Positions 1 to 40,127 of a stretch of DNA of 40,127 nucleotides are shown piece by piece. The stretch is from Eubacteriales bacterium. GTDB lineage: Bacteria > Bacillota > Clostridia > Lachnospirales > Lachnospiraceae. Where the stretch lies: contig JAUNJN010000007.1 of NCBI GenBank assembly GCA_030533235.1, positions 1-40,127 on the forward strand, in the 5' to 3' direction. Position 1 is the stretch's first letter. Each line of letters begins with the position of its first letter. The notes beneath the pieces are model-generated. The model searched no databases, was not told the DNA's origin, and saw only the letters and a list, made by a program, of their open reading frames with translations. Both the position numbers and the translations under genes were made by a program.

Positions 1-27
1 GAAACAATCAAAAAATCATAGTATAAG

Positions 28-564
28 TTGCGATATTTAATAGCCAAAGTAATATGTGTAGGAGAGCATTATCTGAAGGGTTACAGAAAAGAAAAACTGA
101 CTGAGTATCGTAGAGAGGCGGTCGGCTTTGTATTCCAGTTTTATAATCTGATTCCGGATCTTACAGTTGAGGAAAATATCGAAGTTGTCGCAGATATTGC
201 AGAAAATCCGCTTTCGATTGATGAGGTTTTGGAAGCACTTGATATTGCAAAATATCGCACACGTTTTCCAAAAGAATTATCCGGAGGACAGCAACAGAGA
301 GTTGCAATCGCAAGAGCTATGATCAAAAATCCAAAGCTTCTTTTGTGTGATGAATTAACCGGAGCATTGGATACAAAATCATCACTGGCAGTATTAAAAT
401 TTGTTGAAAAAATAAACAAGCAGTTTGGAACAACAATTGTGATTATTACGCATAATGAGGCAATCGCAAACATGGCTGACCGTGTCGTTCGTATTAAGGA
501 CGGAAAGGTTGCTGTAAATGAAATAAACGAAGCAAAATGTCCGGCAGAAGCCCTTGTATTGTAA
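28..564 (+). pseudogene. ABC transporter ATP-binding protein (MacB/LolD type), 5'-truncated
   Basis: This is the C-terminal three quarters of an ABC ATPase of the type that pairs with FtsX-like permeases. Visible parts are the Q-loop region (GFVFQFYNLIP), the signature LSGGQQQRVAIARA, a Walker B region LLLCDELTGALD and the H-loop ITHN. The first 45 or so residues of the family, including Walker A (GxxGxGKS), are missing. Family-like sequence begins near base 45 (KVICVGEHYLKGY); an in-frame stop lies at 19-21, and the other two forward frames of bases 1-45 also contain stops and show no Walker A remnant. The only upstream start is a TTG with no Shine-Dalgarno. Walker B also carries Leu where the family has Pro (DEPTGALD). 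I infer a gene broken by a deletion or rearrangement, which probably cannot hydrolyse ATP. A misassembled join just before the window is the main alternative. Confidence 0.75.
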
Positions 565-579
565 AAGGGAGGGATTGAT

Positions 580-2802
580 ATGACATTAAACAAGCGTTAT
601 TTTCGCAGTATTCGCGAGAATTTATCATTCTATATATCTGCCGGAGTTCTAACAATTGCAACTCTGTTTTTATTTTATATGATGAACATTGCCGGACGGA
701 GTATTTCGGATTTTGGTAAAAAATTTTTTGATGAACAACAAATTGAGGATGCCAATTTTACGACCTATTTACCGATTTCGGAAGATGATATGTCTGATTT
801 GGAACGGGAATATGGTGTGACAATTGAGGTGCAAAGGTATCATAATATTGAGACTGACGGCGTTACAACCAGATTATTTCAGCGTACACATGAAATTGAT
901 AAGTACAAGATAACTGTTGGCCGTGATGTGGAAAATAACCATGAGATTATTATTTCAGAGGGCTTTGCTGTAGAAAATCAAATTGAACTTTCAGATATGT
1001 TGAAGATTGGTCAGAAAGAATATACCGTTGTAGGTTATTTTCAGCGCCCGGATTATTTATATATGCTTGTAAATGAAAACGATGCATATAAAAATATCAC
1101 TACATTTTATTTGGCATATACAACGGATGAAGAGTTTGATTCATACGGTAAAGGAAATGTACAATACTTGATTCGTTACAATGGCAATGATGACGAAGCA
1201 ATTCGTAAGGTGTTAAATGAGAAATTTATTCTTCGTACGTATTTGTCATCAAAGGACAATGCACGTATCACCATGGTAGATGTGCAGGCGGAACTTTTTG
1301 TAACTTTGTCATATGTATTATTACCGTTTATGCCACTGATTGCGGTTGCACTTGTAAGTATTATCATTAGTCGAAAGGTAAAAAGTGAGCAAAAGCTAAT
1401 TGGTACACTTACAGCACTTGGGTATTCAAAACGAAAAATTTTGTGGCACTATGCCGGATTTGCGATGATACCGGGTATATTGGGAGGCGTTGTATCAGTC
1501 TTATTTGCATCAATTTTTGCACAGTGGTTCGGAGAGCTTGGATTGCAGGATTATGAACCGATGCGAATCGTGTGTCAGATGCAACCGTTTGATGCGATAA
1601 TTGGTATTTTTGTTCCGACACTCTTATACATAATTGCGGCAATGCTCTCCGTAAATCGTTTGCTGAAGAAAGATACAGTGTTGTTACTTAATTCAAATGT
1701 TGATGCAGACAGAAAGAAGATGCGTAAGGTTTTGGCGGAAAAAAAGATTTCTTTCCGAATCAAATTTGCGGTACGTTCATTACTCGGAAATCCTGCAAGA
1801 ACCTTTGTTGTATTTCTTGGAATTTTCATGGGTAGCTATATAGCATTGTTAGGATTCGGTTTTATTGATGCCATGGCACATTCCATGGATAATGTGTCAG
1901 GTGAAATGGGAACATTTGAATATGAATATGTTCTTAATACATTAGTTGATGAAAGTCAATATGATGCGGAACCTGCACTGATTGCACAAATGGAAGATGC
2001 AGATGGAAAGTTCATTACACTTATGGGTGTTGACTGGTCGAATCCGTATATTAACAAAACATGTACAGACGGGCATGAGATTACGGAAGGAAACGGAATC
2101 TATTTATCGAGTGTTGCAGCAATGCTGTTTGATGCGAAAGCAGGAGACACAATCAGTATATTTGATCCGATTTCTCTGAATGAATACAATCTTAAGATTG
2201 ACGGCATTGTACAAAATGATATGCAACGGCTAATTTATGTAAACAGGTCATATGCTGCTTCCTTGATCGGAATAGACGAAAAAATGTGTAATATGCTCAT
2301 GAGTGATCAACCGGTTACAATTGATGCATCCTATGTTGCACAGGAAGTGAAAAAGGCGGATTTTGAAAATCAGGTACAGACGATGATCAATCAAATGGAT
2401 ATTATGTTATATTTTGTAATCGTTCTTGGAGTAATAATCTGTGTCGCATCGGTTTATGTGGCTGTCAACATGCTTGTAACGGAAATGAGAGGAAATATTT
2501 CTATGCTAAAGGTACTCGGCTACAAAGACAAGCAGATTAATAAAATTGTACTTCGCGTAAATCACATAATTCTTCCGATTGGTATTTTGATTAGTATTCC
2601 GCTTGTTTATTTGTCGTGTGGGGGATTTTTCAAAATTCTGGCAGATTATGTAGGTATGATGATTAAACCGTATATTTCATTTAAAAGTGTGATATATGCT
2701 GCCGTACTGACCGGAATCAGTTATTTTGGGTCTGTATTCCTTGTGAAACGTAAGGTTTCGAAAGTAAATATGGTAGAAAGCCTAAAGGATACAAGAGAAT
2801 AG
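580..2802 (+). CDS. ABC transporter permease, FtsX/MacB-like, two FtsX domains
   Basis: The 740-residue protein has the layout of long FtsX-family permeases: a first membrane helix near residues 19-39, a large extracytoplasmic domain to about 235, three helices at roughly 240-265, 290-316 and 338-358, a second unit starting with a helix near 405-433, another extracytoplasmic domain, and three final helices at about 607-633, 662-685 and 700-723. The cytoplasmic loop after helix 2 (TALGYSKRKI) and the matching LKVLGYKDKQI near residue 645 are typical FtsX coupling segments. The ATG follows a good ribosome binding site (aagggaggg) 15 bases behind the truncated ATPase, so the two formed one operon. 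Such transporters commonly export lipoproteins or peptides, or act as mechanotransmission complexes; the substrate cannot be told. The frame is intact although its partner ATPase is broken. Confidence 0.9.
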   Translation: MTLNKRYFRSIRENLSFYISAGVLTIATLFLFYMMNIAGRSISDFGKKFFDEQQIEDANFTTYLPISEDDMSDLEREYGVTIEVQRYHNIETDGVTTRLFQRTHEIDKYKITVGRDVENNHEIIISEGFAVENQIELSDMLKIGQKEYTVVGYFQRPDYLYMLVNENDAYKNITTFYLAYTTDEEFDSYGKGNVQYLIRYNGNDDEAIRKVLNEKFILRTYLSSKDNARITMVDVQAELFVTLSYVLLPFMPLIAVALVSIIISRKVKSEQKLIGTLTALGYSKRKILWHYAGFAMIPGILGGVVSVLFASIFAQWFGELGLQDYEPMRIVCQMQPFDAIIGIFVPTLLYIIAAMLSVNRLLKKDTVLLLNSNVDADRKKMRKVLAEKKISFRIKFAVRSLLGNPARTFVVFLGIFMGSYIALLGFGFIDAMAHSMDNVSGEMGTFEYEYVLNTLVDESQYDAEPALIAQMEDADGKFITLMGVDWSNPYINKTCTDGHEITEGNGIYLSSVAAMLFDAKAGDTISIFDPISLNEYNLKIDGIVQNDMQRLIYVNRSYAASLIGIDEKMCNMLMSDQPVTIDASYVAQEVKKADFENQVQTMINQMDIMLYFVIVLGVIICVASVYVAVNMLVTEMRGNISMLKVLGYKDKQINKIVLRVNHIILPIGILISIPLVYLSCGGFFKILADYVGMMIKPYISFKSVIYAAVLTGISYFGSVFLVKRKVSKVNMVESLKDTRE

Positions 2803-2812
2803 GTTATATTAT

Positions 2813-2827
2813 TTGACATTTTGTCAA
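2813..2827. repeat. Short inverted repeat TTGACA-TTT-TGTCAA
   Basis: A perfect 6-3-6 inverted repeat lies just downstream of the ABC permease. Its left arm matches a -35 hexamer, but no -10 sits at the right distance. No T-run follows, so it does not look like a terminator. It could be a protein-binding site or chance. Confidence 0.3.
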
Positions 2828-2873
2828 CTGAAAACAGAGCAATAATTGTATAAAAAAAAGTATGCAATATAGG

Positions 2874-2902
2874 TTGTCATTTGAATCATAATTGGTTACA
2901 AT
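2874..2902 (+). promoter_or_regulatory. Sigma-A type promoter of carB
   Basis: TTGTCA at 2874-2879 and TACAAT at 2897-2902 are separated by exactly 17 bases. Transcription would start near 2909, leaving a leader of about 44 bases. I see no attenuator hairpin or PyrR-type leader in it. carB therefore appears to be transcribed independently of the ABC genes. Confidence 0.65.
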
Positions 2903-2952
2903 ACTATGTTAGGAATATTTGGTCCTTAATAAAATGAAAGTGGGAAAAACAG

Positions 2953-5900
2953 ATGAAACGAGAAGACATTCATAAGGTACTCATTATTGGTTCGGGTCCG
3001 ATTATTATCGGTCAGGCGTGTGAGTTCGATTACTCAGGAACACAGGCTTGTAAAGCATTAAAGAGTCTTGGTTATGAGATTGTACTTGTAAACTCAAACC
3101 CGGCAACAATCATGACAGATCCAGGCACAGCAGATATCACATATATCGAGCCTCTTAATGTCGAGAGATTAGAGCAGATCATTGAAAAAGAAAGACCAGA
3201 CGCATTACTTCCAAACTTAGGAGGTCAGTCAGGCTTAAATCTTTGTGCAGAGCTTAACAAGTGCGGAATTTTAGATAAGTATGATGTAAAGGTTATCGGT
3301 GTTCAGGTTGACGCTATTGAGCGTGGTGAGGATCGTATCGAATTTAAGAATACTATGAACAAGTTAGGTATTGAGATGGCTCGAAGCGAGGTTGCTTACT
3401 CTGTAGAAGATGCTGTCAAGATTGCAGATGAGCTTGGATATCCGGTTGTGCTTCGTCCGGCATACACTATGGGTGGCGCCGGTGGCGGGCTTGTTTATAA
3501 TGTAGATGAGTTAAAGACAGTATGTGCAAGAGGTCTTCAGGCTTCTTTAGTAGGGCAGGTTCTTGTAGAGGAGTCTATTCTCGGATGGGAAGAGCTTGAA
3601 CTTGAGGTTGTTCGTGATGCAAAGAACAACATGATTACAGTTTGTTTCATTGAAAATATTGATCCACTTGGTGTTCATACAGGTGATTCGTTCTGTTCAG
3701 CTCCAATGCTTACTATTTCAGAGGATGTTCAGAAAGAATTACAGAGACAGGCTTACAAGATTGTAGAGTCTATCGAGGTTATTGGTGGTACGAACGTACA
3801 GTTCGCACATGATCCGGTTTCCGGAAGAATTATCGTTATTGAGATTAATCCAAGAACATCTCGTTCTTCAGCACTTGCTTCAAAGGCAACAGGTTTCCCA
3901 ATTGCACTTGTTTCAGCAATGCTTGCCAGTGGACTTACATTAGATGAGATTCCATGTGGTAAATACGGCACGTTGGACAAGTATGTTCCGGGTGGTGATT
4001 ATGTAGTAATTAAGTTTGCTCGTTGGGCTTTCGAGAAGTTTAAGGGAGCAGAAGACAAGCTTGGTACTCAGATGCGTGCGGTTGGCGAAGTTATGAGTAT
4101 CGGTAAGACATATAAGGAAGCTTTCCAGAAGGCTATCAGAAGCTTGGAAAACGGTCGCTATGGTCTTGGACATGCTAAGGATTTTGAGAGCAAGTCATTG
4201 AAGGAACTTCTCACAATGCTTAAGACTCCGAGCTCAGAGAGACATTTTATTATGTATGAGGCACTTCGTAAGGGTGCTTCCGTTGATGAGATTTTTGAAA
4301 TTACGAAGGTTAAGCATTACTTCATTGAACAGATGAAGGAGCTTGTTTTGGAAGAGGAGGCATTAATCGCCAACAAGGGTGCTCTTCCGGCAATTGATGT
4401 ATTGGAAACAGCGAAGAAGGATGGTTTTTCCGATAAATACTTAAGCCAGATTCTTGAAATTCCTGAGGCAGACATTCGTGATGCAAGAATTGCAAATGGT
4501 ATCGTTGAGAAGTGGGAAGGCGTTCACGTAAGTGGTACAGCTGACGCTGCTTATTACTACTCAAGCTATAATATTGTTGATGATTGTGCAGACAAGTCAA
4601 ATGGCAAACAGAAGATTATGATTTTAGGCGGTGGTCCTAACCGTATTGGTCAGGGTATTGAGTTTGATTATTGTTGTGTTCATGCTTCTAAGGCTCTTAA
4701 AGCACTTGGCTTTGAGACAATCATCGTCAACTGTAATCCGGAGACAGTATCAACTGACTATGATACATCAGACAGACTTTATTTTGAACCACTTACATTA
4801 GAGGATGTTCTCAGTATTCATGCAAAGGAACAGCCGATTGGTGTAATCGCTCAGTTTGGTGGTCAGACACCACTGAATCTTGCTGCAGATCTTAAGAAGG
4901 CAGGCGTTAATATTCTCGGTACAACACCGGAGACAATTGATATGGCAGAGGATCGTGATTTGTTCCGCGCTATGATGGAAAAACTTGAGATTCCTATGCC
5001 TGAGTCAGGAATGGCAGTAACGGTTGATGAGGCACTTGCTATTGCAGAGCGTATCGGTTATCCGGTTATGGTTCGTCCTTCTTATGTTCTTGGCGGACGT
5101 GGAATGGAAGTTGTTTATGATTCACAGGCACTTACATTCTATATGAATCAGGCTGTAGGTGTTACACCGGATCGTCCGATTTTGATTGACCGTTTCTTAC
5201 ATCATGCTACAGAGTGTGAGGCAGATGCGATAAGCGATGGTGAGAATGTATTTGTTCCTTCTGTTATGGAGCATATCGAGCTTGCCGGTGTTCACTCAGG
5301 TGACTCTGCATGTGTAATTCCGCCAAAGAGCTTGACAGAGGAACAGATAGCTACAATTAAAGATTATACAAAGCGTATTGCAAAGGAAATGAACGTCGTT
5401 GGTCTCATGAATATGCAGTATGCGATTGAGGATGGCAAGGTATACGTATTAGAGGCAAATCCAAGAGCATCCAGAACAGTTCCGCTTGTTTCTAAGGTTT
5501 GCGGAATTAACATGGTTCAGATTGCAACAGAGATTATGACAAGTCATTTGACCGGCAAGACTTCTCCGGTGCCTTCTTTGAAGGAGAAGAAGTTTGCACA
5601 TTATGGAGTTAAGGAAGCCGTATTCCCATTCAATATGTTCCAGGAGGTTGATCCGATTCTCGGACCGGAAATGCGTTCGACAGGTGAGGTTCTCGGATTA
5701 TCTCCAAGCTTTGGTAAGGCCTTCTTCAAGGCACAGGAAGCAACACAGAGCAAGATTCCTTTGGAAGGAACAGTTCTTATTTCCGTAAGCGATCGCGATA
5801 AGCCGGAGTTGATTGAAGTAGCAAAGGGCTTCTATGAGAACGGATTTAGTATTATTGCCACCGGTGCGACATGCGACAGAATTAACGAAGCCGGTATTCC

Positions 5901-6177
5901 TGCTACAAAGGTTGCAAAGCTTAATTGTGGCAGACCGGATATTTTGGATTATATTAGCAATGGAAAAATCGACATGATTGTAAATACTCCAATCGGTCAG
6001 AAGGAAGCACAGGATGACAGTTACATCCGTAAGGCAGCAATCAAGAATCGTATTCCTTATATGACAACTATGATGGCAGCAAAGGCTACAATCGAAGGTA
6101 TTCATGCAGTGAAGGGTGCTGATGCACTTCAGGTTAAATCATTGCAGGCATTCCATGCAGAGATTACAGATAAGTAA
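2953..6177 (+). CDS. carB: Carbamoyl-phosphate synthase large subunit
   Basis: CarB makes carbamoyl phosphate from bicarbonate, ammonia (delivered by CarA from glutamine) and two ATP, for pyrimidine and arginine synthesis in the cytoplasm. The 1074-residue length matches E. coli CarB. Two homologous ATP-grasp halves are visible: the first opens with GSGPIIIGQACEFDYSG, the second with GGGPNRIGQGIEFDY near residue 559. A C-terminal MGS-like allosteric domain follows from about residue 935 (ISVSDRDKPELIEVAKGF). The ATG follows an aaagtggg ribosome binding site. No carA lies on either side, so the small subunit must be encoded elsewhere. The gene is monocistronic, with its own promoter and terminator. 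Confidence 0.97.
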   Translation: MKREDIHKVLIIGSGPIIIGQACEFDYSGTQACKALKSLGYEIVLVNSNPATIMTDPGTADITYIEPLNVERLEQIIEKERPDALLPNLGGQSGLNLCAELNKCGILDKYDVKVIGVQVDAIERGEDRIEFKNTMNKLGIEMARSEVAYSVEDAVKIADELGYPVVLRPAYTMGGAGGGLVYNVDELKTVCARGLQASLVGQVLVEESILGWEELELEVVRDAKNNMITVCFIENIDPLGVHTGDSFCSAPMLTISEDVQKELQRQAYKIVESIEVIGGTNVQFAHDPVSGRIIVIEINPRTSRSSALASKATGFPIALVSAMLASGLTLDEIPCGKYGTLDKYVPGGDYVVIKFARWAFEKFKGAEDKLGTQMRAVGEVMSIGKTYKEAFQKAIRSLENGRYGLGHAKDFESKSLKELLTMLKTPSSERHFIMYEALRKGASVDEIFEITKVKHYFIEQMKELVLEEEALIANKGALPAIDVLETAKKDGFSDKYLSQILEIPEADIRDARIANGIVEKWEGVHVSGTADAAYYYSSYNIVDDCADKSNGKQKIMILGGGPNRIGQGIEFDYCCVHASKALKALGFETIIVNCNPETVSTDYDTSDRLYFEPLTLEDVLSIHAKEQPIGVIAQFGGQTPLNLAADLKKAGVNILGTTPETIDMAEDRDLFRAMMEKLEIPMPESGMAVTVDEALAIAERIGYPVMVRPSYVLGGRGMEVVYDSQALTFYMNQAVGVTPDRPILIDRFLHHATECEADAISDGENVFVPSVMEHIELAGVHSGDSACVIPPKSLTEEQIATIKDYTKRIAKEMNVVGLMNMQYAIEDGKVYVLEANPRASRTVPLVSKVCGINMVQIATEIMTSHLTGKTSPVPSLKEKKFAHYGVKEAVFPFNMFQEVDPILGPEMRSTGEVLGLSPSFGKAFFKAQEATQSKIPLEGTVLISVSDRDKPELIEVAKGFYENGFSIIATGATCDRINEAGIPATKVAKLNCGRPDILDYISNGKIDMIVNTPIGQKEAQDDSYIRKAAIKNRIPYMTTMMAAKATIEGIHAVKGADALQVKSLQAFHAEITDK

Positions 6178-6190
6178 GATATAAAAACTG

Positions 6191-6235
6191 GATGACAAGG
6201 TTTAATCGTTATTAGATTGACCTTGTCATTTTGCT
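6191..6235 (+). terminator. Rho-independent terminator of carB
   Basis: The stem pairs ATGACAAGG (from 6192) with CCTTGTCAT (to 6229) around an AT-rich loop that adds AATC/GATT pairs, followed by a short, imperfect T tract. The 3' arm also contains the -35 box of the next promoter. Confidence 0.65.
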
Positions 6236-6251
6236 TGTTCTGTGCTAGTAT
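6223..6251 (+). promoter_or_regulatory. Extended -10 promoter of the cobalamin operon
   Basis: TTGTCA (6223-6228), 17 bases, then TAGTAT (6246-6251), with TG at 6243-6244 giving the extended TGnTAGTAT form. The start would be near 6258, upstream of the B12 aptamer. The -35 overlaps the descending arm of the carB terminator. Confidence 0.55.
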
Positions 6252-6299
6252 TAACAATGTTTGAATCATAATAGACGGTGCCGTTACATGTGTGAAAAT

Positions 6300-6490
6300 C
6301 TTGTTATTTTGACATCATGCTAATGGTTAAAAGGGAAACAGGTGCAAAACCTGTGCGATCTCGTCACTGTAAGCAAGGAGTATAGATCAAGGTGTACTGC
6401 CCGGGGATTATCCCAGAGTACACAGTCACTGGCGATTTGCCGGGAAGGCTGGTCTATATGTTGATATGCGAGCCAGGAAACCTGCCGGCT
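6300..6490 (+). promoter_or_regulatory. Cobalamin (B12) riboswitch aptamer
   Basis: Recognised from its conserved blocks in order: aaaaGGGAAacaGGTG near 6331-6345, a GTCACTGTA block near 6363, a second GTCACTGG block near 6425, GGGAAGGC near 6442, and the B12 box AGCCAGGAAACCTGCCGGC at 6471-6489. Long-range pairing supports the fold: TATAGATC (6381-6388) with GGTCTATA (6451-6458), and GTGTACT (6392-6398) with AGTACAC (6417-6423). By family precedent, adenosyl- or other cobalamin binding turns the downstream genes off. Exact ends are approximate. Short open frames crossing this region are not genes. Confidence 0.92.
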
Positions 6491-6542
6491 ATTGGTACAG
6501 GAATAACAGATTCCGGATCACGAGGCATTGATCGTACCGTAT

Positions 6543-6565
6543 CCATAATACGCACGGTATTATGG
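6543..6565 (+). promoter_or_regulatory. Hairpin in riboswitch expression platform
   Basis: CCATAATAC (6543-6551) and GTATTATGG (6557-6565) form a perfect 9-bp stem with a 5-base loop. It excludes an alternative pairing of TACCGT (6535-6540) with ACGGTA (6554-6559). This switching pair sits between the B12 box and the terminator and probably relays the ligand signal; the exact mechanism is inferred. Confidence 0.45.
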
Positions 6566-6572
6566 CTGTTAC

Positions 6573-6606
6573 TCCGTCAGGTATGATTTCACTGGCGGAT
6601 TTTTTT
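6573..6606 (+). terminator. Riboswitch-controlled intrinsic terminator
   Basis: TCCGTCAG (6573-6580) pairs with CTGGCGGA (6592-6599), with one G-U pair, followed at once by a run of seven T. It lies between the B12 aptamer and the first gene, which suggests control by premature termination when cobalamin is bound. Confidence 0.75.
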
Positions 6607-6666
6607 CTGTACATTCTTTTGATTCGAAACCGCAAGTTGCGGATTTTATTTCAGGAGGAAGAAAGA

Positions 6667-7917
6667 ATGAAAAAGAAAAAGGAAAAAGTCTATTTTTTAG
6701 TAGGCGCGTGCTTGACTGCAGCATTGTTCGTCGGCTGCGGAAAGGAAAAGAAGGAAAAAACAACGGAAACACGAACAACAGTAGAGGTAAATACCGAGGC
6801 AGAAAATACGGTATCAGATGCTTCTACAGAAGAAATGTCTAATCAGGAAAAGGCTGATTACGTTGCAGCATTGATTGATGCGATTTATGTTCAGACAAGA
6901 ACAGACGAGACAGATGCACAGTGCACGGCTGCAAAGGAAGCATGGGATGCTCTTACAGATGAGCAGAAAGCTCTTGTAGAAGGTGAATATGCGGATGCTG
7001 ATTATTTTGGCAGAGATACAGGAGATGCATCAAAGGATGATCCATTAAATGCGGATGAAATCGGTGAGAATGAAATTCTTGTAGTAAGCTTTGGCACATC
7101 CTTTAATGATAGCCGCGTCCAAGATATTAGTGGCATTGAGAAGAAAATACAGGCGGCCTATCCGGAATGGTCTGTACGGAGAGCATTTACGGCACAAATT
7201 ATCATAAACCATGTGCAGGCAAGAGATGATGAAAAGATTGATAATGTCAAGCAGGCCTTGGATCGCGCCGTTGCGAACGGAGTAAAAAATCTTGTGATTT
7301 TGCCAACGCATCTTATGCATGGCGCTGAATATGATGAACTCGCTGAGGAAGTTGATAATTATAGGGATCAATTTGAAAATGTTGTAATTGCGGAGCCTTT
7401 GCTTGGAGAGGTTGGCAATGATGCAACGATAATCAATGCAGATAAAGAAGTCGTTGCAAAGGCTGTTGTTGAAGAAGCTTACCAGGATGCAGGCTATGAA
7501 AGTCTCGATATTGCAAAGGAGGATGGCGTAGCATTTGTTCTTTTAGGACATGGTACAAGTCATACAGCAAAGGTTTCCTATTCTCAGATGAGTACACAGA
7601 TGGAAACGCTTGGATATGAGAATGTTTTTATTGGGACAGTCGAAGGGGAACCGGAGGAAACACTGTGCGACAATGTTATCGCTTCTGTTAAGGCGGCCGG
7701 ATACACGAAAGTGATTCTGCGTCCGCTTATGGTTGTAGCCGGAGATCATGCAAATAATGATATGGCCGGTGACGATGATGATTCATGGAAGTGTATGTTT
7801 GAAGCATCAGGATATTTTGAAAGTGTTGATTGTCAAATCGAAGGTCTTGGAAGAATTGATGCGGTGATAGATCTTTATATCGCACACACAAAGGCGGCTA
7901 TCGACAGTATTCAGTAA
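6667..7917 (+). CDS. cbiK: Exported CbiK-like cobalt chelatase lipoprotein
   Basis: CbiK enzymes insert cobalt into sirohydrochlorin in anaerobic B12 synthesis. The 416-residue product carries a lipoprotein signal (Lys-rich start, hydrophobic core, LFVGC with Cys24), so it should be anchored outside the membrane. A Glu/Thr-rich linker and a small helical segment of about 60 residues precede the CbiK domain, which starts at LVVSFGTSFNDSR. Likely metal or tetrapyrrole ligands are H215/H218 (PTHLMHG), H295 (LGHGTSH) and H361 (VAGDHANND); H295 and H361 probably match the two catalytic His of Salmonella CbiK. The start at 6667 follows caggaggaag; an upstream extension of the frame runs into the riboswitch terminator and is rejected. 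It is the first gene of a B12-riboswitch operon with an ABC importer. Its true substrate outside the cell is unknown; metal or tetrapyrrole binding or remodelling is as likely as synthesis. Confidence 0.85.
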   Translation: MKKKKEKVYFLVGACLTAALFVGCGKEKKEKTTETRTTVEVNTEAENTVSDASTEEMSNQEKADYVAALIDAIYVQTRTDETDAQCTAAKEAWDALTDEQKALVEGEYADADYFGRDTGDASKDDPLNADEIGENEILVVSFGTSFNDSRVQDISGIEKKIQAAYPEWSVRRAFTAQIIINHVQARDDEKIDNVKQALDRAVANGVKNLVILPTHLMHGAEYDELAEEVDNYRDQFENVVIAEPLLGEVGNDATIINADKEVVAKAVVEEAYQDAGYESLDIAKEDGVAFVLLGHGTSHTAKVSYSQMSTQMETLGYENVFIGTVEGEPEETLCDNVIASVKAAGYTKVILRPLMVVAGDHANNDMAGDDDDSWKCMFEASGYFESVDCQIEGLGRIDAVIDLYIAHTKAAIDSIQ

Positions 7918-7971
7918 TAGATTGCTATTTTGCTACATAAAATTGATGAATGAATGGAAAAAGGAAAAGAA

Positions 7972-8883
7972 ATGAAGAAAAAAACAGCATTATTTGGTTT
8001 ATCGGCTATGCTTGTTATAGTTATGTCGGGATGTGGAAAAAAAGAAGAGAGTACAACAATTGCTGCAACGGAAGCGATTGTTACGCAAGCAACGGTATCT
8101 GATGCATCTGTAACTGATGCAACCATTGAGGAACCAAAGACAGAGGAGGTATCGTCATGTAGTTTGGAGGATGGGACATATGTTGTTGATTTTGAAACAG
8201 ATAGCAGCATGTTCCATGTAAACGATTCAAAAAATGGCAAAGGGCTTCTTACAGTTGAAGATGGCAAGATGACAGTTCATATTGTTCTTACTTCAAAAAA
8301 TATCGTTAATCTTTATTACGGTCTGGCCGAGGATGCGCAAAAGGAAGGTGCAAAACTGCTTGAGCCTACACCGGAGGAAGTAACATATGCGGACGGAACT
8401 TCAGAAGAGGTAAACAGCTTTGATGTGCCGGTTCCATATCTTGACAAGGAATTTGATGTTGCTTTGATTGGAAAGAAGGGTGTTTGGTATGATCATACGG
8501 TCAGTGTATCAAATCCTGAAACAATTGGTGCCACGAATCAAAGCATGACAGTTGTAGCATGCGAAGACGGAGAATATACAATTGAAGTGACACTGGAAGG
8601 AGGCTCGGGAAAAGCGACTGTAGAAACACCGACAAAAATTGTTTTTTCTGATGGCATGGCAGTTGCAACGATTGTCTGGAGCAGTGATAAGTATGATTAC
8701 ATGATTGCAGATGAAACGAAATATTTGCCTGTTAATACAGAAGGTAATTCGACGTTTGAAATACCTGTTTATGCATTTGACTACAAAATGACCGTGATTG
8801 CTGATACAACAGCTATGAGCACTCCGCATGAGGTAGAGTATACACTTTATTTTGATTCCACAACACTAACAAAGGTAGAGTAA
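7972..8883 (+). CDS. Lipoprotein with two NEAT-like beta domains
   Basis: The start at 7972 gives a clean lipoprotein signal (VMSGC, Cys21); an in-frame ATG at 7954 is possible. After a Thr/Ala/Glu-rich linker come two related beta-rich segments. The first opens LEDGTYVVDF and the second EDGEYTIEVTLEGGSGKATVE; each has a 'K or A, then S-S/SS, then Tyr' block (LTSKNIVNLYYGL; IVWSSDKYDYM) and a PVPYLDKEFDVALIG / PVYAFDYKMTVIAD strand pair. The layout resembles NEAT or iron-transport-associated domains that bind haem in Gram-positive walls, but this is recognition by eye and not certain. Its position between the chelatase and the binding protein suggests that it captures or hands over a tetrapyrrole. 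It overlaps the next gene by one base (TAATG), so the two are translationally coupled. Confidence 0.7.
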   Translation: MKKKTALFGLSAMLVIVMSGCGKKEESTTIAATEAIVTQATVSDASVTDATIEEPKTEEVSSCSLEDGTYVVDFETDSSMFHVNDSKNGKGLLTVEDGKMTVHIVLTSKNIVNLYYGLAEDAQKEGAKLLEPTPEEVTYADGTSEEVNSFDVPVPYLDKEFDVALIGKKGVWYDHTVSVSNPETIGATNQSMTVVACEDGEYTIEVTLEGGSGKATVETPTKIVFSDGMAVATIVWSSDKYDYMIADETKYLPVNTEGNSTFEIPVYAFDYKMTVIADTTAMSTPHEVEYTLYFDSTTLTKVE

Positions 8884-10088
8884 TGAAAAGGATAAAAAAA
8901 GTATTATTACTGATTGTATTTTCGATTACTATAATGTTCCCCTGTGCCTGTTCACAGGGGAATGTTGTATCAACGGATAATGAATCAGAAGACACAACAA
9001 AAAATACAGATACAACACAATATAGTACCGAAGTCAAGTGGTCAAAGCTTCAAAAAACGGGAAGCGAAATGCTGGAGTATGCCGAGCAGTTTGCAATTGA
9101 TTACTATGAAGGCGGGTATGTACTTCTTACAATATACGATAGCGGAAAGTATTTGATTGTCCCTGAAAACAATAGTATCCCAAGCGACCTGGACTCTGAC
9201 ATAATTGTGATACAACAGCCAATTCGCAATGGATATTTGCAGGCGACCGCTGCTATGGATTTAATCCGGGAAATTGACAGTATTTCTTGTCTTTCTTTTG
9301 TCGGGACAGATCGTGACGGTTGGTATATTGAGGCAGCAAAAGAAGCCTTTGATGAAGGTATCATAACATATGCAGGCAAGTATAACGCTCCGGATGTTGA
9401 AAAACTGATAGCCGGAGCCTGCGATATTGCAATCGAGTCGACGATGATTTTTCATAGTCCGGAAATAAAGGAACAGTTAGAAAATGTCGGAATTCCGGTT
9501 TTGGTTGAACGCTCAAGCTATGAAACACATCCGTTCGGAAGGCTGGAATGGATAAAGGTTTACGGGCTGCTGTTTGATCAAATGGATGTGGCAAAGTCGT
9601 ATTTTGACAGTCAGACAGAAAAGTTAGATGAAATTGATTCGGATACAGCATATGAAAAAAGCATTGCGTTTTTTTATGTTACAAATAATGGTTGTGTAAG
9701 TGTCAAAAAATCGGGCGATTATGTTTCTGAAATGATACAATTAGCGGGTGGAGATATTGTTTCTTTTGACGATGCAACAGAAGAGGAAAATGCTTTGTCT
9801 TCAATGACAATTCAGATGGAAGCCTTTTATGCAAATGCAAGAGATGTCGATTATTTGGTTTATAACAGCTCCATTGATGAAAATATTACGGATATGCAAC
9901 AATTGCTTGATAAAAATCCTTTGTTTGCAGATTTTAAGGCTGTGAAAGAAAAACATGTGTGGTGCACAGGAAAAAACATGTTTCAGGAAAGTACTGGAAT
10001 TGGGGACATGATTATGGATTTTCATAAGATACTTGAAAATCCGAATGTTTCAGACGAAGAACTTACTTATTTGCATCGAGTAAAATAA
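8883..10088 (+). CDS. ABC transporter substrate-binding lipoprotein, FecB/BtuF type
   Basis: The 401-residue protein has a lipoprotein signal ending FPCACS (Cys23 the likely lipidated residue) and an acidic Thr/Asp-rich linker. The body resembles class III periplasmic binding proteins for siderophores, haem or cobalamin: an N-lobe with ESTMIFHSPEIKEQLENVGIPVLVERSSYETHPFGRLEWIKVYG preceded by repeated beta-alpha units, a linking helix (LFDQMDVAKSYFDSQTEKL), and a C-lobe ending in VWCTGKNMFQESTGIGDMIMDFHKIL. The segment GRLEWIKVYGLLF is typical of BtuF/FecB-like proteins. The gene is coupled to the preceding lipoprotein and followed by FecCD and FecE homologues. Riboswitch control points to cobalamin, cobinamide or a related tetrapyrrole as ligand; this is inferred. 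Confidence 0.85.
   Translation: MKRIKKVLLLIVFSITIMFPCACSQGNVVSTDNESEDTTKNTDTTQYSTEVKWSKLQKTGSEMLEYAEQFAIDYYEGGYVLLTIYDSGKYLIVPENNSIPSDLDSDIIVIQQPIRNGYLQATAAMDLIREIDSISCLSFVGTDRDGWYIEAAKEAFDEGIITYAGKYNAPDVEKLIAGACDIAIESTMIFHSPEIKEQLENVGIPVLVERSSYETHPFGRLEWIKVYGLLFDQMDVAKSYFDSQTEKLDEIDSDTAYEKSIAFFYVTNNGCVSVKKSGDYVSEMIQLAGGDIVSFDDATEEENALSSMTIQMEAFYANARDVDYLVYNSSIDENITDMQQLLDKNPLFADFKAVKEKHVWCTGKNMFQESTGIGDMIMDFHKILENPNVSDEELTYLHRVK
8939..8960. repeat. Perfect inverted repeat inside the lipobox codons
   Basis: CCCCTGTG (8939-8946) and CACAGGGG (8953-8960) flank a 6-base loop. The stem is GC-rich in an AT-rich gene and covers the codons of the lipidation motif. It could slow translation or be incidental. 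Confidence 0.6.
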
Positions 10089-10100
10089 CAGGGAGACCCT

Positions 10101-11135
10101 ATGATGAAAAAAGGAAACAACATAAATAAGAAATATGGTTTATGCTTTGCTATTTTGCTTGTACTGCTTTTTGTTTCAGTCATATCAAGTATTTCTGTCG
10201 GCAGTACAAATATTTCCTTCAAAGAAGTATGGAATGCTTTGTGTGGTAATAAAGATAATATAGTGGTATATCGAATTATTTGGGATGTTCGCATGCCAAG
10301 GATTTGTGCTGCTATATTTTTAGGAGGCGCATTAACAGTTTCCGGATATTTATTGCAGATCTTTTTTTCAAATCCGATTGCAGGACCCTTTGTGCTCGGA
10401 ATTTCTTCCGGAGCAAAGCTTACGGTTGCACTGGCAATGATTTGTTTTATCAGCAATGGTGTACAGATGAGCTCCGGTATGCTTGTTTTGTCGGCATTTA
10501 TCGGCTCTATGGTTTCGATGGGCTTTGTGTTGCTTGTTTCAGGCAAGGTTAAGAATATGGCAATGCTCGTTGTATGTGGTGTTATGATTGGTTATATATG
10601 CTCCGCAATTTGTGATTTTATAGTTGCCTTTGCTGAAGATTCCAATATTGTCAATTTACATAACTGGTCGCTTGGAAGCTTTGCCGGGATGTTATGGAGT
10701 CATGTGAGCTGTATGGCTGTTGTTATAACACTCGCTATTATATGTGTATTTCTGCTGTCAAAACCAATGCATGCATATCAGCTTGGAGAAGAGTATGCAA
10801 AAAATCTCGGAGTAAACATCAAACGGTTTCGGTTAGCTATTATATTATTATCCGGTATATTATCTGCCTGTGTAACGGCATTTGCAGGTCCGATATCGTT
10901 TGTCGGAATAGCAGTTCCCCATTTGATACGTGTGATGTTTAAAACATCAAAGCCTATGGTTCTTGTGCCAGGCTGTTTTCTGGGGGGAGCCTGTTTTTGT
11001 TTGATTTGTGATATGATTGCACGAACGGTATTTGCACCAATTGAGCTTTCTATTAGCTCTGTAACAGCAATATTCGGTGCTCCGATTGTTATTATTATGC
11101 TTGTCAAACGCAAGTCAAATCATACAAGAGGATAG
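10101..11135 (+). CDS. ABC transporter permease, FecCD/BtuC family
   Basis: The 344-residue membrane protein shows the FecCD family pattern: an N-terminal helix (YGLCFAILLVLLFVSVISS), the conserved stretch VRMPRICAAIFLGGALTVSGYLLQ, the family block NPIAGPFVLGISSGA, and near the end GPISFVGIAVPHLIRVMF followed by MVLVPGCFLGGACFCLICDMIARTVFAPIELSISSVTAIFGAP, all typical of permeases for iron chelates and B12. About ten helices are expected. The ribosome binding site gggag serves ATG 10101 or ATG 10104; the start is ambiguous by one codon. It sits 12 bases after the binding protein and is followed by the ATPase gene, completing the importer. Confidence 0.93.
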   Translation: MMKKGNNINKKYGLCFAILLVLLFVSVISSISVGSTNISFKEVWNALCGNKDNIVVYRIIWDVRMPRICAAIFLGGALTVSGYLLQIFFSNPIAGPFVLGISSGAKLTVALAMICFISNGVQMSSGMLVLSAFIGSMVSMGFVLLVSGKVKNMAMLVVCGVMIGYICSAICDFIVAFAEDSNIVNLHNWSLGSFAGMLWSHVSCMAVVITLAIICVFLLSKPMHAYQLGEEYAKNLGVNIKRFRLAIILLSGILSACVTAFAGPISFVGIAVPHLIRVMFKTSKPMVLVPGCFLGGACFCLICDMIARTVFAPIELSISSVTAIFGAPIVIIMLVKRKSNHTRG

Positions 11136-11145
11136 GAGGGGCACT

Positions 11146-12249
11146 ATGGAATATGTATTAACAGAACAGATGCGTGTCGGCTATGGAAAGCACGAAATTG
11201 TACAAAATATTAATCTTCACCTGAAACGCGGTGAAATTATGACGTTAATCGGTCCAAATGGTGTTGGAAAATCAACGATATTAAAGAGTTTTACTAGACA
11301 GCTTTCTATGCTTGGCGGTACATGCGTACTTGACAATAAGGAACTTGAAACATATAACGACCGTGAACTTGCAAAAAAAATGTCGATTGTACTGACCGGT
11401 CGGGTACAGGGAGAATACTTTACATGCAAAGATATCGTAGAGAAAGGACGTTATCCCTATACCGGAAGCTTTGGGATTTTTTCTGATGAAGATCACAGGA
11501 AGGTCATGGAAGCCCTTGAATTGGTAAATATGAAGGATTATGCGGATTGTCTGTTTGAACAGTTAAGTGATGGTCAAAAACAACGTGTGTTGCTTGCAAA
11601 AGCCGTTTGTCAGGAACCGGAAATTCTTGTTTTGGATGAGCCGGCTTCATTTCTGGATATTCGCTACAAACTTGAACTCGCTCAAATTCTGAAGCATTTG
11701 GCGAAAGAGAAAAATATGGCAATTCTTATGGCATTGCATGAAATTGATTTAGCAAAACGTATATCGGACATTGTTGTTTGTATAAAAGACGGTAAGGTTG
11801 ATCAGTACGGGGAACCGGAGGATATTTATTCATCTGATTATATTTCGAAATTATATGATATAAAACAGGGAAGCTATAACGTGGAAGGATCTCTTATGGA
11901 GTTACCACCGGTAAAAAATCCACCGGAAATCTTTGTGATTGCAGGAGGCGGTTTTGGAATTTCTGTATATCATAAGCTTTGGCGAAAACAGATTCCATTT
12001 GCAGCAGGGGTTCTTCACGAAAATGATATCGAAACACCGGTAGCGAAATCACTGGCAACTTCTATTGTTCTGGAACGTGCCTTTGAGCCTGTAAGTGAAG
12101 AGAAAATGATGGAAGCAAAGAAAATTCTACAGTATTGTAAGTCTGTTATTTGCGCGTGTGAACAGTTTGGTACGATGAATCAAAAAAATAAATTGCTGCT
12201 TGATTATGCAATAAAGCAAAATTTGTTGATTGATGCAAACAAATTGTAA
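11146..12249 (+). CDS. ABC transporter ATPase, FecE/BtuD family, with extra C-terminal domain
   Basis: The start at 11146 follows aggagggg; a longer in-frame extension into the permease gene lacks support. The 367-residue product has Walker A GPNGVGKST (36-44), signature LSDGQKQR (140-147), Walker B with D164/E165 (LVLDEP) and an H-loop (ALHE). Usual family length is about 250-260. From about residue 255 a further 110 residues follow: IFVIAGGGFGISVYHKL (GGGFG at 267-271), then IPFAAGVLHENDIETPVAKSLA and a Cys-containing stretch CKSVICACEQFGTMNQKNK. The glycine-rich start suggests a Rossmann-like fold, perhaps a sensor or nucleotide/cofactor site coupled to transport. I do not recognise a named domain. 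It is the last gene of the riboswitch operon; no clear terminator follows. Confidence 0.9.
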   Translation: MEYVLTEQMRVGYGKHEIVQNINLHLKRGEIMTLIGPNGVGKSTILKSFTRQLSMLGGTCVLDNKELETYNDRELAKKMSIVLTGRVQGEYFTCKDIVEKGRYPYTGSFGIFSDEDHRKVMEALELVNMKDYADCLFEQLSDGQKQRVLLAKAVCQEPEILVLDEPASFLDIRYKLELAQILKHLAKEKNMAILMALHEIDLAKRISDIVVCIKDGKVDQYGEPEDIYSSDYISKLYDIKQGSYNVEGSLMELPPVKNPPEIFVIAGGGFGISVYHKLWRKQIPFAAGVLHENDIETPVAKSLATSIVLERAFEPVSEEKMMEAKKILQYCKSVICACEQFGTMNQKNKLLLDYAIKQNLLIDANKL

Positions 12250-12268
12250 AAAACCTTCATAATATCTA

Positions 12269-12297
12269 TTGAGAAATGATTTCAAATCATTTATAAT
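12269..12297 (+). promoter_or_regulatory. Sigma-A promoter of prfC with palindromic spacer
   Basis: TTGAGA (12269-12274), a 17-base spacer and consensus TATAAT (12292-12297). The spacer is filled by a 19-bp palindrome, described separately. The predicted start is near 12304, giving a leader of about 50 bases. Confidence 0.7.
12274..12292. promoter_or_regulatory. 19-bp palindrome in the prfC promoter (putative operator)
   Basis: AAATGATTTCAAATCATTT is a perfect 9-1-9 palindrome running from the last base of the -35 box to the first base of the -10 box. That is the classic place for a repressor or a MerR-type activator. It resembles the size of Fur/PerR/Zur boxes but does not match their consensus in register. 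No adjacent regulator gene is present. Confidence 0.5.
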
Positions 12298-12317
12298 AAA
12301 TAGACGATTATGCATAG

Positions 12318-12336
12318 CATTTTGTTATGCAAAATG
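12318..12336. repeat. Inverted repeat in the prfC leader
   Basis: CATTTTG (12318-12324) and CAAAATG (12330-12336) surround ttatg, just upstream of the prfC ribosome binding site (ggagga, from about 12343). It could form a weak 7-bp hairpin in the leader. Confidence 0.4.
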
Positions 12337-12352
12337 GTATTTGGAGGAAGAC

Positions 12353-13948
12353 ATGGCAGAAGCATTTAAGCAGGAAATAGAGAAACGAAGAACCTTTGCA
12401 ATTATATCGCATCCGGACGCAGGTAAAACAACACTTACAGAAAAATTGTTGTTATACGGTGGTGCAATTAATACAGCCGGTTCGGTAAAGGGAAAGGCGA
12501 ATTCAAAATACGCTGTGTCGGATTGGATGGGAATTGAGAAGGAGAGAGGTATTTCGGTTACATCCTCTGTATTACAATTTCACTATAGTGATTTTTGTAT
12601 CAATATCCTGGATACACCGGGACATCAGGACTTTTCTGAAGATACGTATCGTACACTTATGGCTGCAGATTCGGCAGTTATGGTTATCGATGCTTCAAAA
12701 GGTGTAGAGGCACAGACAATTAAACTTTTTAAGGTTTGTGTCATGCGCCATATCCCGATTTTTACATTTATTAACAAGATGGACTTAGAGGCAAGAGATT
12801 CCTTTGAGCTTCTGGACGAAATTGAAAACGTTCTTGGAATACGTACATGTCCGATTAACTGGCCGATTGGAGCCGGAAAACGTTTTAAGGGCGTGTATGA
12901 CAGAAATACAAAGAAGGTGTCAACTTTTCAGGCAGTTTCGGTTGGTGGCGCAAAGAGTGCGGAAGAGACGGAATATCATGTAGATGATCCTGCGCTGAAA
13001 GAGTTGGTCGGTGATGAGTTGTTTGATCAGCTTCATGAAGAAATCGAGTTATTGGATGGAGCCAGTGATGCATTTGATCAGGAACTTGTTGATAAAGGTG
13101 AGTTATCACCGGTTTTTTTCGGTTCTGCACTTACAACCTTTGGAGTGGAGACATTTTTGGAACACTTCCTTCGGATGACACAGTCTCCGCTTGCCAGAAC
13201 TTCGGATATCGGTATGATTGACCCGGTTGAGGAACCGTTTTCAGGGTTTATATTTAAAATTCAGGCAAACATGAATAAAGCACATCATGACCGGATTGCA
13301 TTTATGCGAATTGCATCCGGCAAGTTTGATGCGTCAAAAGATGTATATCACGTTCAGAGCGGTCGTAAGTTGAAGCTTTCACAGCCACAGCAAATTATGG
13401 CGCAGGAACGTAAGGTGATTGAAGAGGCATATGCCGGAGATGTAATTGGTGTATTTGACCCGGGGATTTTTTCCATTGGAGATACACTTTGTACACCGGG
13501 TAAAAAATTTACCTACGAAGGTATTCCGACATTCGCACCGGAACATTTTTGCAGAGTGGTACAATTGGATTCGATGAAGCGTAAGCAGTTTAATAAAGGA
13601 GTTACACAGCTTGCACAGGAAGGTGCCATTCAGATTTTTCAGGATTATTCACTTGGGTTATCAGAGATTATTGTGGGTGTTGTAGGTGTTCTTCAGTTTG
13701 ATGTATTAAAATACCGTTTAGAGAACGAATATGGATGTGACATACGTTTGGAGCCATTGCCATACAATTATATTCGTTGGGTAAAAGATCCTTCCACCGA
13801 TCTTACTTCGTTAAAACGTATTAGTGATTGTAAGAAGGTGAAGGATATGAAAGACAATCCGCTGTTGCTTTTTGCAAATGAGTGGTCAATCCGCTTGTTG
13901 CTTGAACATAATGAAGGATTGGAATTGGAAGAATTCAAAAAAAATTAG
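12353..13948 (+). CDS. prfC: Peptide chain release factor 3
   Basis: RF3 is a translational GTPase that recycles RF1/RF2 from the ribosome after termination. The start at 12353 follows ggaggaag and gives 531 residues, the usual RF3 length. G1 is SHPDAGKTT (19-27), followed by the switch region with ERGISVTSS, G3 DTPGHQDF, and G4 NKMD; the RF3-specific block GVVGVLQFDVLKYRLENEYG lies near the C-terminal end. It has its own promoter with a palindrome in the spacer. The next gene starts 49 bases downstream with no terminator between, so the two are probably cotranscribed. Confidence 0.96.
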   Translation: MAEAFKQEIEKRRTFAIISHPDAGKTTLTEKLLLYGGAINTAGSVKGKANSKYAVSDWMGIEKERGISVTSSVLQFHYSDFCINILDTPGHQDFSEDTYRTLMAADSAVMVIDASKGVEAQTIKLFKVCVMRHIPIFTFINKMDLEARDSFELLDEIENVLGIRTCPINWPIGAGKRFKGVYDRNTKKVSTFQAVSVGGAKSAEETEYHVDDPALKELVGDELFDQLHEEIELLDGASDAFDQELVDKGELSPVFFGSALTTFGVETFLEHFLRMTQSPLARTSDIGMIDPVEEPFSGFIFKIQANMNKAHHDRIAFMRIASGKFDASKDVYHVQSGRKLKLSQPQQIMAQERKVIEEAYAGDVIGVFDPGIFSIGDTLCTPGKKFTYEGIPTFAPEHFCRVVQLDSMKRKQFNKGVTQLAQEGAIQIFQDYSLGLSEIIVGVVGVLQFDVLKYRLENEYGCDIRLEPLPYNYIRWVKDPSTDLTSLKRISDCKKVKDMKDNPLLLFANEWSIRLLLEHNEGLELEEFKKN

Positions 13949-13997
13949 TAATCTATACAGAAGCTGGCATATAGAATGTTTATGAGGGTGGTTTACT

Positions 13998-16523
13998 ATG
14001 ATATTAATCGACACACAAAAAGAAGAATTTAATAAGCTAAAGGATATTCATATCTTCGACAAGATTGATAATGAAAAGCGGTTTCACGGAGATTTGCTTG
14101 TAATCGGTCTTGGCGGAATCGGAAGTCGTGTTGTATGTAATCTGAAGGGCATGCTTATGGGTGAGATTACTCCGGATGATAACATTAATTATTTGATGAT
14201 TGATTCTGATATTCCGGCAATGGAGACGATGATTGAAGACAGCAAAGACGGCGTTGGTCTTAACGCAACCGAAATCATTAGCATTTATCGCCCAAACCTT
14301 GACAATTTGCTTGTAAACGGAATCAAGGAAAACACAGTTCATCCAAATCTTGCAAACTGGATGCCGGAGGATTTTCCGATATTAAATATCGATATGGACG
14401 GAGCGAGAGGCAATCGTCAGCTTGGTCGATTGATGCTTTCGAATGCATATGAGGATGTTCGTATGCTGTTATTTGACCGAATTGATGAAATCTATGCAAA
14501 GTCAAAATCCGGTGGTCTCGATGTCATATTGGTCAGCTGTGTTGCAGGAGGTACGGGTAGTGGCATTTTATCAGATATTGCCTACAATATTCGAGCTTAT
14601 GCAAAGGCAAGAAAGCTTAAGAATTTCCGTCTGGGCGGATGCCTTCTTATGCCGGATGTTTTGTATAGTAACATTAAGATTAAAGAAGATATGGAACTGA
14701 TGACGCTGTTAAACGCAAATGGCTATGCGACGTTAAAAGAAATTGATTATTATATGCGTCTTGAAAAGCGTGAGAAGCCATATGTGTTTGAGAGTACAAC
14801 GCATCGTATATCAATGTGTGAAAATATATTTGATGCATGTATGCTTGTTTCCGGAAAAAAGGATGAACAGGGATATATTCCGGAAGGAATTATCTACAGT
14901 GATACAGCATATTTTCTTTCGAAGCTTGCGACTATGAAATATGTCGGAAATGAAAAAACACAGTCGGAACGCAGGCTGTTCCGTGATGTATTTTTCAGTG
15001 GCGAGGACCGGGGATACTATAAAGTTATCAATAACTCGGATTATCGAATTCCGATACGTGAAATTGAGAATATATGTGAGCATGAGACGTTCGTTGAAGC
15101 GTATAAGCTGTTACATAAATCAATTGCGGAGGAAGAAGTTCAAGCACAGGTTTCCTATGCATTACAAGAGCTTGATACATTTTTATCCCAAAAGGCCGGT
15201 GATCCGATTAATCTAAATGTAAATGGGCTGATTCGTATGAATCAATTTAAGCGACCGACATACAAGCAGATTAAGAAAAATCAGGATGAACTTCGACCTG
15301 CTATGGGAGAAGAAATAAAAAAATTTAAGGAATTAGTTCCAACGGTAATCAAATTTATCAGAAACAAGATTATTGATACATTAAATGCAAGGCTTACAAG
15401 CTATATGAATGAGTGCGGACCTTATGCGGTTATGGAAATTATCGGTGCGGGCGGTATTGGTAATAATCAAGAAGATCGGGGGATGATTGCGGCAGTACGT
15501 GCCTTGGAAACGAGAATCAAGGATTATCAGCCGACCGGTGAGTTTAGTCGTATTATTGAATCCATTAAAGACATTGTTTCCAAGCGGTTTTTTACGTTCC
15601 CGAATGCAAAGCGAGAAACCGAAAACGGTTATTACGATGCTTGTGTAAAAGAAACCTTGACACTGGAACGTAATATGATTATTGAAGGTATGGATGTTCA
15701 TGATTTGTTTGGAGATATTGTTCGATGGCTGAGGGCAAAGGCAGAACGTTATGATGAGTTATATGCACAGTTTGATGAGGATTTGAAAAATGCGATCGAA
15801 GACCTTGCAAAGGAAGGAAAACGTATTACCGGATTCTTGTTAAAGGATGCGAAACATCATACATTTCTTCCGGCAGATTATATTACGGAAGACCGTATCA
15901 ATGCATTTTATAAGGGGCTTGTACGTTTGCTTGTCGACAATGAATCGAATATTGATAATGGACGATTGGTAACTGTTAAACAGGATATGGAGCGTATTTA
16001 TAACAATCTGCTTGTCGGACTTGGCGTGTATGCGCCTGAAAAACTGATTGCGGTTGCATTTGCGGACGAGAAACCATCGCTTCAGGAGATGAATATGATG
16101 TTTGTTTCTTCAGAAAACGTGACACGTGAGGAATTGATGATGCGTGCCGCGAAGGCTTTTGTTGAGGGAGCAAGCGAAAAAACGCAAAAGAAAAAGCTTT
16201 GTATTTTAAGACCGGGCTTTAAGGTGAATCTTGTAAACAAAAAATATATTTCATTGCCGGCAATTATGCCGCATTTTGCAGAGGCGGTTACAAGCGTTCT
16301 TACAGGCGCACCATATAAAGAATCGCTGGATACGATTGCTCAAAATACCGGTGATGTTGCAATTTCGGTTGATGATATGTATATTGCCGTTCCGCTCTCC
16401 ATGCTTATGTGTATGGATGATATGCGTATGGCATATCATGCGGTTGTACAGACAGATTATATGGGACTTCATATTGATGAGGTTAACTTAGATATGGTAA
16501 AAGAATATCCGGAAATTGCATAG
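13998..16523 (+). CDS. Tubulin-like protein (Tubulin_2 / FtsZ superfamily)
   Basis: The 841-residue cytoplasmic protein has a tubulin/FtsZ-type GTPase region: a Rossmann start LVIGLGGIGSR (34-44), acidic segments around NYLMIDSD, and the T4-loop-like signature AGGTGSG (183-189) followed by ILSDIAYNIR. This fits the Tubulin_2 family (PF13809), part of the FtsZ-like groups proposed from genome context to act in membrane remodelling. The rest, from about 330, is a long mostly helical region unlike FtsZ, ending in a mixed domain with PLSMLMCMDDMRMAYH. I see no membrane segment or signal peptide. The ribosome binding site is gagggtgg. The usual vWA or membrane partners reported for relatives are not adjacent. 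The molecular role is unknown; GTP binding and filament formation are inferences from the motif. Confidence 0.75.
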   Translation: MILIDTQKEEFNKLKDIHIFDKIDNEKRFHGDLLVIGLGGIGSRVVCNLKGMLMGEITPDDNINYLMIDSDIPAMETMIEDSKDGVGLNATEIISIYRPNLDNLLVNGIKENTVHPNLANWMPEDFPILNIDMDGARGNRQLGRLMLSNAYEDVRMLLFDRIDEIYAKSKSGGLDVILVSCVAGGTGSGILSDIAYNIRAYAKARKLKNFRLGGCLLMPDVLYSNIKIKEDMELMTLLNANGYATLKEIDYYMRLEKREKPYVFESTTHRISMCENIFDACMLVSGKKDEQGYIPEGIIYSDTAYFLSKLATMKYVGNEKTQSERRLFRDVFFSGEDRGYYKVINNSDYRIPIREIENICEHETFVEAYKLLHKSIAEEEVQAQVSYALQELDTFLSQKAGDPINLNVNGLIRMNQFKRPTYKQIKKNQDELRPAMGEEIKKFKELVPTVIKFIRNKIIDTLNARLTSYMNECGPYAVMEIIGAGGIGNNQEDRGMIAAVRALETRIKDYQPTGEFSRIIESIKDIVSKRFFTFPNAKRETENGYYDACVKETLTLERNMIIEGMDVHDLFGDIVRWLRAKAERYDELYAQFDEDLKNAIEDLAKEGKRITGFLLKDAKHHTFLPADYITEDRINAFYKGLVRLLVDNESNIDNGRLVTVKQDMERIYNNLLVGLGVYAPEKLIAVAFADEKPSLQEMNMMFVSSENVTREELMMRAAKAFVEGASEKTQKKKLCILRPGFKVNLVNKKYISLPAIMPHFAEAVTSVLTGAPYKESLDTIAQNTGDVAISVDDMYIAVPLSMLMCMDDMRMAYHAVVQTDYMGLHIDEVNLDMVKEYPEIA

Positions 16524-16539
16524 TGATTTCTGTCAGATT

Positions 16540-16579
16540 AATCAAAAAAAGGGTAACGTGCGTTGCCCTTTTTTTGATT
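16540..16579. terminator. Bidirectional terminator
   Basis: A near-perfect hairpin: AATCAAAAAAAGGG (16540-16553) continues with taacg and pairs back through cgttg and CCCTTTTTTTGATT (16566-16579), with one wobble pair and a 2-base loop. The A-tract and T-tract on both sides let it serve the tubulin-like gene (+) and the convergent MATE gene (-). Confidence 0.92.
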
Positions 16580-16615
16580 AAACAGATGCATAATAAATAT
16601 GATTATATATGAATT

Positions 16616-17968
16616 TTATGAATTTGTGATCGCAAATTTTTTCTTCAATGTTATGAATAATAGTACGGCAGCTAAAGTTGTCGCAGCATAGTCTGTGATC
16701 GGCTGTGCATAGACAAGCATTTTTGCGGACTCTGTATAATAATCGATGAGAAATAAAATCGGCAAATATACAAGTCCTTGTCGGCTGATTGACAGAATCA
16801 GCGATGGTAATGCAGCACCGGTTGACTGGATAGCATTGATAAATACAAACATAAGACCTAAAATCGGTCCGGATAAAATCAAGATCCTGGAAAATGAAAA
16901 TCCGTAGTTATATGCATTCGCATCCGTTAGGAAGGTCTTCACAAGACCGGATGCTCCGAAATAGCAAATACAAGTCATAACAGCACTTAAGCCAAACGCA
17001 AGAAGACAGGAAAACTTTAAAACAGAAAAATAGCGTTTTCTGTTTCCTGCACCATAGCAATAACCAAGTAATGGCTGAATACCGGTACCAAGTCCGATTA
17101 AAAGCATTACAACAATCATATTTACTTTCATTGCAACACCGAGACCGGCAACCGCCATATCACCAAATACCGACATTTTTTTGTTGATTAATATATTTGA
17201 GACACTCATTAATACACTGTTTAATGATGCAGGAATTCCGATGGCGAACACGCCGAGGGCAATGTGACCTCCGATGCGATAGTCTTTTGGTCGGATGGAT
17301 AGCATTGTTTTTTTAGAAACAAGGTGTAGAAAATAAAAAGCTGCAGATAATACATTACCAATTACGGTAGCGATTGCTGCACCGGCTACATTCCAATCAA
17401 ATGCAAGAATCATTATCGGATCTAAAACGATATTAGCTAGATTACCGATAATCATACCGGACATTGCGATGTTGGCACGTCCTTCTGCACGAATAATATT
17501 GCTGAAACTATTGCTAAGAATAAGAAAAGGAATGCTGAGCGAGACAATTCGCAAATATAGGGTTGCATATTCAATTGTATCGTCACTTGCTCCGATTTTC
17601 ATACATATCGGTTCTGCAAAAATAAACATAAATATCAGAGAAACGATACCGATGCATAAACCTGTCCAAAAGCAGAAGGAGGAAGCACATTTAGCATCAT
17701 CTTCACGTTGCTCGCCGAGCATCCGGGAGATTAAGGATGTTCCGCCGACACCAAACAGCATTCCTATTGCCATAAATAAAAGAAAGGCCGGAGTTGCGAC
17801 AGAAACAGCAGCAACCATCAGTGCATTTTCTGTTTTACCTATAAAAAAAGTATCTGCGAGATTATATACAAGTACCATCATCATACTGACAATAGATGGA
17901 ATTACATTAAAAATTACCGCCTTCGGAACCGGTGCGTTTTGGAATATATCTGTTGATTTATTGTTCAT
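16616..17968 (-). CDS. MATE family efflux transporter
   Basis: The 450-residue protein is an integral membrane antiporter of the MATE family, which exports drugs or metabolites in exchange for Na+ or H+. The start is PKAVIFNVIPSIVSMMMVLVYNLADTFFIG, a typical MATE first helix with NLADT; further family marks are GVGGTSLISRMLGEQ, a NIVLDPIMI block, and PLLGYCYGAGN opening the second half. Twelve helices are expected and the length is usual. The minus-strand ribosome binding site is aaaggag about 11 bases before the ATG. It stands alone, with its own promoter on one side and the shared terminator on the other. The substrate is unknown. Confidence 0.93.
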   Translation of the reverse strand: MNNKSTDIFQNAPVPKAVIFNVIPSIVSMMMVLVYNLADTFFIGKTENALMVAAVSVATPAFLLFMAIGMLFGVGGTSLISRMLGEQREDDAKCASSFCFWTGLCIGIVSLIFMFIFAEPICMKIGASDDTIEYATLYLRIVSLSIPFLILSNSFSNIIRAEGRANIAMSGMIIGNLANIVLDPIMILAFDWNVAGAAIATVIGNVLSAAFYFLHLVSKKTMLSIRPKDYRIGGHIALGVFAIGIPASLNSVLMSVSNILINKKMSVFGDMAVAGLGVAMKVNMIVVMLLIGLGTGIQPLLGYCYGAGNRKRYFSVLKFSCLLAFGLSAVMTCICYFGASGLVKTFLTDANAYNYGFSFSRILILSGPILGLMFVFINAIQSTGAALPSLILSISRQGLVYLPILFLIDYYTESAKMLVYAQPITDYAATTLAAVLLFITLKKKFAITNS

Positions 17969-18002
17969 ATCACTAAAACTCCTTTTTTTATTCGTTCCAT
18001 AT

Positions 18003-18031
18003 CATAACGAAATTTAAATAAAAATGCAACT
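18003..18031 (-). promoter_or_regulatory. Sigma-A promoter of the MATE gene
   Basis: Read on the minus strand: TTGCAT (18031-18026), 17 bases, TATGAT (18008-18003). It sits about 35 bases upstream of the start codon, followed by the aaaggag ribosome binding site. Confidence 0.65.
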
Positions 18032-18099
18032 ATTTATATTTTATCAGTTTTTTACCACTCAAAACAAATCTATTGAATCTTTCCGGAATAAAGTGTCGC

Positions 18100-18128
18100 T
18101 TGAAATGAGTGCATAAGTGACATATAAT
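18100..18128 (+). promoter_or_regulatory. Sigma-A promoter of rnhA
   Basis: TTGAAA (18100-18105), 17 bases, consensus TATAAT (18123-18128). The start would be near 18135, and the gene begins at 18168. Confidence 0.75.
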
Positions 18129-18167
18129 TTAGGAAGTGAAATAAAACGTCAAAAGGTGGTAAAAAAT

Positions 18168-18755
18168 ATGTCAAAGTATTATGCGGTGAAGGAAGGGGTT
18201 TCACCGGGAATATATACAGACTGGGAAACATGTGAGCGCATGGTAAAAGGTTATCCCGGGGCAAAATATAAGAGCTTTCCAACGGTGGAAGGTGCAAAAG
18301 AATATCTTGGTTATGCGTGCGAGAAGAAGCAAACCGAAATGTCCGATTATGCATTTGTTGATGGCTCTTATAATGCATCTACAGGTGTCTACGGTTATGG
18401 TGGTTTTGTTGTAACCGGAAATGCCCGCCATGAGGTTAAAGGAAGCGGAAATGACGCAGAAATGGCGTCTATGCGAAATGTTGCCGGTGAAATAGAAGGA
18501 GCAATGGCGGCAGTACGTCTTGCGATGACACTTGGCATCAGCAAGCTTGTGATATATTATGATTATAAAGGCATTGAAATGTGGGCGACCGGAGAATGGA
18601 AGCGCAATAAAAAGGGAACGATTGCATATTATGAGTTTATGCAGGCGGTTAAGAAAAAAATTACGTTAGAATTTGTCAAGGTCAAAGGTCATTCCGGAGT
18701 TTTAGGCAATGAAGAAGCAGACCGACTGGCAAAAGAAGCGGTTGGTCTGCTCTAA
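18168..18755 (+). CDS. rnhA: Ribonuclease H1 with N-terminal viroplasmin-type domain
   Basis: RNase H1 cuts RNA in RNA/DNA hybrids. The start at 18168 follows aaaggtgg, giving 195 residues. Residues 1-48 (YYAVKEGVSPGIYTDW, then GAKYKSF and EGAKEYLG) are the hybrid-binding caulimovirus viroplasmin/RHBD domain found on eukaryotic-type RNases H1. The catalytic domain follows with D65 (FVDGSYN), E108, D132 (YYDYKG) and D185 (EEADRLAKEA), the DEDD set, plus the GHSG histidine loop. It has its own promoter. Its stop overlaps the stop region of the minus-strand neighbour by four bases, without a terminator between. Confidence 0.95.
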   Translation: MSKYYAVKEGVSPGIYTDWETCERMVKGYPGAKYKSFPTVEGAKEYLGYACEKKQTEMSDYAFVDGSYNASTGVYGYGGFVVTGNARHEVKGSGNDAEMASMRNVAGEIEGAMAAVRLAMTLGISKLVIYYDYKGIEMWATGEWKRNKKGTIAYYEFMQAVKKKITLEFVKVKGHSGVLGNEEADRLAKEAVGLL

Positions 18756-18991
18756 TTCTTACGTAGATAGCTATAAAAAGCTATCAAACCGATTAGTACA
18801 ATGATAGCCAATATGGAAAAATACCAAAAACCGGCAGCAAGTGCAGCGATGGCAGTGACCAGCAACAGTAAAATCATGCCGATCGTCATTGTGGTAAGAG
18901 GTTTTATCATGTTTGCATCCTGGTGTGCAAGGATAAAAACAGTTAAATATATGATGCTGTATAATAATATTAGTATGATAAGAAATATCAT
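18752..18991 (-). CDS. Small membrane protein, unknown function
   Basis: A 79-residue, very hydrophobic protein with three likely membrane helices: an N-terminal one (IFLIILILLYSIIYLTVFIL), a middle one after the polar hinge AHQDANMIKP, and a C-terminal one ending in the basic YLRKN. A good minus-strand ribosome binding site (ttggag) lies about 9 bases before the ATG, which favours this frame over the hydrophilic frame on the opposite strand. It converges with and just touches rnhA. I do not recognise the family and can give no function. Confidence 0.6.
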   Translation of the reverse strand: MIFLIILILLYSIIYLTVFILAHQDANMIKPLTTMTIGMILLLLVTAIAALAAGFWYFSILAIIVLIGLIAFYSYLRKN

Positions 18992-19025
18992 TTATTGAAA
19001 CTCCAATCTTTTGTAAACAGGTGGT

Positions 19026-19094
19026 ACCATATGGTTAGTCTATCATAGGAGTTTTGATTTTTCAATAACGAGAGTTTTGGTTTTTTTGAACGAG
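19026..19094. repeat. Palindrome and imperfect tandem repeat between divergent genes
   Basis: ACCATATGGT at 19026-19035 is a perfect 10-bp palindrome. Beyond it two similar stretches begin GAGTTTTG at 19049 and 19072, each followed by a T-run and an AACGA motif, about 23 bases apart. They lie between the small minus-strand gene and the metallopeptidase gene and may hold the regulatory sites of either. No convincing -35/-10 pair was found here. Confidence 0.35.
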
Positions 19095-19101
19095 GTATGC
19101 A

Positions 19102-20193
19102 ATGTATAAACGGCTGATAAAATGGATGGGCGGTATGGTTATTATATTAAATATTGTGGCTTGGTGTGTGCCCGCATTTTGTAACTGGTATACAAGGTAT
19201 ATTACACCGATTATGGTAAATGTATTTGGAAGGCTGATGAACATTTTTCCGTGGTCGGTCGGAGAGCATTTACTTGTATTGTTTCTGCTTATCAGTATAG
19301 TGTTTATTGTAATACTTGTTTTGTATGTTTTATTTCGAAAACGGAAAGCTTTTACATCATTCGCAATCCGATATTTTAAATGTTATTCAATTGTCGTTTT
19401 GACGGTTGCCCTTATAATGACGTTAAATTGCACAATATACTATCATTGCACACCGCTTACGGCAAAAAAGGGGACACAGATCGGAGAATATACCATCGAT
19501 GATTTAGAGGCTGTACGAAATGAGATTGTTGAAAAGTGTAATTACTACAGCACGATTGTAAATCGAGATGAAAACGGATATGTAATTTATGATAAAGATA
19601 TGCAAAGTGAGACAAAGGAATGTCTTAGGAATTTATCAAAGGATTATCCGAAACTTGCGGGGTATTATCCGAATGCAAAACCGCTTGCATCGTCAAATCT
19701 CATGAGCCAGGCATATATTGCGGGATATTATTTTCCGTTTTCTATGGAAGCCAATTACAACAAAAATATGTACATATGCAATTATCCGGCTGTGTTATGT
19801 CATGAATTTGCACATTTACATGGATATATTTACGAGGATGAGGCAAATTTTATTGCATTTCGTGCCTGTGTTGAGAGTGATGATCCGTTTTTTATCTATA
19901 GCGGATACCTGAGCGTTCTTAATTATGTGGAAGAAGCATATTGGAATCAGGCGGATAAGGATAGGTTAAAATCAAAAAAGATACCACTTGTGAATGATTA
20001 CGTAATAGAGGATAATATTTTTCTGACAGAAGCAGAGTGGAAAAAAGTGAATGAAAAGGCAGTGCTGTCCGGAGATATTGTGGAACAGGCGTCTGAAAAA
20101 TTTACAGATACAACGATAAAATTAAATGGTGTAAAGGATGGAATGAACAGCTACCGAATGGTTGTAGAATTGCTGCTCGATTATTATAATTAA
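19102..20193 (+). CDS. DUF3810 family membrane zinc metallopeptidase
   Basis: The 363-residue protein has an N-terminal membrane half with three helices (about residues 8-28, 52-75 and 92-113) and a soluble, probably extracytoplasmic, remainder. It contains HEFAH (234-238) followed by LHGYIYEDEANF, the HExxH zinc site with E247 as probable third ligand, characteristic of DUF3810 proteins. By motif it should be a zinc-dependent protease; no substrate is known for the family. The ATG follows a cgagg site. It stands alone between a convergent pair and the fatty-acid operon. Only a weak AT-only hairpin (TAAATTT-atac-AAATTTA, 20191-20208) and a T8 tract follow, so termination is uncertain. Confidence 0.8.
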   Translation: MYKRLIKWMGGMVIILNIVAWCVPAFCNWYTRYITPIMVNVFGRLMNIFPWSVGEHLLVLFLLISIVFIVILVLYVLFRKRKAFTSFAIRYFKCYSIVVLTVALIMTLNCTIYYHCTPLTAKKGTQIGEYTIDDLEAVRNEIVEKCNYYSTIVNRDENGYVIYDKDMQSETKECLRNLSKDYPKLAGYYPNAKPLASSNLMSQAYIAGYYFPFSMEANYNKNMYICNYPAVLCHEFAHLHGYIYEDEANFIAFRACVESDDPFFIYSGYLSVLNYVEEAYWNQADKDRLKSKKIPLVNDYVIEDNIFLTEAEWKKVNEKAVLSGDIVEQASEKFTDTTIKLNGVKDGMNSYRMVVELLLDYYN

Positions 20194-20264
20194 ATTTATA
20201 CAAATTTAGTCATATGTCGTTTTTTTTCAGAAGTGAAGCCACTTCCGGCGGATAGGTGGATTTC

Positions 20265-20293
20265 TTGACATTTTTGTAAATATATGTTAAAAA
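20265..20293 (+). promoter_or_regulatory. Probable promoter of the fatty-acid operon
   Basis: Consensus TTGACA (20265-20270) is followed after 17 bases by TAAAAA (20288-20293), a weaker -10. A GAAGTG-aagc-CACTTC hairpin lies upstream at 20230-20245. I did not find a FapR- or FabT-like palindrome. Confidence 0.5.
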
Positions 20294-20350
20294 TAATAAG
20301 GTTTAAGCTCTTTTTTTACAGTATTGGAAAATAAGATGGAGATGTATAAA

Positions 20351-21259
20351 ATGAAGTTTCAGGTTAGTCAGATTTTAAAGAAAATTGATGTGAAGAACGG
20401 TAAGAAAAATGTCGAGTCGAAGACATCGCAAGCTCCTGTAACTGAAGCACAAAAAAGTGATGCTGCACAGGATAATCAGACAGAGGCAACAACTGTTTGT
20501 CCAAAGTGTAAGCAGGAGTTTAACAAAGCAGATGTAAAGGCGAATTTAAACGTTTGTATGTCATGTGGATACCATTATGTGATTTCAGCGGAGAGACGTG
20601 TGAAATCCTTAGTAGATGCAGGCACATTCCGACCACTTAAGTGTAAGGTTGCTTTTGCAAATCCGTTGGATTATCCGGAATATGAGGATAAGATTACTTC
20701 ACTTCAGAAGAAGACAGGTCTTGAGGAAGCTGTATATACAGGTGTAGGCAAGATTGATGGATATGAAGCAGTAATAGCAGTTATGAGTAGTAAATTCCTT
20801 ATGGGAAGTATGGGATTGGCAGTCGGTGAGAAGGTTACAAATGCCGTTGAATATGCTGACAAGAAAAAGCTCCCACTTATCATTTTTACTGCAAGTGGCG
20901 GCGCACGTATGCAGGAAGGTATTTTATCCCTTATGCAGATGGCAAAAACAAGTGCCGCAGTTGAGCGTTTCAATCAGAATGGAGGACTTTATATTTCTGT
21001 ATTAACACATCCTACAACGGGTGGTGTTTCAGCCAGTTTTGCAACTCTTGGCGATATTACATTGGCAGAACCTGACGCGTTGATTGGGTTTGCCGGACCT
21101 CGTGTTATCGAGCAAACAATTGGACAAAAGCTTCCTGAGGGCTTTCAGCGTTCGGAGTTCCAGCAGGAGCATGGCTTTGTAGATCAGATTGTTCCGCGTG
21201 ATAAGATGCGTGAAACACTTGCGCATATATTACGACTTCATTGTAAGAGAGGTAAGTAG
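20351..21259 (+). CDS. accD: Acetyl-CoA carboxylase carboxyltransferase subunit beta
   Basis: AccD with AccA transfers the carboxyl group from biotin to acetyl-CoA, giving malonyl-CoA. A zinc ribbon (CPKC from Cys50, then CMSCGYH) precedes the crotonase-fold carboxyltransferase region with TASGGARMQEGILSLMQMAKTSAA and HPTTGGVSASFATLGD. I chose ATG 20351 because GGAG lies nine bases before it; in-frame ATG 20336 and 20342 and TTG 20324 are alternatives. The tail before the zinc ribbon is polar, Lys/Thr-rich and somewhat longer than in E. coli. First gene of the fab operon; accA follows after two bases. Confidence 0.94.
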   Translation: MKFQVSQILKKIDVKNGKKNVESKTSQAPVTEAQKSDAAQDNQTEATTVCPKCKQEFNKADVKANLNVCMSCGYHYVISAERRVKSLVDAGTFRPLKCKVAFANPLDYPEYEDKITSLQKKTGLEEAVYTGVGKIDGYEAVIAVMSSKFLMGSMGLAVGEKVTNAVEYADKKKLPLIIFTASGGARMQEGILSLMQMAKTSAAVERFNQNGGLYISVLTHPTTGGVSASFATLGDITLAEPDALIGFAGPRVIEQTIGQKLPEGFQRSEFQQEHGFVDQIVPRDKMRETLAHILRLHCKRGK

Positions 21260-21261
21260 CT

Positions 21262-22203
21262 ATGGTCAAGGAAATAGATGCAAGAATCAATGAGATTGAT
21301 AAAGAGATAGAAGATATTAAAAGCAAGGAAGTTGTTGATGAGGCTCAAATTTATGTATTAAAGAGAGAACGTCATGACCTTGTGAAGATGTGCAAGAACT
21401 TGGATCCTCATGATAAGGTTTTTCTTGCAAGACATAAGAAAAGACCAAAAATCACAGAGTATATCGATGCGATTTTTGATGATTTCTTCGAGCAAAAGGG
21501 TGATGCCCTTGGCAAAGAAGACGGAAGTATTTTTGGCGGAATTGCAACCTTCGATGGTATGCCTGTTACAGTTATCGGTCATCGTAAGGGAAATGATTTG
21601 GCAGAAAATCTTGCTTGTAATTTTGGTATGCCGGGACCGGAGGGCTATCGCAAAGCACTTCGTCTGATGAAGCAGGCAGAGAAGTTTGGCAGACCAATTA
21701 TTACATTTATTGATACACCCGGCGCATATCCGGGAATTGAAGCGGAAACAAACGGACAAAGTCAGGCTATTGCCACAAACCTTGCGAAGATGAGTGCGTT
21801 AAAGGTTCCTGTCATTGCAATCGTAACAGGCGAGGGAAGCAGTGGTGGTGCACTTGCAATCGGTGTTGCAAACAGTGTACTTATGCTTGAAAACGCTGTT
21901 TATTCAATACTTTCACCGGAGGGGTATGCAACCATTCTCTGGAAAGATTCAACGAGAAGCGATGAGGCTTGTAGTATGATGAAGCTCACAGCACAGGATC
22001 TTAAGGATTTTCATGTAATTGATGAGATTATTCCTGAGCCTATCGGAGGTGCACATCTTAATCCAAAGCTCGTTTATAAGGTTGTAGAGAAGTACATTCG
22101 ACGTGAGCTTGCCAAGTATTCCAAGATGGGACCTGATGAATTAGCAAAGCACAGATATAAGAAATTTCGTACAATTGATTCTGACTATTTGAATTTACTA
22201 TAA
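21262..22203 (+). CDS. accA: Acetyl-CoA carboxylase carboxyltransferase subunit alpha
   Basis: The partner of AccD in the carboxyltransferase heterotetramer. 313 residues, with an N-terminal helical region (ARINEIDKEIEDIKSKEVVDE in shorter segments), then the crotonase core with DGMPVTVIGHRKG, the FGMPGPEGYRKALRLM block, FIDTPGAYPG and GEGSSGGALAIGVAN. The biotin carboxylase and carrier subunits (accC, accB) are not in this window. Spacing of 2 bases to accD and 9 bases to fabH indicates one transcript. Confidence 0.96.
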   Translation: MVKEIDARINEIDKEIEDIKSKEVVDEAQIYVLKRERHDLVKMCKNLDPHDKVFLARHKKRPKITEYIDAIFDDFFEQKGDALGKEDGSIFGGIATFDGMPVTVIGHRKGNDLAENLACNFGMPGPEGYRKALRLMKQAEKFGRPIITFIDTPGAYPGIEAETNGQSQAIATNLAKMSALKVPVIAIVTGEGSSGGALAIGVANSVLMLENAVYSILSPEGYATILWKDSTRSDEACSMMKLTAQDLKDFHVIDEIIPEPIGGAHLNPKLVYKVVEKYIRRELAKYSKMGPDELAKHRYKKFRTIDSDYLNLL

Positions 22204-22212
22204 GGAGACGAC

Positions 22213-23154
22213 ATGCAGGTAAAAGATGGATTACGCATTGTAGGACTTGGACATTATGTTCCTGATAATACAGTGACAAATGATGATTTAAGTAAGATTG
22301 TTGATACAAATGATGAATGGATTGCCACTAGAACAGGTATCCGTAAGCGTCATTTTGTTACAACAGAGCGCAATCAGGATATGGCGATTGCTGCCGCAAA
22401 GATGGCAATTAAAGATGCCGGTATTGATCCTTTGGAAATTGGTGCATGTATCGTAGCAACGATTCGTCCGGATAATATGACACCTGCCGTAGCATGCATG
22501 GTTCAAAAAGAGGTCGGTCTTCCGACAGAGATTCCTTGTTTTGATATCAATGCAGCGTGTTCAGGATTTATGTATGGTGTTCGTGTTATGCGTGGCATGC
22601 TCATGCAAAGCGATAAACGTTACGGGTTAGTAATTGGTAGCGAGACTTTATCAAAAGTCTTAAATATGGAAGATCGTGGAACCTGCATTCTATTTGGTGA
22701 TGGAGCGGGTGCTGCAGTTATTGAGTTGTCAGATGACCATCGTTACTTCAGTATTTTAGGTACAAAGGGTGATGATGAGGTTTTAGTCTGTCCAAATGAC
22801 GGAGACAGATTTGTTCGCATGAATGGACAGGAAGTATTTAAGTTTGCTGTTTCAACTGCACCGGATACGATTAATCAGATTCTTGATATGGCCGGATTAT
22901 CGGCCGATGATATTGACCATTATGTGTGTCATCAGGCAAATCTTCGTATTATTTCATCGGTAGCAAAGAAATGTAAACAGAGCATCGATAAATTCTATGT
23001 AAATCTTGATGAGTACGGCAATACTTCTTCGGCAAGTATTCCAATCGCGCTTAGCGAGATGAAACAAAAGGGATTATTAAAGAGCGGAGATAAGGTTGTT
23101 TGTGCCGGTTTTGGCGGCGGTCTTACATGGTGTGGCGCATATTTTGAGATATAA
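22213..23154 (+). CDS. fabH: Beta-ketoacyl-ACP synthase III
   Basis: FabH starts each fatty acid by condensing an acyl-CoA with malonyl-ACP. The catalytic triad is visible as C116 (NAACSGFMYG), H240 (CHQANLRI) and N270 (YGNTSSAS). The C-terminal GFGGGLTWCGAYFEI is the family end. 313 residues is slightly short but complete. The aaggagacgac ribosome binding site lies right after accA. Confidence 0.96.
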   Translation: MQVKDGLRIVGLGHYVPDNTVTNDDLSKIVDTNDEWIATRTGIRKRHFVTTERNQDMAIAAAKMAIKDAGIDPLEIGACIVATIRPDNMTPAVACMVQKEVGLPTEIPCFDINAACSGFMYGVRVMRGMLMQSDKRYGLVIGSETLSKVLNMEDRGTCILFGDGAGAAVIELSDDHRYFSILGTKGDDEVLVCPNDGDRFVRMNGQEVFKFAVSTAPDTINQILDMAGLSADDIDHYVCHQANLRIISSVAKKCKQSIDKFYVNLDEYGNTSSASIPIALSEMKQKGLLKSGDKVVCAGFGGGLTWCGAYFEI

Positions 23155-23166
23155 GGAGAAATACAT

Positions 23167-24102
23167 ATGTTATTAAATGAAATGTTAAATATTAAGTATC
23201 CGATTATTCAGGGTGGAATGGCAAATATTGCTCTTGGCGAGTTCGCAGCTGCCGTATCCAATGCCGGTGGTCTTGGACTTATCGCATCCGGTGGTTTTGA
23301 TGCAGAACGTATTCGTGAGGAGATTCATAAGTGCCGTGCACTTACAGATAAGCCATTTGGTGTCAACTTAATGTTAATGAATCCGGATGTTGACAATATA
23401 GCAAAAATGTTAGTTGAGGAGAAGGTAGATGTTATTACAACCGGTGCCGGTTCTCCGGAAAAATATGTAGCTGATTGGAAGGCTGTTGGCAGTAAGGTTA
23501 TTCCGGTTGTTGCCAGTGTTACCCTTGCAAAGCGTATGGAACGTATGGGTGTAGATGCAGTGATTGCTGAAGGTGGCGAGAGTGGCGGACATGTTGGAGA
23601 GATGACAACAATGGCGCTTGTTCCTATGGTAGTTGATGCACTTAACATTCCTGTTATTGCAGCGGGTGGTATTGCTGATGGAAGAGGAATGGTTGCAGCA
23701 CTTGCGCTCGGTGCGGTTGGTATCCAGATTGGTACAGTATTGCTTGCAAGTGATGAATGTCCGATTCATGAAAATTATAAGCTTGCAGTCGTTAAGGCAA
23801 AGGACAACGGGACAGCAGTTACAGGTCGTAAGGCAGGAGCTCCTGTTCGTGTAATTAAGAACCATATGACAAGAGAATATCTTAAGATGGAGAGTGAAAA
23901 TGTTTCAAGAGATGAGCTTGAGCAGCTTACACTTGGTTCTCTTCGCAAGGCTGTTTTAGAGGGCGATACAAAGTATGGTTCACTTATGGCAGGTCAGATT
24001 AGCGGTCTTGTTGCTGATATTAAGCCGGTTGCAAAAATTCTTGATGAAATTTATGAGGGTGCAAAGGCTGAACTTGCTAAGCTTAATACTTTTGGTTTAT
24101 AG
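23167..24102 (+). CDS. fabK: Enoyl-ACP reductase II (FMN)
   Basis: FabK is the FMN-dependent enoyl-ACP reductase of the elongation cycle, used in place of FabI in many Firmicutes. The 311-residue TIM barrel shows PIIQGGMANIALGEFAAAVS at the start, GGLGLIASGG, the AEGGESGGHVGE loop, and PVIAAGGIADGRG followed by LGAVGIQIGT, as in nitronate monooxygenase-related FMN enzymes. Location inside the fab operon separates it from nitronate monooxygenases. This enzyme type is insensitive to triclosan by family precedent. Confidence 0.93.
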   Translation: MLLNEMLNIKYPIIQGGMANIALGEFAAAVSNAGGLGLIASGGFDAERIREEIHKCRALTDKPFGVNLMLMNPDVDNIAKMLVEEKVDVITTGAGSPEKYVADWKAVGSKVIPVVASVTLAKRMERMGVDAVIAEGGESGGHVGEMTTMALVPMVVDALNIPVIAAGGIADGRGMVAALALGAVGIQIGTVLLASDECPIHENYKLAVVKAKDNGTAVTGRKAGAPVRVIKNHMTREYLKMESENVSRDELEQLTLGSLRKAVLEGDTKYGSLMAGQISGLVADIKPVAKILDEIYEGAKAELAKLNTFGL

Positions 24103-24111
24103 GAGGATACT

Positions 24112-25056
24112 ATGAGAATTGGTTTTTTATATGCCGGACAAGGTAGTCAGTGTGTAGGTATGGGAAAGGACTTCTATGAGAAGTATTCGGAAGTTGCGGA
24201 GACCTTTAACAATGTTTCGATCGATTTTGATGTAAAGGAATGCTGTTTTGAAGGACCTATCGAAAAGCTAAGCCGGACGAGATATACACAGCCTTGTATG
24301 GTAACCTTTGCAGTTGCCATTACAAAGCTGCTAAAATCGAAAGGGATTGTTCCTGAAATGGCGGCAGGTCTTTCGCTTGGTGAGTATTCAGCACTTTATG
24401 CGGCAGGTGTTTTTGATGAAAAACAGGTTGTTGATTTAGTTGCTTATCGTGGGAAGTCGATGGAAGAAGCAGTTACAGGCAGGGATACAGGTATGATTGC
24501 GGTTATGAATCTTGACCGTGAGTCAATCAAGGCTTGCTGTAAGAAAGCAGAGGAAGAATTTGCGGATTCTCCTTATCATATTGCGGAGGTGGCAAACTAT
24601 AATACACCAACACAGGTTACTGTTTCCGGTGATTCTCCTGTTATTGCACGTGCAGGTGAGCTTATGACAGAAGCAGGTGCAAAGCGCATTGTTCCTGTTG
24701 CAGTAAGCGGACCATTCCACACATCGTTAATGAAACCTGCCGGAGACAAGCTTGCAGAGCGTTTCAAGTGTGAGAATTTCGGGGATTTGCAGTTTCCTGT
24801 AATCTTTAACGCGACAGGTACTGAGATTACGTCAGATACTACAATTGCTGAGATGCTTGAGAAACAGGTACAAAGTTCCGTATATTTTGAAGATTCAATC
24901 AAATATATGATGGATAACGGTATTGATACATTTGTTGAGATTGGACCCGGTAAGACACTTAGTGGATTTGTTAAGAAAATTGATCGTAGTTATACTACAT
25001 ATTCAATTTCGGATGTAGAGAGCTTCGAAGCATTTCTTGCAGATATGGAGGCATAA
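24112..25056 (+). CDS. fabD: Malonyl-CoA:ACP transacylase
   Basis: FabD moves malonyl from CoA to ACP. GQGSQ near the start, the nucleophile S88 in GLSLGEYSAL, and H203 in GPFHTSLM are the active-site marks; VEIGPGKTLSGF lies near the end. 314 residues, normal length. aggag ribosome binding site. In many Clostridia acpP lies near here; here the gap to fabK is only nine bases and holds no ACP gene. Confidence 0.96.
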   Translation: MRIGFLYAGQGSQCVGMGKDFYEKYSEVAETFNNVSIDFDVKECCFEGPIEKLSRTRYTQPCMVTFAVAITKLLKSKGIVPEMAAGLSLGEYSALYAAGVFDEKQVVDLVAYRGKSMEEAVTGRDTGMIAVMNLDRESIKACCKKAEEEFADSPYHIAEVANYNTPTQVTVSGDSPVIARAGELMTEAGAKRIVPVAVSGPFHTSLMKPAGDKLAERFKCENFGDLQFPVIFNATGTEITSDTTIAEMLEKQVQSSVYFEDSIKYMMDNGIDTFVEIGPGKTLSGFVKKIDRSYTTYSISDVESFEAFLADMEA

Positions 25057-25059
25057 AAT

Positions 25060-25803
25060 ATGAGTTTAGCTGGAAAAGTTGCAATTGTAACCGGTGGAAG
25101 CCGTGGTATCGGACGCGGCATTTGTATTGCACTTGCAAAGGCCGGTGCAGATGTTGTTACGTGTTATGCGCATGGTGCAGACGGCGCGAATGAGACAGTT
25201 GCACTATGTAAGGAATACGGTGTTCGGGCAGAGGCTGTTTTGGCTGATGTTGCAAAAAATGATGATGTGTCCCGTATGGTTTCTTATGTTAAGGAAGCTT
25301 ATGGAAGTATTGATATTTTTGTAAATAATGCGGGTATCACAAAGGATAATCTTCTCATGAAGATGACAGAGGCAGATTTTGATGCCGTTCTCGACACAAA
25401 CTTAAAAGGAGCGTTTTTGTGTGTACAGAATATTGCTAAGATTATGCTTAAGCAAAAGTCCGGACACATTATCAATATTAGCAGTGTAGTTGGTGTTAGC
25501 GGTAATGCCGGACAGGCAAACTATGCTGCAAGTAAGGCAGGTATGATTGGTCTTACAAAATCAGTTGCCAAGGAACTTGGTTCTCGAGGCATCACATGTA
25601 ATGCTGTTGCGCCTGGATTTATTGAGACAGATATGACAGCAAAACTACCGGAGGATATTATCACACAGATGAAGAATTCGATTCCTATGAAGTCCTTGGG
25701 GCAGGTGGAAGATGTGGCGAATCTTGTAGCATTTCTTGCTTCGGATGAGGCACGTTACATCACGGGTCAGGTTATCTGTGTAGATGGCGGTATGGCAGTA
25801 TAA
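25060..25803 (+). CDS. fabG: 3-oxoacyl-ACP reductase
   Basis: FabG reduces 3-oxoacyl-ACP with NADPH. Short-chain dehydrogenase marks: GGSRGIGRG cofactor loop, NNAG, and the Ser-Tyr-Lys triad with Y155/K159 (YAASKAG). 247 residues, the usual length. The C-terminal YITGQVICVDGGMAV is typical. It starts 3 bases after fabD. Confidence 0.97.
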   Translation: MSLAGKVAIVTGGSRGIGRGICIALAKAGADVVTCYAHGADGANETVALCKEYGVRAEAVLADVAKNDDVSRMVSYVKEAYGSIDIFVNNAGITKDNLLMKMTEADFDAVLDTNLKGAFLCVQNIAKIMLKQKSGHIINISSVVGVSGNAGQANYAASKAGMIGLTKSVAKELGSRGITCNAVAPGFIETDMTAKLPEDIITQMKNSIPMKSLGQVEDVANLVAFLASDEARYITGQVICVDGGMAV

Positions 25804-25825
25804 TTTTTGTGAAAAGAGGTTTAAA

Positions 25826-27064
25826 ATGGGCAGAAGAGTTGTAATTACAGGTATGGGAACCGTGAATCCTCTTGGTAAGAATGTTGAGGAGACATGGGAA
25901 AATGTTAAAAAGGGTGTTTGTGGTATTGGCCCTATCACTCAAATTGATGTAACAGATCACGCTGTTAAACTTGCAGGAGAAGTAAAAGACTTCACACCGG
26001 ATCCGATTATTGACAAAAAAGAAGCTCGTAGAATGGCTCGTTTCTCTCAGTTTGCTCTTGTTGCTGCTGTTGAGGCTTTTGAGCAGAGCGGACTTGATAT
26101 GGAGAAGGAAGATGCCGAGCGTTGTGGTGTTAACTTCGCAAGTGGTATCGGCGGACTGAAGTGTACAGAGGATAATTTTCAGACAGGTCAGAGAAGAGGC
26201 TTTGACAAGATATCTCCTTTCTATATTCCTATGACTATTTCAAACATGGCGGGTGGTAACATCGCGATTCGTCTTGGGTTTAAGGGTATGTGTACATGTG
26301 TGGTTACTGCTTGTGCAAGCGGTAATAATGCAATCGGCGATGCGTTCCATTATGTACGCGATGGCTATGCAGATGTAATGCTTTGTGGTGGTACAGAGTC
26401 ATGTATTACTGACATGGCTGTTGGTGGATTTACAGCTATGCAGGCACTTAATGCAACCGATGATCCAAACCGTGCATCCATTCCGTTTGATAAGGAACGC
26501 GGAGGATTTGTTATGGGTGAGGGTGCCGGTGCACTTGTTTTAGAGGAATATGAGCATGCAAAGGCTCGTGGGGCAAAGATTTTAGGTGAAATAGTAGGTT
26601 ATGGTGCTACATGTGATGCATACCATATTACGGCGCCTCATCCGGAAGGAGAAGGTGGTGCGGCATGTATGACAATGGCTGTTTGTGATGCAGGTATTAC
26701 ACCTGATCAGGTCGGTTATGTAAATGCACATGGTACATCAACGCATTTGAATGATGCCGGTGAGACGAAGGCGATTAAAAAGACATTTGGCGACCATGCT
26801 TATAAGATGATGGTTAGTTCAACAAAGTCAATGACAGGACATTTGCTTGGTGCTGCAGGAGCGATTGAAGCAATCTTTACAGCTATGGCACTTAAGGATG
26901 AATATATCCCTGCAACAATTAACTACAAGGTTCCGGATGAGGAATGTGACCTTGATATTGTACCAAATGAAGGACGTAATGTTGCAGTAGAGTATGCTGC
27001 ATCAAACTCACTTGGTTTTGGTGGTCATAATGCTTGTATCGTATTTAAGAAATTTGCCGAGTAG
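25826..27064 (+). CDS. fabF: Beta-ketoacyl-ACP synthase II
   Basis: FabF elongates acyl-ACP with malonyl-ACP. The start at 25826 (MGRRVVITGMG) follows aaaagaggt; a longer frame back into fabG is rejected. Catalytic C163 (TACASGNN), H302 (NAHGTSTH) and H339 (TGHLLGAAG) are all present. 412 residues, normal length. Confidence 0.97.
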   Translation: MGRRVVITGMGTVNPLGKNVEETWENVKKGVCGIGPITQIDVTDHAVKLAGEVKDFTPDPIIDKKEARRMARFSQFALVAAVEAFEQSGLDMEKEDAERCGVNFASGIGGLKCTEDNFQTGQRRGFDKISPFYIPMTISNMAGGNIAIRLGFKGMCTCVVTACASGNNAIGDAFHYVRDGYADVMLCGGTESCITDMAVGGFTAMQALNATDDPNRASIPFDKERGGFVMGEGAGALVLEEYEHAKARGAKILGEIVGYGATCDAYHITAPHPEGEGGAACMTMAVCDAGITPDQVGYVNAHGTSTHLNDAGETKAIKKTFGDHAYKMMVSSTKSMTGHLLGAAGAIEAIFTAMALKDEYIPATINYKVPDEECDLDIVPNEGRNVAVEYAASNSLGFGGHNACIVFKKFAE

Positions 27065-27073
27065 GAGAACAAG

Positions 27074-27502
27074 ATGGAGCTTAATTCAAATCAAATTCAG
27101 GAGATTTTACCACACCGCTATCCGTTTGCATTAGTAGATCGTATTACGGACTATGAAGCAGGAAAGTGGGCAAAAGGTATTAAATGTGTTTCTGTCAACG
27201 AGATGCAGTTTTGCGGACATTTTCCGCAGCAACACGTAATGCCGGGCGTGCTTATTATCGAGGCACTTGCTCAGGTTGGCGCGATTGCACTTTTGACGGA
27301 AGAAGAAAACAGAGGAAAAATCGCATTCTTTGGTGGTATTAAAAATGCAAGATTCAAGAAACAGGTAGTGCCGGGGGATGTGCTTGAAATGGAATGTGAG
27401 CTTACAGAGCGTAAGGGACCGGTCGGTTACGGAAAGGCAGTTGCCAAGGTTGACGGTAAGGTTGCAGTTGTCTGTGAACTTACGTTTGCAGTGCAACAGT
27501 AA
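27074..27502 (+). CDS. fabZ: 3-hydroxyacyl-ACP dehydratase
   Basis: FabZ removes water from 3-hydroxyacyl-ACP. The hot-dog-fold sequence has [14 protein letters not shown]49 in [11 protein letters not shown] and E63 in IIEALAQ, the His/Glu pair. 142 residues. It is the last gene of the operon, followed by a strong terminator. Confidence 0.97.
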
Positions 27503-27521
27503 ATGTAAAGCGTTTTAAACG

Positions 27522-27575
27522 AAAGGTTGTTTATTTCGCAGAATCCATTGATTTTGCGGATAAACAACCTTTTTT
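27522..27575 (+). terminator. Terminator of the fatty-acid operon
   Basis: A long stem: AAAGGTTGTTTAT and CGCAGAATC on the left (27522-27545) pair with GATTTTGCG and ATAAACAACCTTT on the right (27550-27573), with a 4-base loop and one bulged base, followed by a T-run. The next gene's ribosome binding site (agagg) begins at its end. Confidence 0.9.
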
Positions 27576-27587
27576 AGAGGTATGTAT

Positions 27588-29045
27588 ATGAATTATATAG
27601 ATATAAAGTCGGTACTTACAATTGCAGGTAGTGACAGTTCGGGTGGAGCAGGAATTCAAGCAGATATAAAGACTATTTTATCGAATGGCTGTTATGCGAT
27701 GTCTGCAATCACAGCACTTACAGCACAAAACACACAGGATGTAAGAGCGATTTGTGAGACAACATCGGACTTTTTGGAAAAACAAATTGATGCGATTTGC
27801 GATGATATCATTCCGGATGCCGTAAAAATCGGAATGGTTTCATCTGAGAGCTTAATCCGGGTAATAGCGTCAGAAATTCGTCGATATGATCTAAAAAATG
27901 TTGTCGTAGATCCGGTTATGGTATCAACGAGCGGATGTAAATTACTTTCCGATGGGGCAATCGATAGTCTGGTCGATGATTTGTTTCCGCTTGCGAGGGT
28001 CATAACACCTAATATTCCGGAGGCCGAGCTTCTTTCCGGAGAAATAATATCAAGTGCCGACGATATGGAACGTGTCGGACATTTACTGGCAGATCGATAT
28101 CACGTTTCAGTGTTGATGAAAGGCGGACATCGTGTTTGTGATGCAAATGATTTGCTGATAGACGGTGGAATGGTGTATTGGTTTAATGGAATTCATATTG
28201 AGAATGATAATACGCATGGAACCGGATGTACGTTATCATCGGCGATTGCTTCCTACCTTGCAAAAGGGTATTCACTGTCGGAGAGCGTAAATCAGGCAAA
28301 GCTTTATATTTCACGTGCACTCTTTTATGGAATAAATATCGGAAAGGGGAGCGGACCGCTCAATCATGGATGGAACGTTATGCAAGAGGAACATCGTTCC
28401 TGGGCGAAACCGGCCATAAGAAAAGCACTTGGACTTTATGCGGTTACAGATCGAAGTTTTCGAAAGGGGCAGTCGTTATACGAACAAGTTGAGGCTTGTT
28501 TACAAGGCAATGCTACAATGATCCAGCTACGGGAGAAAAATTTGGATACGAGTGCATTTCTTGCATCGGCGCGAGAAATCAAACAGCTTACGGATATGTA
28601 TCATGTACCGTTCATAATAAATGATAATGTAATGGTTGCACGACTTGTAAATGCAGATGGTGTACATATCGGACAAGATGATATGGATATCAAAACGGCA
28701 AGGGCTTTGCTTGGGGAAGAAAAAATTATCGGTGTTTCTGCTCATAATATTGAAGAAGCCCTCCTTGCAGAGAAAAATGGCGCAGATTACATAGGAGTCG
28801 GTGCGGTATTCGGGACATCCACAAAGAGTAATACAATCCCTGTATCATATGAGCAGCTTTCGGCAATCTGCAATGCGGTTACAATACCGGTTGTTGCGAT
28901 TGGAGGAATTTGTGAAGATAATATTGAACAGCTTTCGGGAAGCGGTATTTCAGGTGTGGCGGTTGTTTCCGGTATTTTTGCTGCTGAGGATATTAAGCAA
29001 CAAACAAAAACAATGTATACGAAAGTTATTAACATGATCGTGTAA
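27588..29045 (+). CDS. thiDE: ThiD-ThiE fusion: HMP-P kinase / thiamine-phosphate synthase
   Basis: A two-domain thiamine enzyme of 485 residues. The N-terminal ThiD half (1-265) phosphorylates HMP/HMP-P: AGSDSSGGAGIQADIKTI, VVVDPVMVSTSG, and the GTGCTLSSAIA anion hole. The C-terminal ThiE half (from L281, LGLYAVTDRS) joins HMP-PP with the thiazole phosphate: MIQLREK, NADGVHIGQDD, GVGAVFGTSTK and VAIGGI. I chose ATG 27588 because agagg is eight bases before it; ATG 27582 is too close. No TPP riboswitch is visible upstream. A HAD phosphatase follows after nine bases. Confidence 0.95.
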   Translation: MNYIDIKSVLTIAGSDSSGGAGIQADIKTILSNGCYAMSAITALTAQNTQDVRAICETTSDFLEKQIDAICDDIIPDAVKIGMVSSESLIRVIASEIRRYDLKNVVVDPVMVSTSGCKLLSDGAIDSLVDDLFPLARVITPNIPEAELLSGEIISSADDMERVGHLLADRYHVSVLMKGGHRVCDANDLLIDGGMVYWFNGIHIENDNTHGTGCTLSSAIASYLAKGYSLSESVNQAKLYISRALFYGINIGKGSGPLNHGWNVMQEEHRSWAKPAIRKALGLYAVTDRSFRKGQSLYEQVEACLQGNATMIQLREKNLDTSAFLASAREIKQLTDMYHVPFIINDNVMVARLVNADGVHIGQDDMDIKTARALLGEEKIIGVSAHNIEEALLAEKNGADYIGVGAVFGTSTKSNTIPVSYEQLSAICNAVTIPVVAIGGICEDNIEQLSGSGISGVAVVSGIFAAEDIKQQTKTMYTKVINMIV

Positions 29046-29054
29046 GGTGATTGA

Positions 29055-29732
29055 ATGGAAATATGGATGAACGATCAATTAAATGAAGAAGCTCTTTGGA
29101 ATGAGTTGCAAGACAAAAAAGGAATCATTTTTGATATGGATGGTACACTGCTTGACAGTATGACTATGTGGCATGTGCTTGATATTCAATATCTAAATCG
29201 ATTTGGAATTGTTCCGGAATCGGATTTTCAACAGACGGTTGCGACGATGACATTATCGGTCGCAGCAGAATATATGTGTGAACATTTTGATTTACCTCGT
29301 TCACCAAAGCAAATAGAAGATGATTTTTGTCAAATGGTACGAGAGCAATATAAAAATATATTACAGCTAAAACCTGGTGCGTTGTCTTTGATTCAAAAGC
29401 TTCATGCGAAAGGCTTTTTGATGATGGTAGCAACAGCAAATGAATATGAAATTGTGCATCCTGCACTCCTTCGTACCGGAGTTTGGGAGTATATTTACGG
29501 ACTTGTCACATGCACGATGGCGGGAGAAAATAAGGAATCCCCGGCTGTGTATCAATTAGCATGTGATAAAATGGGACTTGGTCGATCGGAATGTGTTGTG
29601 TTTGAGGATTCTCTTTTTGCAATCAAAACAGCAAAGAATGCCGGATTTTCAGTTGTTGCGGTATATGATGATGCATCAAAGGATTGTTGGAATGAAATCA
29701 AAAAGATAACGAATTGTCAGGTGGTGTTTTAA
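29055..29732 (+). CDS. HAD superfamily hydrolase
   Basis: A 225-residue HAD phosphatase of the beta-phosphoglucomutase/phosphoglycolate phosphatase-like group: nucleophile D27 and acid D29 in IFDMDGTLLDS, a helical cap, motif II Thr in VATANE, Lys in NKESPAVY, and motif III FEDSLFAIKTAKNAGF. The typical substrate is a small phosphorylated metabolite. Its position right after thiDE might mean thiamine-phosphate dephosphorylation, but that is inference only. aaggtga ribosome binding site; it ends in a one-base TAATG overlap with the next gene. Confidence 0.9.
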   Translation: MEIWMNDQLNEEALWNELQDKKGIIFDMDGTLLDSMTMWHVLDIQYLNRFGIVPESDFQQTVATMTLSVAAEYMCEHFDLPRSPKQIEDDFCQMVREQYKNILQLKPGALSLIQKLHAKGFLMMVATANEYEIVHPALLRTGVWEYIYGLVTCTMAGENKESPAVYQLACDKMGLGRSECVVFEDSLFAIKTAKNAGFSVVAVYDDASKDCWNEIKKITNCQVVF

Positions 29733-29929
29733 TGAATAAAAAAAAGAAAGAACAGAGAACGAGCTGTGATTCCTGTGCGTATTTGGTTTATGATGAGGAA
29801 TATGAGGAATACATATGTGATGTCAGCATTGATGAGGACGAAATGGCACGTCTGATGGAAAATCCGCATTATAACTGTCCGTATTATAAGTATGGTGACG
29901 AGTATAGTGTAGTAAGAAAGCAGATGTAG
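29732..29929 (+). CDS. Four-cysteine mini-protein (DUF6472-like)
   Basis: A 65-residue acidic protein with a basic start (MNKKKKEQR) and four cysteines, C12, C15, C29 and C49, in the pattern CDSCAYL - YICDV - NCPYYKYGDEY, which looks like a small zinc-binding or redox fold. I place it with the DUF6472 family of Clostridia; function unknown. The start codon overlaps the stop of the HAD gene (TAATG), so translation is coupled. aroK follows after eight bases. Confidence 0.8.
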   Translation: MNKKKKEQRTSCDSCAYLVYDEEYEEYICDVSIDEDEMARLMENPHYNCPYYKYGDEYSVVRKQM

Positions 29930-29937
29930 GTGATAAT

Positions 29938-30444
29938 ATGAAAAAAAATATAGTATTAATCGGTATGCCGGGAGCAGGGAAAAGTACGGTTGGTGTATTG
30001 CTATCGAAGGCTCTTAATTACGATTTTTTGGATACAGATATATTGATTCAACAAAAAGTCGGACAAAAGTTGTATGAAATAATAAGAGATCAAGGGATGG
30101 ATGCATTTCTTGCAATTGAAAATAAAACTTTGCAACAGATTGATGTATCAGGAACTGTCGTCGCTACGGGCGGAAGTGCAATTTTTGGAGAGGACGCAAT
30201 GATACATTTGGCCAAGAACGGAAAGATTGTGTATATTAAGCTTTCCTGCGATGAAATTATTCGGCGTGTAAGAAATATCAAAACACGCGGAATTGCAATG
30301 AAAAAAGGAAAAACATTGGAAGATGTCTATTATGAAAGAACACCTTTGTATGAGAAATACGCGGATGTTGTTGTAGAGTGTGATGATACAACAATAGAAA
30401 CTTGCGTCCAGCGAATTATGGAAGCGTGTAAGTTGTGTGTCTAG
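29938..30444 (+). CDS. aroK: Shikimate kinase
   Basis: Shikimate kinase phosphorylates shikimate in the aromatic amino acid pathway. The 168-residue P-loop protein has Walker A GMPGAGKST (9-17), LDTD for Mg/shikimate binding, ATGGSA in place of the usual GGG shikimate loop, the lid region RGIAM and the ERTPLYEKYADVVV block. No other aro genes are next to it. Last gene of the thiDE-HAD-DUF-aroK group. Confidence 0.9.
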   Translation: MKKNIVLIGMPGAGKSTVGVLLSKALNYDFLDTDILIQQKVGQKLYEIIRDQGMDAFLAIENKTLQQIDVSGTVVATGGSAIFGEDAMIHLAKNGKIVYIKLSCDEIIRRVRNIKTRGIAMKKGKTLEDVYYERTPLYEKYADVVVECDDTTIETCVQRIMEACKLCV

Positions 30445-30451
30445 ACTTACA

Positions 30452-30482
30452 TGTATGATTTTCGAAAAATATATGAATACTA
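30452..30482 (+). promoter_or_regulatory. Putative sigma-F/sigma-G promoter of gpr
   Basis: TGTATG (30452-30457) and AATACTA (30476-30482), 18 bases apart, resemble the forespore consensus TGAATA / CATACTA at the expected spacing. The predicted start is near 30489, inside the loop of the hairpin that follows. Match is partial (4 of 6 and 6 of 7). Confidence 0.4.
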
Positions 30483-30511
30483 CCTCTAAATACATTGGAG
30501 GTAGTTTTTTT
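30479..30511 (+). terminator. Hairpin/terminator containing the gpr ribosome binding site
   Basis: ACTACCTC (30479-30486) pairs with GAGGTAGT (30498-30505) across an 11-base loop and is followed by seven T directly before the gpr ATG. The right arm carries the gpr Shine-Dalgarno GGAGGT. On read-through RNA from aroK it would terminate and also hide the ribosome binding site. Confidence 0.8.
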
Positions 30512-31348
30512 ATGCAGGAAAATAAAAACCGATATATCCGAACCGACCTTGCGCTTGAACTAAAGGACGATTTGTCAAAAAAACAAGAGATGAGTGGGAT
30601 GGAGTTTTCAACAGGTGTTTATGATGACAGTGACATTGTTGAAACAGTCATAAGGGTCACGAACGAGCGCGGTGCAAGAAATCTTGGAAAACCAATAGGT
30701 ACTTATATTACTTTAGAGAGTGAAAAACTTCGGAAAAGTGATGAGGGAATCCATGAACCGTTTGTAGAAATCTTGCAAAAACATTTAAAAGAAATGATTC
30801 AGGATGCAAAATGTGTGTTAGTGCTTGGTCTTGGAAATCGTGCTGTAACGCCGGATGCATTGGGACCGTATGTAGTTGATAATCTATATGTGACCAGACA
30901 TTTATTTCGAGAAGGTGTATTGAAACATGGACGTGAAATATGTGCACTTTGTCCCGGGGTTATGGCACAGACCGGGATCGAAACACTTCAAATATTAAAG
31001 GCTGTATGCATGGAGACAAAACCGGATATTGTAATTGCGGTTGATGCTTTGGCTGCAAGAGAACCATCACGATTAAACTCAACCATACAGATTTGTGATA
31101 CGGGCATCGCACCCGGAGCCGGTGTTGGAAATGACAGAAAACGGATTAATGAGGATACACTTGGGATAAAAGTCATTGCAATTGGTGTCCCGACTGTCAT
31201 ATCGGTTTCGGCGATTGTGCATCAGAATGTGGAAGAGCTTCCTGAGACACTTGCATCGATGTTTGTGACACCAAACAATATTGATGAGGCTGTAAAACGA
31301 GTGAGCTATACAATCTCAGAGGCGATTAACCGATTGTGTACAGAGTAA
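30512..31348 (+). CDS. gpr: Spore germination endopeptidase GPR
   Basis: GPR degrades small acid-soluble spore proteins early in germination. The start at 30512 follows GGAGGT in the hairpin, giving 278 residues beginning MQENKNRYIRTDLALE; the RTDLALE segment matches the self-processing region of GPR. Further family blocks are GLGNRAVTPDALGP, GVMAQTGIETLQILKAV, VDALAAREPSRLNSTIQI and GIAPGAGVGNDR. The frame extends upstream but that part lacks a start with support. spoIIP follows, as in Bacillus. Confidence 0.95.
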   Translation: MQENKNRYIRTDLALELKDDLSKKQEMSGMEFSTGVYDDSDIVETVIRVTNERGARNLGKPIGTYITLESEKLRKSDEGIHEPFVEILQKHLKEMIQDAKCVLVLGLGNRAVTPDALGPYVVDNLYVTRHLFREGVLKHGREICALCPGVMAQTGIETLQILKAVCMETKPDIVIAVDALAAREPSRLNSTIQICDTGIAPGAGVGNDRKRINEDTLGIKVIAIGVPTVISVSAIVHQNVEELPETLASMFVTPNNIDEAVKRVSYTISEAINRLCTE

Positions 31349-31377
31349 AAAATGTAGTATGTCAAACCTTGTACGGG

Positions 31378-31385
31378 CATATAGT
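31378..31385 (+). promoter_or_regulatory. Possible sigma-E -10 element before spoIIP
   Basis: CATATAGT differs in one base from the sigma-E -10 consensus CATACAnT. A weak -35 (GTATGTC, 31357-31363) is 14 bases upstream. Transcription would begin at or next to the ATG at 31391, which has no Shine-Dalgarno. Tentative. Confidence 0.25.
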
Positions 31386-31390
31386 TTACT

Positions 31391-32566
31391 ATGGACAATA
31401 ATAAATCAAAAATCATATATCTGTGTAAAGCTGCGGTTTTGTTTTTTTGTGTGGGGATTATTTTTAGCAGAAAAAGTCTTGTATCGTGCGTATGTCATTG
31501 CCTGAGAGAAGAGCTGTTCCCGACAATGTGCGAAAAACAGGATGCGAATGCAATTGTAAAAGAGCTGTTCCCGATTTTTTTATTTGAAGGAGAACCGGAG
31601 GGATTAAATCAGCACATAAGCTATGAAGAATATGTATGGAAAGAAACAGAAAAGAATACCGAAAATGATGAGTCGCCTTTTCAGCCTACTGATACCGCAG
31701 AATCATTTGCGGATGGTACAATGACTCTGACAGATGCAGAAAAGCAGGATACGGAAACGGTTATGGGACCGACTGTTACCGGAGGAATTTCGTACTCTTT
31801 TGAACAACTATCCAGTTATGATTTTTTAATAGGTAATTGTTTTAATATTGCATCCTCCACAATTGTATATCCGGAGGAACTGGATGCAAAAAAAATGCTT
31901 GGTATGGATATGACAGTTGATTTATCAGGAGAAGAATATAAGGTGTTAATTTATCATACACATGGATCCGAGGCGTATATCGACAGTCGTCCGGGCGTTG
32001 CTGAGGATACGGTAATTGGTGTCGGAGACGAGCTTACCCGTATTTTGTCTGAACAATACGGGATAAAGGTGTATCATGATCGAACTGCATATGATTGTAT
32101 GGAAGGTGTGTTGAATCGTGATCGTGCGTATGAATATTCTGCGCAAGGGATTGATCGGATTTTAGCTGAAAATACGGAAATTGAAGTAATAATTGATGTT
32201 CACCGGGATGGCGTTCGAGAGGATCTTCATCTGATGCGTGTGGTTAATCAGAAACCTTGTGCCCAGCTTATGTTTGTGAATGGGATGAGTCGTTCGGCAA
32301 TGCAAGGGGAGGTATCTTATCTGGAAAATCCATACCGCGAGACAAATCTTGCTTTTGGATTTGCACTTCATATATCCGGACGGGAAAAGTACGGAGAGTT
32401 GTTTCGAAGAAATTATATAAGTGGTTATCGATATAATTTACATAAAATGCCAAAAGCAGCATTGGTTGAGGTTGGTGCACAGAGCAACACAGTCGAGGAG
32501 GCGAAAAATGCAATGGAACCTTTGGCGGAAGTTATTTATGATGTGATATCAGGTGGTATGCAATAA
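31391..32566 (+). CDS. spoIIP: Stage II sporulation protein P
   Basis: SpoIIP is a membrane-anchored cell-wall amidase/endopeptidase that, with SpoIID and SpoIIM, drives engulfment of the forespore. The 391 residues hold an N-terminal membrane helix (IIYLCKAAVLFFCVGIIF), a long acidic linker rich in Glu/Thr, and a C-terminal amidase domain with HTHGSEAY (189-196), DVHRDG (H271) and VEVGAQSNTVEEAKNAM. An in-frame stop ends just six bases before ATG 31391, so no longer start is possible, yet no ribosome binding site is visible. Spacing from gpr is 42 bases. Confidence 0.93.
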   Translation: MDNNKSKIIYLCKAAVLFFCVGIIFSRKSLVSCVCHCLREELFPTMCEKQDANAIVKELFPIFLFEGEPEGLNQHISYEEYVWKETEKNTENDESPFQPTDTAESFADGTMTLTDAEKQDTETVMGPTVTGGISYSFEQLSSYDFLIGNCFNIASSTIVYPEELDAKKMLGMDMTVDLSGEEYKVLIYHTHGSEAYIDSRPGVAEDTVIGVGDELTRILSEQYGIKVYHDRTAYDCMEGVLNRDRAYEYSAQGIDRILAENTEIEVIIDVHRDGVREDLHLMRVVNQKPCAQLMFVNGMSRSAMQGEVSYLENPYRETNLAFGFALHISGREKYGELFRRNYISGYRYNLHKMPKAALVEVGAQSNTVEEAKNAMEPLAEVIYDVISGGMQ

Positions 32567-32578
32567 ACAACAAAGGTT

Positions 32579-32652
32579 TTGACACCTGAATAAAGTAAAC
32601 TATGTATGGTATAAGTATTTACTTGTCATGCGGCAGAACAATATGATAGAAT
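32579..32652 (+). promoter_or_regulatory. Promoter region of lepA (two candidate sites)
   Basis: Candidate 1: TTGACA (32579-32584), 16 bases, TATGTA (32601-32606). Candidate 2: TTGTCA (32623-32628), 18 bases, TAGAAT (32647-32652). Either would separate the vegetative lepA-hemW transcript from the sporulation genes. Confidence 0.5.
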
Positions 32653-32713
32653 AATAAGAGTGCCGATTTATACTATATGTGCACATGTAAATATATGGAA
32701 TGAGGATAAAAAA

Positions 32714-34528
32714 ATGGAACACTTGGATCAAAGCAAGATTCGTAATTTCTGTATCATAGCTCATATTGATCATGGGAAATCAACGCTTGCAGATCGTATT
32801 ATCGAGAAAACCGGTACACTGACCAGCAGAGAAATGCAGGATCAGGTATTAGATAATATGGAACTTGAACGCGAACGCGGCATTACCATCAAGGCGCAAT
32901 CGGTTCGTATCATTTACAAGGCAAACGACGGAGAAGAATATATTTTTAATCTGATTGACACACCGGGACATGTCGACTTTAATTATGAGGTATCAAGAAG
33001 CCTTGCTGCATGTGAAGGAGCAGTGTTGGTCGTGGATGCCGCACAGGGAATTGAGGCACAGACACTTGCAAACGTTTATCTGGCAGTCGATCATAATTTA
33101 GATGTGATGCCGGTCATAAACAAGATTGATCTTCCGTCTGCAGATCCGGAGCGTGTAATCAATGAAATTGAAGATGTGATTGGTATTGAGGCTCAGGATG
33201 CTCCGCTAATTTCTGCAAAAAACGGAATTAATATTGAACAGGTTTTGGAACAGATTGTTCAAAAAATTCCTGCTCCGAAAGGAAATATTGATGCACCGTT
33301 TAAGGCGCTTATTTTTGACAGTTTGTATGATTCCTATAAAGGTGTTATTATTTTTTGTCGAGTGTTTGACGGTGTATGCAAAAAGGGAACCAAGATTCGT
33401 ATGATGGCAACCGAGGCAGAGGCCGAGGTTGTGTCAGTTGGTATATTTGGTGCCGGACAGTTTATTCCGTGTGATGAGCTATCCGCAGGTATGGTTGGCT
33501 TTATAACAGCCAGTCTGAAAAATGTCAAGGATACTACGGTTGGAGATACGGTTACAGATGCAAATAATCCTTGTGCGGAGGCACTTCCGGGCTATAAGCA
33601 GGTAAATCCGATGGTTTATTGCGGCTTGTATCCGGCGGATGGCGCAAAGTATCCGGATCTTCGTGATGCATTGGAGAAATTGCAGCTAAATGATGCTTCT
33701 CTTAGTTATGAACCAGAAACCTCGATTGCACTCGGCTTTGGATTCCGCTGCGGTTTTTTGGGATTGCTTCATTTGGAGATTATTCAGGAGCGATTGGAGC
33801 GTGAATATAACCTCGACCTTGTCACAACTGCGCCGAGTGTTATATATAAGGTCCATAAGACAGATGGAACTGTTATTGATTTAACCAACCCGTCAAATTT
33901 GCCGGATCCTTCGGAAATAGAATATATGGAAGAGCCGTTTGTTGCCGCGGAAATCATGGTTACAACGGACTATGTGGGTGCAATTATGCAGCTTTGTCAA
34001 GAACGAAGAGGTATTTATAAGAGCATGGAGTATATGGAAACAACACGTGCCCTGCTAAAATATGATTTACCGCTTAATGAAATTATTTATGATTTCTTTG
34101 ACGCGTTAAAATCACGTTCGCGCGGTTATGCATCCTTTGATTATGAGATGAAGGGTTATGAACGTTCTGAACTTGTCAAACTTGATATATTAATCAATAA
34201 AGAAGAGGTTGATGCATTGTCCTTTATCATACATAAGGAGACTGCTTATGAGCGCGGACGAAAAATGTGTGAAAAGCTTAAGGGAGAAATACCGAGACAT
34301 TTGTTTGAGATACCGATTCAGGCTGCTATCGGAAGTAAGGTTATTGCGCGTGAGACGGTAAAAGCAATGCGTAAGGATGTTCTTGCGAAGTGTTACGGCG
34401 GTGATATCAGTCGAAAACGTAAACTTTTGGAAAAACAAAAGGAAGGAAAAAAACGTATGCGTCAGGTTGGAAATGTAGAGATTCCGCAAAAGGCGTTTAT
34501 GAGTGTACTAAAGTTGGATGAGGAGTAG
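32714..34528 (+). CDS. lepA: Elongation factor 4 (LepA)
   Basis: LepA is a ribosome-bound translational GTPase. The start at 32714 follows tgagga; 604 residues is the normal length. G1 AHIDHGKST (16-24), [11 protein letters not shown] switch region, DTPGHVDF and NKIDLPSA are all present, and the C-terminal domain ends with [22 protein letters not shown], the LepA hallmark. hemW follows after eight bases. Confidence 0.97.
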
Positions 34529-34536
34529 GCGTTCCT

Positions 34537-35739
34537 ATGAAAAAATATGTAAGTCTGTATGTGCATATTCCGTTTTGCGCAGTCAAATGTAAATATTGTG
34601 ATTTCTTATCGTTTGATGGAGAAAGCTATGGAACGATGCTTCGCTATGTGGATAGTCTCTGTCAGGAGATAAAACTATATGAACCGGTGGCAGAGGAATA
34701 CGTTGTTCGAAGTGTTTTTATCGGAGGAGGAACCCCTTCTTTGCTGGATGAGGCGCTGATTACGAACATTATGGCATTCATTCGTAAAACATTTACACTG
34801 GAAAAAAATGCTGAAATTACAATTGAAGCCAATCCGGGTACATTGCGTCATCAGAAGTTAAATGGCTATAAGGCGGCCGGTATTAATCGCATAAGTATTG
34901 GATTGCAGTCGGCAGATGATGAAATGTTAAGAAGGCTTGGACGTTTGCATAATTATGATCAGTTTGTTGCAAGCTTTAAGGCTGCAAGAAGAGCAGGCTT
35001 TAACAACATTAATGTCGATATTATGTCAGGACTTCCGGGACAGACAATTCATACATATGTTGATACGATTTCAAGAGTTTTGGATTTCAAACCGGAGCAT
35101 ATTTCGGCATATTCTCTGCAGATTGAAGAGGGGACTCCGTTTGCAAACGACCCGGCTATTTTGGAACAGCTCCCTCCGGAGATGATTGACCGCAGGATGT
35201 ACGAGATTACAAAGAAGCTTTTAGGTGCGAGTGGTTATGAACGTTATGAGTTTTCCAATTACGCAAAACCCGGTTATGAATGTAAGCATAATATGGTCTA
35301 TTGGACCGGGGGAGAATATATCGGATTTGGTATAGGAGCTTCTTCTTATTTTAAAGGCAAGCGATTTTCGAATATGACAGATGTATTTTCATACATTCGC
35401 TTAATGGAGGATACAACAGAGAAGTTTGTTTCCTACGATGATATGGAAAAGCTGTTCAATGAAGTTACGGATAAGTTGCGTGAAAATGTTACGACAATGT
35501 ATGTAGATTCCCGTATGGAGGAATTTATGTTTTTGGGACTTCGAATGATGTGTGGTGTCAGTCGAAGTGATTTTGAGGAACGATTTAAGAAGGATATATA
35601 TGAAGTGTACGGAACCGTGTTAAACCGATATATTGATCAGGGATTTATGGCAATTGACGGGGATCGGATTTATCTGACGGATAAAGGAATTGATGTAAGC
35701 AACGTCGTACTCGCTGATTTTATATTAGATAAGGAGTAG
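34537..35739 (+). CDS. hemW: Radical SAM heme chaperone HemW
   Basis: The 400-residue protein is of the HemN-like group now called HemW, a haem-binding radical SAM protein rather than a true coproporphyrinogen oxidase. The cluster motif is C14-x3-C18-x2-C21 followed by DF (CKYCDFLSF); GGGTPSLL, INRISIGLQS and NVDIMSGLPGQT are further family blocks. The missing fourth Cys after the triad supports HemW over HemN. It lies in the conserved lepA-hemW-hrcA order. Confidence 0.93.
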   Translation: MKKYVSLYVHIPFCAVKCKYCDFLSFDGESYGTMLRYVDSLCQEIKLYEPVAEEYVVRSVFIGGGTPSLLDEALITNIMAFIRKTFTLEKNAEITIEANPGTLRHQKLNGYKAAGINRISIGLQSADDEMLRRLGRLHNYDQFVASFKAARRAGFNNINVDIMSGLPGQTIHTYVDTISRVLDFKPEHISAYSLQIEEGTPFANDPAILEQLPPEMIDRRMYEITKKLLGASGYERYEFSNYAKPGYECKHNMVYWTGGEYIGFGIGASSYFKGKRFSNMTDVFSYIRLMEDTTEKFVSYDDMEKLFNEVTDKLRENVTTMYVDSRMEEFMFLGLRMMCGVSRSDFEERFKKDIYEVYGTVLNRYIDQGFMAIDGDRIYLTDKGIDVSNVVLADFILDKE

Positions 35740-35744
35740 ATAAG

Positions 35745-36101
35745 ATGATAGCAATTTTGGAGACGAGAGATCAGGTACAGGCAATTATCTTACATGATAT
35801 GCTTAACGAAAATGGAATTAAGTGTGAAATTAGTGAAGTTTCGTTAAGAGCTGCCGGCAAACATACCGGTCTTGTTTCAAAGCGCTATGATGTTTATGTC
35901 AAGAATGAAGATGAGGCAAGTGCAAGAGAAATCATCCGTGCAAAAGGTGAGTTTGATGACATGCCTTGGGATCCTGATTCGGATTCGTTGGATCCGGAAC
36001 CGCGATATCCGTGGTATATGGATTCCCGGAATAAACGTAAAATACTATGGATTTCATGGATTATCCTGTTTATATTTATCTTATATATTGTCATATCATA
36101 A
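35745..36101 (+). CDS. DUF2007-like protein with C-terminal membrane anchor
   Basis: 118 residues: an N-terminal ferredoxin-like segment of about 70 residues (AILETRDQVQAIILHDMLNENGI, then YDVYVKNEDEASARE) resembling DUF2007, a Pro/Asp-rich linker (WDPDSDSLDPEPRYPWY) and a C-terminal hydrophobic helix (ILWISWIILFIFILYIVI). Function unknown. The aaggag ribosome binding site lies within the end of hemW, so the genes are cotranscribed. A terminator follows. Confidence 0.75.
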   Translation: MIAILETRDQVQAIILHDMLNENGIKCEISEVSLRAAGKHTGLVSKRYDVYVKNEDEASAREIIRAKGEFDDMPWDPDSDSLDPEPRYPWYMDSRNKRKILWISWIILFIFILYIVIS

Positions 36102-36125
36102 GAGATCCTTTAGGGTCTCTTTTTT
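36100..36125 (+). terminator. Terminator after the lepA-hemW group
   Basis: AGAGATCC (36101-36108) pairs with GGGTCTCT (36113-36120), loop ttta, followed by a T-run. It starts at the stop codon of the preceding gene. Confidence 0.9.
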
Positions 36126-36159
36126 CACGAAAAAAACATAGATTAGAGAGAGAAAAACC

Positions 36160-36188
36160 TTGACAAATAATAATGGTGGTGTTAGATT
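36160..36188 (+). promoter_or_regulatory. Sigma-A promoter of the hrcA-dnaK operon
   Basis: Consensus TTGACA (36160-36165), 17 bases, TAGATT (36183-36188). The start falls near 36195, just ahead of the CIRCE operator. Confidence 0.8.
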
Positions 36189-36199
36189 ATGAATAGAGA

Positions 36200-36226
36200 T
36201 TAGCACTCGAATCTGATGAGTGCTAA
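36200..36226. promoter_or_regulatory. CIRCE operator
   Basis: Perfect TTAGCACTC-N9-GAGTGCTAA, the binding site of the HrcA repressor. It lies just downstream of the promoter and ahead of hrcA, so the operon represses itself until heat stress. Confidence 0.98.
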
Positions 36227-36248
36227 TAACAAAAGAAAGGATGATGAG

Positions 36249-37295
36249 ATGGAGCTGGATGAGCGTAAGAAAAAAATCCTGCGAGCCATTGTATCAAACT
36301 ATCTTGAAACCGGAGAACCGGTAGGTTCGAGAACTATTTCAAAGTATTCGGATTTGAACTTAAGTTCGGCTACAATTCGAAATGAAATGGCTGATTTGGA
36401 AGAGATGGGCTACATTGTTCAGCCACATACTTCTGCCGGTCGTATTCCTACTGATGCAGGGTATCGATTCTATGTCGATCAGCTTATGGAGGAAAAGGAA
36501 GAGATAGAAGAGGTCAAGGGTTCTTTGCTGGAGCGAGTGGATCGTATGGAACTTCTCCTTAAGCAGGTTGCAAAGGTTCTTGCGTCTAATACAAATTATG
36601 CGACGATGGTCACTGCGCCGAACTACAACAAAACAGTAAAGTTCATACAGCTGTCTCAGGTCGATATCGGCAATTTGTTGGCTGTAATTGTTGTTGAAGG
36701 AAACATCATTAAAAATCAAATGATACGAGTTGATGTCGAGCTCGATAATGAGGACGTTTTAAAGTTCAATATTCTGCTCAATACATTTTTACAAGGTGCA
36801 AGCCTTGAAGACATCAATCTTGAGATGATTCAGGCGATGAAAAAACAGGCCGGTGATTATGGTATAATATTAGACCAGATTTTTCAGGGAATTGTTGAGG
36901 CAATTCATGAAGCTAACGAACTGGAAATCTACACAAGCGGTGCAACAAATATTTTGAAGTATCCGGAGCTTGGAGATATCAGTAAGACAAGTGAGCTTTT
37001 GGAAAAGTTTGAAGACAAGAGTGCACTTTCCCATATGCTTGAGGAAACGGCAAATGATGAGAATGAAACAGGAATTCAGGTTTATATCGGAGAGGAGACT
37101 CCGGTGCAAAATATGAAGGACTGTTCGCTTGTGACAGCAACCTATAAGATGCCGGAAGGTGCAAAAGGAACAATCGGCATCATAGGTCCGAAACGTATGG
37201 ATTATAAAAAGGTTGTTAGTACACTAAAAAATCTGACGATTGAGTTGGATAACATTTTTAATAAAGACAAAGGGGTGAGTGATCATGACCAGTAA
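36249..37295 (+). CDS. hrcA: Heat-inducible transcription repressor HrcA
   Basis: HrcA binds CIRCE and represses class I heat-shock genes. The start at 36249 follows aaagga; an upstream extension would run through CIRCE. 348 residues: winged-helix domain with ERKKKILRAIVSNYLETGEPVGS, SSATIRNEMADLEEMGYI and QPHTSAGRIPTDAGYRFYVD, then the GAF-like regulatory part, ending GTIGIIGPKRMDYKKVV. The last 11 bases overlap grpE. Confidence 0.97.
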   Translation: MELDERKKKILRAIVSNYLETGEPVGSRTISKYSDLNLSSATIRNEMADLEEMGYIVQPHTSAGRIPTDAGYRFYVDQLMEEKEEIEEVKGSLLERVDRMELLLKQVAKVLASNTNYATMVTAPNYNKTVKFIQLSQVDIGNLLAVIVVEGNIIKNQMIRVDVELDNEDVLKFNILLNTFLQGASLEDINLEMIQAMKKQAGDYGIILDQIFQGIVEAIHEANELEIYTSGATNILKYPELGDISKTSELLEKFEDKSALSHMLEETANDENETGIQVYIGEETPVQNMKDCSLVTATYKMPEGAKGTIGIIGPKRMDYKKVVSTLKNLTIELDNIFNKDKGVSDHDQ

Positions 37296-37911
37296 GGGTC
37301 CGGAAACAGAAGAAATTAAGGTGGACGATATTCCGGTCAATGAAGGCACAGACGTGCAAATAGACGAAGAAAAAAATGTGTCGGCAGACGATGCGGCAGG
37401 CATTGAGGCAGAAAAACCGAAGCCGGTTCCGAAGGGAAGTCGACGTGGCAGTAAATCACTTATGCTTGAACTCGAGCGCATGAAGGAGCTTGCAGAAGGA
37501 AACGAGGAAAAGTACAAGCGTCTTTTAGCCGAGTTTGAGAATATGAGACAGCGAAACGAAAAAGAGTCCAAGAAAATGTATGACATTGGAGCAAAGGAGG
37601 TATTAGAAAAACTTTTGCTTGTTGTAGACAACTTGGAACGTGCCCTTGACAGCGTTCCGGAGGAAGACAAGGAACGTGGATTTGAACAAGGCGTGGATAA
37701 GATATATCGCCAGCTTATGGTGACACTTGAGGGTGTAGGCGTTAAACCGATGAACGCAGAAGGAACACAGTTTGATCCGGAATTCCACAATGCAGTCATC
37801 CATATTGAGGATGAGAACTTTGGTGAAAATGTAATTGCCGAAGAAATGCAAAAGGGATATATGTACAAGGATCAGGTATTAAGACATAGTATGGTAAAGG
37901 TTGCAAATTAA
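37285..37911 (+). CDS. grpE: Nucleotide exchange factor GrpE
   Basis: GrpE releases ADP from DnaK. The ATG at 37285 lies inside the end of hrcA, after aggggtgag; a GTG at 37279 is a weaker option. 208 residues: an acidic disordered N-terminus to about 60, a coiled coil (LELERMKELAEGNEEKYKRL, FENMRQRNEKE), and the C-terminal beta domain with GTQFDPEFHNAV and GYMYKDQVLRHSMVKVAN. Confidence 0.96.
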   Translation: MTSKGPETEEIKVDDIPVNEGTDVQIDEEKNVSADDAAGIEAEKPKPVPKGSRRGSKSLMLELERMKELAEGNEEKYKRLLAEFENMRQRNEKESKKMYDIGAKEVLEKLLLVVDNLERALDSVPEEDKERGFEQGVDKIYRQLMVTLEGVGVKPMNAEGTQFDPEFHNAVIHIEDENFGENVIAEEMQKGYMYKDQVLRHSMVKVAN

Positions 37912-37940
37912 CAGCCTTTCAGAATAAAGAATTCAATTAA

Positions 37941-39812
<1,872 letters not shown>

Positions 39813-39852
39813 TCAGGCAACTGTAGAGTATGTAATATAAGGGTGAAAATAG

Positions 39853-40127
39853 ATGGCAGATAAAAGAGATTATTATGAGGTCCTTGGAGTAACCAAGGGT
39901 GCGACAGATGCTGAAATCAAAAAGGCATATCGTGTTGTTGCAAAGAAATACCATCCGGATACAAACCCGGGCGATGCAGAAGCGGAAGAAAAATTTAAAG
40001 AAGCTGCAGAAGCATATGCAGTTTTAAGTGATCCTGAAAAGAAAGCTAAGTATGACCAGTTTGGTCATGCCGCTTTCGAACAGGGCGGTGCCGGTGGCTT
40101 CGGTGGATTTGACTTCAGTGATATGGG
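39853..40127 (+). CDS. dnaJ: Chaperone DnaJ (partial, cut by window end)
   Basis: The frame starts at ATG 39853 after aagggtga and runs open to the end of the window. About 91 residues are seen: the J domain [22 protein letters not shown] with HPD at 34-36, and the beginning of the Gly/Phe-rich region ([15 protein letters not shown]). DnaJ stimulates DnaK's ATPase. Last visible gene of the heat-shock operon. Confidence 0.97.

Follow-up and report, generated by a model that had tools for sequence, protein, structure and literature searches.

The gene module at positions 6300..12249 of the DNA analysed here is probably (we put the chance at roughly 0.6) the point of entry into a B12 pathway that relies on scavenging, in which an early ring would receive cobalt outside the cell, be imported and be finished inside. 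Sequence-based support for this reading comes from the layout of the module, its riboswitch, the lipobox and retained ligand residues of its chelatase, its link with cbi genes, its co-occurrence with CbiD and the absence of early pathway genes in many hosts. The substrate, cobalt insertion outside the cell, the order of hand-over and import of the metallated form are what we infer as most likely.

A riboswitch-controlled chelatase and importer

The window, by which we mean the whole stretch of 40,127 nt, comes from Eubacteriales bacterium (Lachnospiraceae; GCA_030533235.1, JAUNJN010000007.1, positions 1-40,127, forward strand), whose relatives are animal-gut dwellers. The five closely spaced genes of the module on the plus strand (6667-12249) and their upstream elements are as follows.

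6264..6503, plus strand: cobalamin riboswitch aptamer (RF00174; cmscan 85.9 bits, gathering threshold 31.5, E 5.7e-20)
6573..6606, plus strand: intrinsic terminator, likely the expression platform (8-bp stem with an 11-nt loop, then seven T; fold z -3.42)
6667..7917, plus strand: exported CbiK-type cobalt chelatase (PF06180 234.1 bits, cut-off 26.2; lipobox LFVGC)
7954..8883, plus strand: two-domain NEAT-like lipoprotein (assigned from a family alignment; start probably the ATG at 7972)
8883..10088, plus strand: FecB/BtuF-class substrate-binding lipoprotein (PF01497 107.8 bits)
10101..11135, plus strand: FecCD/BtuC/HmuU-class permease (PF01032 273 bits)
11146..12249, plus strand: ABC ATPase extended at its C terminus by a further domain of some 105 residues (PF00005)

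An earlier note on this DNA had described a B12 riboswitch with terminator, a lipoprotein CbiK, a two-domain lipoprotein and a FecB/FecCD/FecE importer in a single run, and the RF00174 match, the predicted fold, the Pfam assignments and the lipobox confirm that description. The aptamer begins slightly 5' of the segment, and the terminator (arms 6573-6580 and 6592-6599, T-run 6600-6606) lies entirely before the first gene; none of 200 shuffles of the region 6500-6620 folded as well as the native sequence (z -3.42). A simple hairpin scan restricted to loops of 3-8 nt omitted this 11-nt-loop hairpin and listed a smaller one at 6630-6642 instead.

The chelatase carries a signal peptide with the lipobox and is thus a predicted surface lipoprotein, unlike the cytosolic CbiK of biosynthesis, and a linker of about 110 residues precedes the chelatase domain. 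Its sequence relatives in the PDB are 1qgo (CbiK), 9b86 (FetB) and 2xvx (98 bits). Residues H145, E175 and H207 of 1qgo, which we take to be metal ligands, align with identical residues in the window protein, and this H/E/H set is invariant in all 68 exported copies aligned. Against the equivalog model for the biosynthetic cobaltochelatase (NF047852) the protein scores 185.5 bits, under the 400-bit cut-off.

The two-domain lipoprotein of the window has no Pfam match on its own, PF05031 (NEAT) included; 18 of 21 relatives match PF05031 at E <= 1, the best at 1e-7. For the substrate-binding lipoprotein, no PDB relative was found by sequence at E <= 0.01. The closest solved permeases are HmuU (185 bits) and BtuC (150 bits), and the permease reaches 216.6 bits against the NCBIfam BtuC equivalog, under its cut-off of 334; the ATPase aligns over 7-343 with the PRK09536 corrinoid ATPase of NCBIfam at 192.9 bits, under a cut-off of 537.

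B12 genes of the host and its congener

The earlier note had also remarked that no other cob/cbi genes are present, which holds for the window and fails for the genome (G000, 87% complete), where an anaerobic corrin pathway lies on other contigs, with a corrin cluster on C50 and CbiL on C31. Searches of this genome found no HemB, HemC, CobA, CbiX, CbiM or cytosolic CbiK, and PF06180, used to look for a second chelatase, returned the exported copy only. A search with the window protein gave two matches in the same genome, the second one weak. The congener G180, which is 100% complete, has CbiD and CbiL, as does the host genome itself; searches of it for HemB, HemC, CobA and CbiM found none, and in both genomes the sole match to the CbiX model lies inside the exported CbiK. 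The two genomes fit the description of a tetrapyrrole precursor salvager, having the corrin pathway and lacking HemB, HemC and CobA (HemA, HemL and HemD lay outside the search).

The module in relatives

The same layout is found again in relatives: 27 of 29 (L003-L031) have the riboswitch upstream of their exported CbiK, as do all nine named loci scanned (80 loci were fetched), and in 17 of the 20 relatives read the module opens a same-strand run of B12 genes. Fusions occur among 54 loci of the family, joining CbiK and a NEAT-like domain in 15, a NEAT-like domain and the binding protein in 16, and the ATPase and CbiP in six. The full importer does not directly follow CbiK in 14 of the 54, including the congener G180, in which no importer gene adjoins the exported CbiK; in some of these 14 loci the contig ends early or another gene intervenes. 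Among named isolates, exported CbiK occurs in members of Roseburia, Coprococcus, Butyrivibrio, Pseudobutyrivibrio and Fusicatenibacter; the loci from Coprococcus and Fusicatenibacter have CbiK and one NEAT-like domain with no importer in the run.

Exported CbiK and the absence of early pathway genes

We surveyed 200 genomes of the family, using thresholds of E <= 1e-60 for CobA and E <= 1e-25 for CbiL and defining short-type CbiM as a frame of up to 320 residues. Exported CbiK was present in 68 genomes, and fragments of it in one more (G063). CbiD accompanied it in 68 of these 69, compared with 52 of the 131 others (p 6e-19); the lone exception is the fragmented genome G063, which has parts of an exported copy and is also the only one of the 80 genomes without CbiD to show a trace of exported CbiK. 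As exported CbiK thus occurs almost only with a de novo corrin pathway, a scavenger of corrinoids or haem, which would be expected to be common without that pathway too, is disfavoured.

Cytosolic CbiK was missing from 48 of the 68 genomes with the exported form, and 34 of the 68 lacked HemB, HemC, CobA and cytosolic CbiK together. We then compared CbiD-positive genomes with exported CbiK only (n=48) and those with any cytosolic CbiK (n=64). HemB was found in 6/48 versus 45/64, HemC in 11/48 versus 61/64, CobA in 14/48 versus 61/64 and short-type CbiM in 0/48 versus 31/64, respectively; ten of the 48 exported-only genomes had some CbiM/NikM-model match over the cut-off. Incompleteness of metagenome-assembled genomes was considered as the cause of these absences and rejected, as the contrast persists at 90, 95 and 98% completeness: among genomes at least 98% complete, CobA was present in 6 of 22 exported-only and all 34 cytosolic genomes, and 16 of the 22 lacked HemB, HemC and CobA. 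When weak paralogues were counted as no cytosolic CbiK, CobA stood at 17/51 versus 57/60 (p 1.4e-12). Eight CbiD-positive genomes had no classed CbiK, two of which (G003 and G167) had a weak match to the window protein.

These counts should be read with some caution. Ring-making is not always lost, since CobA remains in 14 of the 48 exported-only genomes and six of them (G002, G029, G037, G083, G153 and G192) have HemB, HemC and CobA all present. Moreover, the exported form changes only four times on the CbiK tree, so that genomes are not independent, and the shared-ancestry test on this tree is underpowered; within the exported tree, four supported independent pairs gave about 2.9 in the expected direction for CobA and 2.3 for HemB (0.1 in the opposite direction), values that are not significant. 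Of the 48 exported-only genomes, 21 gave no CbiL match at E <= 1e-25, 13 of these being among the 30 that are at least 95% complete, and inspection by eye of the corrin regions of nine CbiL-less genomes revealed no unassigned methylase-like frame. CbiL is the enzyme expected to accept cobalt-sirohydrochlorin, and its absence from these genomes counts against our proposal, as do the 14 loci whose importer next to CbiK is incomplete or absent, the CbiK fragments of G063 in a genome with no CbiD match, and the eight CbiD-positive genomes with no classed CbiK.

A proposed route and its alternatives

In the route that we propose, low adenosylcobalamin would let the riboswitch permit read-through of the terminator. 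CbiK, attached by its lipid anchor to the outside of the membrane, would capture sirohydrochlorin (or a closely related ring) that other microbes release in metal-free form, and would insert cobalt into it; the NEAT-like domains would hand the cobalt-tetrapyrrole to the substrate-binding lipoprotein, the permease and ATPase would import it, and the enzymes of the cytosol, beginning with CbiL (or CbiH), would build the corrin. A single transport event would then bring in both ring and cobalt, so that HemB, HemC, CobA, cytosolic CbiK and CbiMNQO could be lost. A gut supply of free sirohydrochlorin is an assumption of this proposal. Our results support the earlier reading of a surface chelatase that works with a tetrapyrrole-type importer, both controlled by B12; of its candidate substrates (corrinoids, cobinamide, sirohydrochlorin or haem), sirohydrochlorin or a close relative agrees best with the comparative evidence, which speaks against corrinoid or haem scavenging.

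One may postulate instead a BtuFCD-related importer of cobamides or cobinamide and an exported CbiK that is now a corrinoid-binding surface protein, a scenario consistent with the B12 riboswitch and with the scores to the BtuC and corrinoid ATPase models, although both are under cut-off. We consider it unlikely: salvage would be most needed in the genomes without CbiD, where exported CbiK is all but missing; a binder of already metallated corrinoids needs no metal ligands, yet these are invariant; and it would give no reason why CobA, HemC and cytosolic CbiK were lost. This last objection, extended to the missing cytosolic chelatase, applies equally to cobalt uptake, in which surface CbiK would catch cobalt and the importer would carry it on a small carrier to an unknown cytosolic chelatase. 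The absence of short-type CbiM, part of a cobalt importer, from exported-only genomes fits such a role, but FecCD-class importers carry chelates rather than free ions and ten of these genomes retain a CbiM/NikM-model match, which makes cobalt uptake very improbable.

Just as little weight falls on metal exchange, in which a metallated ring from the environment, for example sirohaem, would have its iron swapped for cobalt by the exported CbiK before import. Class II chelatases can act on both iron and cobalt, and sirohaem is plausible as a community product; however, no residue or gene here indicates iron removal, and to our knowledge removal of iron from isobacteriochlorin is not established for the CbiK family. 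Least credible to us is acquisition of haem iron, whereby CbiK would strip iron from haem and the importer would take up iron or haem. NEAT domains bind haem in the Isd system. Among the PDB relatives of the chelatase, 9b86 bears the name heme-binding protein FetB, and the closest solved permease is HmuU. The gene types match those of the Iht system of Porphyromonas gingivalis, for which such a function is proposed in the accessible part of PMC10913741. The B12 riboswitch, the runs with cbi genes and the co-occurrence with CbiD all argue against it.

Relation to known systems

The permease and ATPase are of the same class as those of BtuCDF and HmuTUV, from which the module differs in a permease that falls under the curated BtuC cut-off and in its association with a chelatase and NEAT-like domains. 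The periplasmic CbiK of Desulfovibrio vulgaris is likewise an exported class II chelatase (2xvx, presumably the Desulfovibrio CbiK, is the 98-bit relative noted above); we know of no case in which it stands beside an ABC importer or replaces early B12 genes. P. gingivalis reportedly has a functional corrin pathway, to judge by the title of a study by Roper in 2000.

The closest known layout is that of P. gingivalis Iht (IhtA-E), compared here by its published description, in which a CbiK-like lipoprotein, IhtB, accompanies a binding protein, a permease and an ATPase (PMC10913741, accessible part). Iht differs in having a TonB receptor and is interpreted there as a haem/iron uptake system, with neither a B12 riboswitch nor NEAT-like domains mentioned in that part of the paper. 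No TonB receptor is present in the gene run of the window, four of the five genes belonging to other Pfam families and the fifth encoding the NEAT-like lipoprotein. According to the part available of PMC6461909, P. gingivalis does not have the steps that lead to precorrin-2. The same part of that paper, by Shelton et al., describes tetrapyrrole precursor salvagers, mainly Firmicutes, which resemble our genomes in having a corrin pathway with early tetrapyrrole genes missing; dependence on ALA was tested there, and neither an uptake system nor an exported chelatase is named in it. More broadly, no description of the system was found in the accessible portions of the open-licence literature searched on exported CbiK, sirohydrochlorin uptake and precursor salvage (including PMC6593275, PMC6461909, PMC10913741, PMC8123684, PMC7360928, PMC12654859, PMC7689651 and PMC13227078).

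A bolder form of our proposal, to which we give slightly less than even odds, is that the outside step is obligatory: surface CbiK would add cobalt to an isobacteriochlorin obtained by scavenging, which would be sirohydrochlorin or, where a lineage lacks CbiL, factor III; the NEAT-like domains would pass it on to the importer dedicated to it, and the corrin would be finished inside. On this view gut bacteria would trade in early tetrapyrrole rings, and the reading of P. gingivalis Iht as a haem uptake system would be mistaken, Iht being the same kind of machine.

Implications

The module provides a concrete, testable candidate gene set for the entry of ring precursors into Firmicutes classed as salvagers (PMC6461909, accessible part), and could explain how some bacteria possess a B12 pathway without genes for its first steps. 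If our reading is true, genome-based prediction of B12 production must treat exported CbiK as a possible sign of dependence on others, and the B12 supply of a community would hinge on the exchange of early rings and not on finished cobamides alone.

The module and its genomic setting

The cobalamin riboswitch, terminator-like hairpin, exported CbiK, second lipoprotein and importer genes described in the earlier note are all present in the window, with the five genes co-directional and downstream of the riboswitch.

6264-6503, cobalamin riboswitch
6573-6606, hairpin and T run
6667-7917, gene for a CbiK-domain lipoprotein
7954-8883, gene for a two-domain lipoprotein
last gene ending at 12249, genes for a binding lipoprotein, then a FecCD permease, then an ABC ATPase

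The module is real and its layout is conserved. The ATPase carries an additional C-terminal domain of ~105 residues (11929-12246), into which the alignment of the NCBIfam corrinoid ATPase model extends; this domain is common to many relatives, and CbiP occupies its place in some others. The gene 3' of the module, an ORF at 12269-13948 that probably starts at 12353, resembles peptide chain release factor 3 judging by its translation. Farther downstream lie a gene for a Tubulin_2 (tubulin-like) protein (13998-16523), a fatty-acid synthesis cluster (20324-27064; Carboxyl_trans, ACCA, a FabH-like protein, a nitronate-monooxygenase family member that is probably FabK, an acyl transferase and a ketoacyl synthase) and a ThiD-ThiE fusion (27582-29045).

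The earlier note's remark that no other cob/cbi genes accompany the module does not hold at the genome level. Contig C50 of the same assembly (2.28 Mb, 87% complete) encodes CbiD, a CbiF-CbiG fusion, CbiH, a CbiJ-E-T fusion, CbiA, CobT, CbiC, CobU, CobS, CobC, CbiB, CobD and the start of CbiP, names that come from reading the translations, with a family-model check for CbiD only; CbiL is on contig C31. HemB, HemC, CobA, CbiM and a second CbiK were not found in this 87% complete assembly, and the sole match to the CbiX model falls inside the exported CbiK. Since the genome's five TP_methylase matches are all otherwise assigned (CbiF, CbiH, CbiE, CbiL and RsmI), none is left for CobA. The 100% complete congener G180 has the same pattern of presence and absence.

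Corrin regions were read in 20 relatives; 17 of these (not G180, G196 or G118) have the module as the 5' part of a same-strand B12 gene run, presumably one transcript, whose members (CbiP, CobT, CobU, CobS, CobC, CbiB, CobD, CbiC, CbiD, CbiG/F, CbiH, CbiJET and CbiA) vary in order and content. Match coordinates place exported CbiK no more than ~25 kb from CbiD in 29 of the 68 genomes that have it. A riboswitch precedes CbiK in 27 of the 29 loci L003-L031 (not L010 or L031), in L074, L085 and L104, and in 9/9 named loci scanned; none was seen in L086 and L088, whose contigs include ~0.3 and 0.6 kb upstream of the match.

Architecture of the module at 54 family loci, drawn from the 68 genomes with exported CbiK, and at named loci (best 80 of 552 relatives)
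Feature; family loci; named loci (best 80 of 552)
Unbroken run of binding protein, permease and ATPase; 40/54; 63/80
NEAT-like domain present; 52/54; 79/80
CbiK-NEAT-like fusion; 15/54; 42/80
NEAT-like-binding protein fusion; 16/54; 39/80
ATPase-CbiP fusion; 6/54; 14/80
cob/cbi gene next in run; 25/54; 42/80

Such fusions suggest that the chelatase, the NEAT-like domains and the binding protein act on a common substrate, and that the importer serves B12 synthesis.

Distribution and history of exported CbiK

We surveyed 200 Lachnospiraceae genomes from 199 genera, 126 of which have a CbiK match to the window protein. DNA was taken for every listed match except G063:C96 and G166:C24, and copies were sorted by a signal-peptide/lipobox rule, with G002, G121, G105 and G168 set by eye. 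The copies of G121 and G105 (L018 and L096) have a signal peptide without the lipobox cysteine and may be secreted or otherwise anchored; in G168 (L191) the usual order is reversed, with an NEAT-like domain in frame N-terminal to the chelatase domain and the N-terminus outside the sequence seen. G102 has two exported CbiK genes in tandem (L048, 12808-16412), the second fused to an NEAT-like domain, with a T-box and a Clostridiales-1 RNA downstream (L006).

Exported CbiK alone was found in 48 genomes, both forms in 20, the cytosolic form alone in 51 (a class that takes in weak paralogues) and neither in 81, including G003, G042, G060, G106, G165, G167 and G198, which have only a weak unlisted match (E 3e-5 to 8e-4). 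CbiD accompanies exported CbiK in 68/69 genomes; the exception, fragmented G063, lacks a CbiD match and was counted as cytosolic only, yet has two exported-type fragments on its contigs.

The metal ligands His145, Glu175 and His207 (1qgo structure numbering) are all kept in the window CbiK. They are invariant in 68/68 exported rows (both G102 copies in; the G063 fragments out, as is G011, which the motif rule did not pick up), and the Glu is altered in 6/68 cytosolic rows, those below 100 bits being excluded. Such conservation suggests that the metal-insertion chemistry has been retained. The exported label changes 4 times on a tree built from 136 domains, versus 45.6 by shuffling, so export was gained, or lost, few times. 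Inside the exported tree there are 11 changes in the presence of cytosolic CbiK and 15 in that of CobA; across 4 supported independent pairs, too few for significance, CobA tracks cytosolic CbiK or is equal with 0 opposite, and HemB is opposite in 0.1 on average.

Selected genes by CbiK class
Gene; exported only; both; cytosolic only; none
CbiD; 48/48; 20/20; 44/51; 8/81
HemB (one weak fragment, G149, excluded); 6/48; 16/20; 31/51; 10/81
HemC; 11/48; 20/20; 45/51; 9/81
CobA (E <= 1e-60); 14/48; 20/20; 45/51; 9/81
Short-type CbiM (our own rule: E < 1e-50 and an open frame of at most 320 residues); 0/48; 5/20; 27/51; 1/81
Any CbiM over cut-off; 10/48; 8/20; 33/51; 15/81

HemB, HemC and CobA are all absent from 34/48 exported-only genomes (21/30 at >=95% completeness, 16/22 at >=98%), so a cell with exported CbiK alone would often be unable to make the ring that a CbiK would metallate. 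This frequent absence is difficult to reconcile with CbiK acting in the cytosol and agrees with the ring being imported.

Interpretation

The most likely role of the module is to feed cobalt-loaded sirohydrochlorin from outside into B12 synthesis; both the identity of this substrate and where the cobalt is inserted are inferences on our part. Several observations do not fit. In six exported-only genomes HemB, HemC and CobA are all still present, and the full importer does not follow CbiK in 14/54 family loci, G180 included. Eight genomes have CbiD and no classed CbiK (G003, G018, G040, G052, G094, G127, G142 and G167; weak unlisted matches to the window CbiK in G003 and G167), and 6/8 of these lack both HemB and CobA. 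Among CbiD-positive genomes, CbiL (E <= 1e-25) occurs in 27/48 exported-only, 18/20 with both forms and 44/44 cytosolic-only; it was not found genome-wide at this threshold in the other 21/48 exported-only genomes, and nine CbiL-less corrin regions of exported-CbiK genomes (L276, L268, L267, L280, L286, L273, L277, L271 and L269), inspected by eye, showed no hidden methylase. Either the search missed a divergent CbiL, or the ring imported in these lineages is already methylated at C20 (e.g., factor III).

Published work describes related situations. Shelton et al. defined tetrapyrrole precursor salvagers, primarily Firmicutes, reported ALA dependence in three species, and noted that P. gingivalis is without the steps to precorrin-2 (PMC6461909). 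In a study of butyrate producers, the set of signature genes is reported to be incomplete for most of the strains called B12 prototrophs (PMC7360928). The Iht system of P. gingivalis pairs IhtB, a lipoprotein resembling CbiK, with an ABC importer and is believed to take iron from haem (PMC10913741). By these descriptions, P. gingivalis, of an unrelated phylum, combines exported CbiK, an importer and missing early steps, as the module hosts do; in our view, no other outside evidence hints as strongly that modules of this kind serve corrin synthesis. The module belongs with Iht-like chelatase-importer modules, and it may possibly embody a new biological principle.
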